Source of the DNA: Desulfomicrobium macestii
GTDB taxonomy: Bacteria; Desulfobacterota; Desulfovibrionia; Desulfovibrionales; Desulfomicrobiaceae
Direction of reading: 5' to 3'
DNA: 64,000 bases
NCBI RefSeq assembly: GCF_014873765.1
Contig: NZ_JADBGG010000004.1
Coordinates: forward strand, 1-64,000
In this document: piece by piece, positions 1-64,000 of the stretch
Layout of the letters: each line of letters starts with the position of its first letter
Numbering within the stretch: the stretch's first letter is position 1
Position numbers and translations under genes: made by a program
The notes under the pieces: generated by a model
Database searches by the model: none
Told to the model about the DNA's origin: nothing
What the model saw: the letters and a program-made list of their open reading frames with translations, nothing else

Positions 1-1
1 C

Positions 2-97
2 CGACGAGCTCTGGATGGGCCCATTCTCGGTCGCCATATGCTTGAGCATACCCGTTATGCTGTGGAAGAATTTGCAGAACTTGACGCACACAACTAA
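2..97 (+). CDS. 3' end of an unidentified gene, cut by the window edge
   Basis: An open frame enters from the left edge and stops at the TAA at 95-97, giving about 31 residues ending in EFAELDAHN. No family can be recognised from so short a tail. The reading is supported only by the absence of stops, so it may be chance. Confidence 0.25.
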   Translation, partial: RRALDGPILGRHMLEHTRYAVEEFAELDAHN

Positions 98-264
98 AAA
101 CAGTTTCTAGTTTTTCCTGGTCTGAAAAGAGTCGGGTAGCTCGGTCGAGCGGGGCTTTGGATACGAGGATGTTAGGGACAGGCTGCCCAGAAGATGGGAT
201 GCTTGGCAGGCCGGAGTGAGGGCCACAACTCGAGGTGATGTATCTACTTTGGTTTGAAGTATTG

Positions 265-293
265 TTGACAGTGCTTTTTATAGCGCCTAAAAA
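265..293 (+). promoter_or_regulatory. Putative sigma-70 promoter of the toxin-antitoxin pair
   Basis: A perfect -35 hexamer TTGACA (265-270) is followed after 17 bases by TAAAAA (288-293), a moderate -10. The 8-bp palindrome AAGTACTT (293-300) lies just downstream and could be an operator for antitoxin autoregulation. The antitoxin start follows at 325. Confidence 0.4.
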
Positions 294-324
294 AGTACTT
301 ATCAAAGCATTAAAGGAGTTCGGA

Positions 325-579
325 ATGTCCGTGATTACAGCAAATGAAATCAAACGCAGGGGCGTGGCGTGTATCGCTGAAAGTTTGGTTCATGCTCCGG
401 AGGTGGCCATCTCCGTGCGTGGCAAGAACGCGTATGTCGTCATGAGCGTGGAACAGTATAACCACCTGCGCGAGTGCGAACTCGAAGCGGCCCTGCTCGA
501 AACGCGGCGGGACAAGGCCCAAGGCGCGATAGCTCATCGATCCGTCGCCGAGCACATCGAAAGCCTGGGCCATGAATAA
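325..579 (+). CDS. Type II antitoxin, Phd/YefM-like
   Basis: This 84-residue protein starts at the ATG at 325, with AAGGAG at 313-318. An upstream in-frame ATG at 235 lacks a ribosome-binding site and overlaps the promoter, so it was not chosen. The N-terminal half (MSVITANEIKRRG, then a VAISVRGKNAYVVMS strand) matches the DNA-binding fold of Phd/YefM antitoxins; the C-terminal half is charged and helical, as expected for the toxin-binding arm. It overlaps the toxin gene by 8 bases, which implies translational coupling. In this family the antitoxin neutralises the toxin and represses the operon. Confidence 0.75.
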   Translation: MSVITANEIKRRGVACIAESLVHAPEVAISVRGKNAYVVMSVEQYNHLRECELEAALLETRRDKAQGAIAHRSVAEHIESLGHE

Positions 580-853
580 ATTTGCGATCATCTTTACTGA
601 GAGCTACTCCCGGAGAGCGAGAAAATTCTTCAAGGCGCATCCGGAACTCCTCGGCCAATACGAAAAATGCCTGTTCCTCATGGAGGCAAATCCTTTCCAC
701 CCATCCCTTCGCATTCATCCACTGCAAGGCCGGCTGGCCGGACTTCATTCCATTTCCATCACCATGAGCTACAGGCTGACCATCGAATTTCTGATTGAAG
801 ACAAGGAGATCATCCCGGTCAATATTGGGACCCACGATCAGGTTTATGGTTGA
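572..853 (+). CDS. Type II toxin, RelE/ParE superfamily
   Basis: This 93-residue protein has the small RelE/ParE fold pattern: an N-terminal strand (FAIIFTESYSRRARKFF), helices, then a basic core (RIHPLQGRLAG, SYRLTIEFLIED) and a C-terminal strand (IIPVNIGTHDQVYG). RelE-type members cut mRNA on the ribosome and ParE-type members poison gyrase; the sequence alone does not separate them, although the GTHDQVYG tail is closer to the YafQ/RelE side. It overlaps the antitoxin gene by 8 bases. The module sits in an accessory stretch beside a pseudogene. Confidence 0.75.
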   Translation: MNKFAIIFTESYSRRARKFFKAHPELLGQYEKCLFLMEANPFHPSLRIHPLQGRLAGLHSISITMSYRLTIEFLIEDKEIIPVNIGTHDQVYG

Positions 854-1033
854 TCACGGCGGTTTTGTCGATGCTGCCCAGTCTCACGGATACTCCTAGA
901 GCCAGTAGCCACGGGCTGGTTCCTCCTGAGGCCGGTCTCACTGTCGTTTGAGGGAACACGGGGGCGCCCATCAAAAGGACCCAGGTCAAGAGAAAGTATT
1001 TCCGATTGTCTGACCCTCGATTTTCCTCGTGTA

Positions 1034-1500
1034 TCATTTCTCCCAGAGGCCCGATATCGGTACGGCATAAAGCTGGTTTCCAAAGGGAACAACTGCCTCG
1101 CCGTCGTACATCACAACCCCGGCCACAAACCGGTTTTCCACGGCCTGCTGGAGTTTTCGCAGACCCTTGAAATCATCGCCGGTCACGGTCGATGACGCCT
1201 TCATCTCTACCCCGGCGATCCTCCCCCCGCATTCCAGCACCAGATCCACTTCCATCTTGTCCTTGTCCCGGAAATGCCTGAACGAGACCGCATCATCCAG
1301 CCAGTCTGCCTGGTGTTTGAGTTCCAGACAGATGAATGTTGCGAGTATCCGGCCAATCACGACGCGGTCTTTCCAGAGAGCGTCGGCACCCAGGCCGAGT
1401 AGCGCGCAGGCCAGGCCTTTGCAGCAATGCGGGTAGGAACTGCGGGGATTTTCTTCCGGCGAGTTCCGCCTGGGCCAGGGGGTGGGGTTTGAAACTGCAA
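1034..1500 (-). pseudogene. Remnant of an AAA ATPase with a DUF4143 C-terminal domain
   Basis: The last ~130 residues of the frame ending at 1034 (GLACALLGLGADALWKDRV... through GGRIAGVEMKASS to YAVPISGLWEK) match the nuclease-like C-terminal domain of DUF4143 ATPases. Upstream, the expected K-S-P-x-F segment lies in another frame near 1430-1450, so there is a frameshift. The whole N-terminal AAA domain (Walker A and B) is missing. Homology ends near 1500, next to two short direct repeats. The gene is truncated and frameshifted and should be dead. Confidence 0.6.
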
Positions 1501-1508
1501 GTTTTTGT

Positions 1509-1547
1509 TCGTCCAATTGTAAGTTGATGCTCGTCCAATTGTAAGTT
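1509..1547. repeat. Two direct copies of a 17-bp motif at the pseudogene boundary
   Basis: TCGTCCAATTGTAAGTT occurs at 1509-1525 and again at 1531-1547, a period of 22 bases. A weaker third relative (cttgcagttt on the minus strand) lies at about 1488-1500. The repeats mark the point where homology to the DUF4143 gene is lost. Multiple short terminal repeats are seen at the ends of some insertion sequences (for example the IS21 type), but no transposase is present, so that origin is only a guess. Confidence 0.6.
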
Positions 1548-1754
1548 TTATAGTGCGAATTCAATTTAAAATTGAATGAATTCAAATAAATAGATTTTTG
1601 TGCTTCGATTCGTTCGCGAAACACAAAACGGCTTCACCTGCTTCCTTTCCAGCGCAAAATTCCTGGGTTCGGGATGCCGCCCGTCAGGTTTGTTCATCTT
1701 CTTCCATCCCTTGAAATACCCCACGCCCTTCAGCACGGACCGCGCATGAGCCGT

Positions 1755-2669
1755 TTAAAGCAGCAGGCCCAGCACGAGGGGCAGCGTCAGCAGGGCGAGG
1801 AGGGTCTGGATGGTGATGATGGCGGCCATGCGGTCGTGGTCGCCGCCGAGGACCCGGGCCAGGATGTAGGAGGATACAGAGACCGGGACGGCCGCGAAGA
1901 CCAGACAGACGCCCATGGGCGTTCCTGAAAGACCCAGGGTTCGTCCGATGCCGAAGGCAAGCAGCGGCAGCAGCAGAAGCTTGAAGACCGAGCCGACGCC
2001 GATGTCCTTCCAGCCTTGAAGGGCCGCCGTGAACGACATCCCTGCGCCTACGGCCAAAAGTCCCAGGGGCAACGAGGCGCTGCCCAGGAGGTGCAAGCCT
2101 TCCAGCACCGGGGCGGGCAGGCCGATGTTCAAGAATTGCAGGGTGAAACCGGCGATGCAGGACAGAATGAGCGGATTGCGGCCGAGTTGCACCAGCGTCT
2201 CCCGTAATCCGCGAATGCTGGTGTCGCGTCCATGTCTGGACAGAACCAGCACGCAAAGCACATTGACCAGCGGGATGATGGTCATGAGCGCAACCGCGGA
2301 AAGGGTCAGGCCCTCGTCGCCGAAGAGACCTCCGGCGGCAGAGAGGCCAAGATACGTGTTGGGCCGGATGGCGCCCTGAAAGATGGAGGTGAAGGCCGGT
2401 CCGTCTTTTTGCACCAACGGTCGCATGAACATGAGCAGCCCGGCGATCACGGTTATGGACAGCGCCAGCGTGACGGACATGAACAGCACCGGCTGATCTG
2501 CGATATGCAGAGTGGCCAGCTTGCCCACGAGCAGGGCCGGGAAAAGCACGTAGTAGGTCAGTCGCTCGACTTGAGGCCAGAAGGCCGCACTTGGAAATTC
2601 CGCCTTGCGGAGCACGAAGCCCGTTAGAATAAGTAAGAAAATCGGCAGGATGGTCTGAAGAACGTTCAC
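1755..2669 (-). CDS. AEC family permease (auxin efflux carrier type)
   Basis: The start is the GTG at 2669, which has GGAGGT immediately upstream; longer versions add an unrelated N-terminus. The 304-residue product is almost entirely hydrophobic, with about ten membrane segments. It carries AEC-family signatures: an N-terminal PIFLLILTGFVLRK helix, QGAIRPNTYLGLSAA in the middle (the family's N-x-x-Y-LG region) and a C-terminal half resembling the first. Family members export organic anions such as malate or auxin-like acids; the substrate is unknown here. It stands alone, between a pseudogene and the metal-efflux operon. Confidence 0.8.
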   Translation of the reverse strand: MNVLQTILPIFLLILTGFVLRKAEFPSAAFWPQVERLTYYVLFPALLVGKLATLHIADQPVLFMSVTLALSITVIAGLLMFMRPLVQKDGPAFTSIFQGAIRPNTYLGLSAAGGLFGDEGLTLSAVALMTIIPLVNVLCVLVLSRHGRDTSIRGLRETLVQLGRNPLILSCIAGFTLQFLNIGLPAPVLEGLHLLGSASLPLGLLAVGAGMSFTAALQGWKDIGVGSVFKLLLLPLLAFGIGRTLGLSGTPMGVCLVFAAVPVSVSSYILARVLGGDHDRMAAIITIQTLLALLTLPLVLGLLL

Positions 2670-3083
2670 CTGGCACCTCCGCAGGGCGTACCGTAGATGC
2701 ACCAACGGCGGCTGTAAAGAAGGATTGCATAGGACCGAAACGTCCTGTCTTTTCATTTTTTTTTGGCGTCGCTCCGCCTTTCAGATTTTTTTTCTGGCCA
2801 GAAGCATCACGTGCATCTATGCTTTTGAAGCCTTTTCATCGATACATTCATCCGGGTACGCTTGATGATGGCCTATCCGGGCGCAGAGTCCGCTTCAGGT
2901 GTGCAGAATTCGTGGGTGTCGCCATTTTGTGCAGGGCTCTTGTGCAATTTGTTGCGTGCATTAATCGTATAAAAATAGTCCGATTTAAATGTTTTGAGCT
3001 ATTTTCATGAAATCATGGGGCTTATGAGTTCAAGCATGGCAGTTGCTTATGTTTTGCCGAGATTATTATGCCGGAGGTTCATG
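2670..3083. other. Intergenic region upstream of the efflux operon
   Basis: This 414-bp stretch separates the minus-strand permease from the plus-strand efflux operon. It contains T-rich runs near 2755-2795 and an A/T-rich segment around 2960-3000 that probably carries the operon promoter. No pair of hexamers at good spacing and no clear metal-regulator palindrome was found. No gene is supported here. Confidence 0.5.
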
Positions 3084-4451
3084 ATGAGGATGTCCCTGAC
3101 CCGCCTGGCCGTTTGGGGCCTTGCCGCGGTGCTGGTCTTTGCGGGCAAGGCCGCGTTCGCGGACGAGTGGCCGGAGCAGAGCGTTCTGCACGGTTATCTG
3201 GAGGAGGGCGCGCGGGCCAATCCGGGTCTGCAGGCCGCCTTCGCTCGCTTCGAGGCCGCCCTGGACAAGGTGCCCCAGGCCCGGGCCTGGCCCGATCCGA
3301 GGCTGTCTTTCGGCGTCTTCACCGTGCCCGTCGAGACGCGCACCGGGCCCCAGCGCATGCGTTTCGGCGTGGCGCAGATGCTGCCGTGGTTCGGCAAGCG
3401 CGACCTCAAGGCCACCATGGCCGAGCGCGAGGCCGCGGCCCTGCTGGCCCAGGCCCAGAGCGCCAAGCTGACACTTTTCCGCGAGATCGGGGCCGCCTAT
3501 TTCGAGTACGCCTATCTGGGCAAGGCGCTTGATTCCGCGCGGGAAGAGCTTGAAATATTGAAATATTTCGAAGCACTGGTGGAGACCCGGTACGCCGTGT
3601 CCAGCGCCTCCTACGCGGATTTCACCCGCGTCCAGGTGGAGCGGGCCAAGGTCGAGGAGCGCGTCGCTTCCCTGAACGATTACCGGTTTCCCCTGTCCGA
3701 GCGCCTGCGCACCCTGCTGGGCAGGCCCGCCGGGGAGATACTGCCCATGCCCGGCAGCGTCCCGCTCATGGACACGAATTGGGATGACGGCCGGATCACC
3801 TCGGCCATCACGGAACACAACCTGGCGCTGGCCGCCCTCGACGCCAAGGCCGAAGCAGCCGATGCGGCCGCGGATCTCGCACGCAGGGAGTTCTTTCCGG
3901 ACCTGACCGTGGGGCTGGAGTCCATCTACACCGACGCCCCGCGCATGGCCGGGGTGGTCAACGAGGGCAAGGACCCAGTGGCCATCACCTTCGGCATCAA
4001 CCTGCCCTTCGACCAGGAGGCGCGGGAGGCGGCGGTGCGGCAGGCCAAAAATTCCGCCCGGGCGACGCGCCTGGAGCGGGCGGACAAGGTCGCGGGCCTT
4101 GAGGCCCAGGCCAGCAGGCTGCTCTTCGGCGTCCGCGACGGGTCCAGGCGCCTTGAGCTTCTGTCCGGAACCATCGTGCCCAAGGCTCGGCAGAACCTTG
4201 ATGCCTCCATGGACGCGTACCAGGCGGGCAAGGCCTCCATGCTGGACCTGCTGACCGCCGAGAAGACGCTCATCGAACTTGAACTGCAGTACCACCGGGT
4301 GCTGACGGACCAGGCCGTGCGCCTGGCCGATCTCGACGTCCTGGCCGGGGAGGAGATTCCCCGCACATTTTCGAGGACCCCGGCTTTGGCCGGGGAAGAA
4401 CAGGCCCGCGACCTGCGGGTCTCCCTGACCAAACCCGAAGCCTCCAAGTGA
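3084..4451 (+). CDS. TolC-family outer-membrane efflux channel (CusC-like)
   Basis: GGAGG at 3073-3077 supports a start at 3084, giving 455 residues; ATGs at 3081 and 3090 are alternatives. The N-terminus is a signal peptide (MRMSLTRLAVWGLAAVLVF, cleavage after AFA). Two long helical repeats follow, with the alternating Ala/Glu/Arg-rich pattern of outer-membrane efflux proteins, and WPDPRLSFGVF near the start of the mature protein. It should form the outer-membrane duct of the tripartite pump encoded downstream (adaptor at 4768, pump at 6888). The spacing to the next gene is 16 bases, so it is the first gene of the operon. Confidence 0.85.
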   Translation: MRMSLTRLAVWGLAAVLVFAGKAAFADEWPEQSVLHGYLEEGARANPGLQAAFARFEAALDKVPQARAWPDPRLSFGVFTVPVETRTGPQRMRFGVAQMLPWFGKRDLKATMAEREAAALLAQAQSAKLTLFREIGAAYFEYAYLGKALDSAREELEILKYFEALVETRYAVSSASYADFTRVQVERAKVEERVASLNDYRFPLSERLRTLLGRPAGEILPMPGSVPLMDTNWDDGRITSAITEHNLALAALDAKAEAADAAADLARREFFPDLTVGLESIYTDAPRMAGVVNEGKDPVAITFGINLPFDQEAREAAVRQAKNSARATRLERADKVAGLEAQASRLLFGVRDGSRRLELLSGTIVPKARQNLDASMDAYQAGKASMLDLLTAEKTLIELELQYHRVLTDQAVRLADLDVLAGEEIPRTFSRTPALAGEEQARDLRVSLTKPEASK

Positions 4452-4467
4452 GGCAAGGAGAACCATC

Positions 4468-4749
4468 ATGAAAAAGCTCATTCTGCTCTGCGCGGCCGCC
4501 ACCGTCTTCGCCTTCCTGTCCCTGTCCCCGGCCTGGGCCGCGCCCCAGACCGAATGCCCTGTCATGGGCGGCGCCATCAACAAGGAACTCTATGTGGATT
4601 ACAAGGGCGAGAGGGTGTATTTCTGCTGCGCGGGATGCCCCGAGACCTTCAGGAAAAATCCCGAGAAGTACATGAAGAAGCTCAAGGCCGAAGGCGTCGA
4701 GCTGGAAAAGGTCCCGGCCGAAGCCGCTCCGGCGGAAAAGAAACAGTAA
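4468..4749 (+). CDS. Secreted YHS-domain metal-binding protein
   Basis: The 93-residue protein has a signal peptide (MKKLILLCAAATVFAFLSL, ending AWA) followed by one YHS domain. The domain shows the key pattern: TECPVMGG, a YVDYKGERVYFCC strand, AGCPETF, and a lysine-rich tail. YHS domains bind heavy metals through their cysteines. Its position between channel and adaptor suggests it picks up metal in the periplasm for the pump, as small soluble metallochaperones do in other Cus systems; that role is inferred. Confidence 0.8.
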   Translation: MKKLILLCAAATVFAFLSLSPAWAAPQTECPVMGGAINKELYVDYKGERVYFCCAGCPETFRKNPEKYMKKLKAEGVELEKVPAEAAPAEKKQ

Positions 4750-4767
4750 ACCTTCTTCGAGGGATGC

Positions 4768-6885
4768 ATGAACGCGACACTCAGGAAATACGCGGTGTGG
4801 GCCACGGCCGGATGTCTTCTCGTGGTCCTCGGCCTTGGCGGGGGGTACCTCCTGTGGGCGCCTCCAGGGTCCGGGCATGACGGACACGACCATGCCGGAC
4901 AGGAGACCGCCGAAGGCGCGCCCGCCGCGTCCCTGTGGACCTGCTCCATGCATCCCCAGATCAAGCTGCCCGAACCCGGGCAGTGCCCCATTTGCTTCAT
5001 GGACCTCATTCCCCTGGCCATACCGGACGGCGAGGACCGGCGGACGAGCCTGCGCCAGCTGAGCCTTTCCCCGGACGCGGCCCGGCTGGCGGGCATCCGG
5101 GTGGAAGCGGCGCGCCTGGCCGAGGTCTCCGTGCAGACCCATCTCTTCGGCAAGGTGGCCTACGACGAATCGCGCGTGGGCGTCATCACGGCCTGGGTCG
5201 GCGGTCGCATCGACAGGCTGCACGTGGACACGACCGGTGCCGTGGTCCGGGCCGGGCAGGCCATGGCCCTCGTCTACAGCCCCGAGCTGGTGGCGGCCCA
5301 GGCCGAACTCATCCAGGCCGTGCGGGCCCGCGAGCGCATGTCGGGCGGCAGCCGTCTGGTCGCGGACTCCGCCCTGCGCATGGAGAACGCCGCCCGCGAG
5401 AAGCTGCGTCTGCTGGGCATGGGCAAGGCGCAGATCGAAGGCATGGTCAAGCGCGGAACCCCGGCGGACCATGTCACCCTGACCGCGCCGCAGTCGGGCA
5501 TCGTCATCGAGAAGAAGGTCGTGGAAGGCATGTACGTGCAGACGGGCATGCCCATCTATGCCGTGGCGGACCTCTCGCGGGTCTGGGTGGTGCTTGAGGC
5601 CTACGAATCGGACCTGGTCTGGATGGCCCCCGGCAAAGACGTGGCCTTCAGGGTCGAGGCCCTGCCGGGGCAGGAGTTCACGGGCAAGGTCGTGTATGTG
5701 GGCACGTCCGTGAACCCGGCCACGCGCACCGTGGAGGTGCGGGTGGAGGTGCCCAACCCCGGGCTGGCGCTGAAGCCCGGCATGTTCGTCAGCGCGATGC
5801 AGCAGGACGGGGCCGCGCAGCGGCCGCGCGAGCTGGTCATCCCGGCCTCGGCCCCGCTCATCACCGGGAAGCGCGCCGTGGTGTACGTGGCCGACCCGGA
5901 TCGGCCCGGCGTGTACGAGGGCCGGGAGGTGGTGCTCGGGCCCCGGACCGACCAGGGCTACGTGGTCCGCGGCGGCATCGCCGAGGGCGAGCTGGTGGTG
6001 GTGCAGGGCAATTTCCGCATCGACGCGGCCCTGCAGATCGTGGCCCGGCCGAGCATGATGAACCCGGCCGAGGCCCCGGCCGCGAGCGGGGTGCGCTTCG
6101 CCGACGTGCCGCAGCCCTTCAGCGTCCGCCTGGCGGCCCTGGCCCAGCGCCTCGGGGCCGTGGAGGAATCCGTGGCCGCGGGCGGCCTGGACGCTGTGCG
6201 CGGCGCGTACCATGATTTCGGCAAGGCCCTGAACGGCGTGGACGCCGACGCCCTGGACGGCGAGGCGGCCCTGGAATGGAAGGAGCTGTCCATGCTCCTG
6301 GGGAACGACGCCCTGCTGGGTTACGAGTCCCCGACCCCGCGCCGCGCCGCCCAGGTGCTGGACGACATGCGCGGGCATTTCGCCCGGGTCCGGGCCGCGT
6401 TCCCCCTGCAGGAGCTCACGGCCAAGATCGAGGCCCCCGCCGGGTTGCGCAGCGCCCTCGACGCCCTGTACGCCGCCTATATTCCGGTACAGGAAGCCCT
6501 GGCCGGCGATGACGCGAACACGGCCCACGCGGCTCTCGTCCTTTTCAGGCAGGCCCTCGGGCAGGCCAACGAGAGCGCTCGCGCCGAGGGCGGTGAAGCA
6601 TGGTCCGGGCATTCGGCGGCCATCGCTTCGGGCCTCGACGAGATGGAGCAGGCCGCCGAAATGGACGGCCTGCGCGCCGGGTTCTACCCCCTGTCCGTGG
6701 CCATGTCCCGCATGGTGGAAACCTACGGCGCAGGGCAAGGGCCGGTCTACGAACTCTACTGCCCCATGGCCTTCGGCAACCAGGGCGCGACATGGCTGCA
6801 GGGTGATCCGAAGGTCAACAACCCCTATTTCGGGGCCGCAATGCTGCGTTGCGGCGAGGTCAAACGCCAGCTGAGGGGCGAGTAG
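4768..6885 (+). CDS. cusB: CusB-like periplasmic adaptor with metal-binding end domains
   Basis: This 705-residue membrane-fusion protein has an N-terminal membrane anchor (residues 8-30), a His-rich linker (GHDGHDH), then a heavy-metal-binding domain at about 57-82 (TCSMHPQI, CPICFMDL). The lipoyl and beta-barrel core of RND adaptors follows (GGRIDRLHVDTTGAVVRAG; LTAPQSGIVIEKKVVEGMYV). From about residue 470 there is an extra DUF3347-like region ending in LYCPMAFGNQGATW. Ordinary CusB is about 400 residues; the extension is a second putative metal site. It stops two bases before the pump gene. Confidence 0.88.
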   Translation: MNATLRKYAVWATAGCLLVVLGLGGGYLLWAPPGSGHDGHDHAGQETAEGAPAASLWTCSMHPQIKLPEPGQCPICFMDLIPLAIPDGEDRRTSLRQLSLSPDAARLAGIRVEAARLAEVSVQTHLFGKVAYDESRVGVITAWVGGRIDRLHVDTTGAVVRAGQAMALVYSPELVAAQAELIQAVRARERMSGGSRLVADSALRMENAAREKLRLLGMGKAQIEGMVKRGTPADHVTLTAPQSGIVIEKKVVEGMYVQTGMPIYAVADLSRVWVVLEAYESDLVWMAPGKDVAFRVEALPGQEFTGKVVYVGTSVNPATRTVEVRVEVPNPGLALKPGMFVSAMQQDGAAQRPRELVIPASAPLITGKRAVVYVADPDRPGVYEGREVVLGPRTDQGYVVRGGIAEGELVVVQGNFRIDAALQIVARPSMMNPAEAPAASGVRFADVPQPFSVRLAALAQRLGAVEESVAAGGLDAVRGAYHDFGKALNGVDADALDGEAALEWKELSMLLGNDALLGYESPTPRRAAQVLDDMRGHFARVRAAFPLQELTAKIEAPAGLRSALDALYAAYIPVQEALAGDDANTAHAALVLFRQALGQANESARAEGGEAWSGHSAAIASGLDEMEQAAEMDGLRAGFYPLSVAMSRMVETYGAGQGPVYELYCPMAFGNQGATWLQGDPKVNNPYFGAAMLRCGEVKRQLRGE

Positions 6886-6887
6886 GC

Positions 6888-9800
6888 ATGAGCGAGCACA
6901 CGTCCCTCATGGACCGCATCATCCGCTTCTGTCTGGATCAGAAGCTCGTCGTCGTTCTTCTGGTCTGCATGGCGCTGGGCTGGGGCTTCATCGTCGCCCC
7001 ATTTGCCTGGCACGCGCCCGGCATCGAGCGCGACCCCGTGCCCGTGGACGCCATCCCGGACATCGGCGAGAACCAGCAGATCGTCTTCACCGCCTGGCCT
7101 GGCCGCTCCCCCCTGGACGTGCAGGACCAGGTCACCTATCCGCTGACCGTGTCCCTGCTGGGCATGCCCGGCGTGAAGACCGTGCGTTCCTACTCCATGC
7201 TCGGCTTCTCGACTATCTACGTCATCTTCGACGAGGAAGTGGAGTTCTACTGGTCGCGCACGCGCCTGCTGGAGAAAATCAATTCCCTGCCCCCGTCCAC
7301 ATTGCCGTCCGATGTGCGCCCGACCCTGGGCCCCGACGCCACGGCCCTGGGCCAGGTCTTCTGGTACACCCTGGAGGGCCGCGACCCAGACGGCCGGCCC
7401 ACGGGAGGCTGGGATCCCGACGAGATCCGCTCCGTGCAGGACTGGTACGTGCGCTACGCCCTGACCTCGGCCGAGGGGGTGAGCGAGGTGGCCGGCGTGG
7501 GTGGCTTCGTGCGCGAGTACCAGATCGAGGTCGATCCCGACGCCATGCGCGCGGCCGGCGTCAGCCTGCCGGAGATTGTCGGCGCCCTGAAGATGGCCAA
7601 TATGGAGGTGGGCGCCGGGACCATGGAGATCAACCGCGTGGAGTACGTCATCCGCGGCGTCGGTTTCATCAAGAATCTCGAACAGGTGCGCACTTCGGTC
7701 ATCAAGATGCGCGACTCCATCCCCATCACCGTGGACGACGTGGCCCACGTCAGCTTCGGCCCGGCGAACCGCCGCGGCCTGCTGGACAAGGGCGGGGTGG
7801 AGGTGGTCGGCGGCGTGGTCACCGTGCGCTACGGCGAAAACCCCCTGGCGGCCATCGACGCGGTCAAGGCCGAGATCGCCCGCATCGCTCCCGGTTTGCC
7901 GGAGAAGGTCCTGCCCGACGGCACGCGCTCCAAGCTGACCATCGTGCCCTTCTACGACCGCTCGGGCCTCATCCACGAGACCCTCGATACGCTCGGTTCG
8001 GCCCTCCAGCAGCAGATCCTGATCACCATCATCGTGGTTCTGGTGCTGGTCATGCACCTGCGCAGCTCCTTTCTCATCTCGGCGCTTCTGCCCATGGCCG
8101 TGATGATGTGCTTCATCGCCATGAAGCAGTTCAGGGTGGACGCCAACATCGTGGCCCTGTCGGGCATCGCCATCGCCATCGGGACCATGGTCGACATGGG
8201 CATCATCATCTGCGAGAGCATCCTGCAGAAGATGGACTCTTCGCCCGAGGACACGCCCATGAGCAGGGTGGTCTTCGAGGGCGCCTCCGAAGTCGGCAGC
8301 GCCGTGCTTACGGCCGTGAGCACGACCATCGTCGGCTTTCTGCCCGTCTTCTTCATGACCGGGGCCGAGGGCAAGCTGTTCGGCCCCCTGGCCTACACCA
8401 AGACTTTTGCCCTCATCGCCTCCATCATCGTGGCCCTGACCATCCTTCCGGCAGCGGCCGCGCTCATTTTCCGCCGCCGGCAGATGCGTCCGTCCCTGTG
8501 GTTCGTGGCCGCCCTGGTGGTCGCTGGTCTTGTGGTCGCGGTCTGGAAGTCCGTCTGGATCGGTTCGGGCCTCGTCGTGGTCGGCCTCTACCGCCTGGTG
8601 TACGATCGGCTGCCCGAGCGTTGGCAAACCTGGCTGCGCTGGGGCGCAAGCCTGGGCCTGGCCCTGGCCGTGACCGTGTTCCTGGCCCTGGACTGGCTGC
8701 CGCTGGGGCTGGAGAAGGGGCGGATGGTCAACACCTTTTTCGTGATTGGCCTCATCGGCCTGCTGATGGGTTTTTTCCAGGTCTTCCGCCTTGCATACGG
8801 GCCGCTGCTGAGAATTTTTCTCCGGCATAAAGCCCTTTTTCTCGTCATTCCGGGTGTTCTGACCCTGTTTGGAGGCGTGGTCTGGCTCGGGGCCGCCCCC
8901 TTCCTGTCCGTCCTGCCCGAGGGGCTGCGCACCACGCGGCCAATGGTGGCTTTCGTCCACGCCTTCCCGGGTCTGGGCAAGGAGTTCATGCCGCCGCTGG
9001 ACGAGGGCTCCTTCCTCTACATGCCGACCACCATGCCCCACGCCTCACTGGGCGAGGTCAAGGACCTCCTGGCCCTGCAGGACATGTCCATCCAGGCCAT
9101 CCCGGAAGTGGAGAGCGCCGTGGGCAAGCTCGGGCGCGCGGACTCGCCCCTGGACCCGGCGCCCGTGTCCATGGTCGAGACCGTCATCAACTATAAGAAC
9201 GAGTACCTGCTGGGCGCCGATGGCAGACGCCTGCGCTTCGTCTGGCGCGAGGACGCCAAGGACTATTTCCGCGACGCGGGCGGCACCCCGGTCCCTGCGG
9301 CCGACGGCATGCCTTATCTGGTGCGCGGCTGGTTCGAGCGCGACGAACAGGGCCGCCTCATTCCCGACGCGGGCGGCCAGCCCTTCCGGCTCTGGCGGCC
9401 CGCGCTGGACCCGGACCTGAACCGGGGGCGCGAGGCCTGGGGCGGGATACAATCCCCCGACGACATCTGGGACGAGATCGTCAAAGCCGCCGAAGTGCCC
9501 GGCATGACCTCGGCCCCGAAGCTGCAGCCCATCGCCGCGCGCATCGTCATGCTGCAGTCGGGCATGCGCGCGCCCATGGGGGTCAAGGTCAAGGGGCCGG
9601 ACCTGGCGACCATCGAGTCCGTGGCCATGGAGGTGGAACGGTTGCTCAAGGAAGTGCCCATGGTGCAGCCGGCCGCGGTGGTGGCGGACCGCATCGTGGG
9701 CAAGCCGTATCTGGAGATCGTGCCGGACCGCGAGGCCATTTCGCGCTACGGCATCATGCTCGCGACGGTGCAGGAGATCATCCAGGCCTCCGTGGGCGGC

Positions 9801-10751
9801 ATGGTGGCGACCACGACCATCGAAGGCCGCGAGGTGTATCCGATCCGGGTGCGCTACATGCGCGACCTGCGCGATTCCGTCGAAAGCCTGGAGCGCATCT
9901 CCGTCCCGGCCGCAGGCGGCAGGCAGATCCCGCTCGGGCAGCTGGCCGAGATCCGCTACGTGCGCGGCCCCCAGGCCATCAAGAGTGAAGACACGTTCCT
10001 GCTGGGCTACGTGCTCTTCGACAAGAAGCCGGGGTATGCGGAAGTGGACGTGGTGGAGTCGGCCAAGGCGTACCTCGATCAGCAGCGCGCGGACGGCAAC
10101 CTGGTCATCCCGGCGGGGGTGACCCTGGAATTCGCGGGAAGTTACGAGAACCAGGTCCGGGCCCAGAAGAAGCTCATGGTCGTCCTGCCCGTGGCTCTGT
10201 TGCTGATCGTCATCATCCTCTATCTGCAGTTCGGGTCCATCGCGACCACGCTCATGGTCTTCTCGGGCATCTTCACGGCCTGGTCGGGAGGGTTCACCAT
10301 GATCTGGCTGTACGGACAGGACTGGTTCCTGAATTTTCACCTGGCCGGGGTGGACATGCGCGAGCTTTTCCAGGTCCAGCCCGTCAACTTGAGCGTGGCC
10401 ATCTGGGTCGGCTTCCTGGCCCTCTTCGGCATCGCCTCGGACGACGGCGTGCTCATGGCCACCTTCCTGGACGAGAGCAAGGCGCGATCGAAGCCGGACT
10501 CCATCGCCTCCATCAGGGAGATGGTCCTGGAAGGGGCGAAGCGGCGCATCCGGCCGGCGGTCATGACCTCGGCCACGACCATCCTGGCCCTGGTGCCCAT
10601 CCTGACCTCCTCGGGCCGTGGCTCGGACATCATGATCCCCATGGCCATCCCGTCCTTTGGCGGCATGGTCTTCGCGACGATCACGGTTTTCGTAGTGCCG
10701 GTGCTGTATTGCTGGGTGGAGGAGTGGAAGCTGCGGTGGAAGAGGGGTTGA
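6888..10751 (+). CDS. cusA: CusA-like heavy-metal RND efflux pump
   Basis: The ATG at 6888 follows the adaptor stop by two bases. The 1287-residue protein is a heavy-metal-efflux RND pump: first membrane helix at about 18-38, porter loops, TM4 with GTMVDMG near 431, FMPPLDEGSFLYMP near 700, and a second membrane bundle from about 1094. Proton-driven export of Cu(I)/Ag(I) is the family role, but Zn/Co/Ni members are similar, so the metal is inferred from the CusB-type metal-binding domain. It is about 240 residues longer than E. coli CusA; part of the excess is hydrophobic sequence at about 534-690, with several additional predicted helices. No regulator gene lies nearby. Confidence 0.9.
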   Translation: MSEHTSLMDRIIRFCLDQKLVVVLLVCMALGWGFIVAPFAWHAPGIERDPVPVDAIPDIGENQQIVFTAWPGRSPLDVQDQVTYPLTVSLLGMPGVKTVRSYSMLGFSTIYVIFDEEVEFYWSRTRLLEKINSLPPSTLPSDVRPTLGPDATALGQVFWYTLEGRDPDGRPTGGWDPDEIRSVQDWYVRYALTSAEGVSEVAGVGGFVREYQIEVDPDAMRAAGVSLPEIVGALKMANMEVGAGTMEINRVEYVIRGVGFIKNLEQVRTSVIKMRDSIPITVDDVAHVSFGPANRRGLLDKGGVEVVGGVVTVRYGENPLAAIDAVKAEIARIAPGLPEKVLPDGTRSKLTIVPFYDRSGLIHETLDTLGSALQQQILITIIVVLVLVMHLRSSFLISALLPMAVMMCFIAMKQFRVDANIVALSGIAIAIGTMVDMGIIICESILQKMDSSPEDTPMSRVVFEGASEVGSAVLTAVSTTIVGFLPVFFMTGAEGKLFGPLAYTKTFALIASIIVALTILPAAAALIFRRRQMRPSLWFVAALVVAGLVVAVWKSVWIGSGLVVVGLYRLVYDRLPERWQTWLRWGASLGLALAVTVFLALDWLPLGLEKGRMVNTFFVIGLIGLLMGFFQVFRLAYGPLLRIFLRHKALFLVIPGVLTLFGGVVWLGAAPFLSVLPEGLRTTRPMVAFVHAFPGLGKEFMPPLDEGSFLYMPTTMPHASLGEVKDLLALQDMSIQAIPEVESAVGKLGRADSPLDPAPVSMVETVINYKNEYLLGADGRRLRFVWREDAKDYFRDAGGTPVPAADGMPYLVRGWFERDEQGRLIPDAGGQPFRLWRPALDPDLNRGREAWGGIQSPDDIWDEIVKAAEVPGMTSAPKLQPIAARIVMLQSGMRAPMGVKVKGPDLATIESVAMEVERLLKEVPMVQPAAVVADRIVGKPYLEIVPDREAISRYGIMLATVQEIIQASVGGMVATTTIEGREVYPIRVRYMRDLRDSVESLERISVPAAGGRQIPLGQLAEIRYVRGPQAIKSEDTFLLGYVLFDKKPGYAEVDVVESAKAYLDQQRADGNLVIPAGVTLEFAGSYENQVRAQKKLMVVLPVALLLIVIILYLQFGSIATTLMVFSGIFTAWSGGFTMIWLYGQDWFLNFHLAGVDMRELFQVQPVNLSVAIWVGFLALFGIASDDGVLMATFLDESKARSKPDSIASIREMVLEGAKRRIRPAVMTSATTILALVPILTSSGRGSDIMIPMAIPSFGGMVFATITVFVVPVLYCWVEEWKLRWKRG

Positions 10752-10767
10752 AAACGCCCCTGATGCA

Positions 10768-10798
10768 CAAAAAAAAGCCCCGTGCTTTCGCGCGGGGC
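10768..10798 (-). terminator. Intrinsic terminator of the tRNA operon
   Basis: Read on the minus strand, a GC-rich hairpin (GCCCCG at 10798-10793 pairing with CGGGGC at 10782-10777, GAAA-type loop) is followed by an unbroken run of eight or more T residues. It lies just after tRNA-Glu. The T-run is on the minus strand only, so it does not terminate the efflux operon efficiently. Confidence 0.8.
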
Positions 10799-10858
10799 CT
10801 AGGGGGTGTTTCCCGGAACCTCCGGGGGGCGGGAGCGTGTCCCGATTTTGTGCTGAAG

Positions 10859-10936
10859 TGGCGTCCCCAAGGGGATTTGAACCCCTGTTATCGGCGTGAA
10901 AGGCCGGTGTCCTGGACCTAGCTAGACGATGGGGAC
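10859..10936 (-). tRNA. tRNA-Glu (anticodon UUC)
   Basis: The minus strand folds as a cloverleaf: acceptor stem GTCCCCA with TGGGGAC, anticodon loop CTTTCAC giving UUC, T-loop TTCAAAT and an encoded CCA end. The discriminator base is G, as in bacterial tRNA-Glu. It is 78 nt with CCA, slightly long because of an enlarged D-loop. It lies six bases after tRNA-Gln and is co-transcribed with it. Confidence 0.95.
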
Positions 10937-10942
10937 GCATGG

Positions 10943-11016
10943 TGGCTGGGCGACTTAGATTCGAACTAAGATTGACGGAGTCAGAGTCCGCTGTCCTACC
11001 GTTGAACGATCGCCCA
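10943..11016 (-). tRNA. tRNA-Gln (anticodon CUG)
   Basis: The minus-strand cloverleaf begins with TGGGCGA and ends with TCGCCCA-G-CCA; the first base is U and the discriminator G, as in tRNA-Gln. The anticodon stem GCGGA/TCCGT encloses CTCTGAC, giving anticodon CUG for CAG codons. The T-arm is intact (AGTTCGAATCT). It is 74 nt and precedes tRNA-Glu in the same transcript. Confidence 0.95.
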
Positions 11017-11029
11017 GCAGCGAAAAGTC

Positions 11030-11058
11030 TCATTAGGGAAAGAGCTTTGGGCTGTCAA
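11030..11058 (-). promoter_or_regulatory. Sigma-70 promoter of the tRNA operon
   Basis: On the minus strand TTGACA (11058-11053) is followed after exactly 17 bases by TAATGA (11035-11030). The first tRNA begins 14 bases further on at 11016, which fits a start very close to the mature 5' end. Confidence 0.7.
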
Positions 11059-11077
11059 GATCGGAAAACGGAGACTT

Positions 11078-11713
11078 TCACCAGGAGCCTCCCGGGGAAA
11101 GATTCGGGTTGTAAATGGTTTTCAGGACAAGGATGTCGGAGTCCGAAAAGATGCTGTTCTTTTCTTCCTGCGCCTGCCTGGAGTTGAGGACCGTATCCAC
11201 GGTTGCCTTCGGGTGGGTCATGATGCCTAGGGCGTGCATGAGTTCGTGCCGGACAATCCAGAGCTTCTGGCCGCCCGAGGTCTGAAAGTTCAGATGCAGA
11301 GCGATGTCGGCCTTTCTGATGACTCCGTTGTTCGAGGCCAGCAGCGTGAAGCCTCGGATGAGATCCCCTATCTCCTGCCAGCCCGCCATGCCCTGGGCAC
11401 TTTTGCTCACGGTCGCCTGCCACTCTTCCTTGGAGTCGGTCAGAAAGAATCGGACGTTGGCCTGGTTCATGGACGAGACCTGCCTGAAGTTCAGCTGGGG
11501 GATGATGCGCCGCACTTCGTTCACGACGGTATCGATATAATATTGTCCTTCAAGGCGATCCTTGCCGCCGATCCAGAAGAGCACCGGTTCCTCGAAGCGC
11601 GTGATCTTGCCGCTTGGAATGTAGTCGCGAAGGATCGCGTCCGTGTCCGCCAGGGCCTGCGTGGGCAGGAACAGCAGGGCGATGACGACCAGGAAGAGCG
11701 CGTGTCTGTTCAT
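11078..11713 (-). CDS. Secreted DUF2927 protein with a zinc-protease-like motif
   Basis: The 211-residue protein has a signal peptide (cleavage near ALA-DTD). The body matches DUF2927: a central fold of strands and the motif HELMHALGI near residue 156, which is the HExxHxxG pattern of zinc metalloproteases. The family is uncharacterised; many secreted members share this motif. It overlaps the upstream DUF721 gene by four bases (ATGA), so the two are translationally coupled. Confidence 0.75.
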   Translation of the reverse strand: MNRHALFLVVIALLFLPTQALADTDAILRDYIPSGKITRFEEPVLFWIGGKDRLEGQYYIDTVVNEVRRIIPQLNFRQVSSMNQANVRFFLTDSKEEWQATVSKSAQGMAGWQEIGDLIRGFTLLASNNGVIRKADIALHLNFQTSGGQKLWIVRHELMHALGIMTHPKATVDTVLNSRQAQEEKNSIFSDSDILVLKTIYNPNLSPGGSW

Positions 11714-12192
11714 TCGTTCTCCGGGATTTTAAGGTCCGGGCGGAAATGCCTGACGTAGGCCCGGTAACAGGAAGTCACGGGCGAAGACGGGTCCATGCAG
11801 GGCAGCAGGTTGCCGAGGATGTCGGGCTTCGGGGCCTCGGGGCGCGGCGGAAACTTCGGGAGCAGGGATTGGTCCAGGGCGGGGCGACCGGCCATGAGCT
11901 CGATCTGCACCTTCTGAAAATAGGCGTTGCCCAGAAATGCGTTGGCCTTGTCCAGGATGTTCTGCGCGAAGAAGGAAAACTCCTGCATGACCATGGAGTT
12001 GGTCGCCCCAAGAAGCATGGTGGTTTTGCGGTGTCCCAGGGGGCGGATCATTTCCGCGATCTCCGCCCCGAGAATTTCGGGCCAGTGTCTCCACAACCGG
12101 GCAATGGCCAGCTCCAGGGCGGCTTCCGGCGTGCCGAGGACCGTGTTCAGCGCCTCGGAGGCGGACCGGACTTTCTTTTGTCTTTGCTGCAT
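11710..12192 (-). CDS. DUF721 (DciA-like) protein
   Basis: The 160-residue protein carries the DUF721 fold at its N-terminal two-thirds: a helical start with ARLWRHWPEILGAEIAEMIRP, then GHRKTTMLLGATNSMVMQEFSF and a helix ending FLGNAYFQKVQIE. DUF721 includes DciA, which loads the replicative helicase in bacteria without DnaC; whether this divergent member does so cannot be told. The C-terminal 50 residues are Pro-rich and not conserved in the family. It is the first gene of a two-gene minus-strand operon. Confidence 0.65.
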   Translation of the reverse strand: MQQRQKKVRSASEALNTVLGTPEAALELAIARLWRHWPEILGAEIAEMIRPLGHRKTTMLLGATNSMVMQEFSFFAQNILDKANAFLGNAYFQKVQIELMAGRPALDQSLLPKFPPRPEAPKPDILGNLLPCMDPSSPVTSCYRAYVRHFRPDLKIPENE

Positions 12193-12270
12193 CTTTTTTT
12201 AACTAACCGTCTTGCAGGTGCCAGGCAAGACTGGTTCTTGACCTTAGCGTGGAGGGCATGTAGGCGAGCC

Positions 12271-12292
12271 TATATCAGGATATCTTGATATA
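12271..12292 (+). promoter_or_regulatory. SahR-type operator
   Basis: A near-perfect 22-bp palindrome with centre GATATC and arms TATATCA/TGATATA lies 24 bases before the sahR start. ArsR-family dimers bind AT-rich palindromes of this type, and the SahR operators reported for Desulfovibrio are similar. It probably overlaps the promoter, so binding would block transcription of sahR-sahH-metK. Confidence 0.65.
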
Positions 12293-12316
12293 TAAAAATA
12301 ACCACACGCGTCACTC

Positions 12317-13252
12317 ATGAAACTACTGACCCAGACCAAGGCCCTGGCCGATGAAACCAGGCTTCGCCTCGTCGGCGTGCTCGCCGCGCATGAGCTTAAC
12401 GTGGGTGAGATCATGCAGGTTCTGGACATGGGCCAGTCGCGCATCTCGCGGCATCTCAAGATTCTTATGGACGCCGGGCTGGTGGCCTGTCAGCGCCATG
12501 GCTTGTGGGCCTTCTATTCATCCTCCTCGACCAACGGCTCCCGCGCATTGCTGGCGGCCGTGCTGGAAGGGCTCGGGGAACTGCCCGAGCACCGGCAGGA
12601 TCTGGACCGTGCCGCACAGGTCCTGAACGATCGCCGTCTTTCGACGACCCGTTTCTTTGACGGCATCGCTTCGGACTGGAACCGCCTGAGCCGCGAGATG
12701 CTCGGCGATTTCGCGCTTGGGCCGGTCATCATGAAGCGCCTTGCCGCCGCCGAGACGCAGCGGGGCACCGTGGTCGATCTGGGTTGCGGCCCGGGGCTTC
12801 TGCTCGGACATCTGGCCGGAGCGGCGGAATGCGTCATCGGGGTGGACAACTCGCCGCGCATGCTCGACGCGGCAGCCAAGCTCCTGCCCGAGGGGCTTGA
12901 GGTCAGCCTGCGCATCGGCGACCTCGAACATCTGCCTCTGCGGGACGGCGAAGCGGACGCGGCCATCATGTCGCTGGTGTTGCACCATCTGGCCGCGCCT
13001 CAGGACGGCATCGCCGAAATGGGCCGGGTGGTCCGCCCCGGAGGACAGGCGGTGCTGGTGGATTTTCTGCTGCACGACAACGAGACCCTGCGCACGCGCT
13101 ACGGCGACCGCTGGCTCGGTTTTTCCCCGGACGATCTGCAGTCGTGGATGGAGAAGGCCGGATTCCAGGAGCTGAGCTGCGAGCGGCACTCCGTCAATCT
13201 GGGGCTGACCCTCATGGTCATCACCGCCCGCCGGGAAGAATTTTCAGTTTAA
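12317..13252 (+). CDS. sahR: SahR: ArsR-type regulator fused to a SAM-methyltransferase fold
   Basis: The 311-residue protein has an N-terminal ArsR winged helix (residues 1-95; recognition region [13 protein letters not shown]) and a C-terminal class I methyltransferase fold with motif [15 protein letters not shown] near residue 153 and VDNSPRML after it. SahR, described in Desulfovibrio and other Proteobacteria, uses this second domain to sense S-adenosylhomocysteine and controls the SAM cycle. The genes directly downstream are sahH and metK, and a matching palindrome lies upstream. No strong Shine-Dalgarno precedes the ATG. Confidence 0.88.
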
Positions 13253-13296
13253 CATCAGGTGGCCAAAGCCACAGACAAGCAAGGAAAGGAGATACC

Positions 13297-14718
13297 ATGA
13301 CGTTACCCATTGACCCAACGCTTGATCACAAGGTCGCCGACATGAGTCTGGCCGATTGGGGATCCAAGGAAATGCAGCTGTCCGAACGCGAAATGCCCGG
13401 ACTTATGGCGCTCATCGACAAGTACGGCAGCGAAAAGCCCCTGAAGGGCCTGCGCGTGACCGGAAGCCTGCACATGACCATCCAGACGGCCATGCTCATC
13501 AAGACCCTGCATGCTCTGGGAGCGGATGTGCGCTGGGCCTCCTGCAACATTTTTTCCACCCAGGACCATGCCGCGGCCGCCATTGTCGAGCAGGGCCTGG
13601 CCAAGGTTTTCGCCTGGAAGGGCGAGACCCTGGAAGATTACTGGTGGTGCACGGAGATGGCCCTGACCTGGCCCGACGGCACTGGTCCGGACCTCATCGT
13701 CGATGACGGCGGCGACGCGACGCTTCTGGTCCATGAGGGCGTGAAGGTCGAGAAGGACCCGTCCCTGCTGTCCCGGACCACGGACAACAAGGAATTCCGC
13801 TGTGTGCTCGACCGGCTCATCGTCAGCGCCAAGGCCGATCCCCAGAAGTGGACGAAGATCGCCGCCCGCATCCGCGGCGTGTCCGAGGAGACCACCACCG
13901 GCGTGCATCGCCTCTATCAGATGGCCAAGAACGGCGAGCTGCTCTTCCCGGCCTTCAACGTCAATGACTCCGTGACCAAGTCCAAGTTCGACAACCTCTA
14001 CGGCTGCCGCGAGTCCCTGGCCGACGGCATCAAGCGGGCCACGGACATCATGGTCGCGGGCAAGGTCGTGCTGGTCTGCGGCTACGGCGACGTGGGCAAG
14101 GGCTGCGCCCAGTCCATGCGCGGCTTCGGCGCGCGCGTGCTCATCACCGAGGTTGACCCCATCTGCGCGCTGCAGGCGGCCATGGAAGGCTACGAGGTCA
14201 CGACCATGGTCAAGGGTTGCCAGGAGGCGGACATTTTCGTCACGGCCACGGGCAATTACCATGTCGTGCGCGGCGAGCACATGCTGGCCATGAAGGATGA
14301 AGCCATCATCTGCAACATCGGTCACTTCGACAACGAGATCGACATGGGCTTCCTGGAAGACACACCGGGCTGCACCAAGGTCACGGTCAAGCCGCAGGTG
14401 GACAAATGGACCCTGCCTTCCGGCAAGAGTCTCATCATCCTGGCCGAAGGCCGGCTGGTGAATCTGGGCTGCGCCACCGGCCACCCCAGCTTCGTCATGT
14501 CCAACTCCTTCACCAACCAGGTTCTGGCCCAGCTCGATCTGGCCAAGAACGATTATCCCCCGCAGGTCATGACTCTGCCCAAGATTCTGGACGAGGAAGT
14601 GGCCCGCCTGCATCTGGCGCGTCTGGGCGTGGAGCTTGAGACCCTGTCCACGGAGCAGGCCGATTACATCGGAGTGCCCGTGACCGGTCCGTACAAGCCC
14701 GATCACTACCGCTATTAA
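13297..14718 (+). CDS. ahcY: Adenosylhomocysteinase
   Basis: AAGGAGAT just before 13297 fixes the start and gives 473 residues, the length usual for bacterial enzymes with the extra insert. It hydrolyses S-adenosylhomocysteine to adenosine and homocysteine using bound NAD. Visible signatures are [11 protein letters not shown] (substrate site), [12 protein letters not shown], the NAD motif [12 protein letters not shown], and the C-terminal HYRY that completes the neighbouring subunit's NAD site. It lies 44 bases after sahR and 30 bases before metK, and should be induced when S-adenosylhomocysteine accumulates. Confidence 0.97.
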
Positions 14719-14748
14719 CAACCTCCCCATGCAAGAAGGAGATTTTTC

Positions 14749-15918
14749 ATGATTCTCAATGCCGATCATTATCTGTTTACGTCCGAGTCCGTGACCGAGG
14801 GACACCCCGACAAAATCGCGGACCAGATCTCCGACGCCGTGCTGGACTGCCTGCTGGCCCAGGATCCCCGTTCCCGCGTGGCCTGCGAGACCCTGGTCAC
14901 CACCGGCATGGCCGTCATCGCCGGTGAGATCACGACCGAAGCCTATGCCGACCTGCCCGAGATCGTGCGCTCCACGGTGCGCGAGATCGGTTATGTCAGC
15001 TCTGACATGGGCTTTGACGCCAACACCTGCGCCGTGCTGTCCTCCATCGACAAGCAGTCCCCGGACATCGCCATGGGCGTTGACCGCGCCAAGCCCGAGG
15101 ATCAGGGCGCCGGCGACCAGGGCATGATGTTCGGATACGCCACCACGGAGACGAGCGCGCTCATGCCCGCGCCCATCTACTATGCCCACGGCCTGAGCCG
15201 CCGCCTGGCGGAGGTGCGCAAGTCCGGCATCCTGAACTTCCTGCGTCCCGACGGCAAGACCCAGGTCTCCGTCGAATACCGCAAGGGCAAGCCCGTGCGC
15301 ATCGACAACGTGGTCGTCTCCTCCCAGCACACCCCCGAGGTGACCTACGAGGAGATCGTCGAGGGTATCAAGCGCGAGGTCATCGCCAAGGTCATGCCCG
15401 AAGACATGATGGACGCGAACACCCGCATCTACATCAACACCACGGGCCGTTTCGTGGCTGGCGGGCCCCTGGCCGACTGCGGCCTGACCGGCCGCAAGAT
15501 CATCAATGACACCTACGGCGGCATGGGCAACCATGGCGGCGGCGCCTTCTCCGGCAAGGATCCGTCCAAGGTCGACCGCTCCGGCGCCTACATGGCCCGC
15601 TACGTGGCCAAGAACATCGTGGCCGCTGGCCTGGCGGGCACCTGCGAAGTGCAGATCGCCTACGCCATCGGCGTGGCCGAGCCGGTTTCCGTGCTGGTCA
15701 CCACCGGCGGCACGGGCGTCGTCCCGGATGAGGTCCTGACCAAGGCCGTGCGCGCGGTATTCGACCTGCGCCCCTACTACATCATCAAAAGACTCAACCT
15801 GATCCAGCCCATCTACAGGAAGAGCGCCTGCTACGGCCATTTCGGCCGCGAGGATTTCGTCTTCCCCTGGGAAGTGACCGACGCCGTCGCGGACCTGAAA
15901 ACCGCCGCCAAGGTATAG
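14749..15918 (+). CDS. metK: S-adenosylmethionine synthase
   Basis: The 389-residue enzyme makes SAM from methionine and ATP. Signatures are [16 protein letters not shown] near the N-terminus (ATP and metal binding), [12 protein letters not shown], and the [16 protein letters not shown] loop. A good ribosome-binding site (AAGGAGAT) precedes the start. It is the last gene of the sahR-ahcY-metK operon, which closes with a terminator at 15941. Together the operon makes SAM and removes the product inhibitor of methyltransferases. Confidence 0.97.
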
Positions 15919-15940
15919 GCCGGGCCTGATTCATCATGCG

Positions 15941-15978
15941 GGGCGGAAGGGATTGTCTCCTTTCCGCCCTTCTTTGTT
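15941..15978 (+). terminator. Intrinsic terminator after metK
   Basis: A 12-bp stem (GGGCGGAAGGGA at 15941-15952 with TCCTTTCCGCCC at 15958-15969, one G-T pair) closes a five-base loop and is followed by TTCTTTGTTT. It ends the SAM-cycle operon and separates it from the sigma-54 activator gene. Confidence 0.8.
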
Positions 15979-16023
15979 TCCCCTCGCCCTTGACCGGGCC
16001 TGCCGAGAGGGACAAGAAAAGCC

Positions 16024-17400
16024 ATGCCCCCGTCCACAAAGAACACAGCGGCACGCACGCCCACGGACGCCATCCTTGAGAGCATCTCGGATGGGGTGTT
16101 CACCGTCGATCTTGAATGGCGCGTCACGTCCTTCAATCGCGCCGCCGAAGAGATCACCGGCGTGCCCCGCTCCGAGGCCATCGGACGGCTGTGCTCCGAA
16201 GTTTTCCGCTCCAGCCTGTGCGGCGACAACTGCCCCCTGCAGGATACGCTTTCGAGCGGCAGGCCGCGCATCGGCACCTGCGGGTACATCATTACGGCCC
16301 AGGGGGAACGCATCCCCATCAGCGTGTCCACGGCAGTGTTCCGCGACGAGAATGGCCAGGTCATGGGCGGAGCCGAAACATTCCGCGATCTTTCGGAAAT
16401 CGATGCCTTGAAGCGCGAACTCGAAGGCCGCTACCATGTCGGTGAGCTCTTCAGCCGCAGTCCGCGCATGCACAAGCTCTTCTCCATGCTGCCGGCCATC
16501 GCCGCCAGCCCGAGCACGGTCCTGCTCACCGGCGAAACCGGCACCGGCAAGGAACTCTTCGCCCGCACCATCCATTCCCTGAGCGCTCATGCCGGTGGAC
16601 CTTTCATCGCCGTCAACTGCGCGGCCCTGCCGGACACATTGCTTGAATCCGAGCTCTTCGGAGTCAAGGCCGGAGCCTACACCGGGGCAAACCGCGACCG
16701 GCTGGGCCGTTTTGCCCAGGCCCGGGGCGGGACGATTTTCCTGGATGAGATAGGGGAAATCAGTCCGGCCCTGCAGGTGCGCCTGTTGCGCGTCTTGCAG
16801 GAGCGCACCTTCGAACCGCTGGGGTCATCCAGGACCGAATCCACCGACGCCCGCGTCATCGTGGCCACCAACCGCAATCTGGCAGAGCTGATCCGGTCCG
16901 GTGATTTCCGCGAGGACCTCTATTATCGCATCAATGTCATCCGCATCGAGCTGCCCCCCTTGCGTGAACGCAAGGACGATCTGCCGCTGCTGGTGGAACA
17001 GTTCATCCGCCGCCTGAACCGCATCCAGGGGCGCACGGTCACGGGCATCGGCACCGAGGCCCTGTCCCTGCTCATGGCCCATGACTGGCCGGGCAACATC
17101 CGGGAGCTTGAGAACTGCATCGAGAGGGCCTTCGTGCTTTGCGGCGAAGGGCGCATCGACATCGACCACCTGCCGGACGAACTGACCCTGCTGGCCCCTC
17201 GCGGACACTTCGGCGAAGGCCGCGCCATGCACGACATGCTCGACAGGCAGGCCATTCACGCGGCCCTGGAGCGCAACGACTTCAATCGCCTGGCCGCCGC
17301 GCGCGAGCTGGGCATCCATAAGACCACGCTTTTTCGGCGCATGAAGCGCCTCGGCATGGCCCTGCCCGAACGCGACGGCCGATCTTCCCCGAAAGAGTAG
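16024..17400 (+). CDS. Sigma-54-dependent activator with a cysteine-bearing PAS domain
   Basis: The 458-residue protein has a PAS domain (about 15-125), a sigma-54 AAA+ domain and a C-terminal Fis-type helix-turn-helix (about 410-445, AARELGIHKTTLFRRMK). Walker A is GETGTGKE; the sigma-54 contact loop is GAYTGA at 217-222, an accepted variant of GAFTGA; Walker B is FLDEIG. The PAS contains C57, C66 and C70 in a C-x8-C-x3-C-P pattern that recurs in the protein at 61856. Its place beside a NifX/ORP-like gene with a -24/-12 element resembles the activator of the D. vulgaris ORP operons (DVU2106). Confidence 0.9.
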   Translation: MPPSTKNTAARTPTDAILESISDGVFTVDLEWRVTSFNRAAEEITGVPRSEAIGRLCSEVFRSSLCGDNCPLQDTLSSGRPRIGTCGYIITAQGERIPISVSTAVFRDENGQVMGGAETFRDLSEIDALKRELEGRYHVGELFSRSPRMHKLFSMLPAIAASPSTVLLTGETGTGKELFARTIHSLSAHAGGPFIAVNCAALPDTLLESELFGVKAGAYTGANRDRLGRFAQARGGTIFLDEIGEISPALQVRLLRVLQERTFEPLGSSRTESTDARVIVATNRNLAELIRSGDFREDLYYRINVIRIELPPLRERKDDLPLLVEQFIRRLNRIQGRTVTGIGTEALSLLMAHDWPGNIRELENCIERAFVLCGEGRIDIDHLPDELTLLAPRGHFGEGRAMHDMLDRQAIHAALERNDFNRLAAARELGIHKTTLFRRMKRLGMALPERDGRSSPKE

Positions 17401-17518
17401 CCCTGGCGCTACCCATTTCCTCCCTTGTGGTGCGTTCGCGCCCCTCCATGTTTTTTCTTTTCTGTATAATGTTCTTTATTATCAATGTGTTGTTTGTGTT
17501 TTATGTGCGTCCTTCCGG

Positions 17519-17534
17519 CGGCACGCCTCATGCT
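17519..17534 (+). promoter_or_regulatory. Putative sigma-54 promoter of the NifX/ORP-like gene
   Basis: CGGCACGCCTCATGCT has the invariant GG (17520-17521) and GC (17532-17533) separated by exactly 10 bases, plus the CACG extension of the -24 box; the -12 box reads ATGC instead of TTGC. Transcription would start near 17544, just before the GAGGAG that serves the gene at 17560. A sigma-70-like TATAAT also occurs at 17465-17470 but lacks a convincing -35. Confidence 0.55.
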
Positions 17535-17559
17535 TCGCAAAAGGGAAAGAGGAGCCATA

Positions 17560-18099
17560 ATGTCGCGCATTGCCTTGCATCAATGGCAGGATCGTATCGC
17601 GCCGGTCTTTGACGTCGGCGGGCGCATCCTTTTGCTGGCCGAAGGGGTCCGCGAGCGGGAAGAGCATGTCCTGTCGCGCGGCGAGCCCTTGCACAGGGCC
17701 GAGGACCTGCTTCGCCTGGACGTCGGGACGCTTATTTGCGGGGCCATTTCCAGACCCATGCAGGAAGCTCTCGTGGCCGGAGGAATCAAGGTTGTCGGAT
17801 TCGTGACCGGCGATCTGGAACGGGTCATTACGGCGTGGGAGCGTGGCGATCTGGACGAAAGTTTTGACATGCCCGGCTGCCGGGGCAGAGGTCTTGGGCG
17901 TCAAAGGGGCATGCAGCAGCAATCACGCAGGGCAGATCCGGAACCATCCCCGGCAAGGACGGGCTCAGGCCTGCGGAGCTTGGACGGCTGGGCGGATGGG
18001 GAGCCGGGCTGCGCGCGAATCCGCAACAGGCGGGGCCGGGATTTGCGCGGCGGGCCGGAGAAGGATTCGGGCAAGGACGGTTCGTCCACCGTCGACTGA
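17560..18099 (+). CDS. NifX/NifB-type cofactor-binding domain protein (ORP-like)
   Basis: The start at 17560 has AGAGGAG ahead of it. Residues 1-110 form the dinitrogenase iron-molybdenum cofactor domain (RIALHQWQDRIAPVFDVGG, then TLICGAISRPMQEALVAGG and a basic MPGCRGRG end). This family includes NifX, NifY and the Mo-Cu orange protein of Desulfovibrio. The frame runs on for about 60 Gly/Arg/Asp-rich residues that look like out-of-frame translation of a following small gene, so the original stop has probably been lost. Neighbours are the sigma-54 activator and an Mrp ATPase. Confidence 0.7.
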   Translation: MSRIALHQWQDRIAPVFDVGGRILLLAEGVREREEHVLSRGEPLHRAEDLLRLDVGTLICGAISRPMQEALVAGGIKVVGFVTGDLERVITAWERGDLDESFDMPGCRGRGLGRQRGMQQQSRRADPEPSPARTGSGLRSLDGWADGEPGCARIRNRRGRDLRGGPEKDSGKDGSSTVD

Positions 18100-18235
18100 C
18101 CTCCGTCTCTGGAAGTTTTTTTCCGCCCGGGATGCGGGAGCAGTGGAAAGTGTCGAAACCGAAGCCTTGCGGGCTCGGGAGTTGAAGGATGAACAGGGGC
18201 GGCTTGGCCGCCGTTTGGAAGAATTGAACAACTAA
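17946..18235 (+). pseudogene. Decayed DUF5320-like small gene
   Basis: In a different frame from the NifX-type gene, translation from 17946 gives IPGKDGLRPAELGRLGGWGA and then a Gly/Arg-rich stretch, closely matching the MPG-x-D-x-T-G-P... start of DUF5320 proteins. The expected coiled-coil tail (SVETEALRARELKDEQGRL, stop at 18233-18235) is present but in the third frame, so a frameshift lies near 18090-18125, perhaps at the run of seven T. There is no ATG, only ATC, at the expected start. It may be decayed or may reflect sequencing errors. Confidence 0.4.
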
Positions 18236-18257
18236 CCGCGTATCGTGGAGTAACTGA

Positions 18258-19169
18258 ATGGAGAATATGGAAAACAGCGCCCCCAGGGCCAGTTCGTGCG
18301 ATTCATGCAAGGATTCCAGCTGCTCGGCGGCCAAGCGCGAGCTGGGTGAGAACGATCAGGATTTCGAGGACCGTCGGGCCCTGCAATCCCGGCTGTGCCA
18401 TATCGGGCACAAGATCATGGTCATGTCCGGCAAGGGTGGCGTAGGAAAAAGCACCGTGGCCGTGAACCTGGCCATGGGACTCATGCTCGCGGGCAAGAAG
18501 GTCGGGCTCCTCGATGTCGACATCCATGGACCCAGCGTGCCGACCATGCTCGGCCTGGAAGGGGCGAACATCGAAGCCGGTCCCGACGGCCTCGTGCCGG
18601 TGGAGCTTGGGCACCTGAAGGTCATGTCCATGGGCTTTTTGTTGCGCAATCCCGACGACGCGGTCATCTGGCGCGGTCCGGTCAAAGGTAACGTCATCAA
18701 GCAGTTTCTGAAGGACGTGGCCTGGGGCGATCTGGATTACCTGATCATTGACGCGCCTCCCGGCACCGGCGACGAGCCCCTGTCCATCTGCCAGCTCATC
18801 AACCCCATCGACGGAGCCGTTGTGGTGACCACGCCGCAGCGTGTGGCGGCCATGGATGTGCGCAAGTCCATCACCTTCTGTGCGCAGGTCGGCATGAAGG
18901 TGCTGGGCGTGGTCGAGAACATGAGCGGATTCGTGTGTCCCAAGTGCGGAGAGCTGACCCATATCCTGCGTTCCGGCGGCGGACGGCTCATGGCTGAGGA
19001 CATGGGCGTTCCCTTTCTCGGTTCCATCCCCATCGATCCGATGGTGGCCGAAGCCGGCGACATGGGGCAGGCGTTCGTCATGCACCATGCCGCAAGCCCG
19101 ACGGCAGTACTCATGCGCAGTGTTGTCGCACCGCTTTTGGAGCTGCCAACTGTCAAACAGGATGCCTGA
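18258..19169 (+). CDS. mrp: Mrp/NBP35-type Fe-S carrier ATPase
   Basis: The 303-residue P-loop protein has an N-terminal cysteine cluster ([12 protein letters not shown], residues 13-24), a deviant Walker A (SGKGGVGKS), the switch motif DVDIHGPS, and a C-terminal CPKCGE that can hold a bridging Fe-S cluster. Mrp/NBP35 proteins bind and transfer Fe-S clusters in an ATP-linked way. Next to a NifX/ORP-like gene it corresponds to the ParA/Mrp member of the D. vulgaris ORP operon (DVU2109). The start codon follows a GGAG; a second ATG three codons on is possible. Confidence 0.88.
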
Positions 19170-19184
19170 TCCCGGAGATTCATC

Positions 19185-20024
19185 ATGCACAAGACCGTGC
19201 TGACGGTGCTGGTCGACAATCAGGCCGGCTTCGGATGTCTGGCGGAGCATGGCTTCGCCTTGTGGATAGAACATGGCGACGGGCGCATCTTGCTCGACAC
19301 CGGCCAGGGCACCGCCCTGGCCGAAAACGTCCGTGCGCTTGAGATAGATTTGGGCCGCGCCGACGCGCTGGTCCTGAGCCATGGCCATTACGATCATACC
19401 GGCGCGGTGCCCATGGTGCTCGGGGCCGCGCCGAAAGTGCGGGTGTACTGCCATTCGGGCGTGACCGAGCCCCGCTACAGCATCGCGGGCGGCGAGGCCC
19501 GGGACATCCGCATGCCCATGTTCTCGATGCGGGCCCTGGCGACTCTGCCTCCGGAACGCATGTTCTGGAATGGCGGGGCACAGTTGCTCGGAGATGGAAT
19601 CGGCCTGAGCGGTTTCATCCCGAGGTGGACGGATTTCGAGGATGCGGGGGGACCATTCTATTTTGATCCCCATGGCCTGCGTTCCGATCCCGTCGATGAC
19701 GACCAGGCCCTGTGGATCAGCACCGAAAAGGGGCTGATCGTCTGCGTGGGCTGCTGTCACGCGGGCCTGATCAACACCCTCACCCATCTGCGGGAAATCA
19801 CCGGCGAGAGCCGCATCCGCGCCGTGATCGGCGGTCTTCACCTTGGCTCGGCCAGCCGTGAGCGTCTGGAAATGACCGCGCGGGCCCTGCGTGACATGCA
19901 GCCCGGACTGCTGGTCCCGTGTCATTGTACAGGGGAGGGGGCTATCGCCTATCTGCGCGATCATCTGGACTGTCCCGTGCACACCGGCTACAGTGGGTTT
20001 CGTCTGGACACGTCCGAGCTTTGA
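19185..20024 (+). CDS. MBL-fold metallohydrolase (MptA/pterin-synthase-like subgroup)
   Basis: The 279-residue protein has the metallo-beta-lactamase signature SHGHYDHTGAV near residue 66, further metal ligands in the C-terminal half (GGLHLGSAS, CHCTG) and a conserved CVGCCHAG segment. This subgroup is often annotated as dihydropterin ribofuranosylaminobenzene phosphate synthase-like, but few members have been tested. It follows mrp by 15 bases and so belongs to the same operon. The role is unknown; a redox or cofactor function would fit the context. Confidence 0.78.
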   Translation: MHKTVLTVLVDNQAGFGCLAEHGFALWIEHGDGRILLDTGQGTALAENVRALEIDLGRADALVLSHGHYDHTGAVPMVLGAAPKVRVYCHSGVTEPRYSIAGGEARDIRMPMFSMRALATLPPERMFWNGGAQLLGDGIGLSGFIPRWTDFEDAGGPFYFDPHGLRSDPVDDDQALWISTEKGLIVCVGCCHAGLINTLTHLREITGESRIRAVIGGLHLGSASRERLEMTARALRDMQPGLLVPCHCTGEGAIAYLRDHLDCPVHTGYSGFRLDTSEL

Positions 20025-20076
20025 GATTCACGCGTTCGCGGCTTTCCGGCCGCGACGCCATCCCCCGGAGCATTGC

Positions 20077-20823
20077 ATGACCTACATCATTCATCCCATA
20101 GTCATGGGCACCAAGGTCTTCGACAAGGGCATGATGACCTATCAGCACGATTACGGCACGCCCTACACCATCCCCATCTACTGCTGGTATCTGGAAGGCG
20201 GCGACAGGAAGATCCTGGTGGATACGGGGGAGATGCACCCGGTGATCTCAGAGGAGCGGGAAAAGGCCATCGGCGGGAAGATCCATACCTTCGACGAGGG
20301 GCTGGCCCGTTACGGCCTGACGCCCGAGGACATCGACATCGTCCTGCACACCCACCTGCATAACGACCACTGCGAGAACGACGCACGGTGCGTGAACGCG
20401 AAGATCTACGTCCATGAAAAGGAGCTTGCGCGCATCCACGACCCGCACCCTCTCGATTTCCGCTATCTGGAGGACTACATCGAGGAGGCGGAGGAGAACG
20501 GTCAGATCGTGCCTTTGACGGGCGACACGGAGATCGCGCCCGGCATCACCATGATTCACACACCGGCCCACACCGAGGGCGGCATGTCCGTGCGCGTGGA
20601 GACGGACAAGGGCAGCGTCCTCATCTGCGGATTCTGCACCATTCTGGAAAATCTTTATCCCCCCAAGGCAGTTACGGCCATGGAGATGGAGGTCATCCCC
20701 CCCGGCACCCACGTCAATGCCTATGAAGCCTACGAAACCCTGGTCCGGGCCAAGACCCTGGCCGACCACATCCTGCCCCTGCACGAACCGAAATGGGCCG
20801 GGATGGAGAGCGTACCGGAATAA
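20077..20823 (+). CDS. MBL-fold hydrolase, N-acyl-homoserine-lactonase family
   Basis: The start at 20077 (ATG after CCGGAG) gives 248 residues. The metal motif is HTHLHNDHCEN, with further ligands HTPAHTEGG and the final LPLHEPKW. This is the AhlA/AiiA-like family, although in anaerobes such proteins often act on other esters or lactones, so quorum quenching should not be assumed. It lies 52 bases after another MBL gene and its stop overlaps the next start (TAATG). Confidence 0.8.
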   Translation: MTYIIHPIVMGTKVFDKGMMTYQHDYGTPYTIPIYCWYLEGGDRKILVDTGEMHPVISEEREKAIGGKIHTFDEGLARYGLTPEDIDIVLHTHLHNDHCENDARCVNAKIYVHEKELARIHDPHPLDFRYLEDYIEEAEENGQIVPLTGDTEIAPGITMIHTPAHTEGGMSVRVETDKGSVLICGFCTILENLYPPKAVTAMEMEVIPPGTHVNAYEAYETLVRAKTLADHILPLHEPKWAGMESVPE

Positions 20824-21056
20824 TGCTGATCATCAAGTGCGCGGCGTGTCGCAAGAAATTGTGGCGCTATCGCAAGCTGGGACCGGGCGAGGTGCTGCGC
20901 TGCCACCGGGAGCGGATCGAGAAGATCTGGATTCTGGAGGAACGGGACGGCAAGGTTTGGTGCCAGTGCGGCAAGGCTGTGGGCATCGACAAGGGTTCGT
21001 TCATAAAAATGAACAGGAATGCCTTCACGTATTCGGGGACCAAGATCGATATTTAG
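20823..21056 (+). CDS. Small zinc-ribbon-like protein
   Basis: The ATG at 20823 overlaps the stop of the previous gene, giving 77 residues. Cysteines are arranged as CAACRKK, RCHRE, WCQCGK, which suggests a zinc-ribbon or rubredoxin-like knuckle. Nothing else identifies it. Translation is almost certainly coupled to the MBL gene, and it is the last gene before the repeat array. Function is unknown. Confidence 0.7.
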   Translation: MLIIKCAACRKKLWRYRKLGPGEVLRCHRERIEKIWILEERDGKVWCQCGKAVGIDKGSFIKMNRNAFTYSGTKIDI

Positions 21057-21098
21057 GCTGATGGAAGAGGCTGTGTCTGGAAAATGGTCATAGAGACG

Positions 21099-22315
21099 AA
21101 GCGTGTCGGGGGCTTTTTTTGATCGAAACGCAAGGGAAATAAAGTGGTTGGACGCACTGCTGCCGTGTCATTCCCGCGCAGGCGGGAATCCATGCCTTTC
21201 GACTCTTTAAAATGACCTGCTCGCTGAAGGCATCCTGTTCCTTCGTGCGGCCGCGATCCGGTGCGTTTCGGGTCGGGTCCGTCGAAACTCCTTCTCCGGC
21301 CTCGTAATGCTTCCCGGCCTTGAGTTTTCGGCATCCTTCCGTGTTTTTTGCGGTCAACGGCCAGGAAACAAACGATGCCTGGATCAGTCAGACAGTCGAC
21401 GGCCCCGCCCCGAAACACCCCGGCCCGCTCGTAACGCGAGTTGGCGGGAAGCCTTTTCGAGCGAAGTGTACGAGAAACAATGTGGTTGGCCGCACTGTTG
21501 CCGTGTCATTCCCGCGCAGGCGGGAATCCATGATTTTCAACTCTTTAAAATGACCTGCTCGCTGAAGGCATCCTGTTTCTTCGTGCGGTCGCGATCCGGT
21601 GCGTTTCGGGTCGGGTCCGCCGAAACTCCTTCTCCGGCCTCGTAATGCTTCCCGCCCTTGAGTTTTCGGCATCCTTCCGTGTTTTTTGCGGTCAACGGCC
21701 AGGAAACAAACGATGCCTGGATCAGTCAGACAGTCGACGGCCCCGCCCCGAAACACCCCGGCCCGCTCGTAACGCGAGTTGGCGGGAAGCCTTTTCGAGC
21801 GAAGTGTACGAGAAACAATGTGGTTGGCCGCACTGTTGCCGTGTCATTCCCGCGAAGGCGGGAATCCATGCCTTTCGACTCTTTAAAATGACCTGCTCGC
21901 TGAAGGCATCCTGTTTCTTCGTGCGGCCGCGATCCGGTGCGTTTCGGGGCGAGGCCGCCGAAACTCTTTTGGCGCAGGGCGGCCGCGATCCGGTGCGTTT
22001 CGGGTCGGGTCCGCCGAAACTCCTTCTCCGGCCTCGTAATGCTTCCCGGCCTTGAGTTTTCGGCATCCTTCCGTGTTTTTTGCGGTCAACGGCCAGGAAA
22101 CAAACGATGCCTGGATCAGTCAGACAGTCGACGGCCCCGCCCCGAAACACCCCGGCCCGCTCGTAACGCGAGTTGGCGGGAAGCCTTTTCGAGCGAAGTG
22201 TACGAGAAACAATGTGGTTGGCCGCACTGCTGCCGTGTCATTCCCGCGCAGGCGGGAATCCATGGCTTTCAACTCTTAAAAATTATCTGTTCGCCGGAGG
22301 CATTTTGTTTCGCCA
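21099..22315. repeat. Tandem array of ~338-bp units with an embedded palindrome
   Basis: The inverted repeat ATTCCCGCGCAGGCGGGAAT recurs at 21170, 21508, 21846 (GAAGG variant) and 22240, spaced 338, 338 and 394 bases. The sequence between copies is nearly identical. The third unit is 56 bases longer because a segment containing CGGCCGCGATCCGGTGCG is duplicated. The first unit is degenerate at its left end (from about 21099), and the fourth decays near 22315 just before ccdB. Short frames in the array encode no recognisable protein. The palindrome resembles dispersed repetitive stem-loops of many Proteobacteria. Confidence 0.9.
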
Positions 22316-22320
22316 GGGTT

Positions 22321-22638
22321 TCAGATGCCTGAAACGATGAAATCCAGGGCGGCGATGATGTCTGATCGGTAGCGGCCAAGATCGCAGATTGCCTTGCCGA
22401 GGATTTTTCTGTCCACACCGGCCAGTTGCTGCGTGAGTGCGACGTACGATTCGCCGTCGATGTCCAGCACTGGGCAGAGCCTGGAGATGGCGGCCTTGCC
22501 GGCAAGGCGGAGCGGAGACAGGGGGATGACGACAGTTGTGCGCAGGTCGTCCAGAAGATCGGACTGGATGTCCAGCAGGTACGGGTAGGTCGCGCGAGTG
22601 GAACGGTTCGGATTTGCATAGACCGTGAATTGCGCCAT
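22321..22638 (-). CDS. ccdB: CcdB-family toxin
   Basis: The 105-residue protein matches CcdB: MAQFTVYANPNRSTRATYPY at the start, LLDIQSDLLDDLRTTVVIPL in the core and a C-terminal helix DIIAALDFIVSGI. CcdB poisons DNA gyrase, with the last residues making the contact; here they are SGI rather than the WGI of F-plasmid CcdB, so potency is uncertain. The ATG directly abuts the antitoxin stop codon. The pair is embedded in the tandem repeat array. Confidence 0.88.
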   Translation of the reverse strand: MAQFTVYANPNRSTRATYPYLLDIQSDLLDDLRTTVVIPLSPLRLAGKAAISRLCPVLDIDGESYVALTQQLAGVDRKILGKAICDLGRYRSDIIAALDFIVSGI

Positions 22639-22884
22639 CTAAAAACTCCGCATGCCGTCACCGGCGGCACCGGCATCTTCAACCAACTGATTGTATGCTT
22701 CGATGGCCGAGCGGTTTTCCTCTTTCCACAATGTACGCTGACGGGTCGCGACGATGTCGGCCAGGGCGGTTTCAAGCGTCGCGGACACATTGATTTTCAA
22801 GGCTTTGGCCTTGGCGAGCAGATCGCTGTTGATGCTGACGTTGGTCGGTTTCTTGGGTGCCTGAGTGTTATATGCGAGATTCAT
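22639..22884 (-). CDS. ccdA: CcdA-family antitoxin
   Basis: Two in-frame ATGs are possible, at 22890 and 22884; the second has better spacing from AGGAGA and is used. The protein has a ribbon-helix-helix N-terminus (KPTNVSINSDLLAKAKALKI) and a C-terminal toxin-binding arm (LWKEENRSAIEAYNQLVED) typical of CcdA. It should neutralise CcdB and repress the pair through the palindrome upstream. It directly abuts ccdB. Confidence 0.88.
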   Translation of the reverse strand: MNLAYNTQAPKKPTNVSINSDLLAKAKALKINVSATLETALADIVATRQRTLWKEENRSAIEAYNQLVEDAGAAGDGMRSF

Positions 22885-22914
22885 GCGCATCTCTCCTGTA
22901 TGAAGTATGTGGAT

Positions 22915-22943
22915 AAAATATGCGCATATGGATCAAAGAGCAA
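22915..22943 (-). promoter_or_regulatory. ccdAB promoter with overlapping operator palindrome
   Basis: On the minus strand TTGCTC (22943-22938) and TATTTT (22920-22915) are separated by 17 bases. The perfect 12-bp palindrome ATATGCGCATAT (22918-22929) lies in the spacer and overlaps the -10, an ideal place for autorepression by the ribbon-helix-helix antitoxin. Confidence 0.55.
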
Positions 22944-22947
22944 GGGC

Positions 22948-23100
22948 GTCGACGGCCCCGCCCCGAAACACCCCGGCCCGCTCGTAACGCGAGTTACGCG
23001 GGAAGCCTTTTCGAGCGAAGTGTACGGGAAATATTGTGGTTGGGCGCACTGCTGCCATGTCATTCCCGCGCAGGCGGGAATGACATGGCTTTCAACTCGT
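22948..23100. repeat. Detached copy of the array unit to the right of ccdAB
   Basis: From GTCGACGGCCCCGCC at 22948 through the palindrome at 23062-23081 this segment matches the array unit closely. It ends in the same CTTTCAACTC that follows the palindrome in the array. Here that string supplies the stop codon of the minus-strand CorC gene (23092-23094). Confidence 0.85.
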
Positions 23101-24402
23101 CTGACGCGCTTCGGGGGTGAAGCGGATGCGGGTGATGCGGCGTCTTTCGACGCGCTCGACTTTGAACTCGCCGTCCTTGACGGGTACGATGTCTCCCGGT
23201 TCAAGGACCCGTCCGGCCTGGGCCAGGAGGAATCCGGCCACGGTGGTGTAGGCCTCGTCCTCAGGCAATCCGAGTCCGAGCTTGCGATTGGCGTCGCGCA
23301 CGGCGAGCATTCCGTCGAGGATGAACGCCGCGCCGTCGCGCACGATCTGTGAACGCACTTCTTCGTCATATTCGTCGTTGATCTCCCCGACGATTTCTTC
23401 CAGCACATCTTCCAGGGTGACCAGACCTTCGAGTCCGCCGTATTCGTCCATGACGAAGATCAGGTGGGTGCGTGTGGCCTGCATCTGCTTTAAGAGGCTG
23501 CCCAGGCGTTTGCCCGAGGGCACGAAGGCGGGCGGGTGCAGCAGGGCGGTCATGGAGAAGACCAGTCCCGGTTCGCGGGACATGAACGGTTCCATGTCCT
23601 GGCGGAAGAGCACGCCGACGACATCGTCCAGGTCCTCGCCGTAGACGGGCAGGCGGGAGTAGCCATGAATCCGGAAGGCTTCGAGGACTTCGTCCAGGGT
23701 GGAGGTGACGGGCAGGGCCGCGATCTCGGAGCGCGGGATCATGGCCTCGCAGGCCTCGGTGGTGTTGAAGTCGAAGGCGCGGCGGATGAGGCGGCGTTTT
23801 TCCTCCTCGATCTGTCCGCTGGAGTAACTGGCGTCGATGAGCATGCGCAGTTCGTCCTCGGTGTAGACCGAGCCGTGGGTGGCGCTGGGGGTGAAGCCGA
23901 GCAGGCGCACCGTGCGCGTACCGGACCAGTCCAGCAGGCGGATGGGCCAGTAGAAGATGCGGTAGAAGATTTCCATGGGCAGCGCGATGGCCAGGGCGGT
24001 TTTCTCGGCCCGTTCCAGGGCGATGGTCTTGGGCGCGAGCTCTCCGAGCACGATGTGCAGGAAGGTGATCAGGCTGAAGGCGATGGCGAATGAGATGGAG
24101 TGCAGCACGGCGGGGGGCACTCGGCCTTCGAGCAGTGGGTGCAGCAGCTCGGCGATGGCGGGTTCGCCGATCCAGCCCAGGGCAAGGGAGGACAGGGTGA
24201 TGCCCAGCTGGGTGGCGGAGATGTAGGCGTTCAGGTGATCGATGAGGCGCAGCAGCAGTTTGGCTTTTCTGTTACCGCTGTCCGCAAGGGTTGCGATACG
24301 AGAACGTCGCACGCCCACGAGGGCGAATTCCGAAGCCACGAAAAAGCCGTTGGCCAGAACCAGCAGGACGACCAGCAGCAGAAAGGCTAAAGAGCGGAGC
24401 AT
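23092..24402 (-). CDS. CNNM/CorC (HlyC) family membrane protein
   Basis: The 436-residue protein has a DUF21/CNNM membrane domain (residues 1-190, four hydrophobic segments starting LAFLLLVVLLVLANGFFVAS), a CBS pair (about 210-330) and a CorC_HlyC C-terminal domain (about 345-430). The family is linked to Mg2+ or Co2+ export and resistance; the old hemolysin name is misleading. The last residues and stop codon lie in repeat-derived sequence, so the natural C-terminus may have been replaced by a few residues. Confidence 0.88.
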   Translation of the reverse strand: MLRSLAFLLLVVLLVLANGFFVASEFALVGVRRSRIATLADSGNRKAKLLLRLIDHLNAYISATQLGITLSSLALGWIGEPAIAELLHPLLEGRVPPAVLHSISFAIAFSLITFLHIVLGELAPKTIALERAEKTALAIALPMEIFYRIFYWPIRLLDWSGTRTVRLLGFTPSATHGSVYTEDELRMLIDASYSSGQIEEEKRRLIRRAFDFNTTEACEAMIPRSEIAALPVTSTLDEVLEAFRIHGYSRLPVYGEDLDDVVGVLFRQDMEPFMSREPGLVFSMTALLHPPAFVPSGKRLGSLLKQMQATRTHLIFVMDEYGGLEGLVTLEDVLEEIVGEINDEYDEEVRSQIVRDGAAFILDGMLAVRDANRKLGLGLPEDEAYTTVAGFLLAQAGRVLEPGDIVPVKDGEFKVERVERRRITRIRFTPEARQTS

Positions 24403-24548
24403 GAAGAAGTCCTTGATGAAAACGGGCTGTTTGAACTTTGGCCTGCGTGGTGGGAGCCCTCGCGGCGTTCTCGTTCATCTGTAACCATGATCGCCCGTCA
24501 GGGTAAAGACGCAAATGGCGTTGACGCCGAAATTTCGCGAACGCCGGA

Positions 24549-25217
24549 TCAGTCGTCTATTTCAATCAGCCCAAGGCGTGCGGCGTGGCGTACGAAGGCC
24601 ACGGGGCTTTTTATGCCAAGTTTGGTCATGATGGCGTAGCGGTGGTTGAGGATGGTCTTGCGGGACACGAAGAGTTTGGCCGCGATCTCCTCCGGGGTCA
24701 GTCCTTCGGCCAGAAGGCGCATGACCTGCTGTTCGCGCAGCGAGAGGCTGCCGTAGGACTCGTCCAGGGTCTTGGCCTTGCGGCCGGAGATGTCGCTCAG
24801 GCGGCGCAGCACCGAGGGCGAGAGGGAGCCGTCGAGGTATTGTCCGCCGGAGAGGACGGTGCCGATGGCTTGCAGGATTCCCTCGCCTCCCGATTCCTTG
24901 GACATGTAGCCGCTGGCTCCGGCCTGGAAGGCGGCGGCGATGAAATCGAGCTTGGCGTGCATGCTGACGATGAGCACGGGCAGGTCCGGCCGCGAGGCGC
25001 GCAGTTCCCGGGTGAGTTCGATGCCGCTGCCGTCGGGCAGGGAGATGTCGATGACCGCCAGGTCCGGGGCCAGGGATTGGGTCAGGCGCAGTCCCTCGGC
25101 GCAGGTTCCTGCCTCGCCGACGACGCAGAGGTCGGGTCTGGTGTCGAGGCGGGCTTTCAGGCCGTCACGGTAGAGCGGGTGATCGTCGATGATGAGGATG
25201 CGTTTAGGCGTGCTCAT
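24549..25217 (-). CDS. NarL/FixJ-type response regulator
   Basis: The 222-residue protein has a receiver domain (IDDHPLYRDG acidic pocket, phospho-acceptor Asp in LAVIDISLPDG, Lys in SGYMSKESG) and a LuxR helix-turn-helix (LSLREQQVMRLLAEGLTPEE, residues about 150-210). It overlaps the upstream kinase gene by 14 bases. Its targets are unknown; no neighbouring operon has an obvious shared site. Confidence 0.9.
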   Translation of the reverse strand: MSTPKRILIIDDHPLYRDGLKARLDTRPDLCVVGEAGTCAEGLRLTQSLAPDLAVIDISLPDGSGIELTRELRASRPDLPVLIVSMHAKLDFIAAAFQAGASGYMSKESGGEGILQAIGTVLSGGQYLDGSLSPSVLRRLSDISGRKAKTLDESYGSLSLREQQVMRLLAEGLTPEEIAAKLFVSRKTILNHRYAIMTKLGIKSPVAFVRHAARLGLIEIDD

Positions 25218-26349
25218 TGCTGCTCCTGTTGAGCGGGGTTTCGATGCGGATGTGCAGGCCTTGTCCGGGTTTGGAGCGAAAGCTGATCTTGCCGCCCAGG
25301 AGCTTGACCCGCTCGCGCATGCTCCACAGGCCCATGCGTTTGGTGCGGCCGGCCTGGGACAGGCAGCGGTCCATGTCGGCTCCGCACCCGTCGTCTTCGA
25401 TGCGCACCAACAGATTCGGGTAGGACCCGAGCAGGCGGATGGTCACGCGGCTGGCCTTGGCATGTTTGCGCACATTGTTCAGAGCTTCCTGGATGAGGCG
25501 GTAGATGTTGATCTGGGTGTCGAAATCGAAGGCGACTCCGCCAAGTCCGTCGGCAAAGACATCGACGGCGATGCCGTGGCGTAGGGAAAAGTCCTCGCAA
25601 TGCGCGAGCACTGTCTCGACCAGGCCAAGCTCGGTCAGCCCCGGCGGGAGCAGGCCGTAAGCCAGGTCCCGGATGGAGCGGATGGCCGTGCCGAGTCTCT
25701 CGGCGATGACTCCGGTCTGGGCGCGCCAGGGGCCTCCTTCAGGCAGGCCGCATCCGATGCGCTCCAGGTCGGCCCGGGCCAGGGAGAGGTCCTGGGCCAG
25801 GTGGTCGTGCAGTTCGCGGGCGATGCGCTGGCGTTCATTTTCCTGGGCCATGATCAGTTCCTGGGACAGGGCGCGCATCTGTTCCTCGGCCCGGCGCTGG
25901 GCCACGATGCGGCCGATCTGGTCGGCCACGGCGTCGATGAGGCTGCGTTCCTCGCGCAGAAATGGACCCTCGTCGCTGTCCGGACGTTCCTCCAGATAGC
26001 AGACCTCGACCGTGCCGCATTCGTCTGTCTCGATAATGATGGGGCTGGACTGGCACCAGCGGGTGCGCACGAAATTGCCGGAGTTGTGGCACGTGTCGCC
26101 GAGGCGGATGGAGGCGCAGGCGATGTCGGGATATTGCCAGGAAGTGCGGATCAAGTCGGCGATGCCTGACAGGAGTTCGCCTAGTGGTTGTTCGCGGTTT
26201 TGGGCCAGCCGACTGATCCCGTACAGGCAGTTGAGCTCTTTTATGCGCTCGAGCAGATCGTGGTGGGTCTTGCGGCTCTGGGCCACAAACATCCTCCACT
26301 CCTCGCTTGAGGCGGGAAAACTGTCGGTGGTGTCGGGGTGGATGGTCAT
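25204..26349 (-). CDS. Cytoplasmic sensor histidine kinase, NarX/DegS-type core
   Basis: The ATG at 26349 has GGAGA upstream; a longer frame to 26439 lacks such a site. The 381-residue protein begins with a helical segment and a GAF-like sensor (about 50-165, containing CASIRLGDTCHNSGNF). A HisKA_3 dimerisation domain follows (RIARELHDHLAQDLS, with the phospho-acceptor His in ELHDH), then an ATPase domain (NVRKHAKAS, EDDGCGAD, GLWSMRERV). No membrane segments are visible. Its partner is the overlapping regulator. Confidence 0.88.
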   Translation of the reverse strand: MTIHPDTTDSFPASSEEWRMFVAQSRKTHHDLLERIKELNCLYGISRLAQNREQPLGELLSGIADLIRTSWQYPDIACASIRLGDTCHNSGNFVRTRWCQSSPIIIETDECGTVEVCYLEERPDSDEGPFLREERSLIDAVADQIGRIVAQRRAEEQMRALSQELIMAQENERQRIARELHDHLAQDLSLARADLERIGCGLPEGGPWRAQTGVIAERLGTAIRSIRDLAYGLLPPGLTELGLVETVLAHCEDFSLRHGIAVDVFADGLGGVAFDFDTQINIYRLIQEALNNVRKHAKASRVTIRLLGSYPNLLVRIEDDGCGADMDRCLSQAGRTKRMGLWSMRERVKLLGGKISFRSKPGQGLHIRIETPLNRSSNEHA

Positions 26350-26407
26350 GAGCGTATCTCCTGGGCAACGGGCGCGTTGGCCGTGTAGCACAGGATGGGG
26401 CAGGGTG

Positions 26408-26445
26408 CCAGGGGCGGGACCGGCATGCGGCCGGTCCACCCCTGG
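26408..26445 (-). terminator. Strong stem-loop between the kinase and glutamate-synthase-like genes
   Basis: An inverted repeat (CCAGGGGCGGGACC with GGTCCACCCCTGG, one bulge) lies 13 bases after the stop of the minus-strand gene at 26458. No T-run follows, so it may be a weak or Rho-assisted terminator, or an RNA-stability element, rather than a classic intrinsic terminator. Confidence 0.4.
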
Positions 26446-26457
26446 GGATTGTTGGGA

Positions 26458-28095
26458 TCAGGCCAGGATCTTGCGCGCGATTTCGTCCTGTACGTCGGTA
26501 ATGAACCGGATGCCGGTCTCGTGCGCGGTTTCGCGGTTGGCGGAGACGATGTCCCCTCGGGTGATCTCGGTGACCGAGAATTTGCGTGCACCGGCCAGGA
26601 GCTGCTGCAGGCCCGCGCCGAGCTTGTCGGCCAGGGTCCAGGCGGCGATGGCGCCGTAGGGCACGGTCTTCATCTCGTCGGCTCCGATCTTGGCCTTGAG
26701 GGACTCGTAGCCGGCAAAGATCTGCTCGGGGCTTTCGCCGATGTCGCGCACGGTCTTGGGCAGGGTGTCCCAGTTGCCGGCGACTTTTTCCTTGCGTTCG
26801 GGATTCAGCGCGCCTTCGATGTTGGAGCCCAGGAAACCTGGGATCATGAGGGTGCGGCCCATGCAGATCAGTTTGACGAAGGGGGCGCCCAGGGCCAGGG
26901 CCTTGAAGATGTGGTCTTCGCGGGCCAAGCCGCCGGCAAAGGACATGTCCACGACCTTCTTGCCCTGGGAGGCCAGGATGTTGCCGTACTCAATGGCCTT
27001 GGCGTGCAGCAGGACGGAGGGCACGCCCCAGGTCTCCATCATGTTCCAGGGGCTCATGCCCGTGCCGCCGCCGGAACCGTCGATGGTCAGCAGGTCGAGA
27101 TTGGCGTCGGTGGCATACTTGATGGCCATGGCCAGGGCTTCCATGCCATAGGAGCCGGTCTTGAGCGAGATCTTGGTGTAGCCGAGCCCGCGCAGGTAGG
27201 CCACAGTTTCCATGAAGTTCTGGTGCACGGCATCGGAGGACGGCAGGTCGGTGTAGCCCAGGCGGCTGTGACGGGCAAAGCCCTTGATGGCTCCGGCCTT
27301 GAATGCTTCCTGCACTTCGGGAAGTTCCGGGTCCGGATCGACCAGGTAGCCGCGCTTTTTCAGGAACAGGGCGTAGTCCAGGCTCGTGACCTCGATCTCG
27401 CCGCCGATGTTCTTGGCACCCTGGCCCCATTTGAGCTCGATGCAGACCTTGTTGCCGTACTTTTCGATGACGTATTCGGCCACGCCGTTGCGCGCGTCCT
27501 CGACGTTGAGCTGCACGATCATGGTGCCGTAGCCGTCGGAGTAGCGGTTGTAGATCTCGATGCGGCGGTCCAGTTCCGGGGATTTCTCGATGCGGCCGCC
27601 GGACATGCTGGAGGCGCGGTCCACGCCGACCACGTTTTCACCGACCACGATCGGGATGCCGACCAGAGCGCAACCGGCGGCAAAGGAGTCCCAGTATTTG
27701 GCGGCGATGAAGGTGGAACCCAGGGCGCCGGTCATGAGCGGCATGCGCACCTTGGTCTTTTCCGTGGCGCCGAAGGACGTTTCCAGGGAGACGTTGGTGA
27801 AGAGACAATCATCGGGATTGGTGGTGCGCCCTGCGGCGACGCCCTGGGCACCGTAGCTGAAACCCTGGATGCGCAGGGAATTGTAGCTCACGCCGACATG
27901 ACATGTATTCGCGCTGCCGGCGGTGACGGAGCCGAAATCCCGGGGATAGAGCATGTGCCGCCCCTTGAGGCAGGACATCCAGGTTTCACATTTTCCGGCA
28001 CAGTCCGAGCGGCATAACGTGCACAGGCCGGATTCGGCCGGGTTTCCGCGGTTGGTGGTGCCGAGAACATCGTTGCTTTTGGGCCATTGGATCAT
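26458..28095 (-). CDS. FMN-binding glutamate-synthase-like oxidoreductase
   Basis: The 545-residue protein has an N-terminal cysteine cluster (CTLCRSDCAGKCETWMSC, residues 25-42) that could bind an Fe-S centre. The body is the FMN/Fe-S domain of glutamate synthase (LKWGQGAKNIGGEI, TIDGSGGGTGMSPWNMM, then DMSFAGGLAREDH and KLICMGRTLMIPG). It lacks the amidotransferase domain, so it is of the archaeal/GltB2-like stand-alone type. In the family it passes electrons to 2-oxoglutarate/glutamine conversion; the actual substrate here is untested. A hairpin lies in its leader at 28149. Confidence 0.85.
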   Translation of the reverse strand: MIQWPKSNDVLGTTNRGNPAESGLCTLCRSDCAGKCETWMSCLKGRHMLYPRDFGSVTAGSANTCHVGVSYNSLRIQGFSYGAQGVAAGRTTNPDDCLFTNVSLETSFGATEKTKVRMPLMTGALGSTFIAAKYWDSFAAGCALVGIPIVVGENVVGVDRASSMSGGRIEKSPELDRRIEIYNRYSDGYGTMIVQLNVEDARNGVAEYVIEKYGNKVCIELKWGQGAKNIGGEIEVTSLDYALFLKKRGYLVDPDPELPEVQEAFKAGAIKGFARHSRLGYTDLPSSDAVHQNFMETVAYLRGLGYTKISLKTGSYGMEALAMAIKYATDANLDLLTIDGSGGGTGMSPWNMMETWGVPSVLLHAKAIEYGNILASQGKKVVDMSFAGGLAREDHIFKALALGAPFVKLICMGRTLMIPGFLGSNIEGALNPERKEKVAGNWDTLPKTVRDIGESPEQIFAGYESLKAKIGADEMKTVPYGAIAAWTLADKLGAGLQQLLAGARKFSVTEITRGDIVSANRETAHETGIRFITDVQDEIARKILA

Positions 28096-28148
28096 CGTTT
28101 TCGTCTCCCGTATGCAAATTTGAGTGTATATTTCCCCTGAACGCGGAC

Positions 28149-28183
28149 GTCACCACGAAGGCGGTCTGACCTTGCGTGGTGAC
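28149..28183 (-). promoter_or_regulatory. Leader hairpin upstream of the glutamate-synthase-like gene
   Basis: GTCACCACG (28149-28157) and CGTGGTGAC (28175-28183) are perfect 9-bp inverted arms, extended by AAGG/CCTT. It sits about 55 bases upstream of the gene. It could be an operator or a leader RNA structure. The rest of 28096-28452 has no gene and no other clear signal; 28453 is the stop of the next gene on the minus strand. Confidence 0.45.
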
Positions 28184-28452
28184 GCTGCACATCTGTCCGG
28201 ACCTGGGCCCGGCGACGCTGACGCATGAAGAAATTCAATAGATTATCTATGGATATGGAAAGGTCGTGTCGATAGGATCCGCGCCCGATTTTCTGGTCAT
28301 TTTAAACCACAGGAGCGGGCATTTTTCCCAAATTAAGGGCAAGTATCCCAGGCATCGTTGCCGGGCGGCATCCGAGGGCATGACGTGCACAGGCGGGTGG
28401 GGCATGGGACTGGCGACGTGTCCAGTGCTGTGCGGGAGGGCGGGCAACCTGC

Positions 28453-31011
28453 CTAGTGGTAGTCGCCGGCCATGAAGTTGTCGGCCATGGCCATCACGGC
28501 GGCTTCGCTGGTCATGAGCATGTCCATCTGCCGGGTGACGATGAGCAGGCGGCCCAGCTGGTCCAGGCGTTCACGGGTATCTTCCCGCGAGAATTTCTGG
28601 AACCGGGCCTGGGTCATGTCGCCGCGCACGTCGGTGGTGAAGCCCAGGCGGCTCAGGATCAGGGCGATGCAGCGCACGCGGCGTTCGCGGCGGATCTCGT
28701 CGGCGGCCCCGCCCTTGAACTGGAAGGTGATGTAGTTCTTGGACACGGTCTCGCCGCAGTAGGCGTCCACGACGCTGTAGTGGTAGCCCACGCGCGAGCT
28801 GAAGTTCAGGTAGGTGTCGGAGACGATGCCGTAGCTGCGTTCGCCGAAGCGCTGGGCCTGGACCGTCGGGGGTTCGAGCATGTGCTGGGTCATGACCGAG
28901 AGGAAACCGCCAACGTCGATGGGGCGTGGTCCGCGAACGTGGACCTCGGGGCGCAGCATCCCGGACAGGAGGGCGGCCAGGGGTGCCGAGGTGACCTGTT
29001 CGGGAAATACGTATGGGCCGTAGACGTCCCTCAGCCCTCCGCCGAGGTCGATGAGGTGCAGGTCGATGGGCAGTTTGGCCTTGAGCTGGCAGGAAACGGC
29101 ACCGGCGTCCGAGGCCCGGTCGCTGATGCGAAACATTTCCGTGTAGCAGAGTTCGTGCACGAAGCGCATGACGTCGTGCAGGGTGGTGCAGGACTCGGGT
29201 TTGAAGACCGGCGACTTCGGGTCGAGCAGGTGCAGGGGGACGATCTGGTCGGCGACCTGACGCAGGATGGCGTGCACCGGGGAATCGGCGATTCTGAAGC
29301 GCTGCGCCGACTTGAAGGTCATGAGTTCGGGGACGACCCCGGCATAGACCCGGCCGGTGATGGCGTCCACGGTCAGGGTCTGTCCGTCGAGGATTTTCGT
29401 GCTGGCGAGCCTGGCGTTGAGGATGGTCGGGACATCGAACTCGCGTGCCAGGGAAGCCATGTGCCCGGTGATGCTGCCGGCCTCGGTGACGATGGCCTGG
29501 GCGCGGTTCATGACCAGGACGTAGTTGGGGAGCGAGTGGGGTGCGATGAGGATGCCGCCCTCCGGAAAATCGGCGAGATTGTCGAGGTTTTGAGCCAGGA
29601 CGGCCTGTCCCGAGCCGATGCCGGCGCAGGCGATGTCCGCCTGGTCGATGAGCAGCTGCGCGCCTTCGATGGCGGTGGTAGCCAGGCCGTTGTGGTGGGC
29701 GTGGGCCAGCCGCATGGGCCTGCTTTGCAGGATCATGATCCGCCCGTCCCGGTCCAGGGCCCACTCGATGTCCTGAGGATGGTGGTAATGTCCTTCCAGA
29801 CGGGACGCGATGGCTGCAAGCTCCAGGACCTGCGCGGTGCTCAGGCAAGGCGCGGTGCGCAATGCCTCCGGAACCGCCTCCTCATGCTTGCCTGAGGAGT
29901 CGGAGACGAGGCGCACCCGTTTGTCGGCGACATGCTGCATAGCGATATGGGGGACGGGTCCCGGCCTGACGTGCCAGGTGTCGGGCTCGATGATCCCGTC
30001 CACGGCATAGGCCCCAAGGCCCCAGATGGCATTGAGGACCATTTCGTCGGACAGGGGGTTCACGGGGTGGCGCGAGAAGATGATTCCGCTGGCCAGGGCG
30101 TCCACCATTTCGATACAGGCCATGCCCATGGCGCAGTGCTCGAAGGACACGCCGTGATGGATGCGGTAGGTGATGGCGCGGGGCGAGAAGAGGCTGGCGA
30201 GGACCTCGCGGAAGGCGTTCTCCAGTGTTTCCCGCGTGACGCCGAGGATGGTCCTGTATTGTCCGGAGAAGGAGAGGATGCCGTCCTCGCCGATGGCGCT
30301 GGAGCGCAAGGCCGCCCGGGTTGATGCGGGATCGGCAAAGCTCTGGTCCCAGGCGTCCAGGATGTCGCGCATGACGTCTTCGGGGACGCCGACACGGTTG
30401 ATGGTCCTGAATATGGCCTCGGACGCGGCGACCACGGTGGCGGGGGCGTCCGCCCTGGCTTCGCGGAGCTGCTTCAAAATTTCATCCCGCAGACCCTCGC
30501 CGCGCAGAAAAGCTTCGTAGGCGGCCGTGGTAATCGCGAAACCGGCCGGAGTGGGGATGTTTGCGCGATTGCGCATTTCTCCGAGGTTTGCGCATTTGCC
30601 GCCGACGACATCCACCAAGCCTTTGTTCACGGCCGACAGGGGAAAAGTGTATTCCGTGATGACGGGCTGGGGTTTGCTGTCCAGGATGGCGCTGATGCGG
30701 GCGTTGATGTGTTCCACCATGGCCGGCAGCGTGCCATAGCGGTCTCCCGAGATGGCGTTCAGGGAGGTGACCATGCGCATGGTGTGGAAGACGCTTCTGG
30801 TGGCCAGCGCCCGGATCTCGTTCATTCCGAACAGGGCCGCCCCTTTCAGCTTCTCGTCGATCTCCGCCATGATCGTGCCGAGTTCCGCATTGGACAGGAG
30901 CAGGTCCTTGAAATGCGTGTATTGCAGGCGGAAGGAACGCAGCACGGCTTCGTTCTCCTGCCCGGCTTTTTTTTGGGGGAGCAGTGCCTGGATCAGATCC
31001 CGGAATCCCAT
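28453..31011 (-). CDS. PEP-synthase-like protein with an unusual C-terminus
   Basis: The 852-residue protein has a helical N-terminal domain (1-115), a PPDK/PEP-synthase ATP-grasp domain (about 115-450; VVGGKCANLGEM, LRSSAIGEDG, MACIEMVDALASGI) and a swivelling phosphohistidine domain (TEAGSITGHMASLAREF, His present). The usual PEP/pyruvate-binding TIM barrel is replaced by a ~290-residue region with no recognised motif. It therefore may phosphorylate something other than pyruvate, or serve as a regulator. It lies 22 bases after the sigma-54-type regulator gene and is probably co-transcribed with it. Confidence 0.75.
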   Translation of the reverse strand: MGFRDLIQALLPQKKAGQENEAVLRSFRLQYTHFKDLLLSNAELGTIMAEIDEKLKGAALFGMNEIRALATRSVFHTMRMVTSLNAISGDRYGTLPAMVEHINARISAILDSKPQPVITEYTFPLSAVNKGLVDVVGGKCANLGEMRNRANIPTPAGFAITTAAYEAFLRGEGLRDEILKQLREARADAPATVVAASEAIFRTINRVGVPEDVMRDILDAWDQSFADPASTRAALRSSAIGEDGILSFSGQYRTILGVTRETLENAFREVLASLFSPRAITYRIHHGVSFEHCAMGMACIEMVDALASGIIFSRHPVNPLSDEMVLNAIWGLGAYAVDGIIEPDTWHVRPGPVPHIAMQHVADKRVRLVSDSSGKHEEAVPEALRTAPCLSTAQVLELAAIASRLEGHYHHPQDIEWALDRDGRIMILQSRPMRLAHAHHNGLATTAIEGAQLLIDQADIACAGIGSGQAVLAQNLDNLADFPEGGILIAPHSLPNYVLVMNRAQAIVTEAGSITGHMASLAREFDVPTILNARLASTKILDGQTLTVDAITGRVYAGVVPELMTFKSAQRFRIADSPVHAILRQVADQIVPLHLLDPKSPVFKPESCTTLHDVMRFVHELCYTEMFRISDRASDAGAVSCQLKAKLPIDLHLIDLGGGLRDVYGPYVFPEQVTSAPLAALLSGMLRPEVHVRGPRPIDVGGFLSVMTQHMLEPPTVQAQRFGERSYGIVSDTYLNFSSRVGYHYSVVDAYCGETVSKNYITFQFKGGAADEIRRERRVRCIALILSRLGFTTDVRGDMTQARFQKFSREDTRERLDQLGRLLIVTRQMDMLMTSEAAVMAMADNFMAGDYH

Positions 31012-31033
31012 GATGCAGTCTCCCGGATGCAGG

Positions 31034-33613
31034 TTATGGAGTACGGACGGCCACCACGTACCGCGAGGACGGGCCCTTGCCGGTTTTCTTCAGCAAGCCC
31101 TTGTTGACCAGATCCTGCAAATCGTATTGCGCGGTTCTGACCGAAATCTCCTCCCCGACGGCGCTTTCATACAGAGCACGGTTCGTGCCACCATTGGCGG
31201 CAATCGAGGGCCAGGCCTTGACTTGCCGCGGGTTCAGGGTGGCCAGGACCGCCTCGGGCAGTGCGGACGACGTGTGCGCGGAGGGGCTTGGCGGCCCTTC
31301 CGGCGTTGTCGTGGCGAGCGGTTCCGGGCTGCTCCCGTTTCTTGAACCGGCCGGAGTCTTGGCCTGGACTGCAGGACCCTGGGCCGTGGCTGGCTCCGAT
31401 GCGGGTCCGGCTGCGCGGTTCTGACCGAACTCGATGTGGTCCGCCAGCAGGAGGTTGCCTTCGGCAAAGGTCATGGCGCGGGTGATGCAGTTCTTCAATT
31501 CGCGGATGTTTCCCGGCCAGTCGTGCTGCAGCAGCTTGTCCAGGGCACCGCGGCTGATGTCCGGCGGAGTCGTGCCCCGGGTGTGCTCACGCATGAACGA
31601 GCGGACCAGGGCGGGGATGTCCTCCCTGCGATCGCGCAAGGGTGGGGTCGAGATGGTGATGACGGCCAGCCGGTAGTAGAGGTCTTCGCGGAACTTCCCG
31701 TTGCGTGCGGATTCAAGCAGGTCGACGTTGGTGGCGGCCACGACGCGCGCGTCGAAGGGCTGGTCCTGATCGCTACCCAGGGGACGGATTCTGCGCGCCG
31801 CCAGGGCGCGCAACAGGGACTGCTGCACCTTGGGCGATGCGTTGCCGATTTCGTCGAGGTGCAGCGTGCCGCCCGAAGCGGCGAGGAATGCGCCTTTGCG
31901 GTCCGTCTTGGCCTCGGAGAATGCGCCCTTCACGTGTCCGAAGAGCGCGTCCATGAGCAGGTTTTCGTCCAGCGCGCCGCAGTTGATGGAAATGAAGGGG
32001 CCTGTGGCGCGGGTGCCGGCGCGGTGGATCGCTTCGGCCGTGAGCTCCTTGCCCGTGCCGGTTTCACCGATGATCAGCACGTCGGCCATGACCTGGGCCG
32101 CCTTGTGGATCATGGCGTTGAGGTTGCGCACCGCCTGGCTCGAACCCACGATGCCGAAGGCCTTCTCTGCGCAGCGTGACGACTCTTTGCTTGAGGCGTT
32201 TTCCGCCAGCGCATCGAGGCTGACTGGCTGGCGCTGCATCTCGTCGAAGATCAGGCCCTGGCGGATTCGGGTCTCGTTGCGGGCCGTCTGCAGCTGCAGC
32301 AGAAGAATGTTGATGACGTGCTGGAGGTGACGCAGCTCCTTGGGCAGCGGAGCCAGTTCCAGGGTGGCGGCATCGTCGCCCATGGCTATTTGTTCCGTGG
32401 CGGAAGCCAGTCTCTTCAGCGGGTTGCTGATCCTTCGATTGAGATAAACGAACGCCGCGATGGTGAGCAGGAGCGCCACGAACCAGGATATGCCGAGGGC
32501 CATGGCCACTTCATAGCGCGAGGCCTTGAGCATGAAGCTTGTGTCGATGCACCCGATCCCTCCGAGGATGACCGGATTTCCCGTGGCCTCCTCCTGGAAA
32601 CGGATTGGAACATAATAGAGGTAATGGTCTCCGCCGGTGTTGCTTGGGTCGTTCAGGAAGTTCGCAAATCCGATCTCGCCGTCTTTACCGGCCTGCACGG
32701 CGGATACCACAGCCCAGTATTTCTCGTATTGCGGATTCGGCCGGAACGCGGTCGCGAATCCCGGTCGGCCGAGATCGCCCTGCAGACCCGTGCGGATGTC
32801 GTCGATGGAGATTTTGAGGTGCGGGTTGCCGGCCTGCCCCGTCTCGCAGATGAGCCATCCCGCTGCGTCGAAGAAAAAGCTCCTGACCTGCTCCTTTTCC
32901 TGGGGGAAGATGTAGAGAGGCGACTGCCTGGAGGAGAAGGTGGTCATGATCCGCTGAATCTCGATGATATCGACGGACAATGTCAGGTATCCCCGGAATC
33001 TCTTTTCCGCGTCCAGCACCGGCGTGCTCAGCCTGATGACCGAGAACTCGATGTTCTCAACGGAGCCCAGGTACGGAACCGACGTGTAGTAGGCCTGCAC
33101 GGGCTGTTCGATCTGCACGAAGTCCTCGATCTTGCCCCCGATCCTCTCCCTGCGCGTGAAGGCGCCGAACTTGACGCCCGCGGCCTGCTCGTCCGGAACC
33201 TTCCAGACCTTCTCCCCCGTGTTCAATAGGACGTAGTTGTCCTGTGGCGCAGTGCCGTGAAATGCGATTTCGCAGTATTTGTTCCGCTTTGTCGCGGGTT
33301 TGTCCATCATGTATTTCTGGATGGCCTGGGCCGAGACATCGGAGCGCGCCAGATTCTGGATTTCATAGCGCGCGTCCTTGAGCAGCTGCTGCAGCTCGTG
33401 GGCCTGGGCCAGCGCCCTGGTGTGAGCGTTTCGCGCGTAGGCGCGATTCAGGTAGTGGGAGGAGATCCGGTAGGTCGAGACGGTCATGACCAAGAGCACG
33501 CCGGCCACCAGCGGCGTGCCCAGAAGCAGGAGGATGCGGGTTATACTCCATTCCTTCACGGGTTTTTCGAGGTTGAGCACCGGGTCGAGCGTGGGGGGGT
33601 AGGAGTAGGGCAT
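31034..33613 (-). CDS. Membrane-bound sigma-54-type activator with periplasmic Cache sensor
   Basis: The ATG at 33613 (GGAGG seven bases before) gives 859 residues. Order: TM1 (about 25-47), a long periplasmic Cache-like region, TM2 (about 365-387), a HAMP-like linker, then a sigma-54 AAA+ domain with GETGTGKE near 516 and FDEIG-type Walker B (LHLDEIGN). The sigma-54 contact loop reads GAFSEA, not GAFTGA. The C-terminus is not a Fis helix-turn-helix but a winged-helix-like domain (about 790-859, SVRTAQYDLQDLVNKGLLKK). It faces the TauE operon with a -24/-12 promoter, its likely target. Confidence 0.88.
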   Translation of the reverse strand: MPYSYPPTLDPVLNLEKPVKEWSITRILLLLGTPLVAGVLLVMTVSTYRISSHYLNRAYARNAHTRALAQAHELQQLLKDARYEIQNLARSDVSAQAIQKYMMDKPATKRNKYCEIAFHGTAPQDNYVLLNTGEKVWKVPDEQAAGVKFGAFTRRERIGGKIEDFVQIEQPVQAYYTSVPYLGSVENIEFSVIRLSTPVLDAEKRFRGYLTLSVDIIEIQRIMTTFSSRQSPLYIFPQEKEQVRSFFFDAAGWLICETGQAGNPHLKISIDDIRTGLQGDLGRPGFATAFRPNPQYEKYWAVVSAVQAGKDGEIGFANFLNDPSNTGGDHYLYYVPIRFQEEATGNPVILGGIGCIDTSFMLKASRYEVAMALGISWFVALLLTIAAFVYLNRRISNPLKRLASATEQIAMGDDAATLELAPLPKELRHLQHVINILLLQLQTARNETRIRQGLIFDEMQRQPVSLDALAENASSKESSRCAEKAFGIVGSSQAVRNLNAMIHKAAQVMADVLIIGETGTGKELTAEAIHRAGTRATGPFISINCGALDENLLMDALFGHVKGAFSEAKTDRKGAFLAASGGTLHLDEIGNASPKVQQSLLRALAARRIRPLGSDQDQPFDARVVAATNVDLLESARNGKFREDLYYRLAVITISTPPLRDRREDIPALVRSFMREHTRGTTPPDISRGALDKLLQHDWPGNIRELKNCITRAMTFAEGNLLLADHIEFGQNRAAGPASEPATAQGPAVQAKTPAGSRNGSSPEPLATTTPEGPPSPSAHTSSALPEAVLATLNPRQVKAWPSIAANGGTNRALYESAVGEEISVRTAQYDLQDLVNKGLLKKTGKGPSSRYVVAVRTP

Positions 33614-33681
33614 TTCTGTCCTCCGGGTTGTCGCTGGATTATCGCGAAATATTTTTGCGTATAGTGTCCTCTTGTGAAAAA

Positions 33682-33757
33682 TTGCGCAACAAGAATGTTC
33701 AATCACTTGAAATACAGGGCAAAATTCATGCGTGATCGCCTTGGCTCGTCCTTTGCT
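33682..33757 (+). promoter_or_regulatory. Sigma-54 promoter of the TauE operon with an upstream palindrome
   Basis: TGGCTCGTCCTTTGCT (33742-33757) matches the sigma-54 consensus closely: GG at 33743-33744 and GC at 33755-33756, 10 bases apart, with TTTGC at -12. Upstream lies the palindrome TTGCGCAA (33682-33689), flanked by CTTGT/ACAAG arms, which could be the activator site. The divergent activator gene begins at 33613. The first operon gene starts at 33903. Confidence 0.75.
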
Positions 33758-33902
33758 ATTTTGGCTACAGATGCGTGATTAACCCGTTGAATTTGCATGA
33801 CGGGAAGAACTTCTGAAACGAAACGGCAGGGGAGAGGTCCGGGCTGGAAGCCTTGAATGAGGCTGAGGCCGGACCGGGGAAGCAAACATTCTGGAGGTTA
33901 TG

Positions 33903-34202
33903 ATGAAAGCAAGATTGAACAGGCTCTGGTGGTCACTGATGGCAATGGTCCTGCTGTGTCCCGGTTTCGCCCTGGCGGCCGGCGGTGGAGGCGCGGCCCC
34001 CATCGTGCTGGTGGCGGACACCCGGAAGCTGACCGGGATTCTGGCTTGGTGGGCCAATCTGTACAATGAGAGTCATTTTCAGTTCATGATCCTGACGGTC
34101 GTCCTGATCCCGATCACTGGCGTGGTGTTCGGTGTCCTGGCCGACATCATCATGAGCTGGATCGGCATCGACCTGAAGTCCCGCAATCTGGCGGAACACT
34201 AA
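33903..34202 (+). CDS. Small secreted/membrane protein linked to TauE
   Basis: Two adjacent ATGs exist (33900, 33903); the second is better placed after GGAGG and gives 99 residues. A signal-like helix (LWWSLMAMVLLCPGFALA) is followed by a Gly/Ala segment and a second membrane helix (FMILTVVLIPITGVVFGVLADIIM). It is the first gene of the sigma-54-driven operon, 30 bases before the exporter gene. It may be an exporter subunit; no family function is known to me. Confidence 0.7.
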   Translation: MKARLNRLWWSLMAMVLLCPGFALAAGGGGAAPIVLVADTRKLTGILAWWANLYNESHFQFMILTVVLIPITGVVFGVLADIIMSWIGIDLKSRNLAEH

Positions 34203-34232
34203 ACCGTACACCATCGACCAAGGAGATAAACC

Positions 34233-35288
34233 ATGGATTGGCTCTATGTCCTCATGCCCATCGCAGGCGTTAAAATTTTCTGGCCCGGCCTCATTATCCT
34301 CGGAGTCGGCGTCGGCATCATCGGCGGTTTCTTCGGCATGGGCGGGGCGTGGATGGTCACGCCCGGTCTCAACATTCTCGGTTTCCCCATGGCCTTCGCC
34401 ATCGGCACCGACATCGCGCACATGGCGGGCAAGTCTCTCATTTCCACCATGCGCCACGGCAAGTTCGGCAACGTCGACTACAAACTGGGTCTGATCATGC
34501 TGGTGGGCACCGTGGTCGGCTTCGAGGCCGGGGCCCAGATGGTCATGTGGCTGGAACGCATCGGCAGTGTCGAGAAGGTCGTGCGCTGGATCTACATCGT
34601 GCTTCTGGCCTTCATTGCCTGGATGGTCTTCCATGATGTCGCCAAGCGCAAGGCCAAGGAGCGCGCGGCCCTCGCCCGCGGCGAGAAGCTGACCGGCCTT
34701 GAGACCGGCGTCGAGTGGCACAAGGCTCTCCACAAGATCAAGATTCCCCCGATGGTTCACCTGAAGGAAGCCGGCATCTACTGTTCCGCCTGGCTGCCCA
34801 TCTTCGTCAGCTTCTTCACCGGCTGGCTGGCCGGCATCCTGGGCATCGGCGGCGGTCTGATCCGCATGCCCGCCCTGATCTACATGATCGGCTGTCCGAC
34901 CCATGTCGCCGTCGGCACCGACCTCTTTGAAGTGGCCATCTCCGGCCTTTACGGCGCGGCCACCTACACCTGGAAGGGCCGCACCGAGCTCGTCGCCGCC
35001 ATGATCATGCTGGTCGGCGCCGCCATGGGCGCCCAGGTCGGCGCCGTGGCCACCAAGTACATCAAGGGCTATGGCATCCGCATCGCCTTCGGCCTGGCCG
35101 TCATCGGTTGCGCGGTGTCCATCCTGCTCAAGCTGGTCCAGCCCTGGCTGCCCGCCTACAAGAACCTGCTCAATAATGCGTCGACGGTCCTGGTCCTCGG
35201 CTTGGTGAGCTGCATGTCCATCTACATCTTCGTGCGCATGGTCCAGGGCGTTAAGATGGAACTGGCTGCCAAGAACCGCAGGAACTAG
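34233..35288 (+). CDS. TauE/SafE-family sulfite/anion exporter
   Basis: The 351-residue membrane protein has the two TauE/SafE half-repeats: GGFFGMGGAWMVTPGLNILG with GTDIAHMAGKS, and later GILGIGGGLIRMPALIYMIG with VGTDLFEVA. The long loop between halves (about 140-180, KRKAKERAALARG) is cytoplasmic and basic. Family members export sulfite, sulfoacetate or similar anions. In a sulfate reducer, removal of excess sulfite is an attractive but unproved role. It lies between a small membrane protein and a DUF4881 lipoprotein. Confidence 0.87.
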   Translation: MDWLYVLMPIAGVKIFWPGLIILGVGVGIIGGFFGMGGAWMVTPGLNILGFPMAFAIGTDIAHMAGKSLISTMRHGKFGNVDYKLGLIMLVGTVVGFEAGAQMVMWLERIGSVEKVVRWIYIVLLAFIAWMVFHDVAKRKAKERAALARGEKLTGLETGVEWHKALHKIKIPPMVHLKEAGIYCSAWLPIFVSFFTGWLAGILGIGGGLIRMPALIYMIGCPTHVAVGTDLFEVAISGLYGAATYTWKGRTELVAAMIMLVGAAMGAQVGAVATKYIKGYGIRIAFGLAVIGCAVSILLKLVQPWLPAYKNLLNNASTVLVLGLVSCMSIYIFVRMVQGVKMELAAKNRRN

Positions 35289-35313
35289 CCCGCAATCAGA
35301 TAAGGAGTTGAAC

Positions 35314-35925
35314 ATGAATACCAGACGCATACTGCTCGGACTCGCCATCGCGCTGCTGACCTTCGGTGTCCTTGGGTGCGATGAATACGGCAAGGTGGAT
35401 CAGGGACGGGTCATCGCCTTCGACAAGGACAAGCAGACCGTGACCGTGATCCAGGACAAGGCCATGGATTCCCAGAATCCCGACTATTCGATTCTGCCTC
35501 CGCACACGTACAAGATGCCTACGGATCCGGCCGAGCGCGGCGCGGACCCCAAGGCCGGGTATCGCATGAAGCTGGACGTGGACAAGAAGGTCATCCGCAT
35601 CTTCAATCCCAACAACCAGGCCCTTGAAGATCTGCCCATCACCATCGTGGACGTGCAGAAGGACATCGCCAAGGACCACCCCCTGGTTTTCGACAAGGAC
35701 AAGAACGTGGCCAAGAAGTTCCCCGTGGTCGATCAGGACAATAAGACCGTCACCGTCTATTCAGGTCGCCAGAAGATGCTCGCCACCTTCAGCGTGCCTG
35801 AAGAGTACTTCGGGTTTCCCGAGAGCACCTGGGACGCCGGCGACGAGGTGCGGGTGTACTACAAGACGGAAGGCGAAGCCATCCGCTTCATGAACGTCAG
35901 CAAGACCGACATCTTCAAGAAGTAA
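35314..35925 (+). CDS. DUF4881 lipoprotein
   Basis: AAGGAG at 35302-35307 selects the ATG at 35314, giving 203 residues. The N-terminus is a lipoprotein signal (LLTFGVLGC, Cys about residue 22). The rest is a beta-rich domain with repeated VIAFDKDKQTVTVIQDK-type hairpins, matching DUF4881, a family of unknown function. Such proteins accompany TauE genes in sulfate reducers. It is probably anchored at the outer leaflet of the inner membrane or at the outer membrane. Confidence 0.75.
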   Translation: MNTRRILLGLAIALLTFGVLGCDEYGKVDQGRVIAFDKDKQTVTVIQDKAMDSQNPDYSILPPHTYKMPTDPAERGADPKAGYRMKLDVDKKVIRIFNPNNQALEDLPITIVDVQKDIAKDHPLVFDKDKNVAKKFPVVDQDNKTVTVYSGRQKMLATFSVPEEYFGFPESTWDAGDEVRVYYKTEGEAIRFMNVSKTDIFKK

Positions 35926-35997
35926 AGCCTCGGGGATGCGCGGGGTGGACAACCGCCCTCCTGGACGTCCCGCGCATCCCCCTTTAAGGAGTCCGAC

Positions 35998-36231
35998 GTG
36001 AGCGAATACAGATTTTTCCTGCTGCACAAGATCCTCGTCCTGTCCATCAACGCCCTGGTTCTCGGGGCGCTGACCGTTGCCATGTACATGGCCGCGCAGA
36101 ATCCCGAGGAGTTCACCCTTGTCTTCCTCAGGGTTTTCGGGAGCCTGCTGCTGCCCATCATTGTCCTGGGGTTCGCGGCCAAGCGGAAGCTGCGGCGCAG
36201 CGCGGATTCCATGTGCGGAGATGCGGCGTGA
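35998..36231 (+). CDS. Small two-helix membrane protein
   Basis: A GTG start at 35998 with AAGGAG before it gives 77 residues with two membrane helices (KILVLSINALVLGALTVAMY; FLRVFGSLLLPIIVLGFAAK) and a basic tail. It overlaps the next gene by four bases (GTGA), implying coupled translation. No family is recognised. It probably forms a complex with the membrane protein encoded next. Confidence 0.65.
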   Translation: MSEYRFFLLHKILVLSINALVLGALTVAMYMAAQNPEEFTLVFLRVFGSLLLPIIVLGFAAKRKLRRSADSMCGDAA

Positions 36232-37028
36232 TCCGTGCCCAGCGGATCTGGCGCCTCCAGCGCGCCAGCGGCACCGTGGCCATGATTCTGCTGGTCCTGA
36301 CCCTGCTGATCCTTTTCGACGGCCTGCGCGGCGGAATTTTCGGTGGATCGGGGCAGGTGCGACTCATCCCGGGTGAACGCTACGTGGTGAGCGGCCCCAT
36401 GCCTCCAAAGACCGAGCGGATCAGGGATTTCGTGATTGAGGGCGGCGCCTTCGACGGCTCCCTGCGCCTGGTGCCCGAAGCCGTTTTCACGGGCTATCTC
36501 TTCGGCGGTGGCATGTGGCGCGGATATTTTGAAGTCAGTCCCGTGCCGCGCCCCGGAACCTACGTGTTCAAGGTCCGCGACAGGTTTGGGGAAAAGCAGA
36601 ACCCGGCCCTGGTCTTCACCGTCCGCGTCTTCGCCAGCGCCAAGGCCAGGCAGGCCGATTCCCCCTCCCTCGTGACACGCTGGACCGCGGCCGACCCATT
36701 GATAGTGGCCGCAGTGCTTGGTTTTTTCGGACTTGCGACAGCCGGCGGCAATTACCTGCTGGGCAGGAAGTGGCATGAACTGCTTGCGGAGCACGGGTGT
36801 GGGGAGATATTCAGACTGCGGAAGATCGACGGATACCTGGAAGCGGAAGTGGAGATGCGCTCGTGCTCAAGCGTGGAGGAAGGTGCGCCGTTCAGGTTCA
36901 CGCATCCCCTGCGCGGCGACCTCGGACAGGGGACGGTGCTGTCCTGCGACCGCAATGAAATCAGAATACGGATTCCCGCGGATTCGCCCGTGCGGCTGGG
37001 CGACATCGCCTGTCCCGCTCAGGCATGA
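36228..37028 (+). CDS. Membrane protein of unknown function
   Basis: The GTG at 36228 overlaps the previous stop. The 266-residue protein has an N-terminal membrane helix (VAMILLVLTLLILFDGL), a ~130-residue beta-rich periplasmic domain (VRLIPGERYVVSGP, FEVSPVPRPGTYVFKV), a second helix (PLIVAAVLGFFGLATAGGNY) and a cytoplasmic beta-rich end. The periplasmic part could be a ligand-binding domain. It belongs to the TauE operon and precedes a receiver protein by 15 bases. Confidence 0.65.
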   Translation: MIRAQRIWRLQRASGTVAMILLVLTLLILFDGLRGGIFGGSGQVRLIPGERYVVSGPMPPKTERIRDFVIEGGAFDGSLRLVPEAVFTGYLFGGGMWRGYFEVSPVPRPGTYVFKVRDRFGEKQNPALVFTVRVFASAKARQADSPSLVTRWTAADPLIVAAVLGFFGLATAGGNYLLGRKWHELLAEHGCGEIFRLRKIDGYLEAEVEMRSCSSVEEGAPFRFTHPLRGDLGQGTVLSCDRNEIRIRIPADSPVRLGDIACPAQA

Positions 37029-37043
37029 TCCCATGGAGAGGCC

Positions 37044-37442
37044 ATGAGTTCTCTTGAAGACTGCAAGCTCTTGTTTGTGGATGACGAGGAAGAGTTTCTG
37101 GGCACCATGGCCAAGTACCTGCGGCGCAAGAAGCTCGACGTGGCCACGGCGTCCTCGGGCCGGGCAGGCCTGGACTGGTTCGGGAATCACTCCGTTGACA
37201 TAGTGGTCCTGGACATGAAGATGCCGGACCTGGGCGGGATCGAGGTGCTGCGGGAGATGCGCCGACTGAAGGGCGAGGATTTCGGGGTGATCATCCTGTC
37301 CGGTCACGCCCATACGGGCTTGGCCCTGGAAGCCATGCGCGCTGGCGCCGACGACTTTCTGCTCAAGCCCTGTTCCGTGGAGAATCTTCTGGAGCGCATC
37401 GACCTGCTCCGCGATCGCCTGCTTGAGCGCCGCAGCGCATGA
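37044..37442 (+). CDS. Stand-alone receiver-domain protein
   Basis: The 132-residue protein is one CheY-like receiver: LFVDDEEEF acidic pocket, phospho-acceptor in VVLDMKMPDLGG, Thr/Ser position in IILSGHAHTG and Lys in DDFLLKPCS. There is no output domain. As the last gene of the TauE operon it may link the exporter to a kinase located elsewhere, or act by protein contact. A terminator follows at 37464. Confidence 0.85.
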   Translation: MSSLEDCKLLFVDDEEEFLGTMAKYLRRKKLDVATASSGRAGLDWFGNHSVDIVVLDMKMPDLGGIEVLREMRRLKGEDFGVIILSGHAHTGLALEAMRAGADDFLLKPCSVENLLERIDLLRDRLLERRSA

Positions 37443-37463
37443 ATCCCGGACTCCGGAAATGAA

Positions 37464-37487
37464 AAAACCCTCGGTGACGAGGGTTTT
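37464..37487. terminator. Bidirectional intrinsic terminator
   Basis: A 10-bp perfect stem AAAACCCTCG/CGAGGGTTTT with a GTGA loop, flanked by A and T runs, separates the TauE operon from the convergent mucR gene. It should work in both directions. Confidence 0.85.
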
Positions 37488-37492
37488 CTGCG

Positions 37493-37897
37493 TTACGCGG
37501 GGGTCTTGACGGCCTTCTTGCGCTTTTCCCAGAGCTTCATGCCCTGCATGGTCTTGCGACGGTCGCGGGCCAGGGACTTGGCGACCAGGGAAGTGCCCTT
37601 CTTGTAGCCGTACTTTTCGCGGTACTCTTCGGGGGTCAGACCGTGGGTAGCCAGGTGGCGCTTAGTCAGGACCTTGAAGGACTTGCCGCATTCGCAGCAG
37701 ATGACGCTCTTTTCACGGATGGCGTTCTTGGGATCCACGGCGGGTTCAGTGTCGACAACGGGGACAACGCCTTCGGCGACACCACGGATGCTCTGCGTCA
37801 GGGCGCGGATCATTGAGGTGATTTCGTCTTCGTTCATGTTGCGGACAGAAGCCTGGGCCTTCACGATTTCGATTGCTTGCTTCAGATAATCTTCCAT
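37493..37897 (-). CDS. MucR/Ros-family transcriptional regulator
   Basis: The 134-residue protein has a helical N-terminal oligomerisation region (residues 1-40) and the Ros/MucR zinc finger (SVICCECGKSFKVLTKRHLATH) followed by LTPEEYREKYGYKKG. MucR proteins bind AT-rich DNA, often in multimers, and control envelope, motility and virulence genes. It has its own promoter at 37913-37940 in an AT-rich upstream region, suggesting autoregulation. Confidence 0.9.
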   Translation of the reverse strand: MEDYLKQAIEIVKAQASVRNMNEDEITSMIRALTQSIRGVAEGVVPVVDTEPAVDPKNAIREKSVICCECGKSFKVLTKRHLATHGLTPEEYREKYGYKKGTSLVAKSLARDRRKTMQGMKLWEKRKKAVKTPA

Positions 37898-37912
37898 TTT
37901 TACTCCATAGCT

Positions 37913-37940
37913 ATAATAGGGTCATTGATAACGCTGTAAA
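37913..37940 (-). promoter_or_regulatory. Sigma-70 promoter of mucR
   Basis: On the minus strand TTTACA (37940-37935) and TATTAT (37918-37913) are separated by 16 bases; the start codon is 16 bases downstream of the -10. The 302-bp space from 37898 to 38199 holds only this and the yajQ promoter; it is AT-rich compared with the surroundings, in keeping with MucR targets. Confidence 0.6.
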
Positions 37941-38144
37941 CCGTCAGACAAAGTAGCTTACTTCATAGTAGAGAATGATGGAATGTCAAATGCTTTGTTG
38001 ACAATCTGTTATGTCTGCTCCTGATTGCCGGGAGGATCGTTGTGAACGTGTCTGAATCCGTTGAGGAAATATGTGGTTTCCCAAGGTGGTGATTATCTTT
38101 CCGGGGGAATACATTTGTTTGGGAAGCTTGACGACGATGGGATT

Positions 38145-38173
38145 TTGAGGTCAGCATGCGTCCATGTTACGAT
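38145..38173 (+). promoter_or_regulatory. Sigma-70 promoter of yajQ
   Basis: TTGAGG (38145-38150) and TACGAT (38168-38173) are separated by 17 bases. The yajQ start follows at 38200 with AAGGAGG at about 38189-38195, so the leader is short. Confidence 0.55.
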
Positions 38174-38199
38174 AGACGGCGAGACCAAAAGGAGGACAA

Positions 38200-38691
38200 A
38201 TGCCATCTTTTGATATTGTGAATGAAATCGATTTGCAGGAAGTTGATAATGCGGTGAACAATGTGCGCAAGGAAGTCGAGACCCGGTACGACTTCAAGGG
38301 CGTGATCACGGAAATGGACTTCAATCGCAAGACGAAAATCCTCTCTCTGGTTACCGGAGACGAGATGAAGATACGGGCCATAAGGGAGATGCTGATCTCG
38401 CATTTCGTGCGCCGCAAGGTCGATCCCAAGTCCCTGGAGTTCGGGGAGACCGAAAATACCTCCCGTGGTCAGCTCAAACAGGAAATCAAGCTGCACGACG
38501 GCATAGACAAGGATGCCGCCCGCAAGCTGGTCAAGTTGATCAAGGACAGCAAGCTCAAGGTCCAGGCCGCCATCCAGGACGAACAGGTGCGGGTCTCCGG
38601 CAAGAAGATCGATGACCTGCAGGAGGTCATGGCGCTGCTGAGAGGGTCCGAGTTCGAGTTGCCCTTGCAGTTCGTGAACATGAAAAAGTAA
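38200..38691 (+). CDS. yajQ: YajQ-family nucleotide-binding protein
   Basis: The 163-residue protein matches YajQ throughout: [20 protein letters not shown] at the start, ETRYDFKG, and a duplicated ferredoxin-like fold ending in [19 protein letters not shown]. Family members bind cyclic di-GMP in Xanthomonas and Pseudomonas and affect transcription; elsewhere the role is less clear. It is followed closely by a small membrane protein gene (12 bases) and probably co-transcribed. Confidence 0.93.
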
Positions 38692-38703
38692 CCGGAGGTG
38701 CGC

Positions 38704-38934
38704 ATGCACGCATTCATCATGGGGATTTGGGCCTGGATCATGTCCAATCCGCTGATCGGGTTGGGAGTGGGCGCGGTCGTGGTGTTTCTTTTCTGGAGAC
38801 AGCCCCGGCAGACCATGAAGCTTCTGATTGCGCTGCTTGTGCTTGTGGCCCTTGGCTACCTTGTATCGGGGATCATCGACTTCGCCATGGACAGCGCCAT
38901 CGTGAAGGAGCGGATGATAGAGAAGAGTGAATAG
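38704..38934 (+). CDS. Small membrane protein
   Basis: GGAGG at 38694-38698 favours the ATG at 38704 over the GTG at 38698. The 76 residues contain two membrane helices (NPLIGLGVGAVVVFLFW; LLIALLVLVALGYLVSGIID). No family is recognised. It probably shares the yajQ transcript, which ends at the hairpin at 39081. Confidence 0.6.
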   Translation: MHAFIMGIWAWIMSNPLIGLGVGAVVVFLFWRQPRQTMKLLIALLVLVALGYLVSGIIDFAMDSAIVKERMIEKSE

Positions 38935-39020
38935 TTAATGGTGATTGGTGAATGGAAGGCAGTGAGGGCAAGCCCTTGCAGACTGCACTGCAAAAACAGT
39001 TACGAAAGAACCTGATGGTC

Positions 39021-39042
39021 ATTCCCGCGAATGCGGGATATG
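39021..39042. repeat. Dispersed palindromic repeat
   Basis: ATTCCCGC-GAAT-GCGGGATAT is an imperfect copy of the palindrome that recurs in the array at 21-23 kb and in the liv operon at 47.7 kb. Here it lies between the small membrane protein gene and the terminator. Confidence 0.65.
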
Positions 39043-39080
39043 GTTGGAAAAGTCGCGAAATCCATTCTTTTTAGATAGTT

Positions 39081-39122
39081 AAAAAGTCGTCATCTCCTTC
39101 TTCAAGGGGATGGCGACTTTTT
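39081..39122. terminator. Bidirectional terminator between yajQ and the kinase
   Basis: A 17-bp stem (AAAAAGTCGTCATCTCC with GGGGATGGCGACTTTTT, two G-T pairs) encloses an eight-base loop. The A and T runs at its ends fit termination on both strands, for the yajQ transcript and for the convergent kinase operon that ends at 39173. Confidence 0.8.
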
Positions 39123-39172
39123 GCAGTTACCGTCTTGCATGCCCTATGTTTTTCCGCACACTATTCACCATT

Positions 39173-40783
39173 TCATCGTGTCATGGGCAGGAGCATGCGT
39201 ACGCAGGTGCCTTGGCCTGGCTGGGACGAGAATTCCAGGCGACCGCCATGGTCGTGCATGATGGCCGAGGAGATGGACAGGCCAAGGCCCGTTCCGCCCA
39301 GTTCCCGTTTGGTGGTGAAGAACGGGTCCTGGATGTATTTGAGGTCGTGGGGGAGGATGCCGCAGCCGTTGTCGCGCACCTCCACTCCGGCCCAGGCCTT
39401 GTCCTCCCCGTATCCGGACAGGACCTGCAGCGTGATCTCGCCGCCCGAGGCGGGCACGGCTTCGCAGGCGTTGACCAGCAGATTGATGAGCACCTGGATG
39501 AGGCGTTGCAGGTCTGCTTCCACCAGCACAGGCTCCGCGCCCAGCCTGACGAGATAGCCCGGGGCCGCGGTTTTCAGTTTCTGGCGCACGAAGGCCAGGG
39601 CTCCGGCCACGACGCTGTTCACGTCGGTCGTCTCGCGTTCCCCTTCAGGGCGCTGGCGTGAATAGTCCTTGAGTCTTGAAACGATATCCTTGATCCGCTC
39701 CGACCCGTCCACCATGCCCTGCAGCAGCAGCGGCATCTGCTGCCTGAGTTCCGAATATTCGAGCCCGCCGAGCACGAAATCCCCATGTTCTTCCTGATAT
39801 TCGTCCAGCACGTGCAGGGCGTCGGCCCAGACGTCGCGCAGGAGCGGCAGGTTCAGCGTCAGAAAGCTGTTGGGGTTGTTGATCTCGTGGGCCACGCCCG
39901 CCACCAGCACCCCAAGGGAGGCCATCTTGTCGGCCTGGATCATCTTCTGTCCCCGGAGTTGGGCCTTGCGCTCGGCTTCCTTGCGGGTCGTGATGTCCGT
40001 CAGCTTGCCCTCGATGAACACCGTGCGGCCCTGATCGTCCTTTTCGATCCGGGCGTTGAATTCCACCCAGATTTCACTGCCGTCCTTGCGACGCATGCGG
40101 GTCTCGAAATCCTTGAGCACACCGTCGCGGCGCAGGATGGAGAAGACCAGCTCGCGGTCGTCGGGGTCGCAGTACAGCTGGCGGCTGATGTCGGTGATCG
40201 TGGACATGAGATCCTGGGGTGAATCGTAGCCCAGGATGCGGGCCATCTCGCGGTTGGCTTCGATGAAGCGTCCCCCGGAGGTGGAGCGGTAGATGCCCTC
40301 CAGGGCCTTTTCGAAAATGGCGCGGTATTTCTTGCCTTCCTCTTCACGCTCGTTCCACTCGGTGATGTCGTGGGCAAAGACCACGGCACCCAGAATCTCC
40401 CCTCCGCGTTGCAAGGGCACGTAGGTGTTCTGGTAGAAGCCGATCTCTCCTTTGGGTTTTCTGTATTTGCGCCGCAGGATGTAGGATTCGCCGGCCAGGA
40501 CTCGGTCGAAATTGCGGCGGGAGCTGGCGCGCTCATCGGGCTCGTTCAGGACGTCGAAAACGTGCATGCCGGGGTGGATGTCGAGGTTCCAGTTGTGTTT
40601 GACGAATTCCCGGTGGGCCTGGTTGAAGGTGATGTAATTGTAGTTCAGGTCGAGGGAAAAAAGCATGACATTGAGCGGCGTGTCGATCAGGGCGCGCAGG
40701 TCCTGCACTTCGCGGGTGAGCTGGCGGTTGGAGCGTTCCAGCTCGCGCAGCCTTTGCAGCAGATCTTCCCGTCCGGCGTTCAC
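39173..40783 (-). CDS. PAS-PAS sensor histidine kinase
   Basis: The 536-residue soluble protein begins with a coiled coil (residues 5-32), then PAS1 (about 35-145), PAS2 with its PAC extension (about 150-275), a HisKA dimerisation domain (GVLVAGVAHEINNP, acceptor His near 310) and an ATPase domain (NLLVNACEAV, VRDNGCGI, GTGLGLSIS). It overlaps the regulator gene upstream by four bases, so the pair is co-translated. No membrane segments are present; the signal is probably cytoplasmic. Confidence 0.92.
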   Translation of the reverse strand: MNAGREDLLQRLRELERSNRQLTREVQDLRALIDTPLNVMLFSLDLNYNYITFNQAHREFVKHNWNLDIHPGMHVFDVLNEPDERASSRRNFDRVLAGESYILRRKYRKPKGEIGFYQNTYVPLQRGGEILGAVVFAHDITEWNEREEEGKKYRAIFEKALEGIYRSTSGGRFIEANREMARILGYDSPQDLMSTITDISRQLYCDPDDRELVFSILRRDGVLKDFETRMRRKDGSEIWVEFNARIEKDDQGRTVFIEGKLTDITTRKEAERKAQLRGQKMIQADKMASLGVLVAGVAHEINNPNSFLTLNLPLLRDVWADALHVLDEYQEEHGDFVLGGLEYSELRQQMPLLLQGMVDGSERIKDIVSRLKDYSRQRPEGERETTDVNSVVAGALAFVRQKLKTAAPGYLVRLGAEPVLVEADLQRLIQVLINLLVNACEAVPASGGEITLQVLSGYGEDKAWAGVEVRDNGCGILPHDLKYIQDPFFTTKRELGGTGLGLSISSAIMHDHGGRLEFSSQPGQGTCVRMLLPMTR

Positions 40784-42192
40784 TCTTCAGGGTCCTCCAT
40801 CTGGCGAAGCTTGTTGAGGCGCTTGTTGAGCGCCTGCCGGGACACGCCCAGCATGCTCGCGGCCAGGGCCTGGTTGTTTCCGGTGCGGCGCATGGCCTCG
40901 TGCACCAGTTCGGCGCAGACATGCTTCAGGGTCGGCAGTTCCGGGCCGAATTGCAGGCGCGTGCCTTCCCCGGGCTGGACCTTGCGGGATGCGGCGGGAT
41001 TCTTGCGCACATGCGCCTTGATGCGGTCCAGGTCCAGTTCGTCGTCTCCAGAACAGCTCAGGGCGTCCAGGATCAGGAATCGCAGTTCACGTATGTTGCC
41101 CGGAAAGTCGTAGCTTGCGAGCAGGTTCAAAAGCTCGACCGGCACTGCCGGGCGTTTGCGCTGCTGGCAGCCCTGGCGCATGAAGTGGTCGATCAGAAGG
41201 GGCAGATCCTCGCGGCGTTCGCGCAAGGGAGGTAGATGCACGTGATGTGCGCGCAGGCGGTAGTACAGGTCGGACCGGAAGCGTTTCGCCTCGGCCATGA
41301 CGCCGGGGTCCACATTGGTGGCCGCGATGATGCGGGCGTCGGTCTTGCGGGTCACGTCGGAGCCGATAGGCAGGTATTCGCGTTCCTGGACCAGGCGCAG
41401 CAGCTTGACCTGCGAGGCCTGGGGGAGGTCGCCGATTTCGTCCAGAAAAAGGGTGCCTGCCTTGGCGTTTTCCACCAGGCCGGGGCGGGCTCTGTCGGCG
41501 CCGGTGAAGGCTCCCTTCTTGTGCCCGAACAGGGCGTCGGCAAAGATGTTGTCGTCGAGACCGGCCACGTTGACGGGCACGAATTCGCCCTGCCGTCCGC
41601 TCAAATCGTGAATGACCTTGGCCACAAGCTCCTTGCCGACCCCGGATTCGCCGGTGATGAGCACGGGCTGGGTGCTGCGCGCGATGGCCTCGATGTACTG
41701 GAAGATGGAGCGCATGGCCTTGGAGCAGGTCACGATGGGCGCAAAGGCCTCGGGGTGCTCCAGGGTGTCCTGCAGGAAGCGGGTGCGCAGACTGCTGTTC
41801 TCGCGCTTGAGTTCGCGGATTTCGATGGCGTGCCTGATGCCGGAGACAAGGCTGCTCTTGTCGTTGGTCTTGACGAAAAAGTCGAAGGCGCCGCGTTTGA
41901 TGCATTGCACCGCCGTCTCCACCTGGCTCATGCCGGTGATGACCAGGATGGGAATGTCCGGATTGGTCGCGGACACGGTGTCGATGAGGTCCTGTCCGGA
42001 CATGCCGGGCATGGCCAGATCCACGGCCATGACCTCGATTTCGGTCTTGGCCAGGATTTCGGGCACCGTGGTGCTGTCGTTGCAGCAGATGATGTTGTCG
42101 ATTCCGTGGGATTTGAGGGCCAGGGAAAAGGACCGCAGCCACGTGTCCTCATCATCGACGAGCAGGACGGGATAGGATGGGAATTTCGTCAT
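40780..42192 (-). CDS. NtrC-type sigma-54 response regulator
   Basis: The 470-residue protein has a receiver (VLLVDDEDTWLRS, acceptor in VMAVDLAMPGMSG, residues 1-125), a complete sigma-54 AAA+ domain (GESGVGKE, GAFTGA near 228, FLDEIGDL) and a Fis-type helix-turn-helix (MRRTGNNQALAASMLGVSRQ). All key residues are intact, unlike the two atypical activators in this window. It starts nine bases after the acyl-CoA ligase gene, so it may be expressed with the liv operon and regulate it. Confidence 0.93.
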   Translation of the reverse strand: MTKFPSYPVLLVDDEDTWLRSFSLALKSHGIDNIICCNDSTTVPEILAKTEIEVMAVDLAMPGMSGQDLIDTVSATNPDIPILVITGMSQVETAVQCIKRGAFDFFVKTNDKSSLVSGIRHAIEIRELKRENSSLRTRFLQDTLEHPEAFAPIVTCSKAMRSIFQYIEAIARSTQPVLITGESGVGKELVAKVIHDLSGRQGEFVPVNVAGLDDNIFADALFGHKKGAFTGADRARPGLVENAKAGTLFLDEIGDLPQASQVKLLRLVQEREYLPIGSDVTRKTDARIIAATNVDPGVMAEAKRFRSDLYYRLRAHHVHLPPLRERREDLPLLIDHFMRQGCQQRKRPAVPVELLNLLASYDFPGNIRELRFLILDALSCSGDDELDLDRIKAHVRKNPAASRKVQPGEGTRLQFGPELPTLKHVCAELVHEAMRRTGNNQALAASMLGVSRQALNKRLNKLRQMEDPEE

Positions 42193-42201
42193 GTCTGTTT
42201 C

Positions 42202-43458
42202 CTAATCGTATGTGCGTTCGTCAACAAGGGCCGGCGCGCCTTCCGGGATGGTTTCCCCCAGGCCGAGGGTGACCACGACCGGGCGTAGCTTGATCACTTC
42301 CTGAAAACCTGCGGCGATGGCGCCGTGGTCCGCCGGGCCATTGGTTTCGATGCGCAGGGTCAGGGTTTCCTTGCCCTCGTCGTTGCTCACCACCACCTGA
42401 TGACGCAGGACCTGCGGAAAACGGCTCAAGGCCTGCGCGACCTGGGCGGTATAGACGAACTGTCCGCGAACCTTGGCGGTGTCGTCCACCCGTCCCAGAA
42501 TGCCTTGCAGCTTCGGCGCTGTGCGGCCGCAGGGGCAATCGGCGTCATCGAGGCGCGAAAGGTCTCCGGTGGCCAGGCGGATCAGGGGATAGTCCGGGGT
42601 GAACGGCGTGACCACCACCTCGCCGATTTCTCCCGTGGACACAGGGCGGCCCGTGGCCGGATCGCAGATCTCGACGAAACAGCGGTTTGAGAGGTGCATG
42701 CCGCCAAGCTCCGGGCACTCGTAGGCGATGCAGCCCACGTCGGCCGTGCCGTAGCCCTGGCGGATGATCATGCCGAACATGTCCTGCACTTCCGTGCGCA
42801 GGCTCTCCGGCAGGCGTTCGGCGGCCACAAACGCGACCCGCAGCCCGAAATCCTTTTTCGGGTCGAGCCCCTTGTCCCTGGCCTTTTCGCCCAGGGTCTT
42901 GAGAAAACTGGTCATGCCCACGAAGGCCGTCACGGGCAATTCCTGCATGAGCTGCAACTGCACGGAGGAATTTCCCGGTCCGGCCGGGATCACTGCGCAA
43001 CCCAGGGCGCGCAGGGGTTCTTCGAGCATCAGCCCGGCAGGGGTGAGATGGTAGCTGAAGGTCATCTGCGCCAGATCGCCGGAGCGGAAGCCGGCGGCAT
43101 GAAAGGCCTCGGTCCAGCCCCAGTAGTCCGGCCCCCGGCCTTCGGGGTCGTAGATGGGACCCGGAGACTGGTAGATGCGCGCCAGAGTTCCCGGGGCGCC
43201 GGGCAGAAACCAGGTCAGCCCCTTCTCGCGTTGCAGCCGGGACAGGTCCTTTTTGCGCAGCACGGGGATGGAGGTGAAATCGTCAAGGGAGCGGATTTCG
43301 TCCGCCACGACGCCCGCCGATGCGAGCCGTTCACGAAATTCTCCATCAAAGGACAACGCCTTTTTCACCATGGCCTGAATGGAGTTGCGCTGCTTGCCTG
43401 CCCTTACGGATCGGGATTCGGTTTCCAGATCGTGATAGTAGCCCTTTGTCCTGTCCAT
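42202..43458 (-). CDS. PaaK-like phenylacetate/aryl-CoA ligase
   Basis: CGGAG five bases ahead selects the ATG at 43458 rather than the TTG at 43473, giving 418 residues. The protein resembles PaaK: an N-terminal AMP-binding region, QGYGTADVGCIAYECPE around the adenylate site, LIRLATGDLSRLDD and GRVDDTAKVRGQFVY before the C-terminal lid. It would activate an aryl or branched acid to its CoA thioester. In this operon a branched-chain-type importer and a second ligase suggest uptake and activation of amino-acid-derived acids (inferred). Confidence 0.85.
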   Translation of the reverse strand: MDRTKGYYHDLETESRSVRAGKQRNSIQAMVKKALSFDGEFRERLASAGVVADEIRSLDDFTSIPVLRKKDLSRLQREKGLTWFLPGAPGTLARIYQSPGPIYDPEGRGPDYWGWTEAFHAAGFRSGDLAQMTFSYHLTPAGLMLEEPLRALGCAVIPAGPGNSSVQLQLMQELPVTAFVGMTSFLKTLGEKARDKGLDPKKDFGLRVAFVAAERLPESLRTEVQDMFGMIIRQGYGTADVGCIAYECPELGGMHLSNRCFVEICDPATGRPVSTGEIGEVVVTPFTPDYPLIRLATGDLSRLDDADCPCGRTAPKLQGILGRVDDTAKVRGQFVYTAQVAQALSRFPQVLRHQVVVSNDEGKETLTLRIETNGPADHGAIAAGFQEVIKLRPVVVTLGLGETIPEGAPALVDERTYD

Positions 43459-43565
43459 GAACGCTCCGATCAATAGAGGTTTGGAGATGTTTGGAGATGT
43501 TTTCAGATGGCCGGGGTCGGCAGGGTGAAGTCACTGCACGGGGAACGGCCCCGAGAGCGACGTCT

Positions 43566-44363
43566 TCATCCGAGCCAGCGTTTTCTGCGTCTGTAATGCT
43601 TGATGTCGCGATAGCTGCGTTTTTCCCCGCCATGTCCGAGGCCAAGATAGAACTCCTGCACATCCGGGTTGCGCAGCAAGTCCTCGCCCTTGCCGTCCAT
43701 GACGATGCGCCCGTTCTCCATGATATAGCCGTAATCGGCCAGGGACAGGGCCATGCGCGCGTTCTGCTCCACCAGCAGCACGCTCACGCCTTCGGTCTTG
43801 TTGATCTTGCCCACTATCTCGAAAATTTCCTCCACCAAGAGCGGCGCCAGGCCCAGGGACGGTTCGTCGAGGAGCAGCAGCTTGGGACTGGCCATGACCG
43901 CCCGCCCGATGGCCAGCATCTGCTGCTCGCCGCCGGACATGTAGCCCGCCAGCTGATGGCGGCGTTCTTTGAGTCTTGGGAAATACGCGTACACTTTTTC
44001 GGAGTTGTGCGCAAAAAGGCGCGCGGGTTGCGTGTACCCTCCGCAGCGCAGATTTTCCTCCACGGTCAGGTCCTCGAAGATGCGCCGACCTTCCATGACC
44101 TGAAAAACTCCGGCCCGGACCAGTTTTTCCGGCACAAGGCGGACAGTCTCCGTGCCGTCGTACATGATGGACCCGGAGGTGACCTTGCCGTTTTCTCCGG
44201 CCAGCAAACCGGAAATGGCCTTGAGCGTCGTGGACTTGCCGGCCCCGTTGGCGCCCAGGAGGGTGGTGATGCTGCCCGTGGTCACGTCCAGGGACAGGCC
44301 TTTTAAGACCAGGACCACATCGTTGTAGACCACTTCCAGGTTCATCACTTGGAGGATGTTCAT
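43566..44363 (-). CDS. livF: LivF-like ABC transporter ATPase
   Basis: The 265-residue ATPase has Walker A GANGAGKST, the signature MSGGEQQMLAIGRA and Walker B LLLLDEPSLGLAP, in the LivF pattern (VEQNARMALSLADYGYIMENG). It is about 25 residues longer than usual, with a basic C-terminal tail (SYRDIKHYRRRKRW). It pairs with livG at 49727 to energise the importer. A stem-loop separates it from livK. Confidence 0.9.
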   Translation of the reverse strand: MNILQVMNLEVVYNDVVLVLKGLSLDVTTGSITTLLGANGAGKSTTLKAISGLLAGENGKVTSGSIMYDGTETVRLVPEKLVRAGVFQVMEGRRIFEDLTVEENLRCGGYTQPARLFAHNSEKVYAYFPRLKERRHQLAGYMSGGEQQMLAIGRAVMASPKLLLLDEPSLGLAPLLVEEIFEIVGKINKTEGVSVLLVEQNARMALSLADYGYIMENGRIVMDGKGEDLLRNPDVQEFYLGLGHGGEKRSYRDIKHYRRRKRWLG

Positions 44364-44411
44364 GCTTTGTTCTCAAGAAGTTGCTGTTGATTGAAAAGAA
44401 CCGTCCGCGTG

Positions 44412-44452
44412 ATTGTGGAGGCGGGACCGGTTTGGCGCTTCGCCTCCACAAT
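44412..44452 (-). terminator. Stem-loop between livK and livF
   Basis: ATTGTGGAGGCG (44412-44423) and CGCCTCCACAAT (44441-44452) are perfect 12-bp arms around a 17-base loop. No T-run follows on the minus strand. Hairpins after binding-protein genes commonly protect that part of the mRNA or weaken read-through, so that the binding protein is made in excess. Confidence 0.55.
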
Positions 44453-44458
44453 TTACGC

Positions 44459-45616
44459 CTAATGGCCGAGCCATTCCTTCTTGCGTTCCAGGGTTTCGGT
44501 CTTGACGAATTCGAGCTTGCCGTCCTTGAAGGCGGTGATGTTCACCGAGAGGTTCGGACGGTGGTCGTCGGCGAAGTAGCTGATGGCCGGGGCCAGTCCC
44601 TCGGGGTCGAAATCGCGCATGGTTTCGAGTGCGTCCTTGATGCTTTCTCCCGTCACCTCGCCCTTGGCCTTGGCCATTTTCATGCCTTCGCACATGACCA
44701 TGGCGGAAACGAATCCGCGTACGTAGTGGGTCATCTGCGGCTCATCCTTGGTCAGTTCGCGGATCAGGGCCATGCCCGGCACGTCCTGCCCGTAAATGAC
44801 TCCGCCCTGCAGGCCGAAGTGGCCGTTGGCCGCTTCGCCGCCAAGCTTGAAGATGTTCTCGTCGCTGCTCCAGATGTTGGTCAGGAAGGTGCAGGTCATG
44901 CCGAGCTTCTGGGCGTCCTTCATGATCACGGCCGTGGAAGGGGTGGTCCCGCCGGTCCAGACGAAGTCGGGTCCGACCTTCTTGAGGCTCAAAAGCTGCG
45001 GGGTCGCGTCGATGGCTTTCAGGTCCACGTTTTCCTGGCCCACGATCTCAAAACCCAGTTCGGCGGCATATTCCTTCATGGCCGGAATGGGCACCGATCC
45101 GTAGGGATTGTCCGGGAAGACGAAGGCCAGCTTGGGGGCGCGCTCTTCCTTCCAGGTCTCGCGCAGATATTTGAGTCCGGCCCGGCCCTGGGTGGAGTAA
45201 TCCGGCGCGGCGGTGAAATTGTAGGGTGCCTTGGCCGGGTCCATCAGGTGCGCGGAGTAGGAAGCCGAGAAGACCGGGATCTTGTCCTTGGCCACGAACT
45301 TGACCAGGGCTTCGGTGTCGCCCGTGCCCCAGCCCTGCATGGCCACGATGCCGCTGGAGGTGAAACGCTTGTAGGCGGCCAGGGCCTGCTGCACGTTGTA
45401 GGCGTAGTCGACCTGGATGAGTTCCACGGGTTCGCCGTCTATGCCGCCGTTGTCGTTCAGCCATCCTACATAGGCCTTGATGCCGTCGGCGTAGGGGCCG
45501 CCCACGCTGGACGTGGGGCCGGTGAGGTCGGACAGGAGGCCCACCTTGTAGGCGGCCGATGCCGTGCTGATGCTGGCGATGAGGGCCAGGATGGTCAGGG
45601 CAAGAAGTTTTTTCAT
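44459..45616 (-). CDS. livK: LivK-like periplasmic amino-acid-binding protein
   Basis: The 385-residue protein has a signal peptide (MKKLLALTILALIASISTAS) and the type I binding fold of the branched-chain amino-acid family (GLLSDLTGPTSSVGGPYADG at the start; DYAYNVQQALAAYKRF; VWTGGTTPSTAVIMKDAQKL). Family members bind Leu/Ile/Val, but related proteins bind aromatic acids, amides or urea. Two ligase genes in the operon make a carboxylate substrate plausible. It lies between the permease genes and a stem-loop. Confidence 0.9.
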   Translation of the reverse strand: MKKLLALTILALIASISTASAAYKVGLLSDLTGPTSSVGGPYADGIKAYVGWLNDNGGIDGEPVELIQVDYAYNVQQALAAYKRFTSSGIVAMQGWGTGDTEALVKFVAKDKIPVFSASYSAHLMDPAKAPYNFTAAPDYSTQGRAGLKYLRETWKEERAPKLAFVFPDNPYGSVPIPAMKEYAAELGFEIVGQENVDLKAIDATPQLLSLKKVGPDFVWTGGTTPSTAVIMKDAQKLGMTCTFLTNIWSSDENIFKLGGEAANGHFGLQGGVIYGQDVPGMALIRELTKDEPQMTHYVRGFVSAMVMCEGMKMAKAKGEVTGESIKDALETMRDFDPEGLAPAISYFADDHRPNLSVNITAFKDGKLEFVKTETLERKKEWLGH

Positions 45617-45667
45617 GGTGTCTCCGGATGCGGCAAAAGGTTTCCCCGGCGCGAGAGGGCCGGGCCG

Positions 45668-46717
45668 TTAGTATGCAAAGGGGTAGAGTTTCCAGTAGGC
45701 CTTGGTCAGCCTCCATTTACGGGCCAGTCCTTCGGGCTCGAAGATGAGGAAGAGCACCAGCATGAGCCCGAAGACCCCTTCCTTCATGGGCACGATGATG
45801 GCGCTCAGGTCCGGGGCGATGCCCCCCAGGGACGTGGTCAGCAGATTGAGCATCTCCGGCAGCAGGGTGATGAAGATGGCCCCGAAGATGGAGCCCAGGA
45901 CAGACCCCATTCCACCGATGATGATCATGGCCAGATAGCTGATGGACAGCCCCATGGAGAACTGCTCCGGGGTGATGTACATGGTGTAGTGGGCCCAGAG
46001 GCCACCTGCGATGCCGGCCAGGAACGAGCTCAGACCAAAGGCTTGCAGCTTGAAGGCGAAAAGGTTCACGCCCACGTTCTCGGCGGACTGGTGGTAGTCG
46101 CGGATGGCCACGAAGGCCCGCCCGGGGCGGGTGCGGATCACGTTGGTCACGACCAGGACGCACAGCACGGTGACCAGCAGGATGAGGTAGAAGATCTTGG
46201 AATCGGTGTCGAAGGAATAGCCCATGATTTCGGGCGCATCGACGGGCAGGCCGTTGGCCCCGCCGGTGATGCTTCCGGCATGTAGGAAGACGTATTCCAG
46301 GATGAGCTGCGCGGCCAGGGTGGAGATGGCCAGATAGATTCCCTTGAGGCGCAGCGACGGGATGCCGAAGATCATGCCCACCATGGCCGCCACCGCGCCC
46401 CCGCCGAGCAGGGCCAGGAAAAAGGGCACTCCCATGTTGGACAGCACCGCCGCGCCGTAGGCCCCGACCCCGACGAAAGCCCCGTGCCCCAGCGACATCT
46501 GGCCGCAGACGCCGGTCAAAAGGTTCAGGGACACCGCCCCGATGACCGCGATGAGGATCAGGTTCAGGATGGACATGACGTAGGAGTCCAGAAACTGGGG
46601 GCACACCAGCAGGACCGCGAAGAAAAGGGCCAGACAGATTTTCTGGAATTTGGAGGGGAAGAGGCCGTCCTCGCGGGCGTAGGTGGTGTAGAAGAGTCCG
46701 CATTTTTGCATGCTCAT
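45668..46717 (-). CDS. livM: LivM-like ABC permease
   Basis: The 349-residue membrane protein has the LivM pattern (LTGVCGQMSLGHGAFVGVGA, RDYHQSAENVGVN, AGIAGGLWAHY) with about nine to ten membrane helices. A hydrophilic N-terminal extension of ~28 residues (KCGLFYTTYAREDGLFPSKF) precedes the first helix. It overlaps livH by four bases (ATGA). Confidence 0.92.
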   Translation of the reverse strand: MSMQKCGLFYTTYAREDGLFPSKFQKICLALFFAVLLVCPQFLDSYVMSILNLILIAVIGAVSLNLLTGVCGQMSLGHGAFVGVGAYGAAVLSNMGVPFFLALLGGGAVAAMVGMIFGIPSLRLKGIYLAISTLAAQLILEYVFLHAGSITGGANGLPVDAPEIMGYSFDTDSKIFYLILLVTVLCVLVVTNVIRTRPGRAFVAIRDYHQSAENVGVNLFAFKLQAFGLSSFLAGIAGGLWAHYTMYITPEQFSMGLSISYLAMIIIGGMGSVLGSIFGAIFITLLPEMLNLLTTSLGGIAPDLSAIIVPMKEGVFGLMLVLFLIFEPEGLARKWRLTKAYWKLYPFAY

Positions 46718-47601
46718 ACCCGTTCAATCTCCTTGGTTCCGAAAAGCCCGTAAGGCTTGATCATGAGAATGATGACCAGGATCACAAAGGAGGCAACCTC
46801 CTTGAATCCGCCCAGTCCGAAGAGGTCCTTGGCCGCGCCCTCGCAGATGTTTTCCAGCACCCCGATGATCAGGCCGCCGAGCGCCGCGCCGAGCAGGCTG
46901 TCCAGCCCGCCAAGGATCACGGCGGGAAAGACTTTCAGCCCCAGCTGGCCGAGCTGGGCGTTTATGCCGTTGATGTTGCCGAGGATGATGCCGCCGATGC
47001 TCGAAACCACGGCCGCGATGCACCAGGACAGGGCGAAGATGGACTTGATGCCGATGCCCATGGACTGGGCGGCCTGCTGGTCGAAGGCCGTGGCGCGCAT
47101 GGCGATGCCCAGGGACGAGTACTTGAAGAACAGGCTGAAGACCCCGAAGAGCAGCACCGAGAGCCCGAAGGCCGCGACATACACCGGCGCGATGGGCAGG
47201 CCCAGAAGCATGTAGGGTTCCTGGGGCAGGATGGCCGGGAAGACCTGGATCTGGGTGCCCCAGACCATCTGCACGAAAGATTTGAGCATGGACGAGAGTC
47301 CGATGGTGACCATGATGACGGAGATGATGGGCTCGCCGATGAGCGGCCGCAGGATGAGGCGCTCCACGAGAATGGCCAGGGCGATGGAAAAGACCAGCGT
47401 CAGGAGGAAGGAGACCAGAAACGGCAACTGGAACTGCACGGTCAGGGCGAAGCAGATGTACGCGCCGACCATGACCAGTTCGCCCTGGGCGAAGTTGACG
47501 ACCTTGGTGGCCTTGAAAATGATGACGAATCCCAGCGCCACCAGACTGTAGATGGAGCCGACCACCAGGCCGTTTATGATGAGTTGGAGGTAGTATTCCA
47601 T
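46714..47601 (-). CDS. livH: LivH-like ABC permease
   Basis: The start at 47601 (MEYYLQLIINGLVVGSIYSL) is the usual LivH start; longer frames run into palindromic repeat sequence. The 295-residue product has about eight helices and the signature KVVNFAQGELVMVGAYI, with RATAFDQQAAQSMGI in a cytoplasmic loop. It overlaps livM by four bases. About 220 bases containing two palindromes separate it from the upstream ligase gene. Confidence 0.93.
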   Translation of the reverse strand: MEYYLQLIINGLVVGSIYSLVALGFVIIFKATKVVNFAQGELVMVGAYICFALTVQFQLPFLVSFLLTLVFSIALAILVERLILRPLIGEPIISVIMVTIGLSSMLKSFVQMVWGTQIQVFPAILPQEPYMLLGLPIAPVYVAAFGLSVLLFGVFSLFFKYSSLGIAMRATAFDQQAAQSMGIGIKSIFALSWCIAAVVSSIGGIILGNINGINAQLGQLGLKVFPAVILGGLDSLLGAALGGLIIGVLENICEGAAKDLFGLGGFKEVASFVILVIILMIKPYGLFGTKEIERV

Positions 47602-47673
47602 AAATGACCTTATGGGTTGTTGCCGTCGGCGGCGTTTTCGCTCCAGAGTTTCTGAAACGCGTGAAAGGCATGG

Positions 47674-47783
47674 ATTCCCGCCTTCGCGGGAATGACATCG
47701 ACGCAAGGCGGACATGCCGACTCCAGAACCAGAGAGCGCGGTCCACGGACAATCCACCGAGTCATCCCCGCGAAGGCGGGGAT
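47674..47783. repeat. Pair of palindromic repeats inside the liv operon
   Basis: ATTCCCGCCTTCGCGGGAAT (47674-47693) and ATCCCCGCGAAGGCGGGGAT (47764-47783) are stem-loops of the dispersed family and are oppositely oriented. They fill the gap between the AMP-ligase gene (ends 47822) and livH (starts 47601). Transcribed, they would form two strong hairpins that could reduce read-through or stabilise mRNA segments. Confidence 0.8.
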
Positions 47784-47821
47784 CCATCTTCCGTAAAGTT
47801 CCGTTTCCATCCTCGTCTCCA

Positions 47822-49726
47822 TCATGACATTCCCCCATCCGTAACGTCGCGGATGCAGATGGCCCCTGTCATTTCGCGGTGCGACCCGTCCTGGTAGGTG
47901 ATGGCGATGCACAGGTCCGTGTTGTCCGTGCCGTCGTAGAGTGCATGGATCAGCTCCGCGTAACGCTCCCCGATGACCTTGCGCCGGATTTTGCGCGTGC
48001 GGGTCAGCTCGCCGTCATCGGCGTCGAGCTCCTTGAAGAGCAGGGCGAAGCGCGTGACCTCGGTGCCGGGCTGCAATGACGGATTGATGGTCCGGATTTC
48101 GGATTCGATCAGGTCGTAGAGTTCGGGCTTGGCCGCCAGGTCTTGATAGGTGGTGTAGGTCAGGCCCCTGGATTCCGCCCAGCGGCCCGCGATGTCGCCG
48201 TCGAGGCAGATGATGGCGGTGATGAAGTCGCGCTGGTGGCCGAGGACCACGGCTTCCTGCACGTAGGTCGAGAACTTGAGCTTGTTTTCGATGAACTGGG
48301 GCGAGAAACGCACCCCCCTGGCCGTGGTCATGACGTCGGAGAGGCGGTCGATGATGACCAGTTGGCCGTTGTCCTTGAAGAAGCCTGCGTCGCCGGAGTG
48401 CAGCCAGCCGTCGGTGACGGTCTCGGCGGTGGCGGCGTCGTTGCCGAGGTAGCCCTTGAACACGGCCGCGCTTCTGGACAGGATCTCGCCGTCTTCGGCG
48501 ATGCGGATCTCGGTCTCGGCTATGGGTTCGCCCACGGATTCGAAACTGACCGCGCCGTCGCGGTGGATGCAGGAAATGCCCGCGATCTCGGTCTGGCCGT
48601 AGATCTGCTTCAGGTTCACGCCCAGGGCGTGGAAAAAGGTGAAGGTGTCGGGGCCAAGCGGCGCGCCGCCCGTGGACGCCGAACGCACGCGCGAGAAGCC
48701 GAGCCGGTCGCGCAGGGCCCTGAAAAGCCCCCAGTCGGCCAGCCTGTTGGCCATGCGCAGGCCCGCGGACGGCGTTTCGCCGCGCAGCACGGTGCCTGCG
48801 TACCTGAGCCCGATGGGCATGAAGATGTTGAAGAGAAAACGCTTGAAGCGGGTTGTCTCCATGATGCGCACCCGGACCTTGGCGGCCATGTTCTCCCAGA
48901 CTCTTGGCGGCGAGAAGATGAGGTGCGGCCCGATTTCGCGGATGTTTTCCTGCACCGTGTCGGGTTCCTCTGGGAAATTGACGCAAAAGCCGAACAGGAG
49001 AGCCGAGGACACGGCCATCATCTGCTCGCCCATCCAGGCCAGGGGCAGGAATGACACGAACTCGTCGCTTGCGTGTTTGGGATCGGACAGGCCCAGATTC
49101 CAGGCCATGGACAGAAGGTTCCTGTGCGAGAGCATGGCCAGCTTGGGCCGTCCTGTGGAGCCGGAGGTGGTGGCGATGAGCGCTGTGTCGTCGGGGGTGA
49201 CGTCCTTGATCCATTGCTCGAATTCGTGCGCGTGGTCCTGGCCCAGTTTGCGGATGTCATCGAAGGATTTGAGTCCCGGCGCATCGTAGCCGATCAGCCC
49301 CTTGGAATCGTGATAGATGATGTATTCCAGCAGCGGCAGATCGTCCCGGATGGACAGGATCTTGTCGACCTGCTCCTGATCCTCGGCCACCACCAGCCGG
49401 GCCTTGGACAGCTCGAAGACATAGCCGATCTCCTCGCCGGGCGAGTCCTGGTACAGTCCGAGGGACACCCCGCCGAGGCCCTGGATGGCCAGCTGGGCCC
49501 AGAGCCACTCCGGACGGTTGTCGCCGATGATGACGATGATGTCTCCCCGGCCAAGGCCCAGCGCCCTGAGCCCGGCGGCGAACTCGGAGGTGATGGCCCA
49601 GTATTCGGCATAGGTCACGGGTTTCCAGATGCCCAGGGTCTTTTCGCGCAGGGCCGTGCGGCCGGGACGATTGCGGCTGTTTTCAAGGAGCAGGCTTGGC
49701 AGGGTGGTATCGTACGGAGCGGTCAT
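47822..49726 (-). CDS. AMP-dependent long-chain-type acyl-CoA ligase
   Basis: The 634-residue protein has the adenylate-forming motifs TSGSTGRPKLAMLSH (near 190), IYGQTEIAG (near 375) and SGDAGFFKDNGQLVIIDR with a C-terminal TRTRKIRRKVIGERY lysine region. It resembles bacterial long-chain acyl-CoA synthetases with an extended N-terminus. It abuts livG with no gap, so it is part of the transporter operon. The acid it activates is unknown; a substrate of the importer is the simplest idea. Confidence 0.88.
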   Translation of the reverse strand: MTAPYDTTLPSLLLENSRNRPGRTALREKTLGIWKPVTYAEYWAITSEFAAGLRALGLGRGDIIVIIGDNRPEWLWAQLAIQGLGGVSLGLYQDSPGEEIGYVFELSKARLVVAEDQEQVDKILSIRDDLPLLEYIIYHDSKGLIGYDAPGLKSFDDIRKLGQDHAHEFEQWIKDVTPDDTALIATTSGSTGRPKLAMLSHRNLLSMAWNLGLSDPKHASDEFVSFLPLAWMGEQMMAVSSALLFGFCVNFPEEPDTVQENIREIGPHLIFSPPRVWENMAAKVRVRIMETTRFKRFLFNIFMPIGLRYAGTVLRGETPSAGLRMANRLADWGLFRALRDRLGFSRVRSASTGGAPLGPDTFTFFHALGVNLKQIYGQTEIAGISCIHRDGAVSFESVGEPIAETEIRIAEDGEILSRSAAVFKGYLGNDAATAETVTDGWLHSGDAGFFKDNGQLVIIDRLSDVMTTARGVRFSPQFIENKLKFSTYVQEAVVLGHQRDFITAIICLDGDIAGRWAESRGLTYTTYQDLAAKPELYDLIESEIRTINPSLQPGTEVTRFALLFKELDADDGELTRTRKIRRKVIGERYAELIHALYDGTDNTDLCIAITYQDGSHREMTGAICIRDVTDGGMS

Positions 49727-50521
49727 TCAGCGTCCCTTATACAGGCCGTCATCGTCGCCGAGGTAGGCGCTGATGACTTTGGGATTGTTCTGGATTGCCT
49801 CTGGCGTGCCGCTGGCCAGGACACGGCCGAAATCGAGCACGACGACATGGTCGGAGATGTCCATGACCACGCCCATGTCGTGCTCCACCAGAAAGACGGT
49901 CACGCCCCATTCCTCGTTGATGTCCAGGATGGAGCGGGCCATGTCCTCGGTTTCCTCCAGGTTCATGCCCGCCATGGGTTCGTCGAGCAGCAGCAGTTCG
50001 GGTTCGGCGGCCAGCGCGCGTCCGAGCTCGACTTTTTTCTGCACCCCGTAAGGCAGGTGCCCGGCGATCTGGTGGCGGTAGGGCGAGAGGTTCAGGAAAT
50101 CGATGATGTCTTCCACGCGCTCCCGATGACGGGTCTCTTCGGCGCGGGCCTTGCCCAGGTAGAAGATGGAAGCCAGCAGCCCGTAGTTCAGGCGTGAGTG
50201 GCGACCGACCATGAGGTTGTCCAGGACCGAGAGCCCCCGGAAGAGGGCGATGTTCTGGAAGGTCCGGGCCAGTCCGAAGCCCGTGCGCTTGTGCGCGGGC
50301 ACGCCGGAAAGCTCCCGGCCGTCCATGCTGATTTTGCCCTTGGTCGGGGTGTAACGGCCGGAGATGCAGTTGAGCATGCTGGTCTTTCCCGCGCCGTTGG
50401 GCCCGATGAGAGAGCTGATGCTGCCTTTTTGAACGGAGCACGAGACCCGCGAAAGGGCGGCCACGTTCTTGAAGGTCAGACTGACCTCCTTGATTTCGAG
50501 CAGGGCGCTACTGCCATTCAT
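49727..50521 (-). CDS. livG: LivG-like ABC transporter ATPase
   Basis: The ATG at 50521, within the end of the CBS-ACT gene, gives 264 residues. Walker A is GPNGAGKTS, the signature segment LPYGVQKKVELGRAL replaces the common LSYGQQRRLEIARAL, Walker B is LLLLDEPMAGMN, and the LivG-specific insert FGLARTFQNIALFRGLSVLDN is present. With livF it energises the importer. Confidence 0.9.
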   Translation of the reverse strand: MNGSSALLEIKEVSLTFKNVAALSRVSCSVQKGSISSLIGPNGAGKTSMLNCISGRYTPTKGKISMDGRELSGVPAHKRTGFGLARTFQNIALFRGLSVLDNLMVGRHSRLNYGLLASIFYLGKARAEETRHRERVEDIIDFLNLSPYRHQIAGHLPYGVQKKVELGRALAAEPELLLLDEPMAGMNLEETEDMARSILDINEEWGVTVFLVEHDMGVVMDISDHVVVLDFGRVLASGTPEAIQNNPKVISAYLGDDDGLYKGR

Positions 50522-51161
50522 GCTTGAAATCCTCGGGGCCGACCACGTCGTAGCTGGCTTTCTGCAGGGCGGCCGCGATGGACGACGGGTTGGGCGTGTC
50601 CACGCGGATGACGACCATGCGCCGTTCCCTGTGCGTGAAGGTGCCGGTGGAGATGATGGAATACCCCATGGCGTCGATGATGCCCGAGACTTCGCGCAGC
50701 ACGCCGGGACGGTCCACGACCTCGAAGACGATGCGCGAGCCGCCCTGGCCGTAGCCCATTTCCTCGGCCAGCACTTCAAGCATGATGGTGCGGTTGATGT
50801 AGCCGATGAGGTCGCCGTCCTGATCGACCACGGCCAGTCCGGCCAGGTTCTTGGCGTGCATGAGCATGGCGGCGGTCTCGATCTCCGTCTCGGGGGTCAC
50901 GGGCGTGATGTCCGTGCGCATGATTCGCCCGACGGTGAGCTTGGACAGAAGATAGTTGATCTCGTGCTTGTCCAGACCCGTGGCCAGCGAGGGCATGGCG
51001 GCGCTTATGTCCTCGGTGCGCACGTATCCGATCAGTTTTTCGTCCTTGACCACGAACAGCATCCAGAGTTGCTGCTCATCCATGAGCCGCTGCGCGTCCT
51101 CGACCAGTGCATCCGGTGGCATCGCTATGAAATTCTTAAGCATTTTAAGCCCGACAAACAT
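50508..51161 (-). CDS. CBS-pair plus ACT domain protein (AcuB-like)
   Basis: The 217-residue protein has two CBS motifs (about 5-60 and 75-130) and a C-terminal ACT domain (about 140-215, FEVVDRPGVLREVSGIIDAM). CBS pairs bind adenine nucleotides and ACT domains bind amino acids, so the protein could sense both energy state and the imported ligand. It is the first gene of the liv operon and overlaps livG by 14 bases. Confidence 0.87.
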   Translation of the reverse strand: MFVGLKMLKNFIAMPPDALVEDAQRLMDEQQLWMLFVVKDEKLIGYVRTEDISAAMPSLATGLDKHEINYLLSKLTVGRIMRTDITPVTPETEIETAAMLMHAKNLAGLAVVDQDGDLIGYINRTIMLEVLAEEMGYGQGGSRIVFEVVDRPGVLREVSGIIDAMGYSIISTGTFTHRERRMVVIRVDTPNPSSIAAALQKASYDVVGPEDFKHEWQ

Positions 51162-51617
51162 GATTGCTCCTTTTTCGTCGTATGCGGGAATGTTTTCCTA
51201 ATAGAAAGGTTCGTGCCAAAAAGGTTCGCTCGTGCCAGAACGGCGTTGAATGATGTATTGAAGTGGATTAATATTGTACAATTTCAGGTTGTTGTGTTAT
51301 ATTTGTGGAAACTTTTCGCGGTTGGCGAATTTACTGGTCAAGGTGCGGAATTGGCAGAATGGGCGAGGGGGTGAGCAACTTTTATTGAGGATATTTGGTG
51401 CGATGCATCAAGTCCCCTGGCTACGACGCAGTGAACCAAGAGCAACTTTTATTGCATTGGCATTAAAAGTTGCGAAGTGTGGTGAAGAAAAGACCGTTTC
51501 TTGCGTTGTCCATACAGAACTGCTAAAATATTCATTGCCTGAAAGTATTGAATATCCGCAGCTCTCCCTCGGGTACCTCCTCAAGCTGGTCGCGCCCGGA
51601 GTAAAATGGAGGCGTCT
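51162..51617. other. AT-rich intergenic region with repeated GCAACTTTT motif
   Basis: The 456-bp space between divergent genes is AT-rich. GAGCAACTTTTATTG occurs twice in direct orientation (51373-51387 and 51440-51454), and the core appears inverted as AAAAGTTGC at 51465-51473. These could be operators for the binding-protein gene at 51618. Short frames here show no coding character. Confidence 0.5.
51205..51237 (-). promoter_or_regulatory. Repeated TGGCACG motifs upstream of the liv operon
   Basis: On the minus strand TGGCACGAGCGAACCTTT and TGGCACGAACCTTT follow each other (51237-51220 and 51218-51205). Both begin with a perfect sigma-54 -24 box. In the second, the -12 position 10 bases on reads TC instead of GC, so as a sigma-54 promoter it is weak. 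A sigma-54 response regulator in the same cluster makes it worth noting. Confidence 0.3.
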
Positions 51618-52598
51618 ATGTTGGGTGTCCGAGTGGCGTGTTGCCTTGTGTTCGTTTTTTTTGGATCGGTCGCCCTGGCCCGGACGCCAGTGGTTCTGAT
51701 CATCGAGAGTTATCACCCGGTGCTGGCCTGGACCGCCCAGTGCGAGGAAGGCATTCGTCAGGCCCTGGGCGAGGGATTTGATGTCCACTCCTTCTTCATG
51801 GATACCAAGAGGATTCCCGAATCTGATTTTGCATTGAGCGCCAGCAGGGCCTGGGAAGCCGTTCAAAGCATCGAACCTGACCTGGTCATGCTCGGGGACG
51901 ACGACGCCTTGAGCATGCTCGGTCCGCGAGTGGCGCAAACGGGCATCCCGATTGTCTACTTTGGCATCAACAACAATCCGCGCAACTACTTCACGCAACT
52001 TCCCCGCAACATGGCCGGAGTGTTGGAACGCACCCCAGTGATCCCCTGGTTGCGGCATCTGACCGAAATCATGCCCCTGGCGCGCCGTGTTCTCGTACTG
52101 TTGGACAATAGCCTGACCTCGGTTTCCATCGTCGATCTGGTTTTTCAGGGCCGTCCGTCTATCCATGTCGGAAGGCTGGACGTGCAATTTCACGTGGCTT
52201 CCGACTGGGCCGACTGGCAAGATCGGATTCGCGGGGCTTCGGATTACGATTTTGTACTCACGCCGACCTTCCACGCCGTGCGAGGCTCAGAGGGCTATGT
52301 CGACATCCCGGTCGTGGTTTCGTGGACATCCTCCAATAGTCCGGTCCCGGTCTTCTCGAATCAGGATTACACTATCGGCGAAGACGGTTTCACCGGAGCG
52401 TTGGTTCTGGTGGGTACGGAGCATGGCCGCCTTGCCGGGGAGATAGCCCGTGGAATTCTGGAAGGAACGTTTTCGCCTCAGAATGCTCCATTCCTGACGG
52501 ACAGGGCGGGACAATTTTACTTCAGCCGCAAGCAACTGGAACGGTTTGGCATTCTTCTTCCCGAGGAAATTCGGCGCAACGCCCTTCTTTTGGACTGA
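51618..52598 (+). CDS. Periplasmic binding protein, ABC_sub_bind-like
   Basis: GGAGG at 51608-51612 selects the ATG at 51618, giving 326 residues. A signal peptide (VACCLVFVFFGSVALA) precedes a two-lobed binding fold (VVLIIESYHPVLAWTAQCEE, LVMLGDDDALSMLGPRVAQ, GIPIVYFGINNNPRNY). The pattern is that of the PF04392 binding proteins, which often feed ABC importers or serve as sensor partners. No transporter genes are adjacent. Ligand is unknown. Confidence 0.72.
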   Translation: MLGVRVACCLVFVFFGSVALARTPVVLIIESYHPVLAWTAQCEEGIRQALGEGFDVHSFFMDTKRIPESDFALSASRAWEAVQSIEPDLVMLGDDDALSMLGPRVAQTGIPIVYFGINNNPRNYFTQLPRNMAGVLERTPVIPWLRHLTEIMPLARRVLVLLDNSLTSVSIVDLVFQGRPSIHVGRLDVQFHVASDWADWQDRIRGASDYDFVLTPTFHAVRGSEGYVDIPVVVSWTSSNSPVPVFSNQDYTIGEDGFTGALVLVGTEHGRLAGEIARGILEGTFSPQNAPFLTDRAGQFYFSRKQLERFGILLPEEIRRNALLLD

Positions 52599-52731
52599 CC
52601 CCGCACAGCTTCTTCTTTTTCATATCCCCTCCATTGCAGCCTTGCCTTTCACGACAGCCCCCTTCTTCTTCGATTCGATCCCGGTTGGATTGTCATTTTT
52701 CAAAGTCCCCCTTGTTTTATTCGCGTGCCTG

Positions 52732-52760
52732 TTGACAGACCGTGATAGCGGGACTATTTT
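52732..52760 (+). promoter_or_regulatory. Sigma-70 promoter of the second ORP-like cluster
   Basis: TTGACA (52732-52737), a 17-base spacer and TATTTT (52755-52760) form a good promoter. An inverted repeat TTGAA-N6-TTCAA (52759-52774) overlaps the -10 edge and could be an operator, perhaps for the DUF134 protein encoded immediately downstream. Confidence 0.65.
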
Positions 52761-52793
52761 GAACATAATTTCAATATAAAACAAGGAGAGCGC

Positions 52794-53366
52794 GTGGGAC
52801 GCAGGAGAAAATGCAGATTTGTGGCCGATGTGCCTGAAGTGACGGTTTTCAAGCCCGTGGGCGTGCCCATGGGGCGGCTGCACGGTGTGGTGATCGGGCT
52901 CGATGGCTTCGAGGCCATGCGGCTGGTGGACGGCGAGGGTATGAGTCAGGCGGACGCAGCCTTACGAATGCAGGTCTCCAGGCCGACGCTGTGCCGCATC
53001 CTGGGAGAGGCCCGGACCCAGACGGCGCGGGCTCTCTCGCGTGGCTGGGTCATACGTATCGATATAGAGGGCGAGCACACCGTGACGGGCGCCGATTTTG
53101 AGGAAACGACTCCGTGTTGTCTGCGTGGCAAGATCTGCGCAAAGGGCGCGGGGCAAATGCAGGGAGAACGATCATGCCAGGACGAACAGGACAAGGCGGC
53201 GGTGGAAGAGGACAGGGCGGACGCGGTCAGGGCGGGGCAGGCCAGGGCGGGCAGGGCGGTGGATGTCGCGGCAGGCGTCCGGGTTGCGGCGCCGGAGGCG
53301 GTCAGGGTGGGGCCGGACAGGGTGGAGCCGGCCAGGGGCGGGTCCGTCGCGACGGATCCTGTCTGA
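52794..53366 (+). CDS. DUF134 helix-turn-helix protein with read-through tail
   Basis: The GTG at 52794 has AAGGAG before it. Residues 1-100 are DUF134: GRRRKCRFVADVPEVTVFKP, EAMRLVDGEGMSQADAALRM and a sigma-factor-like helix-turn-helix (VSRPTLCRILGEART), then CCLRGKICAKGAG. The last ~65 residues are low-complexity Ala/Arg/Asp/Val and lie over the Gly-rich gene at 53174 in another frame; they are probably not conserved. DUF134 proteins are thought to bind DNA and are typical neighbours of NifX/ORP genes. Confidence 0.75.
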   Translation: MGRRRKCRFVADVPEVTVFKPVGVPMGRLHGVVIGLDGFEAMRLVDGEGMSQADAALRMQVSRPTLCRILGEARTQTARALSRGWVIRIDIEGEHTVTGADFEETTPCCLRGKICAKGAGQMQGERSCQDEQDKAAVEEDRADAVRAGQARAGRAVDVAAGVRVAAPEAVRVGPDRVEPARGGSVATDPV

Positions 53367-53422
53367 CCGACGACAAGGCTCCGGCTTCGCCGGGGATTGA
53401 CACCGTGAAATCCGAGGAATAA
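53174..53422 (+). CDS. Small Gly-rich MPG-type protein, DUF5320-like
   Basis: The 82-residue product starts MPGRTGQGGGGRGQGG, continues with Gly-Gln-Gly repeats and two cysteine patches (GCRGRRPGC, GSC), and ends with an acidic tail. A GGGAG lies seven bases before the ATG. It overlaps the 3' part of the DUF134 frame by 193 bases. Similar small MPG proteins accompany NifX-type genes. The Gly-rich composition alone could arise by chance in GC-rich repeats, so confidence is moderate. Confidence 0.55.
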   Translation: MPGRTGQGGGGRGQGGRGQGGAGQGGQGGGCRGRRPGCGAGGGQGGAGQGGAGQGRVRRDGSCLTDDKAPASPGIDTVKSEE

Positions 53423-53450
53423 ATGCTCGTTTGAGCAAAACGGAGGTGCC

Positions 53451-54143
53451 ATGCCACGACCCAGGAAATGCCGTCGCATCGAAGGATGCCCCAAGGCGTC
53501 GTTTTTCAAGCCGCAGGGAATTCCCCTGCGCGAACTGACGGAAGTCTATCTGTCCATGGATGGTTTTGAAGCCCTGCGCCTGTCCGATTACGAAGGGCTT
53601 GGCATGGAGGAAGGCGCCGAGCGCATGCATGTTTCCCGGCACACTTTCGGCCGCATCCTTGGAGATGCCCGTCGCGTCGTGGCCAAGGCGCTGGTGGAAG
53701 GATTGGCTCTGCACATCGCCCATGATGCCCAGATGCCGTGTTTTCAACTGAATCCGGACCGTGTGGCGGCCCGCAAGAAGGAGCTTAGCATGACCAAGAT
53801 AGCCATTACCAGTGAAGGCCCGAATATGACGGATCGCGTTGATCCGCGTTTTGGCCGCGCGGCGGGATTCGTCGTCGTCGATCTTGAGACCATGGAGTCC
53901 ACGTACATCGACAACGGCGGCTCCCAGACCCTGTCCCACGGGGCCGGAATCCAGGCCGCCGAAAACATCATCAATGCCGGAGCCTCGGTGCTTCTGACCG
54001 GCAGTGTCGGCCCCAAGGCTTTTGCGGCGCTGAAGGGCGGCGGTGTCAAGATCGGCCATAACATGAGCGGCGGCACCGTGGCCGATGCGGTGGAGGCATT
54101 CAAGGCCGGCAAGGTTGAATTCACCGACTCTCCAAACAGATAG
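53451..54143 (+). CDS. DUF134-NifX fusion with an internal start
   Basis: The 230-residue protein joins a DUF134 helix-turn-helix domain (1-105; PRPRKCRRIEGCPKASFFKP, MHVSRHTFGRILGDARR) to a NifX/NifB-type domain (114-230; TDRVDPRFGRAAGFVVVD, VLLTGSVGPKAFAALKGGG). At the junction AAGGAG (53778-53783) lies six bases before an in-frame ATG at 53790, so a free NifX-type protein could also be made. A small inverted repeat TGCTC-GTTT-GAGCA (53424-53437) precedes the gene. The design suggests that a cofactor-binding module controls the DNA-binding half. Confidence 0.85.
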   Translation: MPRPRKCRRIEGCPKASFFKPQGIPLRELTEVYLSMDGFEALRLSDYEGLGMEEGAERMHVSRHTFGRILGDARRVVAKALVEGLALHIAHDAQMPCFQLNPDRVAARKKELSMTKIAITSEGPNMTDRVDPRFGRAAGFVVVDLETMESTYIDNGGSQTLSHGAGIQAAENIINAGASVLLTGSVGPKAFAALKGGGVKIGHNMSGGTVADAVEAFKAGKVEFTDSPNR

Positions 54144-54152
54144 GGTGCCATC

Positions 54153-55022
54153 ATGATCGTTTCGGTTGCCAGCGGAAAGGGCGGGACGGGCAAGACCACG
54201 GTCACGGCCTCTCTGGCCGTTTCCTGGTCCCGGCCTCTCATGGCCGTTGATCTGGATGTGGAAGAACCAAATCTTCACCTGTTCTTGAAACCGGAAGTCA
54301 CGGACACCGACGTCGTGACCATCGAAGTGCCCGAAGTGGACGAGAGCAAGTGCACGCATTGCCGCAAGTGCGCCGAGCTGTGCCAGTTCAAGGCCATCGC
54401 GGTCATGGGCAAGGCCATCATGACCTTTCCGGAGATGTGCCATGGTTGCGGCGGATGCATGGCCATCTGTCCCGAAGGCGCCATCGGCACGGGAACTCGC
54501 GAGCTTGGCGTCATGGAACGCGGTGTTGCCCGGGGCGCGTTGCCGTGCCTGACCGGGCGGCTGCGCGTCGGCGAGGCCATGAGCCCCCCGCTCATGCGGC
54601 ACGTGCGTTCATGCATGAGGGCAGAGAGCGAGGAGCGGTCCCTGGACGTGCTCGTCGACGCCCCTCCCGGCGTGAGTTGCCCGGCCATGAGCGCCGTTGC
54701 CGACAGCGATGTCATCGTGCTGGTCACCGAGCCCACGCCGTTCGGCTTTCATGATTTCAAATTGGCCTTCGAGGCGTTTTCCCCCTACGGCAAGCCCATC
54801 GCCGTGGTCATTAACCGGGCTGGTCTGGGAGACAAGCGTGTCTACGAATTCTGCACGGCCCAAAACCTGCCTATCCTGGCCGAAATTCCCTACCGCCGCG
54901 ACATCGCGGAGCATTACTCCAAAGGGATGATCCTGGCCGAAATGGATGAGGGCTTGGGCGAACTGTTTGTCAAGCTGGGCCAGGACTTGCGGCGTATGGC
55001 CAAGGAGGCCCGAAATGCGTGA
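54153..55022 (+). CDS. MinD/ParA-type ATPase with a 2[4Fe-4S] ferredoxin insert
   Basis: The 289-residue protein has a deviant Walker A (SGKGGTGKTT) and LDVEEPNLH, then an inserted ferredoxin domain (CTHCRKCAELC, CHGCGGCMAICP, about 65-115), and the ATPase continues (VDAPPGVSCP). It matches one of the two ORP-complex ATPases of D. vulgaris (DVU2103/2104). They are thought to help build or handle the Mo-Cu or Fe-S centre. It overlaps its paralogue at 55015 by eight bases. Confidence 0.88.
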   Translation: MIVSVASGKGGTGKTTVTASLAVSWSRPLMAVDLDVEEPNLHLFLKPEVTDTDVVTIEVPEVDESKCTHCRKCAELCQFKAIAVMGKAIMTFPEMCHGCGGCMAICPEGAIGTGTRELGVMERGVARGALPCLTGRLRVGEAMSPPLMRHVRSCMRAESEERSLDVLVDAPPGVSCPAMSAVADSDVIVLVTEPTPFGFHDFKLAFEAFSPYGKPIAVVINRAGLGDKRVYEFCTAQNLPILAEIPYRRDIAEHYSKGMILAEMDEGLGELFVKLGQDLRRMAKEARNA

Positions 55023-55887
55023 GGTAGTTGTGATCAGCGGCAAGGGCGGCACCGGCAAGACCTCTCTGACTGCCGCGTTCGCCCATTTGGCCGAGAGCAA
55101 GGTGATCTGCGACCTGGACGTGGACGCGCCGGATCTGCATCTTCTGCTGGATCCCGCCGTCGTTCGCGACGAGGCCTTCATTTCCGGGCACGAGGCTATC
55201 ATCGATCCGGAAAAGTGCTCGGGCTGTGGCCTGTGCGCATCCATGTGCCGGTACGATGCCATCGATCAGGACGGTGACGTGTACCGCATCGCCCCGCTGC
55301 GTTGCGAGGGCTGCAAGGTCTGCGTGGCTTTCTGCCCGGAGCAGGCCATAGATTTCCCCCCCCGTCACTGCGGGCAGCATTACATGAGCGAGACCCGTTT
55401 CGGTCCGATGGTGCATGCGCAGCTTTTCCCAGGGCAGGAGAATTCGGGGCTTCTGGTTTCGCGCCTGAAGAAAGAGGCCCGCGTCCTCGCCGAAGAGCGC
55501 GGCCTTGAGCTCATCCTGTGCGACGGCGCGCCAGGCATCGGTTGTCCGGTCATCGCTTCCCTTTCACAGACGGATCTGGCCGTGGTCGTGACCGAACCAA
55601 CTCCATCGGGAGTGCACGATCTGGAGCGGGTGGCCAGCCTGTGCGATCATTTCCGCACCAGGGTCGCGGTCGTGGTCAACAAGCATGACCTCAATCCAGA
55701 GCAAACAAGTCGAATTGGTGCGCTGTGCAAGGAAAAGGGCTACACACTGGCTGCGCTGCTGCCTCATGACACGGCGGTCACCGAGGCCATGGTCCGGCGG
55801 CAGGCCATTACCGAGGGCGAAGACAGTGCCATCGCCACGCAGGTCCGGCAGGCGTGGCGGACCATCACGGATCTTTTGCATTCATAA
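55015..55887 (+). CDS. Second MinD/ParA-type ATPase with a ferredoxin insert
   Basis: The ATG at 55015 overlaps the previous stop and gives 290 residues, paralogous to the neighbour. Walker A is SGKGGTGKTS, LDVDAPDLH follows, and the ferredoxin motifs are CSGCGLCASMC and CEGCKVCVAFCP. As in the D. vulgaris ORP operon the two probably form a heterodimer. It is followed 27 bases later by the ORP-like gene. Confidence 0.88.
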   Translation: MREVVVISGKGGTGKTSLTAAFAHLAESKVICDLDVDAPDLHLLLDPAVVRDEAFISGHEAIIDPEKCSGCGLCASMCRYDAIDQDGDVYRIAPLRCEGCKVCVAFCPEQAIDFPPRHCGQHYMSETRFGPMVHAQLFPGQENSGLLVSRLKKEARVLAEERGLELILCDGAPGIGCPVIASLSQTDLAVVVTEPTPSGVHDLERVASLCDHFRTRVAVVVNKHDLNPEQTSRIGALCKEKGYTLAALLPHDTAVTEAMVRRQAITEGEDSAIATQVRQAWRTITDLLHS

Positions 55888-55914
55888 GTTTATCGAACAA
55901 GGAGAAACACGTTC

Positions 55915-56292
55915 ATGGAAAAAGTAAGAATTGCAGTCCCTTCGGCGCTCCCGGGCGGACTTGAAGCAGAAGTCGGCGCCCATTTCGGGCATTGCGACCT
56001 GTACACCATCATCGACGTAGAGGGCGGTTCCGTGGCTCAGGTCAGCACCCTCCCCAACGTCCCCCATGCCCAGGGCGGCTGCATGGCCCCCGTCAATCAT
56101 CTGGCCAGCAACGGGGTAAACCTGCTCATTGCCGGCGGCATGGGCATGCGTCCGCTTATGGGTTTCAACCAGGTCGGCATCCAGGTTTTTTACGGCGCCG
56201 GCGCACCGAGTGTCGGAACGGCCGTGGATGCGCTCCTGAAGGGCGCGCTGGTGCCCTTCACCCAGGAATACACCTGCGGCGGCGGTCAATAG
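55915..56292 (+). CDS. Orange-protein-like NifX-family protein
   Basis: The 125-residue protein is a stand-alone dinitrogenase cofactor domain (VRIAVPSALPGGLEAEVGAH, FGHCDLYTIIDV, GVNLLIAGGMGMRPLMGFNQ, ending TCGGGQ). Next to the two ferredoxin-MinD ATPases it is the best candidate in this window for the ORP subunit, whose homologue in Desulfovibrio holds a S2MoS2CuS2MoS2 cluster. The cluster itself is not covalently held, so no ligand set can be read from the sequence. Confidence 0.82.
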   Translation: MEKVRIAVPSALPGGLEAEVGAHFGHCDLYTIIDVEGGSVAQVSTLPNVPHAQGGCMAPVNHLASNGVNLLIAGGMGMRPLMGFNQVGIQVFYGAGAPSVGTAVDALLKGALVPFTQEYTCGGGQ

Positions 56293-56368
56293 CCATCCTC
56301 CTGGCCGGACGATTTCGCCGTTGGAGACCGTTCGGCCTTTTTTTCAAGCATCTTTGAAGGAGATCGAC

Positions 56369-56728
56369 ATGCAGGTGGTCATTGTCACCGATCGGAACGA
56401 AGCCCTGCACGACTTCGCACAGGGCCTGGGGGGCGATGTCGAGTGGGCGAACAGCACGGAAGATGTACTGAACCGTGCACAGACCCCGCCCTGGCAGCTT
56501 GTCGTGGTCGATGCCATGACGCCCGGGATGGACTACAAGGCCTTTGTGATGGATTTGCTGCGCGTCAACGCCATGCTCAACACCGTGGTCATCACGGACA
56601 TGAGCGAGGAAGATTTTCACGAGGACAGCGAAGGACTCGGAGTGCTTTGCGCCGTGCCCGGGAACCCGAAGTGGGATGACGGGGCCAAGGCCATGAATCT
56701 GCTTTGCGTGCTTTACGGAATGGGCTGA
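56369..56728 (+). CDS. Receiver-like protein of the ORP cluster
   Basis: AAGGAG selects the ATG at 56369 (119 residues). The fold pattern is receiver-like (VVIVTDRNEALHDFAQGLGG; LVVVDAMTPGMDYKAFVMDL; VVITDMSEEDF), with the central Asp in VVVDAM. The first acidic pair is only a single Asp (VTDRN), and the C-terminal Lys position is uncertain. It may be a pseudo-receiver. It is the last gene before the terminator at 56751. Confidence 0.65.
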   Translation: MQVVIVTDRNEALHDFAQGLGGDVEWANSTEDVLNRAQTPPWQLVVVDAMTPGMDYKAFVMDLLRVNAMLNTVVITDMSEEDFHEDSEGLGVLCAVPGNPKWDDGAKAMNLLCVLYGMG

Positions 56729-56750
56729 AAAAGGCCGGATGAAAACTTGA

Positions 56751-56785
56751 AGGGGGAGTGCGGGCAATCGCGCTCCCCCTTTTTC
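56751..56785 (+). terminator. Intrinsic terminator of the second ORP-like cluster
   Basis: A 12-bp stem AGGGGGAGTGCG/CGCGCTCCCCCT (one G-T pair) with loop GGCAAT is followed by TTTTT. It lies between convergent genes; on the minus strand the T content after the stem is weaker, so it mainly serves the plus-strand cluster. Confidence 0.88.
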
Positions 56786-56789
56786 GTGT

Positions 56790-57215
56790 CTAGTTGTACT
56801 CGTTCATGGCCGCGTCGGCGTAGGTGTCTTCGAGCACTTTGCGCAGACGGAAGGCGCCTTCGATCATGGGGGCGAGCTTGGGCAGGCCGTCGATCTTGTC
56901 GACATAGCTGAAGGCGCCCATGACTTCGGCCAGGCGGCGGGTCTCTTCGCTGCCGTGACCGGTGAAGAGGACGACCTGGATCTTGGAGTTGATGGCCTTT
57001 ATCTGTTTGAGGGTTTCGATGCCGTCGATGCCGGGCATCTCGATGTCGAGAACCACGACATCGTAGCTTTTCTTCTTGACCATCTCCAGGGCGTCGTCAC
57101 CTGTGTGGGCCACATCCGGAGACACGCCATACAGGATATTCAGGCGATCGGCGAGAATGCGGCAGAGATCCTTCTCGTCGTCCACGATCAGAAGCTTCAT
57201 CTTGTTCATGTTCAT
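56790..57215 (-). CDS. Stand-alone receiver protein 1
   Basis: The 141-residue protein is a receiver (LLIVDDEKDLCRIL, acceptor Asp in VVVLDIEMPGIDG, Thr in LFTGHGSEE, Lys in YVDKIDG) with a short helical tail. The Met at 57215 is very close to AGGAGG; the Met at 57209 is better spaced and may be the true start. It is the last gene of the long minus-strand signalling operon and overlaps the gene upstream by four bases. Confidence 0.85.
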   Translation of the reverse strand: MNMNKMKLLIVDDEKDLCRILADRLNILYGVSPDVAHTGDDALEMVKKKSYDVVVLDIEMPGIDGIETLKQIKAINSKIQVVLFTGHGSEETRRLAEVMGAFSYVDKIDGLPKLAPMIEGAFRLRKVLEDTYADAAMNEYN

Positions 57216-58360
57216 TCCTCCTTGGCAGATGCCGGTTCTTCCGGCCCGTTATGTTCGTTGTGTGCATGCACGGCCATGGGCACCGTTATGGTGAAGGTTG
57301 AGCCATGCCCAGGTGTGCTGCGCACGGATATGCTCCCTCCCATGGCCTCGATGATGCCGTGACAAATAGCCAGCCCCAGTCCAATCCCCTTGCCCACCTC
57401 CTTGGTGGAGAAAAAGGGTTCGAAAATTCGTGTCAGCAGATGCTCTTCCATGCCGCAGCCCGAATCCTGGACCGAAATCCGCAGCCGGGCGTCTTCGATG
57501 CTGCCCTGCAAACGCAGCAGGCGCTCCTTGGCGGGCGTTGATTCGAGCGCGTCCAGGGCATTGTCGACGAGGTTGCCCAGGACCTGGTTCCACTCCGAAT
57601 CCGGCAGGCGGATTCCTTGCAGCGGTTCCGGCCAGAGCTGCTCGACCCTTGCGCCCATCTGCTCGATCCGGTTCCGGCGTGCATCGAGAACATCCTGCGC
57701 CAGTTCAGGGAGACTTGCGGTCGTTCCCTTAGCGTCCAAGGCGCACCTCAAGGTCAGCAGCTTGGAGGTGATGGCCTTGCAACGCAGGCCCTGGCGCCGG
57801 ATCAGGTCTATGGATTCGAGAATCTGCTCTCGGCTGTTGTTCTCAAGAACCACGTCATCCAGGATTTCTTCGATCCATCCCGCCTCATTGAGCACGACCT
57901 GTAACGGGTTGTTGATCTCGTGGGCCACGCCCGTGGCCAGCTCCCCCATGGCGGCCAGCTTGGCCGTTTCGGCCATGCGCTGCCTGGACATGTTTTCCAT
58001 CCGCCGTCCTTCGGCTTCCCCGATGGCCGCAACCAGGACGTTTATGTCCGCCGGCTTGGTCAGGTAATCCCTGGCGCCGCCTTTCATGCCGGCCACAGCC
58101 GTGCCCAGGGTGGTGTCGGCCGTGAGCAGGATCACTTCCGGAGCAGGTTTTTCGGCCCGCAGGGCGTCCATGGTTTCAAGTCCGCTCATGCCCGGCATGG
58201 TGATGTCGAGGACCACGACCTCCGGTGCAAAGACCTTCGCGACCGCCAAGGCTCCCTGCCCGTCATACGCTGTCCGGACCTCCATGCCGCGCGTGCGCAG
58301 CCGCTCGGAGAGCAGGTCCGTGAAATCGCGTTCGTCGTCAACGACCAGGACTCGTACCAT
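57212..58360 (-). CDS. Hybrid protein: receiver followed by histidine kinase
   Basis: The 382-residue protein has an N-terminal receiver (VLVVDDERDFTDLL, acceptor in VVVLDITMPGMSG, Lys in DYLTKPADI; 1-120) and a C-terminal kinase (GELATGVAHEINNPLQVVLN, acceptor His near 147; NALDALES, VQDSGCGME, GIGLGLAICHG). The order, receiver before kinase, suggests a kinase controlled by an upstream phosphorelay. It has no sensor or membrane domain. The next gene is six bases away. Confidence 0.9.
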   Translation of the reverse strand: MVRVLVVDDERDFTDLLSERLRTRGMEVRTAYDGQGALAVAKVFAPEVVVLDITMPGMSGLETMDALRAEKPAPEVILLTADTTLGTAVAGMKGGARDYLTKPADINVLVAAIGEAEGRRMENMSRQRMAETAKLAAMGELATGVAHEINNPLQVVLNEAGWIEEILDDVVLENNSREQILESIDLIRRQGLRCKAITSKLLTLRCALDAKGTTASLPELAQDVLDARRNRIEQMGARVEQLWPEPLQGIRLPDSEWNQVLGNLVDNALDALESTPAKERLLRLQGSIEDARLRISVQDSGCGMEEHLLTRIFEPFFSTKEVGKGIGLGLAICHGIIEAMGGSISVRSTPGHGSTFTITVPMAVHAHNEHNGPEEPASAKEE

Positions 58361-58366
58361 ATCGAT

Positions 58367-58750
58367 TTACCGCTGGGGATGTTGGTTGCCTTGGGTCACG
58401 GTACGGACACTCTCTATCAACGTGTTGATATCAAGAGGTTTTTTGTGATACATCGCCGCCCCTAGATGGACGCAGGTCTCAAAGTCCATGTCCGAGCCAT
58501 GCCCGCTGAGCATGATCACGGGGAGGCCGGGCCACTGCTTGCGGATGCGGCGCAACACCTCCACGCCGCTGATTCCCGGCATGCGCAGGTCGAGCACGAT
58601 CACGTCGGGCGGATCCTCGGCGATCATGTCCAGTCCGCTTTGACCGTCAAGGGCCACCTTGGCCGAGAATCCGCGCATCTCAAGCCGCTCTTGCAGCGTG
58701 GTCACGAAAGCTTCTTCGTCATCAATGAGCAAAATGCTGGGTTCGTCCAT
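58367..58750 (-). CDS. Stand-alone receiver protein 2
   Basis: The 127-residue receiver has the acidic pocket ILLIDDEEAFVT, acceptor in VIVLDLRMPGISG, Ser in MLSGHGSDMD and Lys in YHKKPLDI. No output domain is present. It lies between the ChpT-like gene (23 bases away) and the hybrid kinase (six bases). Confidence 0.88.
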   Translation of the reverse strand: MDEPSILLIDDEEAFVTTLQERLEMRGFSAKVALDGQSGLDMIAEDPPDVIVLDLRMPGISGVEVLRRIRKQWPGLPVIMLSGHGSDMDFETCVHLGAAMYHKKPLDINTLIESVRTVTQGNQHPQR

Positions 58751-58773
58751 GTGCTCCTACCGCGATTGTGATC

Positions 58774-59400
58774 TCAAGACTGAACGGGAAAAAAGAGCCG
58801 CAGCGAACTGCCGTCCCACTCCACTCGACCCGGCGCAAGCATCGCCCCCAAGGCGGCGACTCCGTCCGGGTCGGGACTCACCCCGTCCGGGGGATAAATG
58901 GTCAGGACATGAAAATCTGCTCCGCCTTCAAGGCCGACACGCAGCACGCCTTCTTTGGTGCCCGTACCCACTGCCCACTGCAGCGCCCTGTAACCGCTCA
59001 TGAGCACCTGCAGGGCGCCCATGGAAACGGGCAAGGCGTTGGGCGGGGCCGTGAGGGTCAGGGCCGCGCCTTTCAAACGTACGTAACGATCGGCCAGTTG
59101 GGACAGTGTCTTGGAGTAGGCGGTCAGGTCGCAGCATTCGAGCAGATCCGCGTCCGGCGTATGGGCCAGCCGGCTGGTGGCGTCCAGCAACCCCTTGCCA
59201 CGGTCCACCTGGAAGGTGATGTTCTCAAGGGTGCGCTCCATGTTGGGCTTGTGCTTGAAATCGACCCTGGAGTTGACTTTGAGGATGTCACCCATGAGGC
59301 CCGCCGATTCCCGGATGATGGCCAGAATGTTCTGCATTTCGTGCATGTTCTGAGCCGTGACAGCACCCATGAAACGCGCTTCTTTCGGGATTTCAGACAT
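58774..59400 (-). CDS. Kinase-like protein without catalytic boxes (ChpT-like candidate)
   Basis: The 208-residue protein begins with a DHp-like helix containing a candidate acceptor His (NMHEMQNILAIIRESAGLM, near residue 20). The C-terminal half has the strand pattern of an ATPase domain (VSMGALQVLMSGYRALQWAV; VEWDGSSLRLFFPV) but no visible N, G1 or G2 box. This layout recalls ChpT, the histidine phosphotransferase of alphaproteobacteria. It overlaps receiver protein 3 by eight bases. Alternatively it is a degenerate kinase. Confidence 0.6.
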   Translation of the reverse strand: MSEIPKEARFMGAVTAQNMHEMQNILAIIRESAGLMGDILKVNSRVDFKHKPNMERTLENITFQVDRGKGLLDATSRLAHTPDADLLECCDLTAYSKTLSQLADRYVRLKGAALTLTAPPNALPVSMGALQVLMSGYRALQWAVGTGTKEGVLRVGLEGGADFHVLTIYPPDGVSPDPDGVAALGAMLAPGRVEWDGSSLRLFFPVQS

Positions 59401-59785
59401 GTTGAATTCCTTCCGGCGGATTGATGGCCTCGTTGATGGTTCGGATCAGTTCTTCGAGATCAAGGGGTTTTGTCAGATAGGCAAAGGCGCCGTGGCGCAT
59501 GCCATCGATGCCGTCACGCGTCTTGCCCTGCCCGGTAAGCAGGATGACCTGGACCGTCGGGTGCTCGCTTTTGACCTTCTGCAGTACTTCGATTCCCTTC
59601 ATTCCCGGCATCATGACGTCCAGCACGATCACCTGCGGCACATTGTCGGCCACGGCTTTGAGGGCCGATTCTCCGTCATGGACAACGCGGGCGTTGACCC
59701 CTCTGAGTTCCAGACGTTCGGCCAGGGTGACGATGAAATCGACTTCATCGTCCACCAACAGGATGTTCCATGTGTTCATATCCAT
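59393..59785 (-). CDS. Stand-alone receiver protein 3
   Basis: The ATG at 59785 gives 130 residues; longer frames run into the kinase gene in another frame. The receiver has ILLVDDEVDFIVTL, acceptor in VIVLDVMMPGMKG, Thr in LLTGQGKT and Lys in AYLTKPLDL. It follows the Cache kinase by two bases, so it is its most likely direct partner. Confidence 0.88.
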   Translation of the reverse strand: MDMNTWNILLVDDEVDFIVTLAERLELRGVNARVVHDGESALKAVADNVPQVIVLDVMMPGMKGIEVLQKVKSEHPTVQVILLTGQGKTRDGIDGMRHGAFAYLTKPLDLEELIRTINEAINPPEGIQHV

Positions 59786-59787
59786 GA

Positions 59788-61503
59788 TTAACCTTCCACA
59801 GGGTGTTTGGGCAGCAGGATGGTCATGGTGGTGCCCTCGTTCAATTTGCTCTTGACCTTGATCTCTCCGCCCAGGCGTTTGACGATGCCGTAAGTGATGG
59901 ACATGCCAAGTCCGGTGCCTTTTTCCTTTTTGGTGGTGAAGAACGGTTCGAACATGTTCTTCGCCGTCTCGTCGGACATGCCGCATCCATTGTCCTCGAT
60001 GGAGATGGCGACATAGTCGTCATCCACGTTCCAGCTGGAGAGCACGATCCGCCCACCGTCGGGAACGGCGGCCAGGGCGTTGTTCAGGATGTTGAGAAAG
60101 ACCTGCTGAATCTGGCCGTGATCGGTGGCGATGTTTGGCAGATTCATGGAGAGCTCGCGCTTGAGTTCGATATTGCGGTATTGGGCCTCGCGTTCGAGAA
60201 AGCCCAATGTTTCGACCAGCACGGCGTTCAGGTCCAGAATCTCGATCTTGACGTCCATGCGCTTGGCGAAGCTGAGCATGCGGTGGGTGATGCCCCGGCA
60301 GCGATCCACGGATCTGAGAATGGACTCGATCTGTCTGGCAAACTTGTCCTTGTCCGGAAAGTCGGGCCGCAGGTCCATGATGTCGCGCATGAGCCCGGCC
60401 TTTTCGTTGATGATGGCCAGAGGGTTGTTGATTTCGTGCGCGACGCCCGCGGCCAGGCGACCGATGGAGGACAGCTTCTGTGAATGCTCCATCTGGTGGA
60501 TGGCGCCGAGGCGCTGTTCGTCGCTTTCCTGCAAACGGTTGATGAGCACGCTGGTCAGGCGGTAGACGGCGATGAAGATGAAGATGACGCCGGTGACAAA
60601 GATGACAAGCAGGTCAAGGCGAACCGTGTACCAGGTGCTGAAGAACGTCGGCTTGAGCTTGACGGCCACGAGAACGAAGTCCGAGTCGGCGATGAAGGCC
60701 GAAGCGATGAAGATGTCGTTCTGATCGGGGTCGCGGATACCCTGCACGTTGGATTCGAAATTCGTTGGCGGCAGGCTGAAGGGCAACATGTCCAGCACCT
60801 TCCCGTAGCGTCGCGATTCGGTCTGCAGGACTCCGTTGCGATTGACCAGAAAGGCGTCGCTGCCCGGTTCGAGGCCCATGGCCGAGATGATGCGGTCAAA
60901 ATGCATGGTGTCGAGGGTGGCCCGCAGAATCCATGACTGACCGCTTTCCGTGGTGTGCCGCACCGCGATGACCACATGGGGAAATTTGCGAAAACCCAGG
61001 AATACGTCACTTATGTACGTGCCCTTGAACTGGACCTGGTGAAACCAGTCCTGGGAGGTGTAGTTGCGGTCCTTGAGATCGTAGGGGCCGGCGTAGCTGA
61101 CCTGGTTGCCGGCGGTATCGATGAGCCCGAGATCGACAAAGCCGGTGAATTCGCGGCGCATGACCTGAAAGATGCGCTGCAGGTTGGCGTCGTTGGAGAG
61201 TTCGTCGAAGGAGTAGGCCGAGGCGATGAAGCTCACCGCCGAGGTCCGTTCGGCCAGGAAAAGCTCGAAGGAATGCTTGGCCTTGCCCACCAGCGCCCTG
61301 AGCGGGGCCTGGATTTCGGCCGACATGGAGCTCTGGTGCTCGTAATAATTGATTGCGGCCAGCGAGAGCAGCGGCAGCAGGGTGACCAGGGCCATGAGCG
61401 AAACGATCTTGCGCCGCAACAGTTTGTAGCGGTCGGGAGAATTGATCTCCGTGGCCAGATCGGCCTTGATGGCTTCCATGGGGCCGGACAGGATTTTTTT
61501 CAT
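59788..61503 (-). CDS. Membrane histidine kinase with a double-Cache-type sensor
   Basis: The 571-residue protein has TM1 (about 34-54), a periplasmic Cache-like region (about 60-295; FVDLGLIDTAGNQVSYAGPY, DAFLVNRNGVLQTESRRYG), TM2 (about 300-322), a HisKA domain (GRLAAGVAHEINNPLAII, His near 350) and an ATPase domain (NILNNALAAV, EDNGCGMSD, GTGLGMSIT). Cache domains sense small organic or inorganic ligands in the periplasm. It overlaps the NifX-like gene by four bases and is the only membrane sensor in this operon. Confidence 0.92.
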   Translation of the reverse strand: MKKILSGPMEAIKADLATEINSPDRYKLLRRKIVSLMALVTLLPLLSLAAINYYEHQSSMSAEIQAPLRALVGKAKHSFELFLAERTSAVSFIASAYSFDELSNDANLQRIFQVMRREFTGFVDLGLIDTAGNQVSYAGPYDLKDRNYTSQDWFHQVQFKGTYISDVFLGFRKFPHVVIAVRHTTESGQSWILRATLDTMHFDRIISAMGLEPGSDAFLVNRNGVLQTESRRYGKVLDMLPFSLPPTNFESNVQGIRDPDQNDIFIASAFIADSDFVLVAVKLKPTFFSTWYTVRLDLLVIFVTGVIFIFIAVYRLTSVLINRLQESDEQRLGAIHQMEHSQKLSSIGRLAAGVAHEINNPLAIINEKAGLMRDIMDLRPDFPDKDKFARQIESILRSVDRCRGITHRMLSFAKRMDVKIEILDLNAVLVETLGFLEREAQYRNIELKRELSMNLPNIATDHGQIQQVFLNILNNALAAVPDGGRIVLSSWNVDDDYVAISIEDNGCGMSDETAKNMFEPFFTTKKEKGTGLGMSITYGIVKRLGGEIKVKSKLNEGTTMTILLPKHPVEG

Positions 61504-61853
61504 GTCGTTTCCAATGCCCGGTCGTAGAGGATGTCTCCGGCTTTGAGTGTTCCTTCCGTCAGGCGGGAGACAACGCGTTCCACCGGACCCATGACCGAGT
61601 CGATGACGTCGATGCGCTTCCAGCGCAGATAGTGGTAATACTCGTCCTCAATGCCTCCGCAGACGATGGTGCCGATGTCCCTGGAAAGGGCCAGATCGCA
61701 AAGTTCGTCTCCGGAAGCGTAAGCCAGAAGAAAGGACTTGCGCAAGACGATTTCTCCGCTTTCGGAAATGGTCAGCAACAGGGCTTCGGTAGTCAGGTCG
61801 AAGCGAGGGGCGATTTCGTCCTTGGCGACGGTGATCAGCACGCGGCGTTCCAT
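61500..61853 (-). CDS. NifX-family protein of the signalling operon
   Basis: The 117-residue protein matches the dinitrogenase cofactor domain (VLITVAKDEIAPRFDLTTEA; TIVCGGIEDEYYHYLRWKRI; VERVVSRLTEGTL). It lacks the Gly/Arg or Cys tail of the other NifX-type proteins in this window and has YYHYLRW in place of the usual loop. Two bases separate it from the AAA+ gene and it overlaps the kinase gene. A sensory role for a bound metal or thiometallate ligand would suit the setting but is inferred. Confidence 0.8.
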   Translation of the reverse strand: MERRVLITVAKDEIAPRFDLTTEALLLTISESGEIVLRKSFLLAYASGDELCDLALSRDIGTIVCGGIEDEYYHYLRWKRIDVIDSVMGPVERVVSRLTEGTLKAGDILYDRALETT

Positions 61854-61855
61854 TG

Positions 61856-63088
61856 CTATCGCTCCTCCGTGTTCTTGCGACCGGCCTTGCGACTCTTTTC
61901 CACCGGGCGAACAGGCGCTTCGGTTTCGGCGTCGTCCGTCAGGTGCATGGGCAGATGCTCGGTCCGGATGGTGTCGCCGCTACATACCATGGCGGCGAAT
62001 TCCATGATGTTTTTGAGCTCGCGCACGTTGCCCGGAAAATCGTGGGCGTACACATGGCGCTGGGCTTTGGGGCTTATGGCGGCGATGTTCTTTTTGAAAC
62101 GCGTCGCATAATGGCCCATGAAATGATGCAGCAGGAACCCGAGGTCTTCCCCGCGATCCTTGAGCCTGGGCAGGTGCAGGCGGATGGCTGAAATGCGATG
62201 GAAAAGATCCTCCCGCAGACGCCCCTCCTGCACCAGCTTTTCCGGCGACTCGGCCGTGGAAGCCATGAGCCGGGCGTTTGCCCGCATGGGTTTGCCCGCG
62301 CCGACAGGCAGAATGGTGCCCTCGTCCAGAAATCTGACCAGACTGCTTTGCTGCGAGAGAGGCAGATCCGCGATTTCCGAGAGGTACAGGGTTCCGCCCT
62401 GGGCCTGCTGGAACCTGCCGGACTTGAGTTCTCCGTCCGGCCCCTGCATGCGTCCGAACAGTTCGGCGTCGAGCAGTTCGGAGGGCATGGGCCCGCAGCT
62501 GAAGCGCACGAAAGGCTCGCGTGATCGTGGCGAGGCCTTGTGCACCGATTCGGCCAAAAGATCCTTGCCTGTGCCGGTTTCGCCGGTGATCAGCACCGGA
62601 GTGTCGTGCTGAGCGATGACAGGCACAAGGCCGAGAATCTTTTTCATGCCCGGGCTGCGTCCCACGATTTGGCCGTGGTCCGCGACCTGGGACAGGCGTG
62701 CCTCGATTTCCCGCAGGGCCGTCAATTCTTCCACCACGTCGAGCACGCAGATGGGCCGGTTGTTTCCATCCAGAACGCGCACCGGAGTGATGCGGACGGG
62801 AATCTTGCGGTGATGACGGTTGATGCAATCGGTCTCGATCCCGACTCCCGGAACCGTCTCCTTCCCGTGGGGACAGTCCTGCAGGCAGGCCCGGCTGCGC
62901 AGGACGTGCCTGCAAGGCAGCCCGCGCACTTCTTCCCGGTTGTACCCGGTCAGGGCTTCGAGGGCCTTGTTGAGCATGAGGACATGCCCCTCGTTGTCCA
63001 GGAGGGCCACCCCAACGGGCAGCCCATCCAGAAGGGAGGGCAGGTCCGGGCAATCGGTGCCGATCAATTCTTCAATCCGTTTGAGCAC
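61856..63088 (-). CDS. Degenerate sigma-54-activator-like protein (no GAFTGA, no DNA-binding domain)
   Basis: The 410-residue protein has a PAS domain (20-130) with C59, C68 and C72 (C-x8-C-x3-C-P) and an AAA+ domain of the sigma-54 activator family. Walker A is intact (GETGTGKD, 169-176). The loop between FG (211-212) and GRF (224-226) is only 11 residues and has no GAFTGA; Walker B reads LYLSEI, with Ser237 for Asp. The sensor and DFPGNVREL regions are present, but the protein ends in a basic Lys/Arg tail with no helix-turn-helix. It cannot be a standard activator. Confidence 0.88.
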   Translation of the reverse strand: MLKRIEELIGTDCPDLPSLLDGLPVGVALLDNEGHVLMLNKALEALTGYNREEVRGLPCRHVLRSRACLQDCPHGKETVPGVGIETDCINRHHRKIPVRITPVRVLDGNNRPICVLDVVEELTALREIEARLSQVADHGQIVGRSPGMKKILGLVPVIAQHDTPVLITGETGTGKDLLAESVHKASPRSREPFVRFSCGPMPSELLDAELFGRMQGPDGELKSGRFQQAQGGTLYLSEIADLPLSQQSSLVRFLDEGTILPVGAGKPMRANARLMASTAESPEKLVQEGRLREDLFHRISAIRLHLPRLKDRGEDLGFLLHHFMGHYATRFKKNIAAISPKAQRHVYAHDFPGNVRELKNIMEFAAMVCSGDTIRTEHLPMHLTDDAETEAPVRPVEKSRKAGRKNTEER

Positions 63089-63099
63089 GAGCCTCTCCT

Positions 63100-63519
63100 T
63101 TAGTGCGCGCCGCCTCCGACGATTCCGGATGCCGCGAAGCAGAGGACCAGGACTTCAAGAAACGCAATGATGGCGAACACGAAGTCCTTTTTCTTGAGGT
63201 AGGCAAGGGTGACCGGGATGTAGGCCACGATGGTCAGGCCGCCCAGAAGCGCGATTCCAAGGAAGTTCAGGAAGTCGCCGTTGGACAGTAGGGTCGCCCA
63301 GCCCCAGCCGGTGGGCACGTTGTTGTCCGCGAGATACTGTCCCACGGGCAACCCCCAGTATTTGATCACGTTGTCCATGGACACGTAGGGGTCCATGATG
63401 CCGGTGACGTAGAGCAAGTATGTTACCAGCATGAGCGCGAGGCCGCTCCAACATCCGTAGAAGAGGATGTTTGCGTATGCGATCTGTTCGGCAGGCGCGT
63501 TGGTATCGGGTTTATTCAT
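63100..63519 (-). CDS. DUF1634 membrane protein
   Basis: AAGGAGA selects the ATG at 63519, giving 139 residues with four predicted membrane segments (ILFYGCWSGLALMLVTYLL; FLNFLGIALLGGLTIVAYI; FVFAIIAFLEVLVLCFAASG). DUF1634 proteins are regularly encoded beside TauE/SafE exporters, as here, and are probably an accessory subunit. It lies 28 bases after the exporter gene and 11 bases before the AAA+ gene, which ties the exporter to the signalling genes. Confidence 0.82.
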   Translation of the reverse strand: MNKPDTNAPAEQIAYANILFYGCWSGLALMLVTYLLYVTGIMDPYVSMDNVIKYWGLPVGQYLADNNVPTGWGWATLLSNGDFLNFLGIALLGGLTIVAYIPVTLAYLKKKDFVFAIIAFLEVLVLCFAASGIVGGGAH

Positions 63520-63547
63520 GTCTTTTCTCCTTAGATTCTGGAATATG

Positions 63548-64000
63548 TTAGAAGCCCAGGCCCTTGGCCAATGCCTTTCCACCCGCGAAGAGCAGCACGC
63601 CGATGACCATGTAGCGGATGAAGGTGGGCTTGGCGATGGCCAGCAGGCGCACGCCGACGAAAGAACCCATCATCAGTCCCACGATGGAGGGAATGGCCAT
63701 GAGCGGGATGACGCAACCCTGGTTCAGATAAACCCAGGCGGCGGAGGTATCGGTGATGGAGAGGAGAAATTTGCTGGTGCCGACGGCGACCTTGAGCGGC
63801 GCGCCCATGAGCAGGTTCAGGACGGGAACGTTTGCCCAGCCTGCGCCAAGTCCGAACATGCCGGCCATGATGCCGATGACGATGAAGAGCAGGAGGCCCA
63901 TGACGGTGCGGTGTGTTTTCCACTCCACGATCTCGCCGGTGGCAGGTTCCATGTAGGCGCCTCTCATTCCAAAGGCCAGGCTCAGGGCGTCCTGCTTTTC
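63548..64000 (-). CDS. TauE/SafE-family exporter, C-terminal part; gene runs off the window
   Basis: The frame is open to the right edge, so only the last ~150 residues are seen. It contains the second TauE half-repeat (GIMAGMFGLGAGWANVPVLN, VGTSKFLLS, GCVIPLMAIPSIVGLMMGS). A cytoplasmic loop (MEPATGEIVEWKTHRT) precedes it. The Met at 63967 is internal. This is the second TauE-type exporter in the window and heads the visible part of the minus-strand operon. Confidence 0.85.
   Translation of the reverse strand, partial: EKQDALSLAFGMRGAYMEPATGEIVEWKTHRTVMGLLLFIVIGIMAGMFGLGAGWANVPVLNLLMGAPLKVAVGTSKFLLSITDTSAAWVYLNQGCVIPLMAIPSIVGLMMGSFVGVRLLAIAKPTFIRYMVIGVLLFAGGKALAKGLGF

Follow-up and report, generated by a model that had tools for sequence, protein, structure and literature searches.

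The regulator encoded at one end of a divergent gene pair in the window, which is the whole 64-kb stretch of DNA analysed here, is a genuine, conserved activator that has been described in part before (Table 1). Orthologous to DVU0151 of Desulfovibrio vulgaris (Hildenborough), it is likely to be a ligand-gated, inner-membrane-anchored one-component sigma-54 activator whose contact loop has been rewired. The core of this finding is already in print as a prediction, because the main text of Kazakov 2015 (PMC4641369) describes DVU0151 as a single-component regulator with the motif GAFSEA and the predicted target DVU0150-DVU0146. New here are the dCache and membrane anatomy, the family-wide acidic residue of the loop, a sigma-54 site in 40 of 46 loci, the candidate operator TTGCGCAA, and a clade apparently re-targeted to a sodium:sulfate-symporter-type gene. 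If the reading is true, a sigma-54 activator would read the periplasm without a kinase and activate from the membrane, the 71 family members would amount to a naturally occurring series of loop variants, mostly with a residue lethal to NorR, and a regulon of sulfate-reducing bacteria would gain a defined target along with a candidate for its operator.

Domain anatomy of the regulator

The minus-strand frame opens with an ATG at 33613, preceded by GGAGGA at 33624-33619 as ribosome-binding sequence, and closes with a stop codon at 31036-31034. Since it is open and conserved in relatives, its reading as a degenerate pseudogene was rejected. The observation itself is real: the domain anatomy is confirmed and the family is conserved. 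A preliminary description of this DNA had named two membrane helices, a HAMP-like linker, GAFSEA in the contact loop and a winged-helix-like end, all of which were recovered, by hydropathy (aa 22-48 and 367-393), by Pfam (HAMP at aa 391-442), at aa 563-568, and by profiles and model (aa 793-855), respectively. Together with the promoter, the synteny and the loop conservation reported below, these domains can be read from the sequence. The protein would thus be anchored in the inner membrane, with aa 49-366 in the periplasm. The AAA+ domain matches PF00158 with 199.7 bits against a cut-off of 20.2, and a variable linker separates the end of the lid (aa 729) from the start of the winged helix (aa 793).

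Table 1. Features of the regulator locus, with positions in the window
Feature	Position	Strand	Basis
PEP-synthase-like protein, 23 nt after regulator	28453..31011	-	Pfam PPDK_N and PEP-utilizers
Regulator gene (859 aa), one-component sigma-54 activator of DVU0151 type	31034..33613	-	ORF and Pfam
C-terminal winged helix, aa 793-855, replacing Fis helix	31049..31237	-	Profiles and model
AAA+ lid (AAA_lid_14), aa 660-729	31427..31636	-	Pfam PF25601
Sigma-54-activator AAA+ domain, aa 488-654	31652..32152	-	Pfam PF00158 (Sigma54_activat), E 3.4e-59
GAFSEA sigma-54 contact loop (L1), aa 563-568	31910..31927	-	Sequence, family alignment
HAMP linker, aa 391-442	32288..32443	-	Pfam PF00672
Second membrane helix, aa 367-393	32435..32515	-	Hydropathy
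Putative periplasmic double-Cache region, aa 49-366	32516..33469	-	dCache_1 in relatives, Foldseek, VIA-align; low-confidence model
First membrane helix, aa 22-48	33470..33550	-	Hydropathy
Second imperfect palindrome CGCGAAATATTTTTGCG, immediately before regulator gene	33643..33659		Sequence, partly kept in own-genus alignment
Candidate operator TTGCGCAA, 60 nt before -24 element	33682..33689		Enriched, position conserved; predicted
Sigma-54 promoter TGGCTCGTCCTTTGCT for divergent operon	33742..33757	+	TGGC-N7-TTGCW match, conserved
DVU0150-family small protein, first gene of predicted target operon	33900..34202	+	NCBIfam NF040783, E 7.8e-45
TauE/SafE-type transporter	34233..35288	+	Pfam PF01925, E 5.1e-43
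DUF4881 protein, predicted target operon	35308..35925	+	Pfam PF16222, E 2.4e-80
271-aa protein without family, gene order conserved	36213..37028	+	Pfam, synteny

A whole-protein query of 101 genomes returned about 60 full-length relatives, and the family set of 71 members joins 60 from this search with 11 that belong to other families of the phylum. An N-terminal profile, run over 247 genomes of the phylum, matched in 21 of them, exactly twice in the regulator's own. The architecture is not a product of chance, because the 71 members keep the loop and the C-terminal signature, listed exceptions aside. By a crude hydropathy rule, 60 of the 71 have two membrane segments and the other 11 have three or four, some of these apparently reflecting a single helix counted as two segments or a start that is too long. 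HAMP was matched by Pfam in eight of 11 relatives. L058, whose C-terminus is masked, was left out of the tree and the segment counts, and both L058 and L087 out of the invariant count.

The Cache-like periplasmic region, also anticipated in the preliminary description, may be a dCache domain, a weak-to-moderate assignment drawn from profile, Foldseek and VIA-align lines. Nine of 11 relatives match dCache_1 in Pfam at E<=1 (best 1.1e-8), and the match of the regulator alone lies below the Pfam threshold (E 0.0029, 17.6 bits vs a cut-off of 45). AlphaFold, run with six sequences, modelled the full-length regulator and its periplasmic part at mean pLDDT of 49 and 51, respectively; blocks in the distal periplasmic part of the former reach 78-85. 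With the low-confidence full-length model, the first eight Foldseek rows for the periplasmic region were the sensor domains of chemoreceptor TlpA and of CqsR (E from 1.9e-4), and VIA-align gave Z 11.6 against TlpA over aa 63-225, in the membrane-distal half only. The dCache and Cache domains thus filled the Foldseek top eight and the top VIA-align rows, all confined to aa 61-237 of a low-confidence model. The N-terminal profile searched against solved structures matched HAMP only. Such a region would allow the regulator to sense a ligand directly; TauE at most loci and a sodium:sulfate-symporter-type neighbour in one clade suggest, speculatively, that this ligand is an anion.

At the other end of the protein, the Pfam search of the regulator found no Fis-type helix-turn-helix, and a hidden Fis helix, raised as a concern in the preliminary description, was therefore rejected. 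Residues 793-855 gave weak single-sequence Pfam matches of winged-helix type, and eight of 16 relatives matched DIP2311-like_C (best 8.5e-7). The modelled C-terminus has H-H-H-E-E secondary structure with block means of pLDDT 59-79. In VIA-align its last 75 or so residues scored Z 8.8 against a Fic-protein domain (Coxiella Fic2, 8cil) and Z 8.4 against RosR; the C-terminal profile searched against solved structures had a Fic protein as best match, at E 0.13.

An acidic residue in the sigma-54 contact loop

The regulator carries GAFSEA rather than the exact GAFTGA, and the second glycine of that motif is replaced almost throughout the family (E in 54, D in 15, G and A in one each of the 71 members). 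The commonest motifs are GAFTEA (29), GAFSEA (20), GAFTDG (11) and GAFSDA (3), followed by GAYTEA and GAHSEA (two each) and by WAYTEA, GAYTDG, GAFTAA and GAFTGA itself (one each), so the prospect that homologues would all bear GAFTGA did not materialize. At the same position, 31 other activator segments of the genome have G in 27, S in two, H in one and N in one, and none is acidic. These segments include two proteins twice, in different truncations, with W62 excluded. They derive from the genome's 38 Sigma54_activat matches, of which 32 were covered, in 30 loci and in two parts of the window; row L120 among the loci duplicates the ORF of L103.

The rest of the loop and the catalytic machinery are kept. 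Phe or Tyr occurs at the loop aromatic position in 69 of the 71 members and Thr/Ser in all 71, with no loop deletion, while the Walker A GK (K522), Walker B DE (D587-E588) and Arg 642, 648 and 660, the first two of them in the arginine-finger region, are intact in 70 of 70 aligned members. Family-diagnostic changes surround the loop: E554 to M/L, S555 to D, E556 to T/A/S, D/E591 to N/S/T and Q605 to S/A. At Walker A position 523, 29 of 70 members read GKQ for GKE, and in these the DEIG that follows Walker B is often DEIQ. Two members, L082 and L083, have GAHSEA, in which the key Phe of the loop is His, yet the sigma-54 site ahead of DVU0150 in L083 is still perfect.

Two candidate explanations for tolerance of the acidic residue were rejected. 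Loss of the E97-R131 pair of PspF (PMC2941729) as its unique partner is not diagnostic: although E577 plus R611, the equivalent pair, occurs in 0 of 70 family members, other activators of the genome also carry P611 (12 of 31 segments) or drop E577 (absent from 13 of 31). Compensation within sigma-54 itself was set aside, the genome having one copy of the sigma-54 gene, rpoN, with a canonical-looking start.

Elsewhere in the window, a sigma-54-type AAA+ protein at 61856-63088 on the minus strand has its loop replaced by GPDGEL and ends without a Fis-like helix; it is probably an activator homolog that has lost sigma-54 contact.

The divergent operon, its promoter and a candidate operator

The promoter TGGCTCGTCCTTTGCT is the only TGGC-N7-TTGCW match in the window. 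As 1.5 would be expected, this uniqueness is not striking; its position and conservation are. The 40 loci counted above score at least 13.5 of 15.5 upstream of DVU0150, and six of the 46 lack a good site. Among the first 36 loci, 34 reached 13.5, 32 reached 14.5 and 17 were perfect, whereas shuffles of the same regions did so in 9.6%, 1% and 0.06% of cases, respectively. Repeats of ATGCGTGAT at 33728-33736 and 33771-33779 flank the promoter and are partly kept in the genus. With a conserved divergent promoter of this type, the regulator would activate through sigma-54 from a DNA site of its own, and the one-component activation from the membrane proposed earlier fits both this arrangement and the anatomy.

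The gene run downstream is operon-like and closes with a receiver-only response regulator (37044-37442, plus strand). On the other side, the PEP-synthase-like protein at 28453-31011 has ATP-binding and phosphohistidine domains without the PEP-binding C-terminal Pfam domain and adjoins the regulator in many loci; it is perhaps a phosphotransferase for another acceptor. An Rfam search of 28000-38000 gave no match.

Of 62 loci with enough flanking sequence, 44 have divergent DVU0150 and TauE genes, 11 a CBS gene with a sodium:sulfate-symporter-type gene (PF00939), and seven other neighbours. In the tree, the 11 symporter-linked members group as one clade with support 100, and this clade lies within the TauE-linked members, which suggests that one regulator clade was re-targeted to the symporter-type gene. 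Members with GAFTDG (L042, at 1531-6519 in the same genome, L043-L049, L051, L052 and L055) lie divergent from CBS and the symporter-type gene. Upstream of CBS, 11 of 12 regions, including that of L060 (loop GAFTEA), have NGGCAC-N5-TTG[TA]T, and L051 has TGGTAT-N5-TTGTT; normal sigma-54 sites have TTGC where the promoters of this clade have TTG[TA]T. A GAFTDG clade facing such promoters would fit the doubtful reading, set out below, of a distinct activator class that engages sigma-54 and the -12 region differently. The link between loop and -12 element is not strict, because L050 and L059, which are TauE-linked and carry GAFSEA, likewise have TTGAT.

The palindrome TTGCGCAA is a good candidate for the operator in the regulator's own genus. 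It is the most enriched 8-mer upstream of the promoter, present in 17 of 34 regions against 0.48 expected, a figure that treats related genomes as independent. Its place is constant, 58-61 nt before the -24 element in eight own-genus loci. Followed by a sigma-54 site at 40-70 nt, it occurs once in the 4.5-Mb genome, at the regulator locus, and the same pair stands at this locus in all eight own-genus genomes carrying the TauE-linked gene. Across 101 genomes the pair was matched 36 times against once for the reversed pattern; nine of the 36 lie just upstream of a family gene (eight in the own genus, one in G091) and the rest elsewhere. In the wider set TTGCGCAA is found in 19 of 46 regions and missing from 27, hence it is not a universal operator. 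Several g12 loci carry TTGCGCAAAAAAGCGCAA at a longer distance. The imperfect palindrome CGCGAAATATTTTTGCG is a possible, weak candidate for a second operator. A search with an alternative operator spacing gave no match in the own genome and scattered ones in relatives.

Proposed mechanism and alternative readings

In the mechanism that we propose, the periplasmic dCache domain would recognise either a small ligand or a partner that carries it, and the signal would pass through the second membrane helix and HAMP, upon which the cytoplasmic AAA+ domains would assemble and hydrolyse ATP. With its C-terminal winged helix the regulator would stay on operator DNA, with TTGCGCAA as candidate, beside the promoter. 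The L1 loop, with its fixed acidic tip and remodelled neighbours, would then engage sigma-54 for open complex formation at 33742-33757, and the divergent DVU0150-TauE-DUF4881 transporter operon would be switched on.

The difficulty lies in the contact itself, as a glutamate that inactivates NorR is fixed in the regulator family beside conserved sigma-54 promoters. In mutagenesis of NorR, G266E, at the same loop position, was non-functional (PMC2941729). Contact in the family must therefore work differently or be compensated, and compensation through the remodelled neighbours is plausible. In PspF, according to PMC9770992, the L1 loops follow region I of sigma-54, and one of them sits in the groove downstream of -12. 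The preliminary description had held that GAFSEA makes normal contact uncertain; its doubt about the contact stands in view of NorR, but the conserved promoter argues that dependence on sigma-54 is kept. A stronger version, possible though doubtful, is a distinct class of membrane-tethered activators whose acidic L1 tip functions through a co-evolved neighbourhood and engages sigma-54 and the -12 element differently; it rests on the removal of acids at 554, 556 and 591 and the gain of D555.

Were the glutamate as damaging here as in NorR, the acidic loop would make no productive contact, and the protein might be a sigma-70-type regulator or repressor like TyrR, with the promoter serving another activator. 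TyrR and other homologs with defective loops are named as sigma-70 dependent in PMC3162934, two members lack the loop Phe, and the gene is kept in the six loci without a good sigma-54 site upstream. We nevertheless regard this reading as improbable, given the retained aromatic and Thr/Ser positions, the undeleted loop, the sites upstream of most divergent operons and the fact that NorR G266D still formed open complexes. The opposite reading, an ordinary member of the DVU0151 regulon described in 2015 with an unremarkable mechanism and a neutral loop change, deserves somewhat more credence, at the level of a tentative possibility. The main text of PMC4641369 places GAFSEA among loop variants expected to stay functional and counts close variants as functional, and DVU2106 (GAFTDA in that text) works with sigma-54 RNA polymerase according to PMC3897727. 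Neutrality is hard to square with an acidic residue that is nearly fixed across several families of the phylum (69 of 71 members), and the NorR result opposes it for E, D being better tolerated.

A further reading concerns the input. The dCache domain of a sigma-54 activator could read a periplasmic partner, such as the co-regulated DUF4881 or DVU0150-type protein, rather than the signal itself, and the system would therefore monitor its own transporter. The genes for DVU0150, TauE and DUF4881 accompany the regulator, and the fold matches include the periplasmic domain of LuxQ, which binds LuxP, its partner, in the loaded state (2hj9). However, the symporter clade keeps the sensor, and 10 of its 11 loci are without DVU0150 and TauE in the stretch covered; we consider this reading rather unlikely. 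The ligand-gated, membrane-anchored sigma-54 activator with a rewired loop is retained as our preferred reading.

Comparison with known systems

Our literature search for DVU0145-DVU0151 returned PMC4641369 only, and no experiment on any family member was found. Among the records listed in a second search, aimed at membrane-bound activators of the sigma-54 type that carry Cache or HAMP domains, none describes this architecture. In the main text of PMC4641369 we found no mention of dCache, of membrane anchoring of DVU0151 or of the NorR glutamate result; the supplements may hold a binding motif. That text singles out DVU0151 as the one regulator without a Fis helix, notes that its orthologs, including Dbac_2039, match a winged-helix model, places it divergent from a sigma-54 promoter and calls its N-terminus an unknown sensing domain. 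Compared with this text rather than with the DVU0151 sequence, GAFSEA and the winged-helix C-terminus of our regulator agree, and it likewise lies divergent from a DVU0150-TauE operon (NF040783 and PF01925 genes, 33900-35288). As far as the main text goes, DVU0151 and its orthologs therefore share with it GAFSEA, the absence of Fis, the winged-helix match, the divergent promoter and a DVU0150-led operon.

Other systems resemble the regulator in part. Coxiella Fic2 (8cil) and RosR-type winged helices share the fold of its last 75 or so residues, as a domain match only. In the chemoreceptors and kinases TlpA, Tlp1 and KinD, a dCache domain is placed between two membrane helices. The regulator would have a periplasmic fold of the same type, but its output is a transcription-activating AAA+ domain. 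With the soluble PspF, NtrC, NorR and ZraR it shares an AAA+ domain with all catalytic residues, and it differs from them by its membrane anchor, its acidic loop tip and a winged helix in place of Fis. Canonical activators have E at 554 and 556 and an acid at 591, all of which are lost in the regulator family.

Follow-up and report, generated by a model that had tools for sequence, protein, structure and literature searches.

The window analyzed here, 64,000 nucleotides of a Desulfomicrobium macestii contig (NZ_JADBGG010000004.1), encodes a PAS-AAA+ protein of the bEBP fold that has lost both the GAFTGA loop and the C-terminal HTH. This protein is a real variant, conserved in many sulfate reducers, and it has a specific candidate partner. 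On balance, we favor a reading in which it is an ATP-binding, signal-sensing protein that joins or docks on a second, short EBP and restrains it, a feedback of the pspF/pspA kind; the physical partnership, the ATP binding, and the inhibitory direction are what we infer. An earlier note on this DNA had proposed that the protein might bind ATP without hydrolysis and inhibit or stabilize a partner activator, for which the short EBP encoded divergently just outside the window is now a concrete candidate.

The window gene and its operon

The gene and its neighbors within the window are as follows.

61856-63088 (-): 410-aa PAS-AAA+ protein of the bEBP fold in which GAFTGA, Walker B Asp, and HTH are missing (frame reading, domain profiles, alignment)
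62729-63043 (-): PAS domain, residues ~16-120, with conserved Cys59, Cys68, and Cys72 (Pfam and alignment)
62561-62584 (-): Walker A GETGTGKD, residues 169-176 (alignment)
62420-62452 (-): residues 213-223, RMQGPDGELKS, where intact relatives have the GAFTGA loop (alignment)
62375-62380 (-): Walker B, with Ser237 where Asp would be, and Glu238 (alignment)
61859-61936 (-): C-terminal basic tail, residues 385-410, where a Fis-type HTH would be (alignment, model)
63548-64000 (-): TauE/SafE (TSUP) permease, C-terminal part, its start past the window end
63100-63522 (-): 140-aa membrane protein on which the order-wide survey is anchored, with a weak DUF1634 match
61500-61853 (-): NifX-like 117-aa protein, Nitro_FeMo-Co fold (weak Pfam match, E=0.003), directly downstream of the PAS-AAA+ gene
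59788-61503 (-): Cache-type sensor histidine kinase, same operon
59393-59791 (-): single-domain response regulator, without DNA-binding domain (Pfam)
58774-59400 (-): 208-aa protein akin to a kinase dimerisation region, no Pfam match
58367-58750 (-): single-domain response regulator (Pfam)
57212-58360 (-): receiver-histidine kinase hybrid (Pfam)
56790-57215 (-): single-domain response regulator (Pfam)

The reading frame runs without interruption from a GTG start at 63088, preceded by AAAGGAG, which makes a good ribosome-binding site, to a TAG at 61856, and 2 bases separate the gene from the NifX-like gene downstream, in keeping with the earlier description of an intact gene in a tight operon. 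Pfam profiles detect PAS (residues 16-120), Sigma54_activat (PF00158, residues 141-304, 2e-47), and AAA_lid_14 (310-391), and in the same search HTH_8 is absent from the protein. Alignment places Walker A at residues 169-176 and DFPGNVREL at 350-358, both of which had been listed as retained. The missing GAFTGA and a contact loop shorter by three residues, also described earlier, are borne out as well: the stretch from ELFG to GRF comprises 11 residues in the window protein versus 14 (HxKGAFTGAxxxxP) in intact relatives. Walker B reads YLSE, and the ATPase site is incomplete, with Ser237 in place of the Walker B Asp and Ser197 in place of the switch Asn; Glu238, R292, R298, and R356 are present. 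Set against the bEBP family as a whole, the protein has the AAA+ domain with Walker A and lacks the GAFTGA loop, the C-terminal HTH, and a complete ATPase site. Its sigma-54 domain is the weakest complete one in its own genome, at 164 bits versus 188-249 for the other single-hit complete domains.

Past the lid, the protein closes with a K/R-rich 27-residue tail, predicted to be disordered (pLDDT <50 from residue 387) in an AlphaFold2 model that is itself only moderate (mean pLDDT 72, pTM 0.53, 11 sequences). The earlier note's basic tail without HTH is thus seen in the window protein, but the tail is not family-wide: it is missing in g34 and g27 members, and its dN/dS is mostly 0.4-0.7 (more distant genus pairs). 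Such absence and fast evolution leave a role for the tail as a replacement DNA-binding domain unsupported. Elsewhere in the operon, the distant likeness of the 208-aa protein is to the operon's own histidine kinase, in its dimerisation region, and the 208-aa protein is kept in the operon across families.

Conservation and stepwise erosion across the Desulfovibrionales

The PAS-AAA+ gene is found in 13 of the 16 genomes of its own genus at 70-97% identity, falling to 57% in another genus of its family and 53% in a further family. An order-wide survey anchored on the neighboring 140-aa membrane protein, which occurs in 118 of 297 genomes, led through 80 loci to 60 orthologues from at least 14 genera and two families of the Desulfovibrionales. 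GAFTGA is present in none of the 60, and the HTH is missing in 56. By comparison, all 60 aligned sequences have Walker A Lys175 and likewise sensor II Arg356, position 238 holds E (54 sequences) or D (6 sequences), and the Arg fingers are mostly kept, R292 in 49/60 and R298 in 53/60, the replacements including R292D in 7 sequences and R298H in 6. PAS cysteines 59, 68, and 72 are retained in 53-55 of the 60 orthologues and in all 26 intact relatives. Whole-gene dN/dS by the Nei-Gojobori method, computed against genus members, is 0.065-0.17, and that of the AAA core is 0.05-0.16.

The alignment with homologues that the earlier note had proposed thus finds the same GAFTGA loss throughout and the same HTH loss nearly so, and a single damaged copy is rejected, as the GAFTGA loss is common to all 60 orthologues. 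The suggestion of repurposing, as opposed to decay, gains from this conserved clade with common losses and from purifying selection. One might still regard the gene as a functionless leftover retained through its position inside the operon, as the loss of motifs is progressive and one metagenome-assembled copy carries an in-frame TGA; low dN/dS, residues of Walker A and sensor II that never vary, and PAS cysteines conserved across at least 14 genera argue so clearly otherwise that we give this reading hardly any credence. The TGA in question (locus L013 of MAG G010) lies at codon 68, the position of the conserved PAS cysteine 68. RNA folds around it yield no convincing SECIS-like hairpin, and tRNA-Sec is present in the genome; the TGA could be selenocysteine, mutation, or assembly error.

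A different picture emerges for Walker B. Among related PAS-EBPs, 26 have GAFTGA, and 25 of these also have the HTH, the exception (L169) being a short-tailed copy at a contig end. All 26 lack the Walker B Asp, with Thr in 25 and Ala in one. Its loss is therefore ancestral, earlier than the losses of sigma-54 contact and DNA binding, and lost hydrolysis cannot be inferred from its absence. The Ser237 substitution that the earlier note reported is real, but its use as a mark of repurposing is rejected. That note had also held that homologues with intact GAFTGA and HTH would reduce this gene to a single damaged copy; such proteins do exist, but they form a separate paralogous clade and are not orthologues. 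The intact PAS-EBPs (e.g., L018, L154-L173), to all appearances functional sigma-54 activators, thus have Walker B Thr for Asp as a group.

In a tree of the operon proteins and intact relatives, built with the loop columns left out, the operon proteins form one clade apart from the intact PAS-EBPs (SH-aLRT 100). Genus g24, which has GAFPGA and still carries the complete HTH, branches first within this eroded clade, and the remaining 56 orthologues, all without HTH, are united with a branch support of 99. Six of these 56 retain the loop at full length, and it then contains a Pro-Trp pair (GAFPWA, GSYPWA, GAAPWA, GGLPWV); in the other 50, the loop is replaced by unrelated, usually shorter sequence. 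As read from these sequences, the HTH was lost once and the loop once or twice, and the erosion proceeded by steps from GAFTGA to GAFPGA with HTH (the D. vulgaris-type genus), to GAFPWA without HTH, and then to deletion of the loop. In genus g21, the Walker B Asp position is Pro (GGSMFFPEL), at seven loci (L083, L086, L092, L093, L095, L097, L100). R292 is Asp in seven family members, which may or may not coincide with these.

A divergent short EBP and its regulatory DNA

Beyond the window end, between the TauE operon and the short EBP, lie a promoter element and a palindrome.

C4:64622-64637 (-): -24/-12 sigma-54 promoter element of the TauE operon, TGGCACGCTCCTTGCC (sequence motif)
C4:64691-64706: UAS palindrome CGGCAA-N4-TTGCCG, CGGCAAAATATTGCCG (sequence motif)
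C4:64813-65892 (+): short EBP, 359 aa, divergent from the TauE operon, outside the window

The short EBP is PspF-like: GAFTGA, Walker B with its Asp (LFLDEV), and the Fis-type HTH are all intact, and a sensor domain is absent. Promoter-like elements and CGGCAA/TTGCCG half-sites of similar kind occur in most loci examined. The palindrome itself has 3 copies in the whole genome, of which two flank the short EBP gene. The second of these lies 3' of that gene, ahead of a cluster (L021 3004-10113; C4 66003-73112) whose genes, judged from sequence only, resemble those for FmdE, ABC uptake, and a TonB receptor, possibly a second target.

The short EBP is present at 13/13 named loci, and its orthologues stand apart sharply, with 61 of 297 genomes at E<=2e-106 and the next best match at 2e-84. 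In 60 of these 61 genomes, the eroded PAS-AAA+ gene lies near it on the same contig, the exception (G266) being a fragmented assembly; conversely, two PAS-AAA+ loci are without a clean short EBP, one at a contig edge (G222) and one in a frameshifted MAG (G293). Both genes occur at 59 TauE-DUF loci (two that a contig or fetch edge truncates are included) and neither occurs at 37; across these loci, the short EBP, PAS-AAA+, and NifX-like genes are all present or all absent together. TauE-DUF operons without the three genes, many of them with kinase and receivers, include L128, L130, L131, and L137-L150. A separate short EBP was not found in the related operons with an intact PAS-EBP (L024, L164, L168, L173), nor did any genome from the phylum-wide sample outside the order contain the short EBP of this group (best about 50%, E about 1e-90). 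The presence or absence of the pair has changed only about 3 times on the locus tree; the co-inheritance, almost wholly vertical and between neighbors that co-inherit anyway, is suggestive with little independent statistical weight. An independent-pairs test has just 2-3 pairs and so is without power, and the NifX-like gene tracks the pair as well as each of the two tracks the other.

This last observation bears on a reading that would take the eroded protein away from transcription altogether, as a PAS-gated, ATPase-like switch for the NifX-like neighbor or for the histidine kinase and receivers, with the short EBP a mere regulator of the operon. The NifX-like gene is directly 3' in almost all loci (57/57 complete eroded loci, 23/26 intact relatives), the operon holds no DNA-binding response regulator, and the losses of GAFTGA, HTH, and some Arg fingers would fit a role away from RNA polymerase. 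Such a switch leaves unexplained, however, why the short EBP occurs exactly where the PAS-EBP is eroded and not where it is intact, and the kinase is also found without the PAS-AAA+ gene, in 20 loci. We consider this reading rather unlikely.

Known systems and the favored mechanism

The closest precedent is in Desulfovibrio vulgaris Hildenborough, where DVU2960 is listed as an EBP with GAFPGA within the DVU2957 operon and DVU2956 as a short EBP that diverges from that operon (Kazakov et al., 2015; PMC4641369). In electrophoretic mobility shift assays, the promoter was bound by DVU2956 only, not by DVU2960; these workers inferred a partner or cascade for DVU2956 and left DVU2960 without a function (PMC4641369). 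DVU2956 reportedly represses biofilm, acts as a switch between planktonic and biofilm growth in D. vulgaris, and has an effect on sulfide production (PMC8586430). The published DVU2956-DVU2964 layout, with DVU2960 between the TauE/DUF and NifX-like/HK genes and a divergent short EBP, places it in the present group, and here, as there, a short EBP is divergent from a sigma-54 operon holding a second, motif-defective EBP. The g24 loci would correspond to the D. vulgaris-type pair by the match of motif (GAFPGA) and layout, and by context and motif the window protein appears to be an orthologue of DVU2960. It differs in having lost both the GAFTGA-type loop and the HTH, whereas DVU2960 has GAFPGA and its g24 class has the C-terminal HTH, so that we regard the window protein, on this comparison, as a further-eroded form of the known but functionally unexplained DVU2960. 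The order-wide erosion is absent from the account of DVU2960 by Kazakov et al. (PMC4641369).

The layout also recalls the phage shock system of E. coli, where the sensor-less bEBP PspF is divergent from the operon encoding its trans-acting inhibitor PspA. PspA docks on PspF through a YLW patch. PspA is not an AAA+ protein, whereas the candidate modulator here is an eroded bEBP. More generally, bEBPs without a sensor domain are regulated in trans, PspF by PspA and HrpRS by HrpV (PMC7057263).

Consistent with these precedents, we propose that a former full PAS-EBP has become a pseudo-subunit regulating the divergently encoded short EBP. The short EBP would bind CGGCAA-N4-TTGCCG and drive the TauE operon from its -24/-12 promoter. 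The PAS-AAA+ protein, a product of this same operon, would bind ATP and, in one PAS/NifX-like-controlled state, mix into or dock on the short EBP ring. As a protomer without the GAFTGA loop, it would leave too few adjacent loops to engage sigma-54, and the short EBP would be held back until the signal changes. This brake is favored because the short EBP lacks a sensor domain, as do the bEBPs regulated in trans; because the two genes lie close together at all the named loci and in all but one of the short-EBP genomes; because a separate short EBP is absent where the PAS-EBP is intact; because DVU2956 and not DVU2960 bound the promoter (PMC4641369); because Walker A Lys, sensor II Arg, and most Arg fingers are retained, versus GAFTGA in no orthologue, under purifying selection; and because the layout is that of pspF/pspABCDE. 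The first erosion step, GAFTGA to GAFPGA, points the same way, as it falls at the position of PspF T86, where T86A blocks activation: T86A protomers linked to wild type give no efficient activation, two adjacent working L1 loops being needed (PMC4132715). A mixed-ring role would not be uniform, as Arg fingers are lost in some lineages. More tentatively, we entertain a two-protein sigma-54 switch arising from a split AAA+ activator, a sensor-less motor that would bind DNA and sigma-54 and a motor-derived, dominant-negative gate that would retain no more than the sensor, the nucleotide pocket, and the ring interface.

The same PspF experiments can be turned toward the opposite sign, in which the eroded protein would be a co-activator in a hetero-oligomer, giving the short EBP needed ring subunits, Arg fingers, and signal input. 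Sequence by itself is compatible with either sign. PspF hydrolysis requires the R-fingers, Walker B D107/E108, and switch N64 (PMC12054792), and linked PspF rings tolerate hydrolysis-impaired E108Q protomers, while N64S still engages sigma-54 (PMC4132715); most orthologues here keep the Arg fingers. Mixed assemblies of two related bEBPs on one promoter are also known. HrpRS is a hetero-hexamer (PMC7057263), and VnfA1 and VnfA3 mix, with the accessory VnfZ encoded beside VnfA3 (PMC9542535), recalling the NifX-like neighbor. But HrpR and HrpS each have all characteristic motifs (PMC7057263) and VnfA3 binds DNA (PMC9542535), whereas in the present pair the short EBP is complete and the window protein is without GAFTGA and HTH; in neither system as described has a partner lost both, and L1-dead protomers blocked activation in PspF (PMC4132715). 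A co-activator is thus, to our minds, unlikely.

R. capsulatus NtrC, Caulobacter NtrC, and V. cholerae VspR, too, have lost the loop that contacts sigma-54 and kept the rest of the AAA+ domain; these GAFTGA-less bEBPs do work at sigma-70 promoters (PMC10274813), and the window protein could in principle act at such promoters in their manner, using ATP binding without sigma-54. Those proteins are DNA-bound promoter regulators, however, and the window protein has no HTH (56 of the 60 orthologues are without it); DVU2960, with an HTH expected from its class, failed to bind the tested promoter (PMC4641369), and the basic tail, which some genera lack, shows poor conservation. We judge this reading very improbable and return to the brake.

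Rings of bEBPs are textbook homo-hexamers, and, to our knowledge, the control of sensor-less bEBPs is known for few cases. If the brake is true, a widespread natural L1-less protomer would mean that cells use the poisoned mixed rings so far obtained through engineering of PspF, and DVU2960 would gain a function and DVU2956 an input. The stages of motor loss (GAFTGA, GAFPGA, GAFPWA, loop deleted, HTH gone) survive in living genera, a graded series in which the order of losses is directly testable.

Convergent with the operon in the window is a cluster on the plus strand (53451-56728) comprising DUF134-NifX, two MinD/ferredoxin ATPases, NifX, and a weak receiver-like protein, which we take to resemble the ORP/Mrp operons of Desulfovibrio. 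The receiver-like protein has a second copy (49%) at L021 10141-10569.
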